The notes under the pieces were generated by a model, which did no database searches, had not been told where the DNA came from, and saw nothing but the letters and a program-made list of their open reading frames with translations. A stretch of DNA of 64,000 nucleotides from Opisthocomus hoazin (taxonomy: Eukaryota > Chordata > Aves > Opisthocomiformes > Opisthocomidae), in assembly GCF_030867145.1 (NCBI RefSeq), contig NC_134419.1, positions 124,001 through 188,000 of the forward strand, given 5' to 3'. The position numbers and the translations under genes were made by a program. Within the stretch, counting starts at the first letter, position 1. Every line of letters starts with the position of its first letter. This document shows positions 1 through 64,000 of the stretch, one piece after another.

Positions 1-2641
<2,641 letters not shown>

Positions 2642-3722
2642 CTAAGTAGTGCATTATTTTAGTTCTTTATCACATAAGCACATCATCAACATAGAGCAAT
2701 GAAAATACATCATTTACCATTTACAAACAATCTGTAATATGTCAACTATTTCCACCCCATTAACAACTTAATACGTATCAGCCACTCACAAATATTCTGT
2801 ACGTCATGCGTGTCTGTACATACACATGCGCACATTCAGGCACATGCACATGTATAGATCTACACATACTGCGCTCCCTTCCTCCCCTGTATTTTCTAGT
2901 TCAAAGTATCAAGCTCAATGTAGAATTAAACACCTACAAGTAGCTAGGCACCAATTCACTTCAGATCATCAGTTATTATCTTGGCATGCAATCTATCACT
3001 CAAATTACCACCCCAACTAGTCTCAAAAATAACAAGCCTAACATTTAATGAAACTTACTTCCAAGTGCCAAAACTGCCACAATCTAAAGTCACATTAGGA
3101 AATCAAATCTCATATTGAAGTCTCTTACATTGGTTACATCACCTACACTACCTATAAACATTAGTTTCTACATGCAGGACTTCTTAAGCACAAGAATAAC
3201 ATCATAAGCAATAGTGCTCAGAGTTCTTTTGTGGACAGTAAAGACAACTGCAACTTTTCTTCAGACATAAGCAGTTACTGTCATTTTTCACCTGCTGGAA
3301 CTGGAATTCTATTATGGGCTACATCTGATAACCTATGACTATAGAACTGATGCTAATTAAAGTGTTTATCAAACCCAGTAAGCATGAAGCAGTGCTGTGG
3401 TGAGATTCAGTATGCTGTCCCATCAAAAGAACGTGTAAATGCAGCTATACTCCTTGTGCATTCTAGTGGATGAAGAAGCAACAAGTAGTTTATTTCCCAG
3501 GTCTCGAAGTAATTCTAGAGCTAAACCAATAATGTTCAAATTTATACTCAGAAAATACCTGCCAAAACTCATCACAGACCTAGGGAAATTAACAAAGACA
3601 TCTCTCCCTTATAGCTTGGATTGCAAAGCAAGAAACAATTCGCTCGTGAGCATGCATCTAACCCTTAACTCTGAGCAAGTCAATAAGGACCACAGCTGTA
3701 CTGAAACAAATCTTATACCTAC
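2642..3722 (-). other. RABGGTB intron 2
   Basis: Intron with canonical ends (GTAGGT to CTTAG). RABGGTB introns host C/D snoRNAs (SNORD45 family) in mammals, but I could not find a convincing pair of C and D boxes with a closing stem here. Confidence 0.8.
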
Positions 3723-3830
3723 ATAATCATCTTTCTTTGTTCCATATGAAGCTATATAGTCCGCATGTTTCTCCGAAAGCAGTGTGCTTGGGGCATCAGA
3801 TTTTAATAGAACATCCTTCTGCGGTGTCCC
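3723..3830 (-). CDS. RABGGTB: RABGGTB exon 2
   Basis: This 108-nt, 36-codon exon encodes [20 protein letters not shown] and continues to KKDDY, matching the N-terminus of the Rab geranylgeranyltransferase beta subunit directly after the initiator Met. The acceptor is TTTGCAG and the donor GTAGGT. Both flanking junctions are phase 0: upstream it joins the ATG that ends exon 1, downstream it joins EYCM of exon 3. A longer open frame reading through both splice sites exists but has no significance. Confidence 0.96.
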
Positions 3831-4435
3831 CTGCAAAAAGCACCAACAAGGCGTCAGTCGCGTCGTCAGTTCGAGAGGTTTTGGTACCTCGGTACGGCAC
3901 AGCCAGCGCTGGCAGCAGCAGCTGCTGGGTAACCGACACCTCTTCCTCTGACCGGAACGCAGGGCGGATCGCCTGCCTTGCAGCGCCGCTCGAGCCGCAC
4001 CCTTCCCAGGGAGAGGGTTCAAACAAGATCTTTCCACAAAGCTGAGTAAACCCACCAGCTCGCCAGAAATAAGCTCCACGACCGGAAGAAGAGGCCCTCC
4101 CCTGCGCGCGCGAAGGACGCCGCGCCCCTCGCCGCAGAGGCCCCGGCCGGACGCACAGCCCGGGGCCGCCGCACAGCCCCGCCTCGCCGTCCTGCCATCC
4201 CAGCCGCGGCCCGGGCGGGCGGCAGGCGCGCTCCCGAGTCCACCCCAGAACCGGAGCTGCGAGGGCCACCGGCGTCGAGACCGGGGCCGCCGCAGGCTCT
4301 AGGCCGCGCCGCCCTCCCGGCCCACGGAGCACAGCTAGGCGGCTGGAAATCTACGCTTCGCCCCAGAGGCAAAGGCACGGACTCCGTCGGCCCGCCAAAC
4401 CGAACCCCCTCCCCGCCGCGGCGAGCGACACCCAC

Positions 4436-4500
4436 CATGTTCGCCTCTCGCACCGGAAGGAGCGTCGTGCTGCGGCACGGGGCGGGGCGAGAGGTGGCGC
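4436..4500 (-). CDS. RABGGTB: RABGGTB exon 1: 5'UTR plus start codon
   Basis: On the minus strand the sequence GGCGAACATG is followed at once by the donor GTGGGT. Exon 1 therefore contributes only the initiator ATG (4436-4438) and 5'UTR, and exon 2 starts with GGG ACA CCG, giving M-GTPQKD as in mammals. An A at -3 gives an acceptable Kozak context. The upstream limit of the exon (about 4500) is a guess inside a CpG island, since no transcription start can be read from sequence. Confidence 0.85.
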
Positions 4501-4718
4501 CAGCAGGGCCCAGCTATAGGTGCCCGCGCGCCGCCCACCGGTATGCGCGATTCTGTCCTGTGGCCGTGCTGGGGCAAGGCAGCGCCTACGCTAGTACCGT
4601 CTGCAGGCTGTGCCGTGCGCAAGGGCCCTCGGCTGCCCAGAGGTGCCGGTGCGGCCCAGCCCAGCCGCTGTCGGCGCCCGGGAGGGTGGCGGGTCGCTCC
4701 CATGGCGGGGAGCAGGGC

Positions 4719-4743
4719 CGTGCCGTGCCGTGCCGTGCCGTGC
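4719..4743. repeat. GCCGT pentanucleotide tandem repeat
   Basis: About five uninterrupted copies of the pentamer GTGCC/GCCGT lie in the upstream half of the RABGGTB CpG island. It is a short tandem repeat, probably length-variable, of unknown effect. Confidence 0.9.
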
Positions 4744-4860
4744 CTCTCCCGTAGCGGGGCCGCGGCCGTCCCCGAGGCCGTGCTGCAGGGCCGGTGCCGC
4801 ACAGCGCCTGGGAACCGGCCGCCGTGCCCCCTCGAGCTGTGTGTGTGTGCGGAGGCGTTC

Positions 4861-5509
4861 AGACTTGCTGCAGCTAAAGGTTATCGTAAAACAGGTGAGG
4901 GAGTAAACTTAAAGCCTAGTAACTCCAGCTGTGCCCTCTCTTGCACCGCAGCAAGCAGGACGACATTTAGAAATAGCTTCAGTTTCTTTCGGATACCTCA
5001 GTTCTATGGAAAAGCAAATCCAAGAATTTAGTCAGGGAGCAGGTAAGGATAGCGGTCCTTGTGTTCCAAAAACCCCCTTTGCTTCCTAATTAAAACTGGC
5101 TAGGATGATTTTGCTATTGATTACCAACACTTAATGCTGGCACATGTCCCCCACAGAACCACAGCAGGCAGGAACAACAGTTGGATTCTGTACGAGAAAT
5201 ACTATGTGTAATGCTGGCTTGCACAGAACAGTGAAAAATAAGGTCTATTTTTTACACAAGTTAAATACTTATCAAGGATGTTGCATTATTGGTCTTCCTG
5301 CAGGTAAATAAGTTGGTGATTTATACTGATTAAACACTTTATTTATAAAGAATTAATTTCCCAGGTGGCCTACCTGTGAAGTAAGCATTGCAAAACTGAT
5401 ACCTGATGACAGTAATTATACCATCCAGCACTAAATTTAGATGATAGATGAAAAGACACTAGAGGGAGGCAGGGATGTGTTGGTGAGAAATTGCAAATTA
5501 ATTCACACA
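4861..5509. other. Intergenic, nothing recognised
   Basis: Unique AT-rich sequence between the RABGGTB island and a CR1 cluster. It contains only the isolated plus-strand splice-donor-like site near 4894. Confidence 0.5.
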
Positions 5510-5511
5510 AC

Positions 5512-6790
5512 TGTGATCTTGAGATCATCAGGTGCAACCCACCTGCCCAAGCAGGGTCAGCTAGAGCAGGTTGTCCAAGACTGTGTCCATTTGAGTATTT
5601 CCACAGACGGGAAACTCCACAACCTCTGCCCGTGTACAACATCCCTCGCAATCACAGAATCACAGAATGGTAGGGGTTGGAAGGGACCTCTGTGGGTCAT
5701 CTAGTCCAACCCCCCTGCCGAAGCAGGGTCACCTACAGCAGGCTGCACAGGACCTTGTCCAGGCGGGTCTGGAATATCTCCAGAGAAGGAGATTCCACAA
5801 CCTCCCTGGGCAGCCTGTTCCAGTGCTCCGTCACCCTCAGAGGGAAGAAGTTCTTCCTCATGTTCAGACGGAACTTCCTGTGCCTCAGTTTGTGCCCATT
5901 GCCCCTTGTCCTGTCGCTGGGCACCACTGAAAAGAGCTTGGCCCCATCCTCCTGACACCCACCCTGCAGATATTTATAAGCATTTATTAGGTCCCCTCGC
6001 AGCCTTCTCTTCTTCAGGCTGAACAAGCCCAGCTCCCTCAGCCTCTCCTCGTAGGAGAGATGTTCCAGTCCCCTCACCATCCTTGTAGCCCTCCGCTGGA
6101 CTCTCTCCAGTAGCTCTTCATCTTTCTTGAACTGGGGAGCCCCGAACTGGACAGAGTACTCCAGATGAGGCCTCACCAGGGCAGTGTAGAGGGGAAGGAG
6201 AACCTCCCTCGTCCTGCTGGCCACACTCTTCTTGATGCACCCCAGGATCCCATTAGCTTTCTTGGCAGCCAGGGCACACTGCTGGCTCATGGTTAACCTG
6301 TCGTCCACCAGGACACCCAGGTCCCTCTCCACAGAGCTGCTCTCCAGCAGGTCCACCCCAAGTACTGATGCATGGGGTTGTTCCTCCCCAGGTGCAGGAC
6401 CCTGCATTTGCCTTTGTTGAACCTCATCAGGTTCCTCTCTGCCCAAAGTGTTTTCTTGTGTTCCAGTGGAATTTCATGTGTTTTAATTTGTGCCCATTGC
6501 CTCTTGTCCTGTCAACAGGCAGTACTGAGAAGAGGCTGTCTCCCTCCTCTTCATTGCATCCTATCAGGTATTTATGCACATACATAAGATCACCCTGAGC
6601 CTTCTCTCATCCAGGCTAGAGAGTCTCAGCCTCTCCTCCTGTGGCAGATGCTCCAGTCCCTTAATCACTGTTGGTTCCCTGTGCTGGTCTTCTTCCAGTT
6701 AAGTCCATACCTTTCTTGTACTGAGAACTCGATGCAGTACTACAGGTACAGCCTCACCAGGTGTCCAGTCTGCCAGCACTGCCTAGAAGG
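5512..6790 (-). mobile_element. Older CR1 LINE 3' fragment, split by a younger CR1
   Basis: Two diverged CR1 3' pieces, 5512-5649 and about 6447-6790, belong to one minus-strand element. The left part ends in the 'ccacaacctctg' region and the right part resumes with the 'ttgtgttccagtggaatttc' region that normally follows it. The break is filled exactly by a younger CR1. The divergence of the outer copy from the inner one shows the order of insertion. Confidence 0.85.
5650..6446 (-). mobile_element. Younger CR1 LINE, 5'-truncated, nested
   Basis: This copy is about 800 bp, carries the 3' end of CR1 on the minus strand and is almost identical to the longer copies at 20.1-22.9 and 59.3-61.7 kb. 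It encodes the C-terminal part of the reverse-transcriptase ORF (minus-strand frame 5733-6446, containing [15 protein letters not shown] and [18 protein letters not shown] motifs) but lacks the catalytic RT core, so it is a dead-on-arrival copy. It ends in octamer repeats of the CR1 tail (atcacaga atcacaga on the plus strand). Confidence 0.95.
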
Positions 6791-7615
6791 GTTAAAAAAA
6801 AAAAGTCTCAGAACAATTCCTTCTCAGCTGTTCTTGCTGCAAATGTAAGTTAAGTACATATACTGATAGAAAGGAACAATAGTTTAAATATACTGGCTTT
6901 GAAATAAACACGATCTTGTAGTTATTCTTAAGGAAAAGCTACATGCTTTCAACTTGAAGCTAATCATCCTAATTGAACTTTAACTTGCTCAAGTGAGTGT
7001 AACAGTACAAAAGGCCACATTCTCTCAAGCCAATATCATTACTGTTGGATAGCATCTAAATCCTCAGAACAGACACACATGCAGACGACAGCAATGCAGG
7101 CCTTTATACTGCTGAGCTGGAAAGGCTGTTCAGCTGCTGTGGGCAGTAGCATAGTAGCAACTGAAGTACAGCTATTAAGGTATTTCAGACACTGGACAAC
7201 TTACACAAAATACAATTTAAGTGATGTGACAAGCAAAATGAATAAAAAGCAACTACAGTTCTCTTAAAAAACTTCTCAGAATGCAGCAATGACTGTCACA
7301 AATAACATTCCAATCATCTAATTTTATAGTGAGAACACATTGCATTGTGAGGTTCTCATTTCTTGCCCATTTTGTATTTGAACAACCAATCACTTTGGAA
7401 TTCAGAATGTTTGGAAAGTACCAGCTTTGTTAGTCAGGAATGAAGTGAGGGACTGGACAGGGAGCATGGAAGTAGTGCTTAATAACATACAGAATAAAAA
7501 GATTTAAGGAAGGTATTTTTTTTCTCCGTGCCTTTTTAATTCTATTGAGAAATGCACTAAAATCCATGAGAACACAGAACACTACTGCAACACCAGATAC
7601 ACTTTATACATTTCT
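6791..7615. other. 3' flank of the ACADM pseudogene
   Basis: AT-rich sequence downstream of the former ACADM stop codon. It should include the old 3'UTR, but I see no firm boundary or conserved block. Confidence 0.5.
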
Positions 7616-7687
7616 TTAAGCCTTTAATGTGCCAACATGTTCATGAGCTATGATCATCCTTTGAATCTGAGCCATTCCCACATAAAT
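7616..7687 (-). pseudogene. ACADM: ACADM exon 12 with catalytic Glu replaced
   Basis: The 72-nt exon reads IYVGMAQIQRMIIAHEHV and ends with TAA at 7616-7618. Functional MCAD has IYEGT(S/A)QIQR here, and the Glu (376 in the mature enzyme) is the base that removes the alpha proton of the acyl-CoA. Here it is Val, and the following Thr is Met. The acceptor is TTTCAG. Confidence 0.92.
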
Positions 7688-10600
7688 CTGAAATGAAGAA
7701 TTGCAATAATGGTAGCTGATGATTTTTTTAAAGGTTTTTAAACAGATCTACACTGTTAAACCTTCACAGCACTAATCCAGTGTGGATTAGGATGTGCAGA
7801 AAGGCAGACAAAACTGAGAAAATTCCAGTGTGACAGAGTAAGTACAGTGGGCTAAATGGCATAAATCACATGCAAGATATTGAGAGACAGTTTTGTTCTC
7901 TCAGGTGCTCTTATGTAAACTCAGTAAGGTTCTCATGAAAATAAACAGACATGGTGAGTGAAGTAGGATGAGGAAAATATCCGAGGAACAAAATACGTAA
8001 TTTAGGTTTTACAAAGTAGCATTTAAAACAATAGGTGGAGGGGAGGAGGTCACTTGTTCTGAAAGCATGGTATTTGCTTTGACTAGCCTTTCAAGGTCAT
8101 ACCAAATGTTCTCTTTGATCCATTTATTTCTGTTGCTTCTTGTTAAGTAGTACTCTCTCCCATACAGTTTTGTTTTAGTTTTTGTTTTGGTTTTTTTTTT
8201 ATTCATGTCTTCTTGCATTTTCTTCTAGAAACAGTCTGCATCATCCCTCTTTTCTATTTCTTTGCTGGCAGCAAAGTCAAAGATATACAACAAAGCATAT
8301 ATGAAGCTCTAATGCTGAAGGAGGCCGTATGCTACACAGGTATACTGCAATGTAACACGAAGGCTGAGCAACATAGTTCATGGATTTCAGCATTTAAGCT
8401 CCCAGTTCTGACAGAACTTGGTTTGGCAAATTGCTCAAATTCATGCAAATTCACTTTCTCATTCACTTACAGGAATAATCTTCCAAGAACGTTACAAAGC
8501 TTTTTAAAAATAAAGATGCTATAACCTATGTTCACATTAGTTTTTTGGTTCAGAAGAAAGTGTTCATTCCCAAAGTGAATTCTCTGACTGGTGCTGCTTA
8601 CCCCATGTTGATCCAGTTCATAAAGCAGATTGTGTTTTGTGAATACTAGGTGCCTTCTGGAGCAAACTGAAATGGAAGCTCTGCTTTCTCTATATACCAA
8701 ATACTCACTAATCCTTTATGAAGCCATAATAGTCTAAGCCTACAACTGGACCCTTACAATTACTTACATGTGGGGGACATGCAGTCCAAGGGACCAAACA
8801 GGCTTGCTATGAACTCAGCCTGCCCAAACTGCTTGTAGTGTAGATTGTAGGGGCCTCAGCAGCTAGTCCAGCAACCTACTACTAATCTGCTCCCAGTACA
8901 CTAAATTACTTGCTGATGAAGACAGCCATGGAACTGAAGTATAAAGACATCAGAACTCACAATATTCCTACATACTTGCAAGAAAGGTTTTGGTTTATAA
9001 GCCAACGGAAATAATTTCAAGAATTTCTGACAATTGAAGAAGGAAAGTTTCCTGAATTTGAGAAGGGAAACCAAGTTAGAGTTTTTACCAGAGTAGCCTA
9101 GATTTGTAGGCAAACAAACCTAGAGCACAGTAAGGACATGTAAAAATGCTACCAGTAGACACAGCATTGGAATTGTGTAATACTGAAAAAGATCAAATAT
9201 ATGGAAGAAAAGTTGGACAACCAAGTTTTTGTACATTAAACATATGGCCAAAAGCATATACCATCTGAATCTGGGCAGCAATACAGTAAAGCACAGTGAA
9301 GTCCAAGGTATAATCAGACGTGGACAAAATAATTGTAGAGACAAAAGCCTTTCCTGAATTCCTTTGGGGATGAAGTGAAACAGAAAAACACCAGAAATTT
9401 AATACTAACTCTGATTAATCTTAACAATTTTTTAAAAGTCTGCTTAGCCATGCATTTGTGATGGATCAGTGTAACGGAAAAATCTAAATAACTGGGATCC
9501 TCTAAAATCAATCTCCGCTTTCAAATCAAGTTCTAACCGTCACACCATCTTTCTCTAGAAAAGTATGCAACCTGACAGGAAAAAAGCCCAGTCATAATGA
9601 AGTTCAAGTAATCATTCATTTCCTCACCCACAGGAGTGCAATTAGTTCTAAGAACATTTAGATTCCAAAACAGTGGCTGTGTTTCCTTAAATAGAGAAAA
9701 ATAAATTCTTGGCTAGTGAGAATAATAGTTTTTATTTTAAAGTCAGCTTAAGAGAAATATTAACTCCCTACAATCTGAAGAATGACAGCTGTTACAGCTA
9801 ACTAACATTACAGGTCATGGTCCACATGCATTTCTTGATGTCATCTATTTTGATATGTTTTACCTAGTCACAATGTCATAAAGAGGTGAAAATATTACTG
9901 GTTTTGCCGAACACAATTAAAATATTCCTGCTGAATAAAGAACTGTAGCATAGTATACTCTAACAGAAAAACTATGACATGGCATGGAATAATCTCTTGG
10001 CAGTAACACTGCAGAAAAAACCTGGGGATTACGGGTGACAGGGCTAAACATGAGTAAATATGATTGGGTTTTGTTCTTAAAAAAAAAGGCTAACCCCTCT
10101 AGGTTGTGTCACACTTCTGTTAATACAACACATGCAAGATAATCATTCCATAATACTTGATACTGGTGATATTGCAGCCAAAGTATTCTACCCAGCTTAT
10201 GATACCAAAGTTTCAAAAAAAAAGGTTTAGAGCACAGCAACAAATGATGAAAAGTCTGGAAACAGAAGGGGGGGGACACCCAAACAAATGAAAAAAACCC
10301 CCATAACTTGTGAGGAAAAAGGCGAAGAAACTTATAAGGGAAAAAGGTGAAGAAGCTGCTTTAGTGTTCAGGCTGAGAGCAAAGCTGAACTATAGGCAGG
10401 CACCAGCCCAGGATACGTATGAAAGGTCAGAGCACTTCCATCACTGAAGGTTTTCAAGAACAGCATTATACATAAACCATCTCTACTTACAGAATACCAA
10501 AGCAAGCATTGGTATTTTGATCAGGTGTTTTTATAGTGTTTTCTTCTAAGAGTTCAAAAGCTTCAAAATTAAGAGTCTAAGAATTTCAAAGACTTACCAC

Positions 10601-10833
10601 ACGGGGGTGGGGGGGGGAGGGCAGAGAGGAGAAAAAGAAAAAACATAATTTCGTTCCTTTATGTGGGTTGAGTTGTTGGTCCAGTGCAATGACTTTTGCA
10701 TGCAAGAATTTTCCTGATCTGAATGTATCTTTCTTTAAATTGAACGATTGTTGCTTTCATTGTAAAAACTTTTTATTATGCGTGTACATCACGATTTGAA
10801 ATAAGTAGCCATTAGTTTAGTTTCTATAAATTC
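7688..10833 (-). other. ACADM intron 11 (distal part)
   Basis: AT-rich unique sequence with several homopolymer runs. No exon, RNA gene or mobile element was recognised. It ends at the CR1 copy next to exon 11. Confidence 0.6.
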
Positions 10834-11124
10834 ACAATCACAGAATGTCAGGGGTTGGAAGGGACCTCTGTGGGTCCAACCCCCCTGCCGAAGTAAGGTC
10901 TCCTACAGCAGGTTGCACAGGACCTTGTCCAGGCGGGGCTTGAATATCTCCAGAGAGGGAGAATACATAACCTCCCTGGATAGCCTGTTCCAGTGCTGTG
11001 TCACCCTCAGAGTGAAGAAGTTCTTCCTCATATTCAGACGGAACTTCCCATGCTTCAGTTTGTGCCCATTGCCCCTTGTCCTGTCGCTGGGCACCACTGA
11101 AAAGAGTTTGACCCCATCCTCCTG
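10834..11124 (-). mobile_element. CR1 LINE 3' fragment beside ACADM exon 11
   Basis: About 290 bp of CR1 3' sequence on the minus strand, with the usual 'gggttggaagggacctctgtgggtc' start on the plus strand and an ATTCTGTG tail. It is moderately diverged from the young copies. It lies only about 35 bp beyond the exon 11 donor and produces a chimeric open frame (10903-11343) that joins exon 11 to CR1; this is not a gene. Confidence 0.93.
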
Positions 11125-11160
11125 CATTACTATAAAGATCACATTCTCCCTTTTACTTAC

Positions 11161-11392
11161 CTGGCAGATTTTAGCATCTCTCATTAGTTTTTCTACAGGA
11201 CATTCAGTATTAAATCCATTTCCTCTAAAAATCTGTACTGCATCTGTAGCTACTTGGTTTGCAATGCCACCAGCAATTGCCATTGCAATGGAAGCATAGT
11301 AGGTATTCCTGTGACCAGCATCTCTGGTAAGCCATCCTAGCAAGTCCCACTTTCATTGTCATTTCAGCAAGCAAGAAAGACACTGCTTGGTG
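11161..11392 (-). pseudogene. ACADM: ACADM exon 11 with 17-nt deletion
   Basis: The exon opens with [20 protein letters not shown] and ends with [17 protein letters not shown] before donor GTAAGT. Between AYQR and [11 protein letters not shown] the codons for AAWEV are missing. The remaining length (232 nt against 249) implies a 17-nt deletion and a frameshift. Two conserved Tyr are Cys and a conserved Gly of the FGGNGF motif is Arg. Confidence 0.94.
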
Positions 11393-12080
11393 CTGTGAAC
11401 GATGAAATAAACTAGGTTAACATTGCCTGCTTAAAATTCTGTGACATCCAAGAAAAATATAATCTCCTTAATACAGTGATCTCTTCAACAAACTCAGTAA
11501 ATTGTACTAGAGGAGTTCTACAGAATAAGGATCATGCTCTCATAATTGTATGTTGAACTAGACTTTAAGTTTTTAATTCTCAAATCCATTTAGTCATAGG
11601 GATTAAATACTGAATTATTAAATTCTTTACAATTTATGAGATTGGTATTTACCTTGCTGTTTATTCATATTTGTTTAAACTAGTAAGTGGTGTGATTTGC
11701 AATGTATTCTATTAGTATTAATACTGTGTGTCTTATTTCACATAGCTCAGAGTTTTTTCCTTTCCTGAAAATCCCTGTTTATTATCACTGAAGAACTTAA
11801 TTATGTCCTGAAAGTACATGAGTTCCAGGGCAGAGTTTTCTTTCAGCTTTTATTATTGTCATGATAAAGTACAGAAAAATTCCTGAAGTTACCACATAGC
11901 TAAGTTTACTCAAATGGTGCTGACCTATATACTTGGAAACCAAAAAATGGCAGAGATATAGAAAAATTAAGGGACTAAAAAAATCAAGGAATAACCTTGA
12001 AAAATCAGTCGTAGTACATCTGGTGTGAAAACACAGCTTTTATTTATATTCTCTCTCTCTCCTCCCCCCTCCCCACTTAC
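11393..12080 (-). other. ACADM intron 10
   Basis: AT-rich intron. A short CT run (12050-12061) lies near the exon 10 donor. Nothing else was recognised. Confidence 0.7.
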
Positions 12081-12176
12081 TTCAACAATTGCTTTCCCAA
12101 AGGTTTTTCTCTCCAAAGCATATCTAGTAGCTTCATCAAGTCCTCTTTTTGCTAATCCAGCAGCACCAGCTGGTAC
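12081..12176 (-). pseudogene. ACADM: ACADM exon 10
   Basis: The 96-nt exon encodes [20 protein letters not shown] then [12 protein letters not shown], matching MCAD. The frame is open. Acceptor TTCAG and donor GTAAGT are intact. Confidence 0.95.
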
Positions 12177-12253
12177 CTGAACTGAACACAGGACAAAATG
12201 AAAAATCAGAAATTCCTGCTATATTTTATACGTAAGTTATTTCTGATACTTAT

Positions 12254-12393
12254 GGGTGGTCTGGTCTTATCAAAAGCTCCCATTGCAATTTCAAAGCCAG
12301 CTCTCTCAGCTAGTAATACATTTTCTTTGGGCCTATTACATCTTCAAAGACAACACCTCTTGTAGCTGAGCAGTGTTGACCCACATTAATTTC
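12254..12393 (-). pseudogene. ACADM: ACADM exon 9: 1-nt deletion and lost donor
   Basis: The exon starts [19 protein letters not shown] and continues in a shifted frame as [20 protein letters not shown]. One G is missing at the PK/EN junction, giving 140 nt against 141, and the original frame then meets TAG. The exon end CCACCC is followed by ATAAGT where GTAAGT is expected, a G-to-A change at a former CpG that destroys the donor. Confidence 0.93.
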
Positions 12394-13257
12394 CTGAAAA
12401 GTGAAATTTACAGAGGTGCAACTAAATTGGATTATTCAAAGGTACAATATGTTTTCATTCTTTAGTTTACTCAAAGCATAAAGTCCGCTTTTTTCCTCAA
12501 AACAATCTAAGAAGTACCATATACAGCACAAACACAAATTTTGCACTTGCAGACCAGCATGCCCTTAATTTGTCTAAGCTGGGTGGTTTACCTTCTCCTT
12601 ATATGAAACAGTTCTGTAGCTGTAATTAGTCTTCTTGTCTTTCTCTAGCTCAACTATATCCTTTGAGATGGGAGTGGAAAAAGTAAAGAATCTAATAAGC
12701 AGGCAGTACAGGTATACTAGAAGTAAATAAATAAATAAATGAGCTTTTCAAGTGTTTGGATTCCTTTCCTAAAGTTCAACATCCAGTTTTGCCTACTACT
12801 AAAAATAGTACCTTTTTTTTTTTTTCCTTTTTTTAAAGAGAGAGAGCTAGCACCAGTGTCTCCAAGGCCCCTTCCTTGACGAGCAGTAGCTAAAATTAAA
12901 GTTCACTCTGTGTATATTTATGGTTAAAATTGTCCAACTTGCTTCTTATCCTTTCAAGGCGTACTACCTTTCATTTATTGCCACTTCTCAATAAAATAGT
13001 TCTCAAAGATTCTTTTGCAGCTGTTCAAAGTCACCTTACTTTAGACCACTCTGAATAATTCCTTATCAGAATTAACAAAATTATAATTGTCTTATGAATA
13101 GTTTCTGTATGTTGTGAAAATGAAAACATCATTGTACATGACCAGATGAAAATGTTCAGTTGTGCAAGTCTTTTTTCTTTAATGGTAATTTGGTGCATTA
13201 TTGGTTTAGAATTGAACAATAATTCCTGACTTGTCAGATAAGAGATACGGTCTTCAC
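12394..13257 (-). other. ACADM intron 8
   Basis: AT-rich intron with a short AAAT tandem run near 12726-12742 and a poly-T tract near 12810. No coding or RNA feature was seen. Confidence 0.7.
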
Positions 13258-13366
13258 CTTTCTTCCAGTTTGGATTCCAGCGCTATCTGCTTCCACAATG
13301 AACCCAGTAAAGGCTCTGCTTGCAGGAACTTTTGGATCTGGACTGGTACGAGCTAGCAAAAAATAC
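13258..13366 (-). pseudogene. ACADM: ACADM exon 8
   Basis: The 109-nt exon encodes [20 protein letters not shown] then [16 protein letters not shown], a clear match to MCAD. The frame is open, with acceptor ACTAG and donor GTGAAG. Confidence 0.95.
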
Positions 13367-14561
13367 CTAGTGTAAAACAAAGAAGAGGGATGCAGTTTAT
13401 CCTCACAATTAACAACCAAATACTTTCTTTAGCAAACATTTTAAATGTTTTCATGTGCATTTATACCATATGATAAATTCTATCTCGAAGTTAACAACCC
13501 TTTTTTCTTACCCCTCCCAAAACCAAACTGAGAGGGAGTGAGAGAGAAGCTTCAAAGATTCAACATTTCATAAAATGTAATAAAATTACTTCAACATGCA
13601 AATATTCTCCACCTCTTCCATGTATTGTAAGTCTTTATGATATTATTAGCTTCATGAATAGTACAAAAGAAACCTATTCAGAGCACGTGCATAAAAATTA
13701 ATGCTTAGGAAACACATTCTTGCATGCAAAATGTTATGTTATCACCTGATTTCAAAGATCTTAATTTTCTTCTTCTAAGTATAAGCTGTAAATAAGTATT
13801 TATCTTAGAAATTGAACAGTTGTAAATCATATCTATGGTGTTCAGTAATGTCAGAAGATATCTGGTAGATTGTCCTTGATGGATCTGCCTTGAACAAGGA
13901 AACAAATAACTAGAAAATTCAGCTTTTGGATAAACATAAAGATTTTCCACTTGAATTAAGAATAATTCGTGTGTTGTGAATCAGTGTGATGTGAGACACG
14001 ATGAGAAAGGTTTATATTGTAAAGTATGCTCCATAGGCACCACAGCAGTATCTGGATTCTTTGACAGCTGGAAAATGTTTTCCCTTCAGAAAATAAAATG
14101 TAACACCGCAATCCAACAGTGTTTCTAGCTTCACTAGAAGTGAGAGATATTTCTAGTAGAATCAGAAGCAACTGATCTCAATCACCACAACTACAAAGCA
14201 AGGTAGCTAGTAATATGAGCCTCTTGAGTCCTTTGCAAGTTAAATATCATACTGTTTGTTGTCCTGCCCTGAAGAAAAAGCAGCATTAATTTTGTTTGAT
14301 AGCAGCAAGATTTGAGAGGCCTTCTTGAGTGAGGAGTTGTCATGTCATCACTCATTTTCCTTTTTAGGCTTTGCACAGCACTGAGACTGCATTCTTATAC
14401 CCTATCCTGCAAACTGGTCAGAAATTAAAGTGTAGTGTGTTGAAACACAATGAACATTCAGATTTATAACAGATCTTTAACGAATTCAGCTTTCAGGGAG
14501 GGGGGAAGCCACTATATAACATAACAACAGAAAACATAACATGAGTTAAGAGTTAACATAC
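13367..14561 (-). other. ACADM intron 7
   Basis: AT-rich intron. Several small open frames occur but none resembles a known product. Confidence 0.65.
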
Positions 14562-14660
14562 CAGTTTGCTTTCCCACCGTTGTGATGCAAAATCTTGATG
14601 AGTAAGAGTTCCACTTTTAGGCAACCACAAATTATTGCAGACCGTGTGCATCAAACTGAT
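14562..14660 (-). pseudogene. ACADM: ACADM exon 7, degraded remnant
   Basis: Only the 3' end is clear: TCACAACGGTGGGAAAGCA then AACTG before donor GTATGT, corresponding to ITNGGKANW with one base of the Asn codon missing. The rest, between acceptor TTTTACAG and this end, barely resembles MCAD. The exon is 99 nt against an expected 131, so about 32 nt are lost, including the substrate-loop motif TEPGAGSD. Confidence 0.75.
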
Positions 14661-15421
14661 CTGTAAAAGGTTTAAATAAACTGCATGGTAAAACCCAAAA
14701 CGTTGAATAAAAAAAACCAAAACCATCCAACCCGAAAAAATCCACAACAGCTGCCTGAGCAAGAATGCAAACGTATATGAGTTAATTTTCTTTATAAATC
14801 CATTATAATACATAAAATTGTCTTTTAATCAAACAGAACTGTTCTGTAACCCCTAAGTCATCCCTTCCTCAGGCTTCACAGACTCTGATGTGAAAGCTGA
14901 GGATCTTCAAAATCTGAAAATAAGAGCACTGAGTAACATTTTATGTTTACTGTGTCCTTCATTTTATGAGGCTTAGTTGTTTAGATTTTAATGCATTGTA
15001 CGTGAATATTTACTTCTATGTAACAAGTACTGCTTATACAATATTTAAAATCACAAACAGAGTTTAATTCTCATCCAAGTTGAGTTTCTCCTTATACAAA
15101 CCTCTTATTTTTCTCACACGCGTACACACCCTCTTGGAAGGGAAATAAAAGGTATTAATTTTTGGTAAGTGACTTAGGATGGGGATGATTTTCCAAGTAA
15201 TATCTTCCATTTGCTTATTGAATGTATCTGCTTAGCTATTCCCTGACTTTCAATAAATGGCGCTGTTTATTTACAAACCAAAATGGTCTAAGTTATAAGT
15301 ACATGTCAGAGTTTTCAGGGGAAGAAAAAAAGGGGGAAAAAAAAAAAGAAAAGAAAAAGAAAAGGAGTAATACTGATTAGTATGGTTTAGGAACATTCTA
15401 CACTGTAGCAGTTATACTTAC
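14661..15421 (-). other. ACADM intron 6
   Basis: AT-rich intron with a purine-rich A/G simple tract (about 15326-15366). No other feature was recognised. Confidence 0.65.
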
Positions 15422-15502
15422 ACACATCATTGGTTCCTTGGTCATTCTTCCGAAGTATTTTTTCTGCTGATGCTGATTTTCTGCAATGATTACTGGCATT
15501 TG
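15422..15502 (-). pseudogene. ACADM: ACADM exon 6
   Basis: The 81-nt, 27-codon exon encodes [20 protein letters not shown] then TKEPMMC, the same length as in human. The frame is open and the splice sites are intact (TTTCAG, GTAAGT). Confidence 0.95.
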
Positions 15503-15588
15503 CTGAAAGAAAATATTTAGACCATTAATCCATGTTTTTAATATGCGCAGATTCTAGTTTAAGGGACGTAAGAAAAGACAGAACTTAC

Positions 15589-15689
15589 CCCTAGGGAATT
15601 TGCTTCAATGGCAGATTGAACCCCTGTACATCCATAAGCTAACTCTTCTGTAATAAGGCATGCTTCAAAACTGCCAAGGCCAAGACCAC
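15589..15689 (-). pseudogene. ACADM: ACADM exon 5
   Basis: The 101-nt exon encodes [20 protein letters not shown] then [13 protein letters not shown]. The acceptor used is CTGTAG, which restores the Gly codon split with exon 4. The donor is GTAAGT and the frame is open. Confidence 0.95.
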
Positions 15690-16229
15690 CTACAGCTGAA
15701 ATACTTCATTTATTAAAATGGGTTTAAATTGTAACATATTAATTAACAACAACATACTCCCCTACATACATTTGATCATGTACCATGTTTGATTAGACAT
15801 TCTCATGCAAGCTTTTTAAATAAAGTTTTGCCAGAAGAGTAACAGGTGATTTGAAAATTACATGTCACAGTTCCAGGGTTATTGTGTGATTAATGTGGGG
15901 CAAGTTGCACAAAGTGCCAAGAATGTACCACTTAAACTTGTTGACTACTTTACTTTTGAGAATTAAGAGTTCTCAGGAAGCAGAGAAAGGGCTCCTGAGC
16001 TACCACAGCAGAGCGGCAAAAATAAAAAATGTCGATATTAGTCAGACAACCAACTCAGTAACCTGTTTCTGACAAAAGCCAACACTTTGGGAAATACATA
16101 CAAATACAATAACAATACAACTATACTTCCTCAAAAATATTTTCCCAAGCCTTCAGGTGACTTCCTCAGCCAAAGAGATACCTCTTTTTTGGTATCTTTG
16201 TTATGCTAACCCTTGACAGACAATTCTTA

Positions 16230-17430
16230 TGTGAATTTGCCCAGTCGCATTTTGAATCTATGTAAAATTTTAGCATCAGTATCATCCAGGGGCAATGAGT
16301 TTCACAAATTAACTACACACTGCATGTAGAACTATCTCCTTTCATTTATTTTGAACCTGTCATCTACTGACTTAATTGGAGGCCTTCTAGCTATATTGAA
16401 AGGGACACTGAACTATCAATCCCTTTTCACACTCTCCATGACACTGACATTTTAGTAATTTCTCATACAGAAGCTACATCTCACACATAAGATACATATC
16501 TTTTACAATCTTTGTCATCCTTTTAGGAACCATTTCCATAATACTCTTTTGAGATGGAAGGATCTGACTACACAATCAATTAGAGCCAAGTGCAATTTGG
16601 ATTCAGGCAACAGCATAATTATGCCTTCTGCTTTTTTCTTGATTCCCTTAAAGGTCCCTTCTGACCTTAACTTTTATGGTTTTGAGCATTTCTGAGCATT
16701 ATGCTGATGTTCACAGACCTGTCTATTATAAACCCACAAATCTCTTTTCTGAGAGGCAGTAGCTAGTTCAGAAGACAGCATTTCTCTGTGAAATTCAGAT
16801 TGCTTCTTTCCCTTCACATGTGCATCACTTTTCCTTTTCTGAATTGCATTTGCCCTTTTAGCAGTCACTCAGTTTCATGACCTCCTGCAGCTCTTTGCAC
16901 CAGCCTCATTTTTTCTACACTAAATAACTTAGTATTATCAGTAAAGTCTATCACCCCAGTATTGACCCCCTTTTCCAGTTTATCTATAGATACTCCAAAT
17001 CACACGAGACTGAGCAAGGCTGCACTGCTAATTTTTCCACTATGAAACCTGATGATTTTTAAAACTGATTTTGGAAGTTCAAGCATTCTATATCAACCAG
17101 GCATCCCTTGTTCACACACTTGTTGGCTACTTCAGAGAACTCCAATGATTTTATGAGGCATGACTTCCTTTCACAAAACTCCTTCTCTAGCATATCAGAT
17201 TTGCCTTTGTCCACTATTTCTGTACTTCATCTTGCTCTTAATTTACATGGTGTATCAGGCTTACTAGTATGTATTTTCCCAGATCTCCCCTGGAGATCTT
17301 TTAAAGCAATGGTGTCCAATCTGCCACTTGTAATTTTTCATTTAATAACTAATGGATTATGCACTGCAGTAGTCCAGCTATTTCAGCCTTTAGTTTCTCT
17401 AGAATTTGTGGCTGAATAAATCTGGTGCTC
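16230..17430 (-). mobile_element. Old CR1 (CR1-L type) in ACADM intron 4
   Basis: Scattered but ordered blocks resemble an old CR1-L consensus read on the minus strand: the 'ggcaatgagttycaca' block near 16290, 'gcagtcactcagttt' near 16860, 'cccttttccag' followed by 'atctatagatactcc' near 16970, and 'tatgaggcatgacttccttt' near 17150. The element is heavily diverged and interrupted, so it is an ancient insertion. Boundaries are approximate. Confidence 0.7.
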
Positions 17431-17604
17431 ACAATTGCTCATTTTGTCTCTTTGTTCCTTAACATCATTTATTAAATTTTGGTACAAGACATACCCTCTG
17501 ATTAGTCTTCAGAAAAAAGGTTTGCTGTGGACACTTCCCTAACTTCTTTTTCAGGTAATATAAATGCAAACAAGAAAATAATTTAATATTTTTTCCATGG
17601 TTAC

Positions 17605-18308
17605 TGATTCGAAGATCCGGTAGGAAAAACCTAACAGTACAATGTATACTGTTAAGCAGGTATTCTTTATTGCCGCGCCGGGCACACGGGGGATTTCTCC
17701 TCCAAACATGCGTGCCAGACACCCTGTTGCTTCAGGTTAAATACAATCACACATGTAATTATTCATTATATTTCTAGGAACTGATTAGCATATGTAAATA
17801 TCTTTCACGCATGTCTGTTAGTATCTTTGGGTGGTCTTCGGGGGTCCCAAGATGAAGGCCCATCCTCTTCATCACGCTGTTCACTGATTGACATTTGTTT
17901 CTGCACAAACTCAGTTCTAGCATCACGTATATCATGTCCTTCAGGTTGTTTTGCTCCGGTCTTGTTGCTCTCTTGGTGCCTCCTTATCTCTGTAGCTTAG
18001 CGCATTTGCCCTCCCAAGGCCGAGCTGTCTGGACTAGAGTTATTTAGGAGTCTCTTTTATCCCACAATTATCCCAATTATTTGCTGAGAATCAAGACCAC
18101 TTTTGTTTCACTTAATTATTTTGTCTAACGACTACGTGATAGCTTGTGCCCATGTCCTTCCACTACATTCCTTAATGAGAAAACAGGGATTAGTGTAACA
18201 GTTATATTGTTAGATCGCTATGCATGCAGAAATACAAGTTACAGTACTAAAGACTACTAAAAACTAGAAAATATTAAGGCTTTTTGTTATAGTTTCACAT
18301 TTCTTACA
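17605..18308 (-). mobile_element. Solo LTR of an endogenous retrovirus, minus strand
   Basis: On the minus strand this about 700-bp element starts TGTAAGAAATG and ends near CTTCGAATCA. It carries a polyadenylation signal AATAAAG (17665-17671 region) followed by CCTGC, as expected of an R region. It shares ordered blocks with the plus-strand LTR at 29214-29863, including GATGAAGAGGAT, GGACCCCCGA, ATCCCCCGTG and the AATAAAGAAT motif. No internal retroviral genes follow on either side. I found no clear target duplication, so the 3' limit is approximate. Confidence 0.75.
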
Positions 18309-18741
18309 ATCCCCTCTATCATTACTCATGTACATAAATACTGCCGAAGCACTGCTGTACTGCATCTAAGCTAAACTGAAAAACTGTCCTTCTGGAATAA
18401 ACTCTTAAATTGCTCCAGCCTGTGTCAGAGACTAGAACAAAATGTGACCTTCTAATTTCTCTGCCTAATCAGCTGACACAGTGCACCAGGGGGAACATTA
18501 GGCAGTTGTAATCATGGTAGGAAATCTGGTCATAAATTACTAAATCATAATCTCTCTAAGTTGTCTCCTGATTACATCCACACCTAGTAACAGTTGTATG
18601 TGTCAACCTGCCTACTGATTAAATGTAATTATTCAACTATGCAACTGTTTATTCTATACAGAATCCATAATTACACATATAAATCTCATCTAATGCCTTT
18701 TCTTTGTTTCATTTCACAGATTAAAAAGAACGTTTACCTAC
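18309..18741 (-). other. ACADM intron 4, proximal part
   Basis: AT-rich sequence between the LTR and exon 4. Nothing was recognised. Confidence 0.6.
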
Positions 18742-18809
18742 CACAGCTTTCTGGTATGTGAATTCATAAGACCAAGTTCCCAAGTCTGTTTTATAAGTGG
18801 AAGAGGATA
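18742..18809 (-). pseudogene. ACADM: ACADM exon 4 with 2-nt deletion
   Basis: The exon encodes YPLPLIKQTWELGLMNSH and then, in a shifted frame, PESCG. Two nucleotides are missing at the Ile codon of the HIPE motif (CATACC where CATATACC is expected), giving 68 nt against 70. The donor is GTAGGT. Confidence 0.92.
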
Positions 18810-18917
18810 CTGAAATAGACAGGGGAAAAATCACCTGATTCATCACAATCAACATTTTAAATTTGATGCAGGTTAAGAGAAAAGTCTATTTTTTCCCTTA
18901 CACTATGGTAGATTTAC

Positions 18918-19015
18918 CTCTCCAGTCTTGTCATATTGTGCAGCAACAGGAATAATTTCCTCCACAGCAAATTTATGAGCAGGACCTTGAAACTCTTGCT
19001 GTTCATCAGTAAATT
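18918..19015 (-). pseudogene. ACADM: ACADM exon 3
   Basis: The 98-nt exon encodes [20 protein letters not shown] then [12 protein letters not shown], the N-terminal helical domain of MCAD. The frame is open, although KFAREEI has become KFAVEEI and other usually conserved positions differ. Confidence 0.94.
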
Positions 19016-19842
19016 CTATTTAAAAAAAACAAAACAACAACAAAAAAAACCCCAAACAAAATAAAAAAAAGAGGTCACATTTTCTACTGTCTTTAATGTT
19101 GCCAGTTGCCAGACTATAAGAAAAGAGAAAGCAAGAGTGTCCTTCTAGGACAACCCAAACCACCACTTCCTGGGCCTCTCCAGGAAGCAAAAAAGCTCAG
19201 CTTCCTCTTCCTCCTGGGAGAAAACCTCCACTGTTCTCTCGTTAACACCTACAATGCACGCGCTTAATTCTGACGAAATTTTCCACAAAATATTGAAAAT
19301 TGAGTAGAGAAGACTGCATAACTAAAATGTATTACCAAAAGAAACCAGAAGAATGCTGTGGTAATTGAAGGGAAGAAGAGAAGGAGGCAGATGTCATCCA
19401 AAGATCCTGACTATTCAGTTCAAACATCTAGCTGCTGACCCACTAAATTTGCTTTATGTATATAATATGCCAAGATGAGGATGAAATTTTTTTATGACAT
19501 TTCCCTATAACCAAGTTCAACTACGACTACATTTAGTTGCTTTAACATTGTAAACGGCAAAGTAAGACAGTTATTCAAGGCTGAGACACTTTGGCAATAA
19601 AAAAGCTTAAGGCAGACATGAATTAAAAAAAAAGAAGAAAATCTTACAAACACTACACAGATAACTGACTTGCCTGAGATGAGGAAGAAAGTAATTTCGG
19701 TTTTCAAACATTGTTTTTAAATCTATTCAGAATAAACATCTTCATTTTACATTCATGTTGAACTGCAATATAGGATTTTATTTTTTTAACTCTGCAATTT
19801 GCCCTTAATTGCTATATTTCTTTCAAAAGCTGTAATACTTAC
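19016..19842 (-). other. ACADM intron 2
   Basis: Begins with an A-rich tract (19020-19072) that forms the T-rich tract before the exon 3 acceptor on the minus strand. The rest is featureless. Confidence 0.65.
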
Positions 19843-19930
19843 CAAAGCTAAAGCCAGCTCCAAGTTTGCCTATATGTAAGTTTTGAGCAGATTTACTAGA
19901 ATGTCACCTCCATCCATGCCCTGCAATGGT
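19843..19930 (-). pseudogene. ACADM: ACADM exon 2 with in-frame stop
   Basis: The 88-nt exon has the same length and phase as in human and ends LGAGFSF before donor GTAAGT, splitting the Glu codon with exon 3. The transit-peptide part reads GHGWR, then TGA, then HSSKSAQNL. The stop could derive from a CGA Arg codon by CpG decay. Confidence 0.88.
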
Positions 19931-20112
19931 CTGAAGCATTTGCTAAAGAGAAAAAGAACATGAGGTGCAAGATCTTCACTTCATCTCTCATTTATACACA
20001 CACTTATCAAACCTGATTTTCTTGTCCACTAGTGAATATTCTATCTATCCAATGTTTACCTACATGCAGATTTAGCAAGACTTTAAAAACAACCTACCTA
20101 TTAACCAAGGAG

Positions 20113-21285
20113 CTGGAAGCCATTATACAGCAGGACAGCTATGACTTGGTTGCCATCACAGAAACGTGGTGGGACAACTCACATGACTGGCATGCTGTCA
20201 TGGATGGCTACAGACTCTTTAGGAAAGACAGGCCAACAAGGAGAGGTGGTGGAGTTGCTCTATATGTGAGGGAGCAACTGGAATGCATTGAGCTTGGCCT
20301 GGGGGCAGATGAGGAATGAGTTGAGAGCTTGTGGGTTAGAATTAAGGGACAGGCTCATAAGGGTGACATTACGGTGGGTGTGTACTACAGGCCACCTGAC
20401 CAGGAGGAGGAAATTGATGAGGCCTTCTACAGGCAGCTGCAAGCAGCCTCACAGTCACAGACCCTGGTTCTCATGGGGGACTTCAACCACCCTGACATCA
20501 GCTGGGAAGACCATACAGCTAGGCAGGCACAATCCAGGAGGTTCCTACAGAGCATCGATGATAACTTTCTGATGCAAGGGGTGGAGGAACCAACAAGGAA
20601 AGGCGTGCTGCTGGACCTTGTGTTAACAAACAAGGAGGGACTGGTGGAGGATGTGAAGGTCGGAGGTAGACTTGGCTGCAGTGACCATGAAATGGTCGAG
20701 TTCAGGATCCTGTGTGGAGGAAGCAGGCCGATAAGCAGGATCAAAACCTTGGACCTCAGGAGGGCTGACTTTGCCCTCTTCAAGGAGCTACTGGGAGGTA
20801 TCCCGTGGGCCAGGGCTCTCGAAGGCAGGGGGGTCCATGAGTGCTGGTCGCTCTTTAAATGTCACTTCCTCCATGCTCAGGAGCAGTGCATCCCCCTGAG
20901 AAAGAAATCGAGCAAAGGAGGCAGGAGACCTGCGTGGTTAAACAAGGAGCTTCTAGTGGAGATCAGGTGGAAGAGAAAGGTCCATGGAATGTGGAAAGAG
21001 GGGCAGGCCACTTGGGAAGAATACAGGAATGTGGTCAGAGCGTGCAGGGATGCGACGAGGAAGGCCAAGGCCCACCTGGAATTGAAGCTGGCAAGGGATG
21101 TCAAAAACAACAAGAAGGGCTTCTTCAACTACATCAGCAGCAAAAGGAAGGCTAGGGACAATGTGGGGCCGCAGCTGAATGAGGCGGGTGTCCTGGTGAC
21201 GGAGGATGCAGAGAAGGCAGAGCTACTGAATGCCTTCTTTGCTTCAGTCTTCAGTGCTAAGACTGGCCCTCAGGAATCCGGAGGT
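20113..21285 (+). pseudogene. CR1 ORF2, endonuclease half (broken)
   Basis: Encodes the APE-type endonuclease domain: SYDLVAITETWWDNSHDW, then VGVYYRPP, LVLMGDFNHPDISW and a SDHEMVEF motif (catalytic Asp/His region). An in-frame TGA at about 20317-20319 follows GLGADEE, and the frame is lost near 21279, where 8 nt present in the other long copy are missing. The N-terminal part of ORF2 and all of ORF1 are absent. In an intact CR1 this domain nicks the genomic target DNA. Confidence 0.9.
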
Positions 21286-21289
21286 AAGA

Positions 21290-22828
21290 GAAGAAGCCTA
21301 CAGAGAGGACGACTTTCCCTTGGTCGAGGAGGACTGTGTGAGGGATCGCTTAAGCGATCTGGACGTCCACAAATCCATGGGCCCCGATGGAATGCACCCA
21401 CGAGTGCTGAGGGAGCTGGCAGATGTCATTGCTGACCCACCCTCCATCATCTTTGAGACGTCCTGGAGGACAGGAGAGGTGCCCGAGGACTGGAGAAAGG
21501 CCAATGTCACTCCAGTCTTCAAAAAGGGCAAGAAGGAGGACCCAGGGAACTACAGGCCGGTCAGCCTCACCTCCATCCCGGGAAAGGTGATGGAGCAGCT
21601 TATCCTGGAGGCCATCATCAAGCAAGTGGAAGAAAAGAAGGTTATCAGGAGTAGTCAGCATGGATTCACCAAGGGGAAATCATGCCTGACCAATCTAATA
21701 GCTTTCTACGATGACATGACTGGCTGGGTAGACAAAGGGAGAGCCGCGGATGTTATCTACCTCAACTTCAGCAAGGCTTTCGACACAGTCTCCCATGATA
21801 TCCTCCTAGGGAAGCTCAGGAAGTGTGGGCTGGATGAGTGGTCGGTGAAGTGGATTAAGAACTGGCTGAATGGCAGAACTCAGAGAGTTGTCATCAGCAG
21901 CGCAGAGTCTAGTTGGAGGCTGGTAACTAGTGGTGTCCCTCAGGGGTCAGTACTGGGCCCAGTCTTGTTTAACTTCTTCATCAACGACCTGGATGAAGAG
22001 TTAGAATGTACCCTCAGCAAGTTTGCTGATGACACCAAACTGGGAGGTGTGGTAGACACACCGGAAGGCTGTGCTGCCATTCAGCGTGACCTGGACAGGC
22101 TGCAAAGTTGGGCAGAGAGGAACCTGATGAGGTTCAACAAAGGCAAATGCAGGGTCCTGCACCTGGGGAGGAACAACCCCATGCATCAGTACAGGCTCGG
22201 GGCTGACCTGCTGGAGAGCAGCTCTGCGGAGAGGGACCTGGGTGTCCTGGTGGACGACAGGTTAACCATGAGCCGGCAGTGTGCCCTGGCTGCCAAGAAA
22301 GCTAATGGAATCCTGGGGTGCATCAAGAAGAGTGTGGCCAGCAGGACGAGGGAGGTTCTCCTTCCCCTCTACACTGCCCTGGTGAGGCCTCATCTGGAGT
22401 ACTGTGTCCAGTTCTCGGCTCCCCAGTTCAAGAAAGATGAAGAGCTACTGGAGAGAGTCCAGCGGAGGGCTACAAGGATGGTGAGGGGACTGGAACATCT
22501 CCCCTGTGAGGAGAGGCTGAGGGAGCTGGGCTTGTTCAGCCTGAAGAAGAGAAGGCTGCGAGGGGACCTAATAAATGCTTATAAATATCTTCAGGGTGGG
22601 TGTCAGGAGGATGGGGCCAAGCTCTTTTCAGTGGTGCCCAGTGATAGGACAAGGGGCAATGGGCACAAAGTGAGGCACAGGAAGTTCCGTCTGAACATGA
22701 GGAAGAACTTCTTCCCTCTGAGGGTGACGGAGCACTGGAACAGGCTGCCCAGGGAGTTTGTGGATTCTTCTTCTCTGGAGATATTCAAACCCGCCTGGAC
22801 AAGGTCCTGTGCAGCCTGCTGTAGGTGA
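21290..22828 (+). pseudogene. CR1 ORF2, reverse transcriptase half
   Basis: An uninterrupted reverse-transcriptase frame. Visible motifs in order are [77 protein letters not shown] and the catalytic [10 protein letters not shown] box (about 22017-22046). The CR1 C-terminal domain with [12 protein letters not shown] follows. The start methionine nominally at 21230 belongs to the frameshift region. The C-terminus has a late frame change ([14 protein letters not shown]) relative to the 59.3-kb copy. The protein would do target-primed reverse transcription, but the copy is defective upstream. Confidence 0.92.
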
Positions 22829-22912
22829 CCCTGCTTTGGCAGGAGGGTTGGACTAGATGACCCACAGAGGTCCCTTCCAACCCCTACCATTCTGTGATTC
22901 TGTGATTAACCA

Positions 22913-25380
22913 ATATGTATCAGAATATTCTGACAATGTCCCAGACTCATGTCTGCTTTCTTTTAATAATCTGCTTGCACAGACACTTCGTGATTGTTAT
23001 ACTCCGTATAGGCTAGAACTCAGCAGACTACCTGAAGTTTATTTTTCTTCCTAATACTTACAATAAATTTATTCCTTTTCAATTTAAGTGCTTTCTTTGC
23101 TTTTTTAAGTTTAGTGCCCACAAATATTATTGTTACAGTTATTTTCAGAATGCCTTAACATTGTGCAAAACCATGTCTGAATTCAATATTAAAAGGTTGG
23201 CTTACTCTCTCTTATCCTTCAATAATTATGAATCTCTGAAATGTTTGGAAAAAAGATGAAAAATATTTTACTGTATAAATTTCTAGAAAGATCCAAATCA
23301 ATATTTTGCAAAACCAAATCAACTTAAACACTAAGAGAAGGCTTATTCTTGATTTTCTTATGTGCAAATGTAGAAAGATGAAAAAAAAAAAAAAAAAGCG
23401 TGTGATCAGACCAGTCACTTATTTTGCAACATTAGAAAAACTGAATCAATCATAATAGTGAAAAAAAATCACAAATATTTTACTGGAAACTCTAGAAGAC
23501 AAGGATATTACAGAAAGTTACATAGCTGGGGAGGCAACAAGTAGCTTCAAAATAACTCTGTGCTCTTAAAAATAAAAATACTATGCAGAGATGGTTACAA
23601 AGTCACACCACAAGAAGTATGAAGAACACAGGCAATAATAGATATCAACACAGTGAAAAAAGTACTCCCAGAGGATACCGAAAACATCTATAAAGTTGAA
23701 AGGTGAAGGAATGCAGAAAGACCACTGCTAGGCACAGAGGAGGGGGAGGCTGTGACATAACTGAATACTGAACTGTTAAGTCGTAAAGGCATTTTCCAGT
23801 AGGCAATATATTATTCACTTCAAGTTTTCATAAGCCACAGACATTGCAAAATGTTATATTCCTAGGTTTTGTGACTGCTACCACTCTTATATCGAAAAAC
23901 AAAACAAACAAACAATACCAACAACCATTTAGAAATACCTCAATTCTTCAGAATGTTTTATACCTTATCATACCTGGAGAAAGACAAGATCAGGTTGAAA
24001 AAAAGCCAGATGATTGTAATGATTTTTTCCTTTCTTTTTTTTTAAGGAGCAGCCCTCGAGAGAGTCATACACAGCTTTGCCACCAAAAAGGTTTTGTCTA
24101 CACTAGAAAAAGTACTGAATTCAAACCAAGGCTAAAAATGATACCCTACATGAAAGAACCTGTCAATTTTATACTAGAGAACTTATGTCTATGGTGGTTT
24201 TTGTATCAGAGTAGTATGCAAGGTCAACAGTGAAGGGTTACTTTGGAAAAATTCAACACTCGCCCCACAAATAGAAATATGAATTGGACAGGTGAGATTC
24301 ATACCTGGAAGTTGCATGAATGATGAAGTGACAAAGGATCACGGTTTGCTACATGTAAGAATTTGGTTGACCACCTGTCTGCTCTGTTGACTTTCCTATT
24401 GCTTGGCTCTGAGGAACAGTTAGATTCAGTGACAAGCTACTGCTAGTGATACTCAGATTGCAACTCCTATTGCATTTCCTTGCTCTATTGCATAAGATCT
24501 GTCACAGTCAGAAATATGATCATTAAAGTGGCAAGACTAACACTGGAATAATCTGCTATCAGGAGAAGGGTATGACAAGGATAGACATGGAAGCGACACA
24601 ATCTTTACCACCTTAATGCCAAAAGAACTACAGCACTTGTTTGAAAAGCTACAGAACACAGAAAAGGATAGGATAACAATCAGCCAAAGTCCCTAACCTT
24701 GATTCTCTCTCACGTAACTCAGGACAAAAATGAAAAGAGTTGTCAAGACAGTTTGCTTCTGGTGTAACGTGTCAAGAGGCTGAACTTGAAACACCAATGG
24801 CCTATGGTAGGCATTCACTAACTGTCAGCTTCCCATTTTCTTCCCCTTCCCAGATGGCTTCAGATGGAGACTTCTTCCCTCACTGACACTGTCACAGGAA
24901 CACATGGTCAAGCTGCATCACTTTGGGGTAAAATAACGGCGCTGCCAAGAAGCTCTGATGAAGGGCCCTCAGGTAATTCAGACTCTTAAATGACTCCGGA
25001 AATGGGCAAACCAAAAAAAGGTCTGTGTAAATGCTAAACAAGGTACTACCTGAGTTTTGAATAATTTTTACTTTCTAGGCTGAAGCTAGGAGGTTATTGG
25101 TGGTTCAGTATAGCAGAACACTAGTACTTAAGAAAAACAACTATGATACATCGCACATATTTAACAGAATAAGCATAGGTATTACAGCTAAGTATGCTTA
25201 AGGAACCGCATTCTATAAAACACCCTGAATTATAAGCCCTGTTATTCTGAAGCCCTCTCCACCGTGTTAGTGGGAAGAAGGAGGTGCCAGATGTACACAG
25301 GGCTTTTCTAAAGGCTTTGCAGCTTGGCCTTTGGCATACGAAGAGCCCCGAGGCTGTGCAACAACTCTGCTGAAGAGTAA
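22913..25380. other. Former ACADM intron 1 / upstream sequence, nothing recognised
   Basis: AT-rich sequence between the CR1 and the CpG island. It includes a poly-A run near 23380-23397. No exon matching the first codons of ACADM was found. Confidence 0.5.
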
Positions 25381-25439
25381 CAGATGGCAACACCCATTCA
25401 GACCATGAAGATGAAGGCCGTAAACTCACGGATAACAAC

Positions 25440-26270
25440 GCGGAGCCAAGAAAAACAGAACAGAGAGCGATTTTCAGCCCTGCACGGCTTCGCCCTCCGG
25501 GGCAGCCCCTCGGCATTCCAGCTGCCACGGCCAGGAGCGAGCGGTCATGGCGGCGGGAGCCGGGCTTGCCCCGCGGTGGCCGCCCGCGCTTCACGGCCCC
25601 AGGGCGACGGAGCTTCGCCCTTGGTCCTGTCCGGGCTGCGGAGCGCGGGCGGCTGCGGCGCTCCCTCGGCCTGCGGCACGCCCGGCCTCCGCCCGCCAGC
25701 AGCGCCCCGTCCCGTCCCGCCCCGTCCCCCCGGCCTCCGCCGGCCAGCAGCGCCCCGTCCCGTCCCGTCCCCTCGGCTTCCGCCCGCCAGCAGCGCCCCG
25801 TCCCGTCCCGTGCCCCCGGGACTCACGCTCCGCCCGCGCTCGCCCCGCGCCGCCGCCGCCCGGCTGCCCACACGAGCGGCCCTCCCCGCGGACATCTGGG
25901 CGGCGGTGGCTGGGGAAGCCGGGGCGATGCCGCGCAGGCTGTCCGCTCAGCCGGGCGCCGAGGGGAGGCCGGGCGCCGAAGGGAGGCCGGGCCGGGCCGG
26001 TGTGCTCTGCTCCCCGCGAGGGCCGCCCTGCTCCTGTGCCCCGGGGCTGTGCGGGCTCCGGCGGGGTCCGCGGGGGGCGGCCGGGCAGGCCAGGTCTGGG
26101 CACGGCTGCCGGCCCCCGCCCAGCCGGAGGGGAGTCCGCTTGTTTCCTTCGCTGCCGGCTCCGCGGAGCCCGGGCGGGGCGGGCCCGGGCGCGGCGGGCG
26201 GGGGTCTCTGACCTTTCCCCAGAACGGCGGCCCGTGCGCTGCAGAGAGGGAGGGTCTGCCCGAGGCTTAG
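25440..26270. promoter_or_regulatory. CpG island, presumed former ACADM promoter
   Basis: An 0.8-kb island of very high GC and CpG density lies about 5.6 kb upstream of ACADM exon 2, where exon 1 and the promoter are expected. I could not find the short exon 1 coding segment on the minus strand. The plus-strand open frames here (for example one starting ATGGCGGCGGGAGCCGGG at 25546) have CpG-island composition and no recognisable domain, so they are not called as genes. Confidence 0.7.
25684..25818. repeat. GC-rich minisatellite, three units of 43-48 bp
   Basis: Three imperfect tandem units starting GGCCTCCGCCCGCCAGCAG at about 25684, 25732 and 25775, each followed by CGCCCCGTCCCGTCCCG. They lie inside the CpG island. 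Confidence 0.9.
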
Positions 26271-28205
26271 CTCATCCGCTCTCCTTATGTGAAGTCTGCT
26301 GGGCTGTCGCCAGCTAGCTACGGCTTCTCCCTGCTTGCAGAGAAGTCCCTGTGACTGTTTTATTGTATTTTTGCCCCTCAGGGAAGCACAAACTCACGTT
26401 TTCGAGGTGCACCAGGGACCGGGGTGTGACTGGGCCTGGCTCATTGGCCCTGCTCGACCCAGCTCTGGTGCGCTTCTGGCAGTCACGAGTCTCTGTTCTG
26501 CGGCTGAAACACAGCGTGTGCCTGGACTTGGTCCCTTTCCAAGAGCTTCTAGACTCATAGTTACAAAAGAACACAATCTACTGGCGTAGCGAGGCTTTTA
26601 CAATCTGACTTTCATACAAACGTGAACTTCCATGCTGTTCTTAATTTGAGATATCACAGTGATGTGTGCTCTGTTGATAGTTACATAAAACATGCTTATA
26701 AATGCTCTCAATTCTGGCTGTATGTTAAAACAAAAGCGTTCGTTTTGTAAATTATCTGCAGTGTGTAAAATACACTCGTTTGAATATTATTGCTGCAGTG
26801 TTGTCAAGCAGTGTTATTTAGGATTTTGTTAAAATAACTCTTTCAAGACAGATAGCTACTTCATCTATGAATGACTTTTTTTGGTGTGAAATTTTAACAA
26901 TTACTGAAACATAAAGCACTTTTATGAAAGCTGGATTTTAGTTAACATTTTATTTTGCATAACAATTCAAAGTAAGGTGTTCCAAATATTTACAGCACCA
27001 TTATTGTCTTGGTGTGTTTGGTTCTTGGTTGCTTGTTTTGCTTCTGACAGGTGAGCGTATTGATTTTGTACTTAATACTAAAGAAACACTTCAATAGGAG
27101 GCTACCAGTGTAAGAATTGGTTTTTGGCATACATATCAACTGATTAAAAAGAAGCTGATTGTAATGCTGTGTAGGCTTTACACTGGCATGACTCCACATG
27201 ATTGCCAAATTGAGGCATGTAAACAGCCTTCACTTAGTGCACAGGCTGATTTTTTACTCCAGTATTAGTGGGTTTTTCCCCCCGTACTTTAAGGGTAGTT
27301 GAATAAAAGGCATAAGCACAGTTTATAACTTTCTGTTACTTCAGTACTCTGTGAAGATTTTTGTATGTTCTCCCTGTTCTAAATCTAGTTTCAAGTACAC
27401 CATACCACTTCTTGTGGAAATTACACATGCCAGTCACCGTAACAGGGTTTGACTCTAGGTTTCCACAGAAGCCAGAAGATGGAGTCCTTTATGACAGTAC
27501 TTTTTATTAATAGCACTGCAGCTTGAGCTGAGTGCATCTGAATGGGCACCCCAAACAAAGAAGTCCCTGGGCAATTATACCCTCCCAGTCCAAGTTCCCC
27601 ACCCCTCCCACCATAGTTTGGACCAACAGTAATATTAAGGTCTGGGGTCTTCTTGGGTTTTGTCGGTTTGTTTTTTTTGCTGTTTCATTACTAAGCGGCT
27701 GCTCAGTGGTCATCTTCTTGCACAATAGCACATCCTCTTAGGTCAGTTTCGGCCAATTCTGTGGTTAGCTATTCGGCATGCTGCAATACGATTGTTACTG
27801 TTCATGTACCATGATCCATAGGCTTTGTCTACTCTAGCTATTAATGTTTAAGCTGCTAGCTCCAAGTTTCAACTAACTTTTTCTACAACACACTGGACTG
27901 TATGGCTTTTAAAGACCAGCATTGAAGTCTGCATTTTGTGTTCCATTTTATACAGGGTGCTGTTCCATAGGTCATGTTTCTGAATATGGTGTGGGAGTTT
28001 AATGACTGAGCAGTCCATTTTCTATTCATATATTATTTGTCTATTATTGTATTGTTTGTGTATACATAGTATCTCTGTATTCCTCAGTTGATTTATCATC
28101 ATAGCAGCCCTTGCTGTGATGGTATATGAGGAAATATACTCATCTCATGTTTTGAAAGTTTAAATTTAGATGCAGCATGGATTTTACTATGTGTATTCTA
28201 ACTAG
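26271..28205. other. Intergenic, nothing recognised
   Basis: Unique AT-rich sequence to the right of the island. Short open frames at 26.3-26.6 kb have no recognisable similarity. Confidence 0.5.
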
Positions 28206-28808
28206 GTGCATGAAGATGAGTGTGGCCAGTAGGTCGAAGGAGGTTCTCCTTCCCCTCTACTCTGCCCTAGCGAGGCCCCATCTGGAGTACTCTGTCCAGT
28301 TCTAGTCTCCCCAGTTCAAGAAAGATGAGGAGCTACTGGAGACAATCCAGCGGAGGGCTACAAAGATGATGAGGGGTCTGGAGGATCTCTCCTATGAGAA
28401 AAGGCTGAGGGAGCTGCGCTTGTTTAGCCTGAAGAAGAGAAGGCTGAGAGGGCATCTTATAAATGCCTACAAATATCTTATGGGTGGGTGTCAGGAGGAT
28501 GGGGCCAGACTCTTTTCAGTGGTGCCCAGCGACAGGACAAGGAGCAATGGGCACAGGCACAAACTGCAGCAGAGGAAGTTCTATCTGAACATGAGGAAGA
28601 ACTTCTTCACTCTGAGGGTGTTGGAGCACTGGAACAGGTTGCCCAGAGGGGCTGTGGAGTCTCCTTCTCTGGAGATATTCAAGACCTGTCTGGACAAGAT
28701 CCTGTGCAGCCTGCTCTGGGTGACCCTGCTTTGGCAGGGGTGTTGTACTAGATGATCCTCAGAGGTCCCCTCCAACCCCTAACATTCTGTGATTCTGTGA
28801 TTCTGTGA
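28206..28808 (+). mobile_element. CR1 LINE 3' fragment
   Basis: A 0.6-kb 5'-truncated CR1 in plus orientation with a typical tail of three ATTCTGTG repeats. It encodes only the extreme C-terminus of ORF2 (the frame at 28366-28755 includes [16 protein letters not shown] and [17 protein letters not shown]). It is more diverged than the long copies. Confidence 0.94.
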
Positions 28809-29213
28809 CATTAACCCACCACCTTGCTTCTTACACAACTGTTCTATGCAGCTTTTCTCATGCTTGACTCAATCTCTGACACAAGAAGTTCTTCTTTCAG
28901 TAGGTTAGATTGTCTGAATTGTTCTCCTAGTCATCAACAATGTGATTAAACATGGATTTCTTCTTAGACAGCAAAGTATGTCATCCCTTTTCCACACCAG
29001 GTTTTTACCCTTGGAATCCATTTCCTGGAACGCAGACAGCTTCCTGGGTAGCTAGACCAGGTAAGTGGCTTAAGAGAGGACTAGGTTTAGGAAAGTTCTC
29101 ATTAACTTTGCAGAGCACCAGTGTTGAACAGAATGCATAAACCTCTGCCTAGGTAGCATTCTGATAAAATGGGGTAACTGGAGGAAGCAACTACCCATTT
29201 TAAAAGTTAGAAG

Positions 29214-29863
29214 TGTAACCACAGTGATGGAATTAGTTAATCATAAAGCACGAACAATGCTGCTATGTCCCTTGTACAGCCCTGCCCATCTGGACATTAG
29301 GTCTGGGAACAGAGGGTTTAGTCCCTAGGTAATCATTAATGTTAAACAATAATGGTGAAGGGGGATTTTTAATAGAAATAGCGTTACCAAATGATTGCAG
29401 GTGTATTTGTGGTACCTATCTATTGTGTGAATTAATTGAAGCAAAAAGTCATACATCTCTCCCCAAAGAAGTTAGTTTTAATTAAAACCAGCAGGTGCCT
29501 AGAACTGGTCAAGATGACCCGTGCCGCAGGGACAAGAGCCAGAAGAGGACTGAGTTTGCGCAGAAACTGTGATGAAGAGGATAAGCCTTCATCTTAGGAC
29601 CCCCGACGACCACCACTAGGAGGCACTGCGCAAGTGCGGGTGGGAGGAGTGTTATGAAAATATACTGATTTGACTATGAAAGAAAGGGCTTATGTAATCA
29701 GATGAATATGTATATTTTGATCTATATAAACTGCACGGAAAGGGTATAGGGTATGCACGTTCGGCGGAATTATCCCCCGTGCATCCGACGTCGCAATAAA
29801 GAATGCCTGCCTTTTAACACTACATTGGTGTTACGAGGTTTTATTCCCGGATTTTCGGTGACA
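29214..29863 (+). mobile_element. Solo LTR of an endogenous retrovirus, plus strand
   Basis: A 650-bp element begins TGTAACC, ends GGTGACA and is bordered by the 4-bp direct repeat GAAG (29210-29213 and 29864-29867). It has a TATA box (TCTATATAAA, 29721-29730) and AATAAA (29795-29800) in the expected order, so U3, R and U5 can be assigned. A 4-bp duplication is typical of gammaretrovirus-like (class I) ERVs. No gag, pol or env sequence is adjacent, so it is a solo LTR left by recombination. Confidence 0.85.
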
Positions 29864-30639
29864 GAAGGACAAAAAAATCCCCACAATTTAATGCAGAGGG
29901 GGAAATAACTTCCCCCATTACTTCCACTGCTACCAGAGAAAAACTGCATGTGTGAAATTTAGTAATTAGAGCAATTGGCCTGAATTGAGACCTCTGGGAG
30001 GATGGATAGGGTGCTACATATGCCTGATTTAGTTTTCTTAAAACTAGCCAAGACAGCTTGCTCTCCAGGACCTGACGTTGCACTGACTGTGGAGGAGGCA
30101 CATACCCTCACTGCCTCTGGCACATATATGATTGGTTTATGTTTCAGTACAAGCATAATAACAACTTCCATGACCTCTGCACATTAATTTACTCATAAAC
30201 AAAATAATCATGCCTTTGAGGGTCTAAAACCAATTTTTGAAAGGGTACCTTTATTTGCAAGCCTTGGAAGAACCTTTTTCTCAAACCGCTTATGTGTAAA
30301 AATGTAAATGATGGTCTACAGGTGCACTTCTGTCAAGAATTACACAGGGTTATTTCACAAATTTTTCAATACAAAATGTTCTGTGTGTTGGGCTTTGTGC
30401 TGTTTCCCTAACAACAGACTAACAGGTAGATAGCTATGTGACATCTGAATACAGCGTTCTTTTGCTGCAGTAACGATTTGGGCTGTCAATGACTTAAGAA
30501 GAATCTCAGCTATCAGATTTATTGCTCTTTAAGTGGCCGTTGTCCCGTTCAGATAAAACAAAGGGAGGTGGATGACAACTACAGGAAACTTTCTGACCAG
30601 CAATCTACATTTGTCAGCACTGAACCTGTTTTTTGACTC
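29864..30639. other. Intergenic between LTR and CpG island
   Basis: AT-rich sequence with no recognised gene or repeat. Confidence 0.5.
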
Positions 30640-32300
30640 AATCATGAGAACCCCCCCCCCCGCCCAGAACCACAACGGGAGTGTCCAAATTCCCCCCGGT
30701 CAGGAGGCGACAGCAGCCCCGGCTCCCCGCGCAGCACACCGCAGCGCTTCGCCTGCTCGGCAGCCGCTGCGAACCCACGCCTGTCCTCGCGTGGGCCAGA
30801 GGCTGCTCCCGCGGGGGGGCCCGGCCCGGCCCGGGGAGCTCAGCACGGGCGGCCCGGACAGCTCCGCCGGGCCCGGGCGGGAGCCGCTCGCCGAGGTCGC
30901 TCCCGGCGCGGCGGGGCCCGGGCGGGCGTTAAGCGGCTCCGGGACCGGCGGTCTGCTTCCCGCCAGCCGCAACACCCCGGGGCGCGGGGCTCGGAGCACG
31001 GGCGATCCTTCCCACCCCGAGAGCCGCGCGGGCGCCGCCGGCCCCGCCGGAGCCACCCCTGGTGCCGGCAGTGCCGTTCCGCGGGGGCCGGCCCGCGCTC
31101 CGCGGCAGCGCGCTCCCCGCAAGCGGCGCCCGCCGGCGGGGGCGGAGGATGGCGACCTGCGCGCCGCGGGCCCCGCCGCCACCGGCTGCGGGAGCTGCCG
31201 CAGGGAGCCGGGCCCAGGCGACGTTAGCGGGCCGCGGCCCGCGACGGGGGCTGGGGCGGGGGCGGGGGGGGAGGTCCCACCGCCCCCGCGCCTGCCCTCG
31301 GCACGCCCCTCTGCCCGCCGCCCCCCCCCGCGCGGCTCGGGCACCGCCCCCGCGGGCTCGGCGCAGGCGTCGGCCGCGGAGCCGACGGGACGGGAGGGTC
31401 AGCGCGGGGCGCGGGCGGCGTTCCGAGCGGAGCGGGAGGCTGTCCGGCCGCCGCCGCCTCTCATGCCGTCACGGCAACAAAGAGCGCGTTGAGCGGCGGA
31501 CGGAGGCGCGGGCCGCTGGCTGTGCCGGCGCGGAGGGCACCGGGAGACGATGGCGAGGAAGGGAGAAGCCTCCGCGCTTCTCTACGGTGAGCGCCCGGGC
31601 CGGGCCGGGGCAGCCGGCGCGGGTGCCTCCCTCCGGTCTGTTTGCGTTGCGGATCCAGGCAGCGCGCGGCAGCGGCGGGAGTTTGCTTCCCTCGGCGGGC
31701 GCTGGGGGCGGAGTGGGCGCCGGCCCCCCCCCCCCCCCCCCCGCGCAGGGGACAGCCCCCGCAGGCCGTGGGCACAGCTCCGCTCGTGCTGCGGCTGGCA
31801 CGGCCCGAAGGAGGCGGCACGGCCGTGGTCGGGGAGGGGAGACGGTGGGCGCAGAGATGGGGGCGGCCGGGGCGAGAACCTCCTCCACCCTCCCCTCCCC
31901 GAGAGCAGGTGCGTTGTGGCCGCTCTGTCCGCGCCCCGGGAGGAGCGGGCTGCGGAGCTCAGCCGGGGACCGCGGGCGGGCGGGAAGGCCGCCGGGCGGC
32001 AGGTGCGCGGCGGTGGGGAGGGCCGGCCGTTGGGCGCGCGGGGCCGGGCCGGGCCAGGCCGCGGCGGCCGTTGGGCGCGGGGGAGCGGTGTGCGGGGCTG
32101 GGGGCTGCTTACCCGCGGGCCGCGGCGGGGCCGTGGTGGGGGGAGAGCCCGCCCTGGTGGCGGCGCTTCGGGGGCGCCGGTGTTCGGGGCGCAGGGGGAG
32201 CCCGGCCTGAGGTGCTGCGCTCCCTGGCTGGACCCTGCCAGCCCGCCACGAGGGGAAGGTCACGAGGGGCAGGACTGCAGCTGGGGGCTCGAGCTGTGCT
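30640..32300. promoter_or_regulatory. Large CpG island with rightward candidate first exon
   Basis: About 1.6 kb of extremely GC- and CpG-rich sequence, the longest in the window, with C homopolymers at 30651-30661 and 31724-31742. It contains many overlapping open frames on both strands that reflect base composition only. A plausible plus-strand coding exon with a strong donor lies at 31550-31586, so the island is probably a promoter firing to the right. Confidence 0.8.
31550..31586 (+). CDS. Candidate first coding exon of a choline-transporter-like gene (SLC44A5?)
   Basis: An ATG in good context (GACGATGG) starts MARKGEASALLY and runs into the donor G/GTGAGC, leaving a phase-1 G so that the next residue is probably Gly. 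Choline-transporter-like proteins (SLC44A family) often begin with a short tail ending in YG before a YDP.F.GP motif, split by an intron at that Gly. In human, SLC44A5 lies beside ACADM and is transcribed away from it, which fits this position and direction. The second exon was not found in the remaining 32 kb. This identification is an inference from synteny and a very short peptide. Confidence 0.35.
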
Positions 32301-35300
32301 GCAATTGCTCCGTGGAAGCTAATGTAGTTGCGACAGAGGACACGGGGTCTGCAAAGCTTCTTAGCCTGTTTGAAGGTGTCACTACAAATCCGATTTCCTC
32401 ATCCAACGTGCGGGAGATTTCTATGGCAGAACAAATTCGCAGAATGAGCAAACCCCCTTGGAAACAAGGCTGCCTTTCTGTGAGCCCCAAAGGCCGCCTG
32501 CAATTGGCTGGGGTGTACAAGTGGGCAGAAATGGCCTGGTAAAGCAGCCTTTTCCTGGATACCACACGTGTGCTGTGTGGATGCTTACTGCTCTGAAAAC
32601 TCTTTTTTATAATTCACCTCTGTGGTCTGAACCTTGATCTGACTGAAGGAAAATTCACAGATTGGCTTCCTCCCAAGAAGGAAAAGGGGAAAAAAGCCTT
32701 TAGGGAAGGAAAATGATCCAGAAAAAAATTAGTGTTTCAAAGGTGAGATCTGAAAAGGTGAGTCTGTAGTTACTTCTGAGAGAACCTGTTCTTACTCGTA
32801 CGGAATTCAGATGGTTTTGCTGCTTACTCCAGAGGGGTTAGGCCTAGGACCATAGGTATTCAGCAGTGATGGTCGAAAGGTAGACATGGAAGTATTCTTC
32901 TGAAAGAAGAGCAGGAATACAGCATTCAAGAAGGGAAAATACCTTTTCAGTGGAGTTCAGTAAGCGCTATGTATGCTCTCTCACTTGCCGTTTGTAAGCA
33001 AGAACACTCTGGTAGGAAAGTCATGACAGGAAGTACTGAGTGTTGCATTGTCATAATACAATCATTATTTAACTTAATTTTTCAAAGTGTCTTACTCAGG
33101 TAAGAAAGGTTGATCCTTTAGTTATTCAGCTTGAGGGAGGAGGGTGATGTATCTGTAATCAACTTGTTCAAAAGAATTATTCTGATATAATTTTTTGCTA
33201 TTTTAGCTGTTTCATCTGATCACTGTTTACTTTCTTTTATTTCATACAATAGTGTGTATTGTGTTACCACATTTGCACGAGTCTTGAGTAATTGCTCAAG
33301 TCTTGTATTGGGAAGCAAGGTTTGAGTTCATATTTGTTTTGCCTGTTAGATAGCATGATGTTAAAGACTTACCAAAGGAAAGTGCAGCATTTCCCAATTC
33401 AGCATGTACGATATCGTTTTCCTTTTAAATTAGGTTGCTGTAATAGTTATTCTCTTAATTTTGTTGTCTCTGCCAGTAACCGGTTATTTATTAGCCCGCA
33501 TGTATATTTTTCAGAGGTGTAGGTGTCCGAAACTCTCTCCTTGGAATCTCAAGGATTCCTCAGAGTTTCAGCATTTATAAATGACAAAGGCAAATTCTTC
33601 TCAAAAGTTTTGTGGCATCGGTCTCTTTCTTTACAAGAGATGAGTCAAGCCCGTGGTTGATAACTAATGTTAGGCTCCATGAACGGTTTTGTGACTACCT
33701 AAGATTTTTCTTTGAGGTAACAAGTGTACTGTCAGCTGACTGATTTATTAGAGTAAGACTGACTGCTGGAAGCCCAAGGTACCAGACGGAAGGGTTGACT
33801 AGTAGTGTGAATATGGCTCTGTAAAAGCTTTTGATAAGCCCATAAGCATTTTGAGGCCAGTTCCTCTTAAGCTCTCTCACTTTTAGCTGCCTTGTCTGTC
33901 TGCATGCATGTGTGAGAAGGATTGTAAGTTCATCTTCAAAAACAAGCTGCTTAGTGGTTCCATAAGTTTAGTCTTCACTGGGATAGCTGTAAGCTAGCTC
34001 CAGGAATTGCATGAAGAGTTTCCTTAAAATGTGTAACATACAAAGGATTTGTCAAGAGCAATGACGCTGACTTTATCAAGGCCTCTCTCTTGCTAGCAGG
34101 GGACTTCCAAATGAGAAAACAAAGTTCTTTCCCAACAGGAAGGTTGCCACTGAAGCTAAGGAGACAAGTTGCTCATTATTTCCTTTTGTCATTATAGCTG
34201 ACTTTTGAGGTATTTTTCAACCACCATAGTATTTTCTTTCATGTGACTCCAGTATTACGGCCTGTCATGTGACTGTTGAAATCAGTGGTAAAATTTGTTT
34301 GGACTTCATTGCAGAATCAGGCTTTTAGCAGTGATTGTACCATAACCAGTTTCCTGTGGTAGTGTAGTTCAGATGTTGCCTTACAAATCACTGAAGTCCA
34401 AATGAATGGTGACGTTGTCTTTAAAGAAAGCTTTTATAACTATTTTAAGAAACATTATTGAGCGGAAGTATATAAAGTGCCAAATTTTAATACTTTCAAC
34501 TCAAATTTAGCTAGCTTTTTTATGTCTGCGCATTTAGATCCTCTCTAGGAACAACTACTTTCTTATGATACCTTTTGCTAGTAGTGGGTGAAACCAAAGC
34601 TTGAGTCTATAATTGGGTTTCTTAGTTGCTGGTGTGAAGTGATCATGTCAGTTGTTTTACTAAAAAGAATTCTGTTTGTTTCTTTTCCTGAGTAGGAGAG
34701 GTTCTTCTGTTTCGCTTGGAAGAGCTTTTGATGGACTATGAAACTTTCTATCAAGATATGTGATTTCTTGTAGCTTGTCCTGCATTTCTCTTTCTTGATT
34801 TCATCCAGTTGTATGTGTACCGTGCAGGAAGGACATCCTCAATCTAAGGAAAAAGGGCTATTTAGCCATAGCAGTGCCGTATGAGGTGGAAGCTATTGGC
34901 TGTGACACTGCTGCAGATAGAGCCTCCGTAACTCCTGCTGGTAAATCCTTGTGCATCATGTTATGTAATTCATTTTGCCTTCTGATGTTCAGATTTCATA
35001 TCAGTAGGCGACATTCGTATTAAAGCTGAAACTCGATTTGACACTTTATTCACATTTGAATATATTAAGAAGTGTTAAAAGTAGGTGAAACTCAAATTCA
35101 GGTGATTTAAACCTTTCTTCCTCTGACAGAAATTTGGTCCACTTTGTCTAGGCTTTGCAGTGCATGTTTTAGGTGGGATAAATCATTTACTCTTTGAGGA
35201 CATCTGCTGAACCTAGGTTCAGCAATGTCTGATTTTGCTAACATCCTAGTTTTAGATAAAAAAATTCACTGTGGAATAAATTTAGGGGGCTGGGGAGAAA

Positions 35301-35499
35301 AACATAGGAAAAAATTTCAAAAGCAGCACTTTGCAGTATGTTTCCTGCTATTTATTACTGCAGATAGGTCTCTTTGAGTGACAACTTTCTTCCTTAGCAT
35401 GCTGCTTCATCTTTTGCCTGGTTCTGTGGTAGTGTCCTCCGCAACATCCTTGTCCCAAGAGTGGTAGTCAATGACTGAATGAATATCCAGGTGGAAATG
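32301..35499 (+). other. Probable long first intron, nothing recognised
   Basis: AT-rich non-coding sequence after the CpG island. No exon or mobile element was recognised. Confidence 0.45.
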
Positions 35500-35815
35500 A
35501 CTAATGAGTGGTGTCTGTATTTGGACCAATGCTATTTAATATCTCGATCAACAACAGTAGATTGTGGGATTGAATGCAACCTCAGCAAGTCTGCGGATAA
35601 CACCGAGCTGAGTGGTGCAGTGGATACACTGCAGGGAAGGGATGCCATCCACAGGGGCCTTCACAGGCTTGAGAAGTGGACCGGTGTGAACCTCATGAGG
35701 TTCAGCAAGGCCAAGTGTAAGGTCCTGCACCTGGGTCGGGGTAATCTCCAGTATCAGTACAGGCTGGGAGGTGAATGGTTTGAGAGCAGCCCTGCCGAGA
35801 AGGACTTAGGGGTAC
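35500..35815 (+). mobile_element. Diverged CR1 internal fragment
   Basis: A 0.3-kb piece corresponding to the region after the RT catalytic box. A frame starting around 35560 reads [18 protein letters not shown], where an intact element has [11 protein letters not shown], and later [10 protein letters not shown]. The 5' and 3' ends are both missing, so this is a fragment of an older subfamily. Confidence 0.85.
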
Positions 35816-38800
35816 CCCAATGCTTATTTCTTACCTGCACCAGTAAAATAAGTTTTTTTTCACCAACCTCTGCAGACCTTTGGCATTTAGGAGAAATTCC
35901 TAAAGATGCCCCTCCGAAGTGATAGATGCATTTATAGTGCTGTTTGGTTTTCCCATGTAGCTTCTCTTTGATGTACTGTTTTTCATAATCTGTCACTGAA
36001 ATAATAAAATATAGTATTAACATAGCTATTTTCATGCTTAAAATTCCTGGGCTAGAGTGTCATCTCAGGTCTTTTGTAGCAAATTTGTCAGAGTTTCTCA
36101 GAATGTACACCAGTGAAGCTGACACAGCTTTTGTAATTATTTGATTCATTAGAGATGAGGGAAGGGATAGGAAATCAAGAAAAGTTTGGTGTTCTATACT
36201 ACAGTTGGGCTGTAATGAAAGAATTTAACATCTGTGCTAAACTGATAAACTTGTTTGGTATGGTGTCAAGGAGACAGCATGTTGTTAATGACTGTTAGCC
36301 TAATAAAATAGTACAGAAACATCTAGCAGGATAACATGAGTTAAGTTGACTTAGAACTGTTAAAGCGCATAAACATAAGAGCTTTCTTGTGAGGCAGGAA
36401 CAAGGTGTGTTTGATGAAATATGACTCTGCTTTGTTTAATATAATGAAGATAACATATCCCCAAATTTGTTAACGACCTTGTTTTGTTACAGTGAAGGCT
36501 AAGCAAAGCTTAATGGCTGTGCATTGTACAGCATATAGGCAAGCCTGGACATTGAGATTTTCGCATGTAGTGTTTTCCTCCTGAATTTGTGCTGATTCCT
36601 TTGGGACTTTTGGCATAGGTTGAGGAGGCAGTGGAGAAGTAACCAAAAAAATCCTGAAGAAGACAAACAGAGTAACCTTTCAAAGTTCCTTCCAACTTTA
36701 TTTTCTATGATCACTTATTTGGTATGTGGTTTACTCTTAGCAAGTTTGAGAGCCAGAAGCCCCAGTAAAAAGCAGTGTTTGTTTGGGATGCCTCTATCAG
36801 TGTTACCTTTTTGCAGTGCTTGTAGCAGCTTTTGGTCAAGTTCAGATGCAGTATACAGCGTTTGGCCCTGGGTCAGTATTCATTGCTTAAGGAATGAATT
36901 TGTATTTCCTCTTTGAGAAAATAGTAGCCAGGAAAGGAGCTCTAGTTCATAGTAGTCATTGAACTATGCTGACTTAGATGAACTAATGAGATCTCATTCA
37001 GGTGGTGTGATACAGAGGACATGAATTCCATGAGGGTGGTAGGAAAGCAGTGGCAAGCCTAATAAGTAATTATTGGGAAAAATTAGCGTTATTGAAAACC
37101 CATGTTTTACTTTTGCTAGAATGACAGGAAATAAATGCCTGGCAGCCATTAGAGTTAGGTGGATGTCTTAGATATCTAATTTTTCTGAGGCAACAGATCC
37201 CAACAGAAACTGAATATAATTTTGGACAAAAGACCTGTGCAGCTGAGTGTAACTTTGGACAAAAGACCTGTGCAACTTAAACTTTGTCTTAATATTTTTG
37301 CTTTTTTTTTTTACCCTCTATATTCTTCAGTCTGAATTTGTTGGTACCAAGCTTTCATGATCCTGGAATTCCAGTCCCTGGAATTTGCCTCTATCCAGTT
37401 ATAGATATAAATACCTTTATACTTGTCATTCTGAATAATAGAGCTGCAATCCATATGAAACATCAGAGTGTTTGTTGTGGGGTTTTTTTCATATCACATT
37501 AGTCTGCTGTGGCACATCACAGCAGCTGGGCTGCTATATGCACCCATAAATAAAAGTAGTCAGGAGGAAGTCTCTGTAGCTTGTGGGACACTCACATACG
37601 GCCTGCTGCTGGTGTAGAAATTCAGTGCTGCCCACAAGCCTATACCAATTATGGGGAATTTCTGTGGGCAGGGATGGAGTGCTCCTGACTGTTTCTACTA
37701 ACTAAGGAAAGGCCACACAGCAATATTTGCACATTTCCAACCTTGATCTACATAAGTGAAATCATCCTTTCCCTCCTAGATTGTGCTGAAGAGAGCTGCA
37801 GCCAGTGACTGTACTCTTTGAGCTTACTCTGTTGAGCAGTCACTTTGAAGTCAGAGCTCTTTTATTGTACTAAAACCTGAGACTGTGCCTTTGATTGACC
37901 TCTGACAGCTGCCAAGACAAGGAAGTTTGGCCTAAAGAGATCCTCTCCTGAAAGAGGACCAATGACTAAGGTTTTCAAAAGATGTTTGGTGGGTTACTTC
38001 TCCAGCAGGAAGTCCCATGCTTGTACCTAGTTCTTAAACCAGAACATAATCTGTTAAAATATACGGTTTAGCGTGTGCTGCTGACATGGTAAGGGTGGGA
38101 ACCTGTTCCTACCTTAAGAGCATGTGTTGCCAGAAAGATGAGCTCTAACATGAGTGGGCCAGGATTCTTCTTAATTGTCTCTTCTGCACAGCTGATAATA
38201 CATAGAAGAAAGTAAGTATCTTTTTCAGGTTAACAGATTCCTGCTGGGCCAATTGTGTGCAGAGCATCTAGACTTGTACAAGCTGATGTGTCATGAAATC
38301 TGGTAGCTGAATTAGTATCCTTCATAATCAGTGTACTTTGAAATAAATAAATATGCTGAATAATAGCCCTGGTACTTATTACTTAAGTTTATTTGTACTA
38401 GATGTTACAGTAAAATTAATTGTTTTTTTCATCACATTTTTCTACAAGAGTTAGAATTTCTTGGACGTGATCAGGTTGCTAAAAAACAGCTGACTAGCAG
38501 TGTAGCAAAATACACTATTTATTTTTAGATTTTTTTTCCCCCAGCAGAATGAGAAACAGTTCCTATGGTGTTGCTTTGCTCTATCTGACAAAAGGCAATG
38601 AGCTGTGTTTGTGAATACCCCTTTTTGTTGGTTTCAGTACAATGCATTGTCTATGCTAGCATCTAGACAACTGCTATAAACAGGAAGATGATAATAAGTG
38701 CTATGTGCCTGTGACCAGTACTCTTGAACTCTTGTGATATTTACCCCCCCCACGTAATTTAAAGGTTTGAGTGGTATCTGTGAGATAATGAAGTGGTTAG

Positions 38801-38944
38801 GTACATAGATACATATGTATTCAGGAAAATATATACACAATATGTACGTGCATATATATTTCCTTGCTAGCATTTTTCCGGCATCTGTCCAGGTCCCTAC
38901 CCACACCTAGATAAAACATGAGTAACAGAAGTATTGTAGCCATG
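35816..38944 (+). other. Intronic/intergenic, a possible CR1 scrap only
   Basis: AT-rich sequence. About 36672-36712 resembles a decayed CR1 3' end (caaagttccttccaacttta, then tctatgatc). A 26-bp phrase around 'ttggacaaaagacctgtgca' is duplicated in tandem near 37220-37275. Nothing else was recognised. Confidence 0.45.
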
Positions 38945-39229
38945 AATACAGTTTCATTTGGAAAGCAAGAAACATTTTAAGCGGAAAGAGGATAAATTTA
39001 TATTGGATACAAGAAAGAAATTCTGTACTATGAGGGTGGTGAGGCGCTGGAACAGATTGCCCAGAGAAGTTGTGTATGCCCCCTCTCTGGCAGTGTTCAA
39101 GGCCAGGTTGGACGGGGCTTGGAGCACCCTGGTCTGGTGGAGGGTATCCCTGCCCATGGCAGAGGGGTTGGAGTGAGGTGATCTATAATTTCCCTTCCAG
39201 CCCAAACCATTCTATGATTCTGGGAGTTA
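38945..39229 (+). mobile_element. CR1 LINE 3' fragment
   Basis: About 285 bp of CR1 3' sequence: the region encoding [20 protein letters not shown], then 'gttggagtgaggtgatc' and an end with 'ccattctatgattctggg'. It is a different, older subfamily from the long copies. Confidence 0.9.
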
Positions 39230-39234
39230 TTGAA

Positions 39235-40617
39235 AGACACTTGAAAGACAATGCAGTCTTTGGATTCCCCAGGGCTCAATTTTAGGGCCAGTGCTCTTTG
39301 ATGTTTTCATAAATTACCTGGATGCAGGAATCGAGTGTATATTGAGTAAGTTTGCTGATGGTACTAAATTAGGAGGAGCTGTGGAGTCCCTTGATGGTAG
39401 AGAGGCCAGACAGAGAAATCTGGATAGACTAGAGGGCTGGGCAATCACCAATCATATGAAATTTAACACAATCAAGTACTGGATTCTCCACCTGAGACGG
39501 GGTAGTTCTGGTTATCTGTACAAATTAGGGGACGAGAGGCTGAAGAGCAGCCACACGGAAAGAGATCTGGGGGTTTGGGTTAGTGGTGAGTTTAATGTTA
39601 GTCAACAGTGTGCCCTGGCAGCAAAAAGGGCCAACCATGTCCTGAGGTGCATCAAGCACAGCATAGGTAGTTGATCGAGGGAGGCTTGAGAGAGTTGGGT
39701 TTGTTCAGCCTGGAGAAGAGAACTCCGGGAGACACCTTATTGCAGCCTTTCAGTTCTTAAAGGGGACTTACAAGAAAGATGGGGACAAACTTCTTGTCCT
39801 ATCGCAACAGGCCCAGATAAAGGGTAATGGTTTTAAACTAAAAGATGGTAGACTTAGACTAGATATAAGGAAGAATGTTTTTTTACAGTGAGGGTGGTGA
39901 AACACTTGACCAGGCTGCCCAGAGAGGTAGTGGAGGCCCGTTCAAGGTCGGGTTGGACAGGACTCTGAGCAGCCTGATCTGGTTGAAGATGTCCCTGCTC
40001 ATTGCAGGCGGGTTGGACTAGATGGCCTTTAAAGGTCCTTTTCAACCCAAACTATTCTATGATTCTCTGATGGTCCCACTCTACACTGCACTGATGCGGC
40101 ACCACCTCAAGTACTGTGTGCAGTTTTGAACACCTCAAGAGAAGGAGGGCATCAAACTATTGGAGTGTGTCCAGAGGAAGGTCACCAAGACGGTGAAGGG
40201 CCTCGAGGGCAAGATGTAGGAGGAGTGGCTGAGGTCACTTGGTTTGTTCCGCTTGGAGAAGAGAAGGCTGAGGGGTGACCTCATCACAGTCTACACCTTC
40301 CTCAAGGTGGGCAGTGGAGGGGGAGCTGCTCATCTCTGCTTTCTGGTAACCAGCGATGGGACACGAGGGAAGGGAATGAAGCTGCAGCAGGGGAAGTACA
40401 GACTGGACATGAGGAAAAGGTTCTTCAGAGAGAGAGCGGTTGTCATTGGAGTAGGCTCCCCAGGGAAGTGGTCATGGCACCGTGCCTGTCAGAGTTCAAG
40501 GAGCATCTGGACGATGCCCTTAGTCATGTGGTTTAGTTTAGGTGGTCCTGCAAGGAGGAGGGAGTTGGACTTGATGATCCTTATGTGTCCCTTCTAACCT
40601 GAGATATTCTATGATGA
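39235..40617 (+). mobile_element. Older CR1 split by a nested CR1
   Basis: The left part (39235-39684) encodes FINYLDAGIECILSKFADG and later [20 protein letters not shown], ending at 'gatcgagggagg'. The right part (about 40069-40617) resumes at 'tggtcccactctacactgca', which directly follows that point in CR1, and runs to a 3' end with 'attctatgatgatt'. The interruption is a separate CR1 3' end. Several stops show that it is inactive. Confidence 0.88.
39685..40068 (+). mobile_element. CR1 3' end nested inside an older CR1
   Basis: A 5'-truncated CR1 of about 380 bp starts 'ttgagagagttgggtttgttcagcc' and ends 'caacccaaactattctatgattctctg'. Its sequence overlaps in content with the right-hand part of the host element (both contain the 3' ORF2 end and a tail), which shows it is a separate copy, inserted in the same orientation. 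Confidence 0.87.
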
Positions 40618-43600
40618 TTAAGACTGCTCACAGTAGTCAAGTGCTTGAGTATTTGCAGGGTTTGGGCCAAGGCCCATGGTATGGAAAGAAGGGAGGAATA
40701 GGGAGGAATCCACCAAAATCCACAAGAACCTGGCAGTGATGTTGTCTTAACAGAAAGTGAAACTAGTGATGAATTTGACTTTGTAGACAGAATTTTTAAA
40801 TGAAACCAAAATATCTCAAAGATGTGTTGCTGTCTAACTTCATCGTGGTGCCCTAGTTTATAGGGATGTGGAAGATGGGAATGTGGAGGGTCCGTTAATG
40901 TGTGTTTTGTCACCTGTTTTTTGGCTGAAGTTCTTGTGTCAGTTCAGTTAGCAGTATCAGTCAATGACAGTATTACACACGGTGAGTGTGAAAACCCATT
41001 AGATTTGGCTAGTCCTACCAGTCTGTAACTTCTTCTAAACTATGTTGTCTTTAACCATTTTCTCTCAAATATTTAAGGGCAATGTATCATAGTTACGCGT
41101 CAGTACCAGAGCTTGATAATTAACATCTTTAGATGGCATCCTGCAGTGTATTTGCTGTTAAGAATTGGATTGGCCTGTACAATAATGACTAAGTCACAGT
41201 TGTCCAATTAAATAAGGGTAACTTAATTACACTGGTCCTTAATATAGGCTACTATGTATTTTAAGAGAGTCAGTTTTTCTCTTGTTTATGGCTACGAGTC
41301 TACTTCTAGCCCGCATGGTAAGTGGAACTGTTTCTGTTTTTCTGTGCCAGCCCTTGAGCCTTTCCAGAGCGTTGGTGGATAGGGCAGGACCATGGTCTGT
41401 GTAGCTGTGCTTTTTTGGCCATTTCAAGCATGTTTCAAATGCACAGTCCTGCCCTGGCTGCTTATCCTCTCATACAAACTTGATGAGCACATGCAGACCC
41501 TTAGGATAGCTGGGTAATATCTTAAAACATGTCTTCCTGATGTTAGTGCAATTTAACTTAATTATCAGTCATGACTAGTGCCAGAAAGGGCAAAGCCATA
41601 TGTCTCTCTGTTTTCCCTCGTTCTATCACTGCAGGATTACTGTGTTGTACATAATTTCCTTTTACAGTCGGGATTGATTTGCTTTTCGCCTATGTCTTCA
41701 CCTTCTGTTTTGCAAAGATGGATGAAAGATAAATATTTGATTAGAAGATTAAATTACGTACTTATACTTTTGTGTGCTACATTTATATTTAATGGCAACT
41801 ACATGTGATGTTGTCTTTCTCTGCTGCTTTAGTTGCGTTATAAAATCAGTGGCAAGTTACAGTGTGGCTACTTGCAGCTTGCTCCTTACCATTTGAGACA
41901 CAATCTCACCACCAAATGCTACTAGTGTAGATCCTTCTAAGTAATTGTGAGGTTGCATTCCTGCAAAGATACAGAAAGTTCATGCTAATTATTATTGTAT
42001 TACTATTAGTATAGATGGCAAGTTCTTATACCATAGCTGTTGTCATTACAGGCATCTATTTTGACATCATCTGTGGCTGCTGCATACCTTGCTTCTGGAG
42101 TGTCTGCTGCTCCTTCATTGTTTTCCTCTGTTTTAAAGGAATTTTGTGGATTTTCCTCCCCACTCTCACTGAATTGATTTCAACACTACAGATCTGACCT
42201 ACAGCAAAATAAAAGTGAAAGGCAAGGAATTCGATGCTTTCTTCTGTATTACATTTGCATTGTATCTCACCTTCAGAACTATTTTTTTTTAAAGGTAATT
42301 GCTGGTGGCCAAAATATAATCATATTTAGAATACAAGATTTCTATCAGGATGAATTTGTACTTGACTTCCAGCTGTGAATTCTCTGTAGTGTGTGATTTT
42401 CCCTGTAGGGAAAACTACCATTTTCTTTTGAAAAAACCTCAGTAGGGATAAACTTTGATAAGCAAGTTGTTGGAAGTGATTTTGTTCATTTGTTTTCCAG
42501 CTTTCATAGAACTAGGTAGAAAGCACATTGCAGCAGATTTTCTATACAGCTGAAAGTTACTTGCAAGTCTTTTCCAAGTCTTCTGGTGAGATAAAATGTT
42601 GAATCTGTAATAAAATAAACCTCTTGGCTATGGGAAAATCTTCCTTTGAAAGCAGTGAGTATGATGATAAGTGTTGTCATGAGCCATCACATTAGGAAAA
42701 GATCAGGAAATAATAAATGGGTAAAGGAAGCCTCTTGCTTTCATAGGTTAGATTTTAGTGACTCATGTGTTGCTCAAGACTTGTAGAATATGTAAAAAGA
42801 AGCTCACGCTTCAGGACCATTTTCCAGTCACTTTACTTGAACAAGTAATACACTCAAATAAATTGTAACTGTGTGGATACAACTCTGACGAACTGTCACA
42901 GTATCCCAGAAATAATAGGTCTAAATACCTAATGATCACAACTCTGTTTGGCTTGATGTACTTATTTCTGGTGATGCACTGTACAAAATAACACTGGGAA
43001 TACGAGTAGGATGGAATGTGAACAGTGGGACAGATATTTGCTTGAATTCTCTAGTGAGTGGGAAGTATTTAAAGGGGGGGAGAAAGCCAGGAATGGAGGT
43101 AAAGAAAATGCCATCTTTTTTTTTTTTCTTTAAGTCTGAATGATGGCTTTTGTGTGTATTGTGAAAACACATAATTGCTTCAGTGTTCCAGCACAAGCTG
43201 GATAATAACTAAATTAGGGCTTAGCAGGATAGGTATCAAAATCATAGTGAGGGAGACGGGGACCATGTCTTGACATAAAATAATCAGCAAACATCTAGCT
43301 AAAAATGTGTTGCAAGGCTGTAGAGGTCACTGGCAAACTGACTTCACTTTAATATTTCCAGATTTCTGAGTGCAGTAATTCACAACTCTAGCAGTTATTT
43401 ACTTTTTTTAGTTTATATTGAAGCAGAAGGAGACTGAGGATAATTATTGGTGTGTCTAAAAGAGCCTGGGATTGAAAAGCACCGGCTTCCATCCTTAGAA
43501 TAGAATACTAATTTGTAACAGCCTTCTGGCATGTGATTTTAGAAAGTCAGTCTTCTGTGTCCTAGTATTCCCAACTTGTCACATTTAACCTATATTAATC

Positions 43601-46600
43601 TTCTAAATTTTCATAGAAGCTTTGATTACATTTAGTGATTGAGATCTCCCAAAGATGGTGCTCTAAGGGGAAAACCATTTGTTATCCTTTATTTTGCGTG
43701 TTAGTGATAAGAAAATACATGGTTGTGGTTCAGGTAATTTTTTTTTTTTTCCTTCAAGCAAATTCATTACTGCATTTCCTAAAGCATTCAGGATATACAT
43801 GTGTTATCTTAAACTGCATTTTGCTAGTACATACTCATTATCTGTATGGTTCTGTCAAGAAGTTATATGGGGCTTACTGTGTTTCTTTGTAAGCATTCAG
43901 TAATTGTTTCATTAGTGTATTATCCAGAAGTCAAAACCAAGTAGTAACATATTATAACTATAACATTCTCATTTATGCACAGTTTACTAGGGTTATAGTT
44001 TGACTTACTTGGATTCAGTTGATGGAAATGTACTGCTCGGTTAGAAAATGCTTAGGTGCATTAAAAGAAATCATGGCTGATGGTTAACATCAAGTCATAT
44101 TATGGCTTGCAAAGAATTGTATCTTGAAAACATGCTTGGATTTGATCTTCTTTCCTTTCAATTAATCCCATTCTTAATTACAAAATTGCTATGCCTTAGA
44201 TTCAAAATTTTAATTCAGAAATGGATTTTTTGGAATAGTTTATTCCATTTCTCAGCTGTCAGGATAACTGAAGTCCAATTTTAATTTAATGCCCTTAGGT
44301 TGCCTACTAAGTAAAACTTGTGGTAGACTTGTTTTTGGTGAAGGACATACGGATAAGTCTGCAGTTGTTCTGCGACACCCAGTGAGGCTTGTAAACTCTC
44401 CTATACTTATGTTACACTTTGGTTTTCCACATATCCTACTGCATCATCTCATTCCTGTCTTCTTTGCCTACTTGGTTGTTTCCATTTCCACTTACTTTGA
44501 CGTTCACCCATCTTTTTTTTTTTATTTTTTCCCCCCTCCAAAGTAATTTTTGTTAGAATTAATCAAGCTCTGTTAATTGCAATTTAGATGGAGATCTGGT
44601 ATTTTGTCTTTTAAGCCGGAGGGCAAATGTTGCATTGGCAGGGGAGGAAATCTGGAAAGCTGAAAACATTAGAATTCTAAAACATCTGATCAGTCCTATT
44701 TTAAGTGCAATAAGATTTTTAAAACAAGCAAAAAGACCCCAACCAACAAACCATCCAAACAAAAAAATCCCTGCCATGCTGGCGGCAGCACTCACAGAAA
44801 GAGAAACATTATGTCACAGACCACAGACCTTTTTAGCAATAACATTGAGCTTGTTTAGGTGATTGGGGAATCTGAATGGACAAACACTTGTAGTTGTTTC
44901 ACAACATAAAATTTTACTACTGGTGGCATGAATTACACCTTTCATGAAGGCTGCTGCAAGTCTAGTTGCCTCAGGCTTGGCTTCTTTTGCACTGAGAAGT
45001 TCTGCTTGGGTGGACTTTGAGGGCTACAGATATTGTCTAAAATTTGTGGGTCCCTAGTAATTGGATACTTCTGCTCTCTGTGATCCACTTTAGAAATCCT
45101 GAATGTAAGCCAGCATTGGTAGCTGTTAGAACAGTCACATAAGTGCTATGCTGTGTGTATGTAGGTGTAGGAGAGCTGACAGTCTTGGAGGCACAGGGGT
45201 AATTTGCATGTTCTACACATTCCATTTGGAGCACGTGTTGTAAATCTGTGTTTCCAGGAAATGTCAGACTTACTGTGTATTCACTTAGCAGTTGTTACAC
45301 AACCTGGAGATACTGGACTTAATCCATGTAGTGCAGGACATAATTTTTCCTTTCTCACAGTTCCCCATCTTCCATGGAAAAGCCTGTTTGTCTAACTTGG
45401 AAAGCTACGGTGTGTTTGAGCCAAATTGTTGCTGTGAATCATCCAGGGATCAATTCCCAGGAAGCAGTGTGGGTGTGGCACGTTCTCACTATTAAGATAC
45501 AGGTTATATATTGTTACATATGTATGGTTGTTGAGTCTGACCATCTATAAATGAGACCTGAAGTGTTCATTGTTCAAGACAAACACATTCAAAGAAAGAC
45601 TGAAGTGAAAGACTACCATTAACGCTTGTGAAATCAAATATGTCAGAGGTGAAAATTTGTGAGTGTTGCCATCTATTAATGGAAAACACTCTAGATGTTG
45701 AAGAGGCTGGTGAATCTACCAACCTTCCAGTGTCTAACAACAGATGAATGTTTCTTTCTTGATCAAATTTTAATCTTCTGTGTGAATGATGCTATTCTGA
45801 TTCAGACTATGTAGAATCTCATGTGACTGACAAATGCCCCCACAATGGGAGAAGGCGCAGAGGAGACAGACAAGAGTTATGAGCTCTGGGAAGAATGAAG
45901 GGAATGACCAGCAGTTATTGTAAAGAAAGCTGACCTTAACCTCAACACAAAAAGGACTACAGGGTAACCTTTGTTTTAGATATAGAGTGGGTAACATAGT
46001 TGTGTAAACTGCCTTTCCTGAGATGAGTAGTAGACAGTAATGTCTTCCTGAGCTAACCAGACTAGTATGGGGCAGGGAAAGTATATACATGGCTGAGCCC
46101 ATCATAAAGTAAAAAAAAAGGAACAACCAACAAAAAGACCTTCAAAGAGGCCCATAGGCTTGAGCTAGCTTTAACTCACACGTATTTTCCCAGCATCAAG
46201 ATGATGGAGCATATAGAGATAGATAATGGGAGTCATGTTGGTACTGTGATCCAACTGTTTATTCTAAATGGTATATTGTGCTTGAGTTGTGATTTCTATA
46301 CATGATGTATCACTCTGGTAAACCCATGGAATGCCAATTATTTTCAAAGAAGTCAACTTGATATTAAACATTAAACTCTCCTAGTGTGGATTATCTAAAA
46401 TAACTTGGTCAGAGATTATTGAACTCTGACAATAATGGACTCCTGACACCCCACAAGGGAAGAAAATCCCCTATTTTCAATGGCTGAATTGAAACCAATT
46501 TTAGGTATAGAGGATAGAAGAAATATGACAATAGATGGAATATGAATATCATGGTGTAACTACTAAGATCCTCACTTTCATTTACACAAAGAAGAGTTTG

Positions 46601-49417
46601 GATCAGTCTTGAATATGTAACAGAAATGCTAACATTTAGTAACTTTTGAGATCCTGTCATTTGAGTATTAACTGTGTATATTTTCAGGGGCTGTTGCGGC
46701 CTGTGGTTTACTCGATCTGTGTCCTGGGTGCATGTATACCCATGTAACATATAAACATGAACAAAAAAACTGTTATTATTTTTTTTTTATCAGTATTAAC
46801 AGTATCAGTCCAGATACAACCAGATGGATTTGCTGGAATCTGCCATTTCTTATAACCTGAGGCATCCAACTGAAGCAACAAGTGGCTGGGGAAGTGACTA
46901 CTATTTAACCGGACTTTTAACTTGGTAAATTCTCCAGTGACTGGTTTTCTGCTAGGAGAGTTGTGTTTTACAATAAGGTTACTGTGAGGAATGTGCCCAG
47001 GGACTTCATGACACGTAGAGATCACTGTCAATATAAACTTACAGGATATTTTGCTAAAGCATAGGTTTAATACTGGTGTAAAAGAACTAATATATATTCA
47101 AATAAATGTATTATCTCAATATTGACTATAATCTCAATGTTATGTGTGATTATTAGTTGAATGTGAACGAATGTAAAAGTGTATAAAGAAAAAATAAATT
47201 AACAGAGAAGAAAATATGCAAATAAGAGCAATGAGTTATAGTTGCCACAGAAAAAGTGCTCTCTCTTAGCTACTTCACAGTATTAATAAGAGCAACAAAT
47301 ACAGCAGATGTTTTCTCTTTGTTTCTCTCTGTTTATATGTTGTAGTTCTAACTGAAATAGTGTTTGAATAGTTTGAACACGTGCATTTTGGAAATAGAAA
47401 TAAAATTCTGGCATATCGGTGTCTCACTAAAAAAGAAAAATGTTTTTGGGGAGTATGTATTGATTTTCTTTAAAACAAACCGAAGAAATACCAAAAATAT
47501 TATTCTGAGGACAGTAATTCATCTGGAAACTGGATGAAATTATAAACCAATGTTCACTGCCCTACTAAAACTCTTTCAGCAAACGTGTAGCCTCAATGAC
47601 AACAGAAGAGACTAGGGAAGCATAAAAGAATACAGTATTACCATTATCTTCAAAGAATTACTTTCATGACCAAATGGTTGCAGAATTCAGCCCAGGATAC
47701 TTGTCTGTTTCCTGTAAGACAATGTCAATGAGAAATTTGGATCATATTGGTTGCTGAAGCACATCTGTTCAGTGCAACACAATGAATGTAGCAATATGTC
47801 TGTATATTTCTATCATAATCAGCCATAAAATTTATCCATTGATCTCCAAACTTGCTTACATGGCTGCTATACTTCAGCTGTGGTGCTATTATTCATGGTT
47901 ACGTGCTCCTGTCGTCTTTCATGCCCTAGCACAGCTTTGTGAGGCCTTGCAGTGAAAGTGAGCCAAATGTTTCTGCTTGGAGTTAGTTTCCAGTCTCATT
48001 GGAACCTGGCTGTTACTTACTATGAACCTGGAAGAGTGCTGCTGTTCGCAGAAGGGAGAGGACGGGAGCGGATGGCTAGGGGATAGGGCCAACCTCTGGA
48101 GTTTCAGCCTATTCTTAAGCTGACCAGATAGGTGCTTTGATTAATCTTGAAAGAGAAAAGGTATGCTGAAGAGTCCAAGAAATTGAAAACTATCAATTGC
48201 ATATAAATCTAGATAATTTTAACCTGCCTAACTCTTCTTCTTGTGATGAAAAATTGAGCTACAGCTTTTGATTTTGTTAGCTTTCTAAAGATTAATAAAT
48301 ATTTTTTTGATTGTACAATTTAGCTTATCGGTAAACTAATAGTCTTCAAATGTACAGGTGATCATCCTTTAAGTTAGGGTTTGCCTTGCATGTGTCTGTT
48401 GTGCTTTATTACTTTAATACTAGAGGAGCAAACATATTCTTTTAAACTAAGATTTCTGGTAAGAGTTGCAGCTCACATTGATTCTCTTAACCTCTCATTT
48501 CGGATATAAAATGCAACGTTTCAGTGACTGTCCTGTCACCCCCTCATTTCCATGGATACATGCTTTGAATGCAGATATAATTAGCGTGCTGCAGCCACAG
48601 GTAGTGTGTCCTTTGAAAGAAGTAAGAATACCGTAGTGTAGATGTATTGTACTGTCACTTCTAATATGTTTAAACTGAGGCAATTTCTCTCACTGAATTG
48701 TGAGGTCAGACTGAAAAGTGTTCATGGTCTTGGGAGTTTGGTGAGGCATCAAACAAGTTGTATAAACCCAGACAGACAAGCTGCAAATGTTTGCAACAAT
48801 TGTAAACTGTTAACTGGGTACCCTAGAGAAGATAGGATCAGTCTGACCTTCAGATTACTTGTGTTTCTTCTATCTGTTGCTGTTTAGTGCCTGACAGTTT
48901 ATGGGAACTGCTTTATATGAACACCTCTAGTGATGAAAGACATGTTAGCATAACTTTAAACAGTCCTGAACTTAGGAACGTATACTTGCCCAATTAATGA
49001 CTGTTTTATGCTGGTCAAAACTATTTGCTCACATCTCACTTGCTAATAAAATTATGTAAATTGAATGTTAAATCTTATTTAGAGACTGACTAATGTCACC
49101 AGGGTGGTTCCAATGTGAGGATGTTCTGGCTAGAAGACCAACGAACATCCTGAATAACATGCCCTCATCTTGGGTCAGGGCACAATCTGCATAGTCTAGA
49201 CAAGAGCCTGGGTTCTTAGATTGTAGACTAGGCTGGATAGTAATTGTTTCTCTGTTCTGGGGGCAGCGCATAGAGCAGAATGCAAAGCGGGGTTCATGGC
49301 AATAGAAACTCACAGGAGCATGAAAAAGACCCTAGTAGGAAAGTTACTGGAGGGAGGAAAGACCTGGGTGCAAGTCTCTGCAGTAGAATGATTTCTCTCT
49401 TTTCTCTCTCTCTCTTT

Positions 49418-49448
<31 letters not shown>

Positions 49449-52400
49449 GCTGAGAGCTGTTCAATGTAAAGTCGGTACTCTCACAGATTTGAAACCAAGC
49501 CTACCCTGGTGATCAAGTGTGCCTGTCTACCAGTCCTATTTTCCCCTTGGCTTACTGACTGTGATCTCGCAACTTTTACATTCCTGTTCATGTAGTGGTC
49601 TGCTTGTAACAGGATCTCTCAAGTCTACCTAGTTTCTTTAGTTAGGCCCTTAATTCAGTTTATAGACCTGTCCCTTCACCTTAGGCCAGCCTATACAGGA
49701 TTACTACAGTGGAGAAAACATTTCAGAAAATAGTAAAATGCCGGTCAGGAAGTTTCTGATGCTGATCTTTGGCATCTTTTTCTCTAGCATAAGGTCTGCT
49801 GCTTAAAACATTAGATAAACTCAAGACTTTTGCTACTTTCAGTGCACATGTTTGTAGCTTTTCTTGGAATTGCTGCTGAGTGTAGTGATTGCAACACACA
49901 TTTAAGTTGCTCTTTAAGAATTCCATCTGTCTTTTTTTTTTTTTAAACACAGAAGATAGAAACAGTAGAGAGAGATGAAGTTTCTGAAGCATTATTTCAG
50001 AGTAGTTCAAGTCTCACTGAACTTGTAGGAAAGATTTAACATGTGCCCTTTCCTGTGGAACCAACAGAGAAATTTGTCCTCTTAACTGAGCAAGTTATAA
50101 AAGATTTGCAAAGGTTATTGTAGAATACTTAGTAAATGCACACATAAACAGTGTTGGCATTAATAAAATGTGTTACTAAATATATCCGTAGTTATGGGAA
50201 GACTAGTGTCTATACTTTTAAAGTCCAAATGCTCTGGTAGTATATGCTAGTATTCACTGTTGAAAGTTCAGAGCTATGCTAATTCCAGTTAGCCGATGAA
50301 CTGATGTTTCGGAGAGACTAAAGCTTGAAGCTGTAACCCTGTAGCTGGCACTCAAGTTGCGATTGTAGCACAGTGCCTCAATGGAAGAGAATGTCTTTGT
50401 TATAGCTGTTTCCATTGCTGCTGTTACATGGATAACCATAAGTTTTTTGATCCTTAAGTTCACTCCATGACTTTTCTTTTTAAAAAATCCTGGCTGTGAA
50501 ACCACAGGAATTATGTAAGTATCTGAGTATAAAAATGTATTTGTTTATATTATTTAGTCTTTGCAGCTGTAGTGATCCTAGCTGGAAGACCATTGTACAT
50601 CAAGGAGTTGTTAATCCACATAACAGTTAACCTGAGAAGGCACTGTGCTGTACTGCACTGTGCCATGCAGCATGGGTAGCTTAGTCTCCTGGGATGTGCC
50701 ACGCGTACCCTTTGGCTGCAGGATAACCTTGTCTGGCTAATCACAGTGAAGGAGCCCGTGGGCAGCTCCCACCCTGACACCACCTGCCTGGCCTTGGCTT
50801 TGTCTGTAAGTGAAGCAGCATGTTTTCATGTGAACGTCCTTTGTTTGATGGTAGGAATGATGAATAGGGTATTTTTCTTCCAAGAAAATCCTATAGGACA
50901 TATTCCCCCCCCCCCCCAAAAAAAAAAAAAAGGCCTTAGTGGAAATTAAACACAATCTTTCAAAATATTGCACCAGGTTCTTAGAGACAAGAACTGTTTT
51001 AATTCCACATTTGTGGAATGCCTCATGCGTTAGTACCTCCAACTTAATTTCAGTTTTGAGACCTTCGTATAGTAATGTGTGGTAGCTTAGTAGACAACAG
51101 AAATGTTATTCAAAGAGGGCGGTAGCTGATGTAACATTCTAATTTTACTGAAGCACTAGTTATAACTGTCAGTGATTTTACATTAGTTTTTAAAATGTGT
51201 TACTGTGTTTTTGTAACATCTGTTTTTTGCTTTGTACTCTTCCTTGAGTTGGCAAACAGTCTGTATAATACCAATAAAAATAGTTTTGTGTTAATCACAC
51301 AAAGGGGCAGTGTGCCCACCTCCATTTTAGACAATACACTTTTTAAACACAAAAACTGAGTGAGTCTGACTGGTGTTGCTCTCGAGAAAAGAATTTACAG
51401 TTTGTTGGTGTGGTATCACACAAACCTAATGAAGCCTGTGGGAGCTGCATGGAACAAACTAAAGCAAGTCACGACACAAATCTGATCTTAGCTTAATAGA
51501 TTAAGAACTGTATCAAGTCAAGTGAAGTGAGTGAGTTATTCTGAATTTATACCATTTTATTTAGACCAGAATATGGCTGATACTACTGTAAAATTAGAAA
51601 TGGAATCAAATCCCTGAGTATGAAGGTCCTCTCAGACTTCTCTCAAAGAAGAAAAAAACTTGGTCATGTGTTAATTGAAACAAAAGTGTTAACATGCGTA
51701 ATAATGGAAATAAACAGTTGGTAGAAAGAGTGGCCAAAGGTTGGAATATGAAGAGGAATTCAGAAGCTCACAGAACTGCATTTTTTGTTGGGATACTGAT
51801 TCTGGAGTTGCTCTGAGGCAATTTTTTTTCAGTAGCCTCAGACTGTAGTAGACAGCAAAATATCATGGTTTCAGATGTGAACAAGAAATATTTAAGTTAC
51901 ATGGCCTGCAGCATGGCATTTACCATTTATTGCAATAGATGTTTCATTTCTGTCACCTTCACATGTGATTGGAAGTTTATGTCAAAATTAAGCGGGTTCT
52001 TAGAATTATTCTACCCACAAATAACTGGTTTACTGCAAAACCAACAAAAGTTCATCAAATTAAAAGTTAATTGAATCTTGAAGACTCTTTAAAGGCTTAG
52101 ACTGGTCCTCAGCTGTTTCAGTTGTCATCATCCCCTGCCTTTTACAAGCAGAAATCTACTTTCCTCTTCCTCTGTGAGAGGTACACCTTTCATGCATATT
52201 TCAGCAGCAGGCATAATTGGTTTATGTGTGCCTAGACTTTGGTGCTGTTCTTTCAGGTGCCACTCAGCCACTCGGGTGAAGTTTTTGCCTTATTTCTCCA
52301 TTGTATGGTCAGAAGTCTTATTTCTAAAACAGAATTAAGTCTCTGTGCTGCTCTGGTTACTTTCAGAATTCCTGAACACAACTGCTATGCATTTTCAGAA

Positions 52401-54558
52401 GAGAGAAGACAGAATGAAAATCAGTCTCAGGGGTTGTAAAAGCAGGCATTGATCAGACACGTAAAGACTAGAATATTGGTTGAGGAATATAATCTGGAAC
52501 TGGACTAGCAGAAGAGTTTGAATAAGGTATCTTTACTTCACAGATTTCTAGTAACTGGCCAAAGCAAAACAGCTGTCTAGTTGGGTTGATGGAGCTGCAT
52601 CCCTATGAAAATGATACACTGTTTTTTAAGATTTTAAGTTTCAGTGTTCTGGTAAGTAATGAATTTTTCTAATGCTTTGATTCTGAATGTTTTCTTCAAG
52701 ACAGCATTTTTCTATCTAAATTGATATACCAATAGCAATAGTAAACATATTCCTAATTGCATCACAAACTGGGAAATCTGCAAACCAGGTATAATTAACT
52801 GAGTCTTATACATTGAGCACATCATGTATGTTGCTGTTGACATGGAGGGGGGACTCTGAGCCAGTTCTGTGTGCTTTGAAAAGTAACTTGACATGTGCTT
52901 CTGCAGGAACAGGTTGTTTCATAGAAAGACTTTTCTCATAATGCATGGTGCTTTGTGTAGAGGATTGGAGATACGTGTCTGCAGAATATCATTGCAAGTT
53001 AGCTTGTGTTACAGGTTAAAGAATCACCATATATCTGTTTTTTCAGATATCTAGCTAATGTGAAGTTTTTCAGACTTAATCCTCTTATGTTCAAAATCAT
53101 TCAAACAATTTTCAGATCACCATTCAGATCTTTTTTATTGTAGCACATAAGAATTAAATGTAAGGAGATATTATTTTCTGCATTAGTGTAACAATATCTC
53201 ATTAATTGTGTATGTTGGAAATACTGACAAGTTCCTTTTAGGAATGAAAACTTTAACTTATGTTGGATCACTTAATTATTAACAGTTTTATTACCTAGGA
53301 ATAGAACGTGACTCAATGGATGCAGACCAACTTGGCATAGTGTGTTGTGCCTTTAGGGGTCTATAGAGACAGAAAACATCAGTAGACACAATCCCCTTCT
53401 TTTGTCCAAGAGCACATGTGGCTTTGTTTAAACTCAAGCTTTTGATTCCAGAGGAATTTTTAACGAAGATAATATAGAGAATATAGTGGAAGTCTGTTTT
53501 TTATTAATAAGCGCAAATACCTTGGAACAAGGGGTCATTTCTGACCATTTCTAACCAAGTGTAAGGGACTTATTTGCTCAGATAAATTCTTAAATTAAAT
53601 CTGCCTGTGTTACAATTTTGTGAATAGATTCACTGTTCCAGATACACAGAGCCATTGTTAACATCAGTAAGACTGCAGAACACATCCTACAGTAAACAGC
53701 AGTAGTCTCAGAAACGAAGGCAAAATAAATGAAAATGAAGCTGCCTATTAAAATACTGCATCTAATTAACATAATCTTACAGACTTCACTTGTAACTGCA
53801 TATCTAATAGTGCAAAAACAACAATGGAGAGCTGGTGCTTTTTCATTATACGAGACAGTGTGCTGTACATAGACTGCTTTCAGAAAGGCAGGTGTTCAAA
53901 ATAATGCATCTTATGTACAGTGTTATATAGACATAGATTTTAACCTCTGTTAAAGCAGCAGTAGTCATGAGTCACCAAATCTCCATCTGAAAAGTTTTCT
54001 TTATGGCATTCTTCTTTTTTTTTAAAGAATATCTCTACAAGGCGTGTGTATCTATATGGAGAATAGCCAGTGAATTAGCCAGTGTCTAATGATAAGGCTT
54101 TTTAATCTTATCTGAGAGTCACTAATTTTCTGGGCAGATCTGTTGTTCACGTAACATTGTAATTAGTGTAAAACATAACCAGCTATTTTTGTATTCAAAT
54201 AACAGTAGTAACCAAGTGCAAAAATTGGTCATGCAGTTGGGCAGCTGGACTTTCACACAAAACTGTGAGGACAAGAAACGCCCTTTGTAAAGGGAAGATA
54301 AAACTTTTTCTAGCTTTTGGGAATGCTTTGAACTATTAACATGCTTGTGATATATGAAATTGTCCAGACTAATGTAGTGTAATTTACCAGATATTGCTCT
54401 GCATACAGGATCTGTTGGTGTTTGAGCAATGTTTGGGTAATACAACCCTTCAAATCATTGTGGAGGGCGCCCTTTTAAGAGAAAATGTTTTACTAATGTT
54501 AAATATGCTTGAATTTCTGGTATGTTGTTCTTTGAGAAAAATTAGTCACCCTTTATGT
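40618..54558 (+). other. Long AT-rich non-coding stretch
   Basis: About 14 kb without a recognisable exon, RNA gene or intact mobile element. Simple tracts are present: CT/T-rich 49393-49439 and C-A run 50905-50931. Short open frames show no conserved product. It fits a long intron of the gene that starts at 31.5 kb, but this is not proven. Confidence 0.45.
49393..49439. repeat. CT/poly-T simple repeat
   Basis: A CTCTCT tract merging into an uninterrupted run of about 25 T. Confidence 0.95.
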
Positions 54559-55190
54559 AACCATCCTGCTGCGAGGGCACGGTTTGCCTTGGGGAGCTGT
54601 GAAGCGAGCCCCATAACTTGGCTGGCAGGACAGGGGCCTCACAGGCCAGGGCCTGTCCCATGGTGCCCAGGCAAGGCCGGCAGTAACGGCCTGGGGACCA
54701 GCAGCAAGCCCAGACCATCGGTGAGTCTGTGGCGAAGAGGCAGGGCTGGCATCAGGCTGGTAGCATGGCTCGGCGGGGCAGGGCGAGGGCCAGCTCTGGT
54801 GGGGTGAGCAGGTTCAAACCACTCCATTGTCTTGGGGCAGGCCGGTGGTGCCCAGGGAATGCGGGGCCAGCCAGGCGGCCAGTGTGTGGCTCACTGCCCA
54901 GGCGGCCTATGGTCTGGGCTGGGTGCCTGGCGCAGGCATGGCTGCGATGCAGCGGGAGCTGTGGCTCAGGCAGGGCTCCCATGGGAAGGGGCATTGGCCC
55001 CATCCGAGGCCTCTTGGCAATGCTGCCCCGGAGCTTCCCTCCAGAGTCAGCGGATGGAGCGCAGCCCTCAGCTGCGCCATGCCGAGGCCAGGCCGCCAGG
55101 CCTCCGAACGAGGTGTAGTGTGCTTGCAGGGCCATGGCACCTGCACTGCTCTTAGTCATGCCTGGTCCAAAAAGCTGTGCCTGAGGCATA
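54559..55190. other. Unexplained GC-rich block in AT-rich background
   Basis: About 630 bp switches abruptly to high GC with scattered CpGs and then back. Phrases such as 'tggtgcccagg' (two copies, 54661 and 54846), 'gcggccagtgtgtggctc' and 'ggcggcctatggtctgggctgg' give it a loosely repetitive look. Open frames of 129-145 codons occur on both strands, but all are composition artefacts to my eye. It could be an intragenic CpG island, a GC-rich interspersed repeat or a decayed retrocopy. I do not recognise it. Confidence 0.55.
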
Positions 55191-58100
55191 AACCTGAGTT
55201 AGGGCAGAAAACGTCTTGCTCTGTTTCCAGTTTTTCAGTCTCTTTTTAGGAAAAAGAATGGTTTTATTTCAGATATGAAATGCGGGGATGGGGTGGGAGA
55301 AATCACAAAAACGTGTTGCAACAGCTTGCCAATAAAGGTAATTAATGCAATAATGACATCCAAAGACTTGTTAAGGAGAATGAGTAAAGTTTTACTAATT
55401 CCCCGAGCTACACGGGGAGATTTTCTGGATGGTTTTCTGTTTTCTCTTGTAAGCAGCTAATGATAGCTGGGTGTGGTTTCCAGGCCAGATTCTCACTGGA
55501 GGGCTGAGTCTGGAGTTTCCAAAAGCTGTGCATTAAAGTAATAGAGACAATTTTTCCAGAGGCTTTTGTGCTACTGTGTAAAAATGTACTTTATAGATTT
55601 GTATCCCCTTTTCCCACAGAATAAAGGACTGTGGGGGTCAATATTTGTATATTCTATTGAAAAATAAGGTTGAGAGACAGTAGTTTGTTGCGTGAATCAG
55701 GATGTCTGGCTTGCAATTTTTAGAAATTATTGTAATTTCTTAATGTTATTCAAAGAATTGGAACTTCATGTGTATATTCCTGTCAGTAGATTACACCAAA
55801 GAATACTCTCATGTCATTTGTCTGGTTTTTAACTGACCAACACTACAAAGTTCTTATTCTACTTCTACTCAAATAGAAGAGAAAACATAATTTGTAATGC
55901 TACTTCCAGTACTCCATTTACATCTAAAAGCAATTTTGACTTTGCTAAATAAATTGTAACTTGAAGGTACTGTGTAGACTATAATAGTTGTTTTCTAGGG
56001 GATACTTGTTAGTATAAAAAAGTAATAGGCAATAAGAGCGAATTTTAAATCACTATTTGATCTTAGTTCTAAAGGGAATGTCTGTGAAAATCTATGAATT
56101 GTCTGCATTTTGAAGTAATTAAGCACGTAGGACCAAGCTTCCATCTCACAGAACATTACAGTCGTTATCAAAGGTCAGAGTCCACTAGAGTGCTAAATAT
56201 CTAGTGGAATAAATTTTGATAGTCCTAAAAATGTATTGTAGAGGAGTATTAATAGTCTAATTTCCCCCTAACAATAAATTACAACTTGTTCTAGAGCTGA
56301 AGGTTATCTTGCTTATTTTATGCCTTCCCTTTGATTTCAGTATCAGGCTTGTTTAGTTTGTAGTTATAGTGATGAGGTTTTTGTTGTTGTTGTCCGAAAA
56401 AACAGAAGATTATTTTCAAATTCCTATGTTCACCTGCAGGAATACAGTTCCGCCTAAAAGTGGGGTCCTTGTTGTAAAAGTGAGCTCACTGGTTGCTGAC
56501 CGTGCTCAACAGGCACGTTGCCAGAGGGCTGCTGAAATGGAAGAGTAGTACGTTTACTACGCCAGGAACAGGGTAGTACACAACAGGAAGGGAGTCTTCA
56601 AGACATGACGAGCTAAAAAAGGGAGATAAAACTGAAGCAACTGTCTAAAAAATTTTGACTTCTGAAATCTTGTTTTCAAGACACAAGCTGCATTTTAAAA
56701 TGTTTGGGGGGAGGAAAAAGGGGGAAAAAAAGAAGAAAGGACAGAACCTTATCTTACTATTTTGTCTTCTGAGAATGGTATAAGTAATCATGACTGAAAA
56801 ATTAAACATTAGTTACATTTGGAATTATAGAACAACATGAGACACATGATAACTATGTACATTTTATGTTGGACATTTTAACAACATGTTACATTGGAAT
56901 TTTTGATGTCTAATTTTCACAGAGAAAGTTAGCTCAACAGACAAACTCAGCTACCCAAAACCAGGCAACCCTTGCCCATTCTTAGTTCAAATCAGCAGCC
57001 ATTGGAAAAGGCCTGGTATACAGAGGGGGGCAGATCTTCAAAACTATGCGTTGCTGTTAAGGCTCTGATTACTGAAGTTTCAGTATGGCTTTTGTGAATT
57101 AGACACTGGTACATTCAGAAGGTTGTGGGTCTGACTGTCCTCTTGCTTGCAAAATTATTGAATGCGTTTGCATGAATAAAATAGTGGCAAATAGTTGATG
57201 TACACAAAGTCCAGAATAATCCAGCTTTTATTTCCTCCACCTGACGTTTTTGTATATGAAGAATCTGTATAATTGCTCTTCCTTTCCCAGTATAAATAGT
57301 GCAGTGGTTTAATTATTAATGGTAAATGCTGGTAGATAATACCCTCCTTCTGAGGTTACGAAAGTGTTATTTTAATGTTAGTTTAATGCTTATAGAAAAG
57401 GTCTCAGATAGTATTGTATCTGCATGCAGCATTTTACAGCGTAAGATAAACTATAAAAGGTTGCAATGATACATAATGGTATAAAACATTTGGGCTAGAG
57501 ACTCAGATAGGAGAAAAAAATCATTGGCTAGTGTCTGTCGTCCTAGATCAACTGGACTAAATCATCCTAGAAACGGAAACCTCTGGCATTTTTTGATCCT
57601 AAGTAGGAAGCATCTGATCCTTGTTTCAAAACGTGTCTTTTTTCAGTTAAAGCATCATCAAAGACTGTATTTTAGATGCTGTTTTTTCTAAAGCATGAGA
57701 GCATGTTTCAAGACCAAGCACCCTTCCTAGCTGGATTAATAAGTAAAAATGTTGGGAAAAGGAGATATTTAAAAAACAATTGCATCAACCATGACTGTAT
57801 GAGAACAGCTTGCTTTTTTTCTAGGATTCACAGACTTCTGGGCCAAATTTCACTTTGACAAAATGTCTCATAGAATCACAGAATGGTTGAGGTTGCCGAG
57901 AAGTACTCTTTGCACACACTTTGCTCCATTTCAGAAGCATCTTGGTAGCTGTGTCTTTGCTTGGAAATTTCACAGAACTTGAGGCTGCAGTTGTCCCAGA
58001 ACAAGAATAAGAAATGGAAGCTGGGAGACAAAAGAGCAGGCATTATTTCACCTCTAAAGAAGAATTTGGGGGAACAGTGAATAAGCACATTGAAATGGAA

Positions 58101-59286
58101 GCCTTAATGAAGCTGTGTAGGTGATCGAAACTACTGGCAAACTTAGTTTGATGCTTAGAGAAGTGTAAAACCTCCACTAGCTACCAGTGTTCTTGCTCGC
58201 ATGGCAGAATTGCAGTTTAGTGATCAATTAAGTTATAGCACGTGAAGTGTGTACATTTTCAATCCCCTTTGTCTGGGTGGTAGTTTGACAGTCACTATAT
58301 TTAAAAATCTGCCTAATAGCCTATGTTAGCACTAATATCAGAAGAATGTTAGGTGTGGACCTTTGAAATTTGATCATATCATGCTGGTCAAACAGATTAC
58401 AATGTTTTGTCTAATCTTAAGTGAACATGGACAATGTGTTAATTTTACAGGCACCACCTCAGGAAGAAAACATTGCACAATTCTCAGACAAACGGATAGG
58501 TGGGTGTATGATGTGTTGTCATTCACTTTGTCTTGTGGCTATGACGTGGAGAATTTCATGCTTCTTCAGATACATGACTAATTAGGAGAATGCAATAACA
58601 TTAATTTTAAAGCTTTGGATTCTTAGAGCCTAACTTAGTGCTTGGTTTTCTTACCATGGTGGAAAAAAAGGTCAGCCTTATCGATTGGACTGTCACTGAC
58701 CTCAGGATTCCCAGGCAGTTCTCTTTGTGGTATGTACATATGTAGTGCTTATGGCCTGGCCGGCGTGGGAAGCAAAAGAGTCTGTATGATGGGTAAAACT
58801 GGTGCAGAAGTATCTAGTGGTTTGGTCTTCTTGAAACCTTCTTAAGGACAGGACCCTTGCCTTGCACTGTGTTGTGGTTTTTCCCCCTCTTCATTTATCA
58901 TGTCCTTCAGTAAGACTTGTGGAGGTGATACTTGATTTGTGAGCAGTGCTGAATGCCCTCAGCTCCACTATAGTCAGTGGCAGTCATTTTTGAAACTCAG
59001 ACGGGTGGGAAACTGTGGTTTGAATATGAAGATTTGTGTCCCTACAACTGTGTAAAGGAAAAGACATTTATGTGGTGAGGTAGCCTGTTTGTCTCATCTG
59101 CCACCTCCTCTTCCCTCTTCACCTCTCATTTTTTTGCAAGTAATGAGCCAGTATCGGTAGTATAAAGTCACTGCTGGATTCGGATATCATTTGAGTTTCA
59201 ACACTTTTCCTAGTTCCTGAGCGCGCCCTGCATAACCATTGCCTCCCTTAGTAAGCCGCTTGAACATTCTGAGTGGTGACTCACCA
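55191..59286 (+). other. AT-rich non-coding stretch
   Basis: No gene recognised. A tiny CR1 tail (minus strand, about 57868-57900: atagaatcacagaatggttg) is the only element identified. Confidence 0.45.
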
Positions 59287-59324
59287 CCAGGGGGTTCCTG
59301 CAGAGCATCGATGATAACTTTCTG

Positions 59325-60063
59325 ATGCAAGTGGTGGAGGAACCAACAAGGAAAGGTGCACTGCTGGACCTTGTGTTAACAAACAAGGAGGGACTGGTGG
59401 AGGATGTGAAGGTCGGAGGTAGACTCGGCTGCAGTGACCATGAAATGGTCGAGTTCAGGATCCTGCGTGGAGGAAGCAGGCCGATAAGCAGGATCAAAAC
59501 CTTGGACCTCAGGAGGGCTGACTTTGCCCTCTTCAAGGAGCTACTGGGAGGCATCCTGTGGGCCAGGGCTCTTGAAGGCAGGGGGGTCCATGAGTGCTGG
59601 TCGCTCTTTAAATGTCACTTCCTCCATGCTCAGGAGCAGTGCATCCCCCTGAGAGAGAAATCAAGAAAAGGAGGCAGGAGACCTGCATGGTTAAACAAGG
59701 AGCTTCTAGCAGAGATCAGGGGGAAGAGAAAGGTCCATGGAATGTGGAAAGAGGGGCAGGCCACTTGGGAGGAGTACAGGAATGTGGTCAGAGCGTGCAG
59801 GGATGCGACGAGGAAGACCAAGGCCCACCTGGAATTGAAGCTGGCAAGGGATGTCAAAAACAACAAGAAGGGCTTCTTCAACTACATCAGCAGCAAAAGG
59901 AAGGCTAGGGACAATGTGGGGCTGCAGCTGAATGAGGCGGGTGTCCTGGTGACGGAGGATGCAGAGAAGGCAGAGCTACTGAATGCCTTCTTTGCTTCAG
60001 TCTTCAGTGCTAAGACTGGCCCTCAGGAATCCCAGGCCCTGGAGGTAAGAGAAGAAGCCTGCA
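59325..60063 (+). pseudogene. CR1 ORF2, endonuclease/linker part (broken)
   Basis: Encodes the C-terminal part of the endonuclease domain (LLDLVLTNKEGLVEDVKVGG, GCSDHEMVEFRIL) and the linker to the RT. The frame is lost near 60064, where 4 nt present in the other long copy are missing ('gcctgcaggatgac' against 'gcctacagagaggacgac'). Confidence 0.9.
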
Positions 60064-60076
60064 GGATGACTTTCCC

Positions 60077-61582
60077 TTGGTCGAGGAGGACTGTGTGAGG
60101 GATCACTTAAGTGATCTGGACGTCCACAAATCCATGGGCCCCGATGGAATGCACCCACGAGTGCTGAGAGAGCTGGGGGATGTCATTGCTGACCCACCCT
60201 CCATCATCTCTGAGAGGTCCTGGAGGACAGGAGAGGTGCCCGAGGACTGGAGAAAGGCCAATGTCACTCCAATCTTCAAAAAGGGCAAGAAGGAGGACCC
60301 AGGGAACTACAGGCCGGTCAGCCTCACCTCCATCCCGGGAAAGGTGATGGAGCAGCTTATCCTGGAGGCCATCATCAAGCAAGTGGAGGAAAAGAAGGTT
60401 ATCAGGAGTAGTCAGCATGGATTCACCAAGGGGAAATCATGCCTGACCAATCTAATAGCTTTCTATGATGACATGACTGGCTGGGTAGACAAAGGGAGAG
60501 CCGTGGATGTTGTCTACCTTAACTTCAGCAAGGCTTTCGACACAGTCTCCCATGATATCCTCCTAGGGAAGCTCAGGAAGTGTAGGCTGGATGAGTGGTC
60601 GATGAAGTGGATTGAGAACTGGCTGAATGGCAGAACTCAGAGGGTTGTCGTCAGCGGCGCAGAGTCTAGTTGGAGGCTGGTAACTAGTGGTGTCCCTCAG
60701 GGGTCAGTACTGGGCCCAGTCTTGTTTAACTTCTTCATCAACGACCTGGATGAAGAGTTAGAATATACTGTCAGCAAGTTTGCTGATGACACCAAACTGG
60801 GAGGTGTGGTAGACACACCGGAAGGCTGTGCTGCCATTCAGCGTGATCTTAATAGGGTGGAAAGTTGGGCAGAGAGGAACTTGATGAGGTTCAACAAAGG
60901 CAAATGCAGGGTCCTGCACCTGGGGAGGAACAACCCCATGCATCAGTACAGGCTTGGGGTGGACCTGCTGGAGAGCAGCTCTGCGGAGAGGGACCTGGGT
61001 GTCCTGGTGGACGACAGGTTAACCATGAGCCAGCAGTGTGCCCTGGCTGCCAAGAAGGCTAATGGGATCCTGGGGTGCATCAAGAAGAGTGTGGCCAGTA
61101 GGTCGAGGGAGGTTCTCCTTCCCCTCTACACTGCCCTGGTGAGGCCTCATCTGGAGTACTGTGTCCAGTTCGGGGCTCCCCAGTTCAAGAAAGATGAAGA
61201 GCTACTGGAGAGAGTCCAGCGGAGGGCTACAAGGATGGTGAGGGGACTGGAACATCTCCCCTGTGAGGAGAGGCTGAGGGAGCTGGGCTTGTTCAGCATG
61301 GAGAAGAGAAGGCTGCGAGGGGACCTAATAAATGCTTATAAATATCTGAAGGTTGGGTGTCAGGAGGATGGGGCCAAGCTCTTTCCAGTGGTGCCCAGTG
61401 ACAGGACAAGGGGCAATGGGCACAAACTGAGGCACAGGAAGTTCCGTCTGAACATGAGGAAGAACTTCTTCCCTCTGAGGGTGACGGAGCACTGGCCCAG
61501 GCTGCCCTGGGAGGCTGTGGAGTCTCCTTCCCTGGAGATATTCAAGACCCGCCTGGACAAGGTCCTGTGCAGCCTGCTGTAG
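60077..61582 (+). pseudogene. CR1 ORF2, reverse transcriptase half
   Basis: An open RT frame of about 500 codons: [76 protein letters not shown] and the catalytic [10 protein letters not shown] box. It ends [12 protein letters not shown], the normal CR1 terminus. The RT domain looks intact, but it is cut off from the endonuclease by the frameshift and 5' truncation, so the copy cannot move on its own. Confidence 0.93.
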
Positions 61583-61966
61583 GTGACCCTGCTTTGGCAG
61601 GAGGGTTGGACTAGATGACCCACAGAGGTCCCTTCCAACCCCTACCATTCTGTGATTCTGTGACTGTCCATGGACAGATAATCTGAGCATAGTCGTCAGC
61701 CAGTGATCACAATGTAATTCCAAAACACCTATTGCATAGGCTTTTGCCTTTCCAGAAAAGCAGGGAATGTAGTGGAAAGCTGGTGGAGAACTACAGGAGG
61801 AAAGGAATGTGTGGACATGGAAATTAATTGGAAGAATTGTGTGGGAGTGGTTAGAGAATGTAGAAGACAGAGCATTTCAGCTAGTGTTATTTGTTCTGCT
61901 GTTGAACTACAACTTTTTTTGCCGTGTGTTAATCTTTCTGAAAATTCCAGAGAGAGAATGAATTCA

Positions 61967-62092
61967 CGCTTGGCCTTCTGGGCTGCCAGCGCACATGGCC
62001 GGGTCATGTCCAGCTTTTCATCCATCAGTACCCCCAAGTCCTTCTCGGCAGGGCTACTCTCCATCCCTTCATCCCCCAGCCTGTATCGATAC
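61967..62092 (-). mobile_element. Short diverged CR1 internal fragment
   Basis: A 125-bp minus-strand piece encodes [20 protein letters not shown] then [14 protein letters not shown], the region between the RT core and the C-terminal domain. It lies about 300 bp from the long CR1, on the opposite strand, and belongs to an older subfamily. Confidence 0.88.
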
Positions 62093-64000
62093 TGAGATAT
62101 TCACCCTCTCATTAACTTTTCTGGCTGAAGGAGCTTTGAACAGAAAGACTTCTACTGTCATGATAAAAGATATTTCAAAGAAAGCTTCCATTTAGTGTGG
62201 TTTATTAAACAGGAGGAGTCAGAAGTGTGCTTTTATTATAATTGAAATTTATATGTGTATCAGGGTATAATCCTGTAACAAATAAGTTGTACCTGAATCT
62301 TTCAAAGAGGAAAAAATCCCTGTATGCCTGTAAACGAGGTACAAAACTTATTGGAAGAGCTGGTTTTATACTAATGTCAACCTTCTGACTTAATAGACTG
62401 TTTCTACACATTTGTATCCTACAGTAATAATGTATTATTTTAAATTACTAGGATCATTAGGCTGTTTCTGTGTAGGGAACATTACATGTGACTTACAATG
62501 TAGTTTAAGATTTCCTAAAAAAAAATCTTTAAGTAAAATTAAATTGACTTTTACTGAACAGCAGTGCATCTCAAACTTCTGTATGGATTCTTTGCAAAAT
62601 TAGACTGTAAACCTTGCAAAGATTAGGCTTTCGCTTATATTCAAGAAGTTTCTGCTTCTGAAAGGGATAGAATAATTGGCAAGAAGTTGTGTTATTTTGT
62701 TTTTTCCTACTCTTACCCAGAATAAAGGGCAGAAAAAATCTTCACATAATTTTTTAGAGAAACATCAGCTGAGATGAATTTCATTCAATCTTACAACACT
62801 TCGAGCATTAATTAGCAGTCTAATTTGTTGGCTTGTGCACTTGTATCTTTAAGCATTGAATTAGCAGATTGTGTACATTTGTTCTAAAGGAGGCATTACT
62901 ATTGCTGAGGTATATTATAGGAATACTTTTAATTACTTGAACATACCTATTTACTCCAGTAGAGGGAAGCAGCACATACACATACAGCCCCAACACCTTT
63001 CTAATAAAAATACTATTAACTTAAAAAGCCTCACCTATTCTACCTGCAGACACATGTATTTGTTGACGAAACACCAAGGAAGAAACCTGAAGAAACTAGT
63101 AGTTATTAAAGTAGAAATAGCATTTTATTAGTGTTGGGTAATATATTGCTGGCCAAATGCCATGTTAGTGTACAACTGTGTTTAGCACTGTCTGTTCAAG
63201 GCCCTCTTGTTACTGTAATATAAATGAGATTTACTGAAGCAGCCTTTGGCAGAGGTGCAAACTTGAGTAGGAGTACAGTAGAATCGTAGTCACTTGGCTT
63301 CTCTGCTTTTTTTTTTTCATGTTTGCCTAAGGATAGCAGCAAGTCTTGGGAGACAGTTAAGCATGAGAGTTCAGTCAATGGTGAATATTTTGCAAAAGAT
63401 GAATCTACGTCCTGATCATATTATTTTTACATTCGTTTACTGTTACTGGTTATACTAGATATCTCATTTGGTAAACATTAGAACATTGCTGTTAAGCTCT
63501 GTAATAACAAAATGGGCTGTGACTTCACATCACAGGCGTCATTTGTGAACTGTAATACAAGATCATTCTTCTTTGTCATTGTGTGCTGCACAGTGACAGG
63601 GCTGACTTAAAAATGTTATTTTTGTTGTTCCCACATGTAATGCAGCCCTGTCTCATAAAATTACCGTAGGAATGCATATACACGTGCATGTGTTTCTCAT
63701 TACAGAATTCTGCGATTGGTGCTTTAATCATAAGAAAAAAAAAAAGAAATTTCATACTGGTCAGGATCACCACACAGGGATTCTGTTCCTTTGTGGCTAA
63801 AAGGAGAGGTTGCTAGCGTTTTGTTGGGGTTTTTTTAAATGGCTTCAGGCTTTCAGATTCATATGCTAACTATAATGCATTGTACTTCCTTTCACTGTAA
63901 GGCATTACAGTATCTAAAGTAACAATGCTAAGACTTTCTAGCACTAACTGTTCTGTTCTGCACTGCTGTGCTATGCAGAAATATGAAATGTACATCTTAC
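62093..64000. other. AT-rich non-coding stretch to the window end
   Basis: No recognisable exon, RNA gene or mobile element. Confidence 0.45.

Follow-up and report, generated by a model that had tools for sequence, protein, structure and literature searches.

The ACADM gene at its site beside RABGGTB in Opisthocomus hoazin is a decayed, intron-bearing pseudogene. Judged from the genome sequence, ACADM in this bird looks to have been moved and multiplied rather than lost, and with the ancestral-site gene dead, we consider it probable that a satellite-flanked daughter kept the MCAD function and was later multiplied. The window analyzed here is a stretch of 64,000 nucleotides (NC_134419.1, positions 124,001 to 188,000) of contig C6, which is 81 Mb long; unprefixed coordinates are those of the window.

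Structure and lesions of the ACADM pseudogene

We searched the window by tblastn with human MCAD (421 residues, all identical to PDB 2a1t) and found ACADM exons 3-6, the end of exon 7 and exons 8-12, all collinear and on the minus strand. Exon 2 was identified through alignment with intact copies, not by tblastn. Exons 2-12 span 7616-19938 (minus strand) and adjoin RABGGTB. Lesions were compared base by base with an intact ACADM copy of the same genome as the reference; exons 3, 5, 6, 8 and 10-12 were placed by tblastn plus this alignment, and exons 2, 4, 7 and 9 by the alignment. The results showed that exons 3 (18918..19015, 98 nt), 5 (15589..15689, 101 nt), 6 (15422..15502, 81 nt), 8 (13258..13366, 109 nt) and 10 (12081..12176, 96 nt) are open. 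Exon 2 (19842..19938, 97 nt) has an in-frame stop at codon 20 (intact-copy numbering), and exon 4 (18742..18809) is 68 nt long compared to 70 nt in intact copies, with a 2-nt deletion. Exon 9 (12254..12393) has lost 1 nt (140 versus 141 nt) and its donor has changed from GT to AT, and exon 11 (11161..11392) has a 17-nt deletion (232 versus 249 nt). In exon 12 (7616..7687, 72 nt), the catalytic Glu codon has become Val (E402V in intact-copy numbering), and the original stop codon is retained. The initial annotation, made from the window alone, had described the locus as a multiply disabled pseudogene with these same lesions, and the alignment confirmed each of them. Its account of exon 7, a loss of about 32 nt together with a frameshift, has to be revised: a single 122-nt deletion removed 20 intron nucleotides including the acceptor and the first 102 of 131 exon nucleotides, the remnant consists of the last 28 nt only (14562..14589) and has a further 1-nt deletion, and what had been taken for a degraded 5' part of exon 7 is intronic.

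The disabling lesions are thus several and independent (a stop, five deletions, a lost acceptor, a dead donor and the Glu to Val change). Chance likeness of these exons to ACADM is excluded because the exon 11 pair reached E 2.5e-27 in tblastn. That the lesions are too many for sequencing error is also supported, and such error is very unlikely as their source because the adjacent RABGGTB gave seven strong exon matches with 69-93% identity. Five of these seven are stop-free and the other two have a single TAG each, of which the one in the match at 2441-2644 reads as an intron acceptor. The window copy is an unprocessed (duplicated) pseudogene, with the parental exon-intron structure, several lesions and an intact paralogue in the genome. 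It is not a processed pseudogene, a class in which introns are absent, as introns are found in both the window copy and the intact copies. It is also not unitary, which would require a genome free of any functional homologue, the function of the copies being judged here from their open frames and constraint.

Surroundings of the locus

In human, ACADM is adjacent to RABGGTB and co-oriented with it. The same arrangement was found in the window, in agreement with the syntenic placement proposed initially: the open RABGGTB exon with the protein start lies downstream of ACADM at 3720..3830 and the following coding block at 2441..2644 (C6:126441-126644), both on the minus strand. Between them, also on the minus strand, is SNORD45 (3498..3580; 50.7 bits to Rfam RF00279, whose gathering score is 42), a snoRNA known to reside in RABGGTB introns. 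The term ancestral site rests on the human gene order. As for the other neighbor, SLC44A5 gave one insignificant tblastn match only, with an approximate query sequence.

Intron 4 contains a solo-LTR-like insertion (17605..18321, unstranded) with TG..CA ends and TTAC on either side, which is unmatched in the C36 copies described below. Directly 5' of exon 2 lies a CR1-like LINE of ~2.8 kb with long open frames (20101..22904, plus strand, start placed by eye). Homology of the locus to the C36 copies stops at ~19,975, and no exon 1 was recognized beyond this point. We did not accept a candidate exon 1 in GC-rich sequence (25.4-26.4 kb), which is unproven rather than excluded: with two shorter templates, its score was reached by 21 and 3 of 200 shuffles and the opposite strand scored higher, and with the longest template it scored 99.3, above all 200 shuffles (maximum 93.0) and above the opposite strand (87.2). 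The ATGGCGGCG motif on the plus strand of this stretch was judged to be a common start-site motif.

Intact ACADM copies elsewhere in the assembly

The whole assembly was searched with human MCAD, and 18 further intron-bearing ACADM loci were found, 11 on contig C36 and the remainder on C13, C15, C19 and C54; at least 14 are left once suspected assembly duplicates are set aside. Exons 5, 7, 8, 9 and 11 each match all 18 loci besides the window, and these matches are free of stops except for a TAG at the edge of exon 7, which is the intron acceptor. We read 11 copies in detail, one of them covered from exon 2 to 7 only. In all 11, the recovered exons showed zero length change, canonical AG/GT sites and no stop, and the catalytic Glu lies within IYEGTAQ in all 10 copies with exon 12 read. 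Two C19 matches over exons 3-4 contain stops; they span intron 3, and the spliced exons read open. Full-length MCAD frames with the catalytic Glu are therefore present; the product of C36:424k has 422 aa, is 85% identical to human MCAD (355/419 aligned) and has the IYEGT motif. Exon 1 is present in 8 of the 11 copies and absent in two (C13:9.24M and C19:0.325M); in three profiled C36 copies it lies in 500-bp windows with a GC of 0.71-0.78. According to the initial annotation, an intact copy elsewhere with normal expression would make the window locus only a dead duplicate. Intact copies are there on the sequence side and the locus is a duplicate, but not only that, as it is the copy at the ancestral site that is dead, and the intact copies make up an amplified family, most of them satellite-flanked where checked.

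The C36 copies form a tandem array on a contig of 2.9 Mb, with units mostly 28.6-32.8 kb apart and one copy inverted; C13, C15 and C19 are 18.6-29.8 Mb long. Open frames between two copies in one ~30-kb unit appeared by eye to be CR1 reverse transcriptase-like or GC-rich noise. The C54 copy is identical to C13:0.78M (100.000% over 15,681 bp). On C36, a 91.7-kb block is repeated, its spacings agreeing to 2 bp or better, and two pairs of 3.3-kb segments from this block are 99.97% and 100% identical. Some of the copies may be duplicates created by the assembly.

A ~190-bp satellite forms the 3' flank in 9 of the 10 ACADM loci checked, although C36:424k has just 521 bp of it. At the exception, C36:2.757M, there is no satellite in the 11.5 kb past exon 12, and it lies ~3.6 kb ahead of exon 1 instead. 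Two mid-C36 samples were satellite throughout (GC 0.56), and the satellite is widespread in the genome, also lying on further long contigs, C17 and C40 among them. The copies thus show the amplicon pattern of many near-identical copies beside satellite DNA. Owls and woodpeckers are described as having repeat-rich genomes in the available text of PMC12455985, with 1.6 Gb, largely centromeric satellite, for the snowy owl. In a search with the alpha-A globin, the best single-chain matches were probably bird entries (3wr1, 1faw, 3a59), and 2zfb, probably from a parrot, ranked below other alpha-A entries.

Divergence and selection

The window copy differs from the intact copies by a noncoding K2P of 0.33-0.34 over ~8 kb (~73% aligned identity), and the intact copies are 97.9-100% alike among themselves over exons 2-7 with introns. 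This old divergence together with the near-identity of the copies points to an old duplication, death of the syntenic copy and a recent amplification of the other copy. At a substitution rate of ~2e-9 per site per year and with equal branches, the duplication would date to about 80 million years ago; the intact copies are GC-enriched (1456 window-AT/copy-GC differences versus 511 in the reverse direction), so branch rates may differ and this date is not relied on. With human as the outgroup (339 codons), 46 replacements since the split fell on the window branch and 7 on the intact branch, and, if the branches were equal, the window copy would have evolved neutrally for some 40-50% of the period after the split. 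Among 10 non-redundant copies, there are 12 nonsynonymous and 14 synonymous variable sites overall, and past codon 40, beyond the presequence, 4 nonsynonymous versus 11 synonymous (binomial P = 4e-5 against neutral site proportions). Codons 14 and 365 distinguish the C36 copies that were read from the remaining ones. At the level of sequence, this shows purifying selection on the mature protein of the intact copies.

Origin of the intact copies

We propose that ACADM was duplicated long ago as a genomic segment, introns included, and that the daughter ended up elsewhere, beside the ~190-bp satellite, where it would have retained MCAD function. The syntenic gene, no longer under selection, would then have decayed. 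In a more recent phase the daughter would have multiplied, chiefly as the tandem array on C36, with further copies reaching satellite blocks of C13, C15 and C19, probably via unequal exchange between satellite arrays. RABGGTB has significant matches at one locus only, so ACADM would have moved without it. The intact copies are presumably transcribed and would supply the MCAD of the cell.

A true loss, with a unitary pseudogene and a bird without MCAD, is scarcely credible: the syntenic copy is certainly dead, but the loss of MCAD is unsupported because 18 other intron-bearing loci exist in the same assembly and every exon in the 11 read is free of lesions. The earlier suggestion that ACADM had been lost or replaced therefore holds for replacement, by a paralogue, and not for loss. 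It is also very improbable that the extra copies are wholly assembly artefact or contamination. The exact 15.7-kb identity of C54 and C13 and the repeated 91.7-kb block with its nearly or fully identical 3.3-kb pairs are suspicious, but the other copies read differ mutually by 0.1-2.1%, they lie on four contigs of 2.9-30 Mb (C54 set aside), and the satellite beside them is also on long contigs such as C17 and C40.

It is unlikely, on present evidence, that the intact copies are silent or germline-only heterochromatin amplicons that leave somatic tissue without MCAD despite intact genes. Satellite-adjacent copies could be silent, and a single working copy could keep such silent copies free of lesions through gene conversion; most copies adjoin a satellite found widely across the genome, and chicken pericentromeric amplicons are testis-biased on 7 of 10 dot chromosomes in the available text of PMC9974502. 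Against this stand the purifying selection on the mature protein, the mere 7 replacements on the long branch leading to the copies and the exon 1 retained in 8 of 11, although expression confined to the germline would produce the same constraint. Returning to a satellite-flanked daughter that kept the MCAD function, we give about even chances to the fuller statement that the only genes still encoding this conserved energy-metabolism enzyme here are an intact family, recently amplified across several chromosomes and lying in satellite-rich, probably heterochromatic DNA, and that the ancestral locus is dead. Heterochromatic amplicons would then bear an essential metabolic function, with a dosage that is possibly raised or germline-biased.

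Comparison with known systems

In the literature covered, which is incomplete, we recognized no report of ACADM/MCAD loss, pseudogene or multicopy state in birds, and ACADM was not found in PMC13192246. A survey of syntenic sites alone would count ACADM as lost here and base a metabolic story on that, and the copies occupy the type of repeat-rich sequence often left out of draft assemblies. If the satellite-flanked copies supply MCAD, a conserved metabolic gene would here clearly have entered satellite DNA and been amplified as the original died, which would open questions of the expression, mutual likeness and dosage of such genes.

Elephant TP53 copies are mostly retrocopies, unlike the ACADM copies, every one of which retains introns where read. 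The TP53 copy expansion in elephants is similar in its many additional copies of a usually single gene, as far as the available text of PMC5061548 describes it. The avian genes IRF9, CARMIL3, PLEKHA4 and TPPP2 have been relocated off their syntenic sites and are likewise absent or dead at the expected place and intact elsewhere, according to the available text of PMC12954441, whose main text does not contain the term ACADM. For those genes, a dot chromosome was the expected place and the actual one lies elsewhere, whereas ACADM was expected on the large contig C6, and here the dead original persists and the new site is multicopy. The available main text of Huang et al. 2023 (PMC9974502), in which the terms ACADM and acyl-CoA are absent, describes chicken multicopy genes (amplicons): those of the dot chromosomes, in pericentromeric heterochromatin, and the W-linked HINT1W. 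In both these cases and ours, a coding gene has been amplified with or beside satellite into many intact copies, and C36 is likewise a GC-rich, small, satellite-rich contig that may or may not be a dot chromosome. Unlike the chicken amplicons, ACADM encodes a conserved mitochondrial beta-oxidation enzyme and its original locus is dead, so that no intact copies were found other than the amplified ones, which lie also on the larger contigs C13, C15 and C19.

The syntenic ACADM locus

The human MCAD protein used as the query, letter-for-letter identical to PDB 2a1t, gave minus-strand matches that follow the exon order and run from 19,025 to 7,622 of the window. RABGGTB, significantly matched in the assembly at this locus only, lies downstream of ACADM in the same orientation; five of its seven strong exon matches contain no stop and two carry a single TAG, one of which is an intron acceptor on reading. 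SNORD45 is located between two RABGGTB exons. In human, ACADM adjoins a co-oriented RABGGTB, so these neighbors place the window locus at the site expected from human gene order and bear out the synteny proposed in the initial annotation.

With intact ACADM copies elsewhere in this genome serving as templates, exons 2–12 were placed to the base, and the exon-by-exon reading confirmed a multiply disabled pseudogene. The stop in exon 2, the 2-nt deletion in exon 4, the 1-nt deletion and dead donor in exon 9, the 17-nt deletion in exon 11, and the loss of the catalytic Glu in exon 12 were all present. Exon 7 is indeed damaged, but the reported loss of about 32 nt is in fact a single 122-nt deletion, which took the acceptor and 102 of the 131 exon nucleotides. 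Exon 1 was not recognised at the window locus, and a CR1-like element lies directly 5' of exon 2.

Two CR1-like LINEs on the plus strand of the window (about 20101–22904 and 59280–61582) contain long open frames (371 and 532 aa, and 272 and 522 aa, respectively), suggesting recent activity. Intron 4 carries an insertion of about 720 bp (17605–18321) with TG..CA ends and TTAC on either side, unmatched in the C36 copies, that looks like a solo LTR. Two GC-rich, CpG-island-like stretches (about 25400–26300 and 30500–32500), with GC as high as 0.84 and CpG o/e reaching about 1, are found 5' of the pseudogene; one of them may be an orphaned promoter of ACADM or mark where a plus-strand neighbor begins.

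Intact ACADM copies outside the window

Loss of ACADM from this bird, one of the two outcomes first proposed, is refuted at the sequence level by at least 18 further loci in the assembly (1.48 Gb, 415 contigs; window at C6:124001–188000), 11 of which were read and found open. Exons 5, 7, 8, 9, and 11 each occur at least 18 times outside the window, and the locus counts are lower bounds from the best candidates scored. The loci are spread over contigs C36 (11, at 0.40–0.66 Mb and 2.76 Mb), C19 (3), C13 (2), C15 (1), and C54 (1). The C54 copy (within 2,014,001–2,030,500) is 100.000% identical to one C13 copy (within 772,001–788,500) over 15,681 bp, satellite included, and C54 may be a haplotig. 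On C36, exon 11 positions from 431,846 to 615,195 show unit spacings of 30,200, 32,843, and 28,632 bp and then the same again within 2 bp, a three-unit pattern whose 91.67-kb period holds nearly to the nucleotide. Two of the three unit pairs of this 91.7-kb block, compared over 3.3 kb, were 99.97% and 100% alike; three C36 copies thus seem to repeat others, and either the block was duplicated very recently or the assembly duplicated it. With these three and C54 set aside, at least 14 distinct loci are left.

The 11 copies read came from C36 (4), C19 (3, one for exons 2–7 only), C13 (2), C15 (1), and C54 (1). In all 11, every recovered exon was as long as its template, was bordered by AG and GT, and was free of stops. 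The script reached exon 11 in ten copies and exon 12 in nine, and exon 12 of the tenth (C36:2.757M) was seen intact separately. Exon 1 (MSAF..R before GTGAGC) is present in eight copies and was not covered in one of the other three; C13:9.24M and C19:0.325M are without it, exons 2–12 still being open. In C36:424k exon 1 is bracketed by two CR1 pieces, and it is apparently between these that the two copies have lost about 2.0 kb net. Exon 2 of these two copies starts with an in-frame ATG. In the stretches holding three C36 copies, the sequence separating exon 1 from exon 2 contains an 18-bp GC-rich tandem repeat (L013 1955–2255, L016 2157–2428, and L019 6830–7268).

The intact-copy product has 422 aa, retains the catalytic Glu, and shows 85% identity to human MCAD. 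Comparison of ten non-redundant copies gave 12 variable coding sites that are nonsynonymous and 14 that are synonymous. The first 40 codons hold eight of the 12 nonsynonymous sites; beyond codon 40 there are four nonsynonymous versus 11 synonymous sites (P = 4e-5 against the neutral expectation, sites treated as independent).

Satellite surroundings

A tandem satellite of about 190 bp (191–199) follows the gene in nine of the ten loci whose 3' side was retrieved (C36:396k, C36:424k with 521 bp only, C36:454k, both C13 copies, C15, two C19 copies, and C54). At C36:2.757M, no satellite was found in the 11.5 kb after exon 12, and a satellite block lies upstream of exon 1. C36 was also sampled at two arbitrary points, 1.5 and 2.2 Mb, and both 8-kb samples consisted entirely of satellite; the best 40 of 478 candidates included close matches to the monomer on C17, C25, C33, C40, and nine further contigs. 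Inspection by eye of the interval between two C36 array copies showed CR1 pieces and GC-rich open frames and nothing else.

Divergence and history

Between the window gene and C36:424k, noncoding K2P is 0.33–0.34 (about 8 kb aligned), and dN and dS over alignable codons are 0.099 and 0.52. GC content is higher in the intact copies than in the window gene, which may inflate this distance. With human as the outgroup, 46 replacements over 339 codons fell on the window branch and seven on the intact branch. In a tree of the window sequence and 11 copies, built from exons 2–7 and their introns, a long stem (0.38) leads to a shallow crown in which the copies are 97.9–100% alike. This indicates an old duplication and a recent amplification or last homogenisation. 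The four C36 copies split from the seven others at codons 14 and 365 (the latter uncovered in one copy) and also in this tree (support 0.92–0.94).

Discussion

Replacement, in which the intact copies stand in for the dead syntenic gene, is the simplest account of these sequences. A segmental duplicate beside satellite DNA would have kept MCAD alive while the syntenic ACADM decayed, and satellite-driven exchange would then have multiplied the duplicate. Alternatively, the intact copies might be expressed in the germline only, a reading made serious by the multicopy genes in pericentromeric heterochromatin of chicken dot chromosomes, which are often testis-biased (PMC9974502). The protein constraint argues that at least one intact copy is in use, whatever the tissue. 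Instead of gene loss, the hoatzin sequence presents a more unusual situation, a dead syntenic ACADM with intact copies multiplied elsewhere. The chicken dot-chromosome genes are the closest published class to the amplified ACADM copies (PMC9974502).
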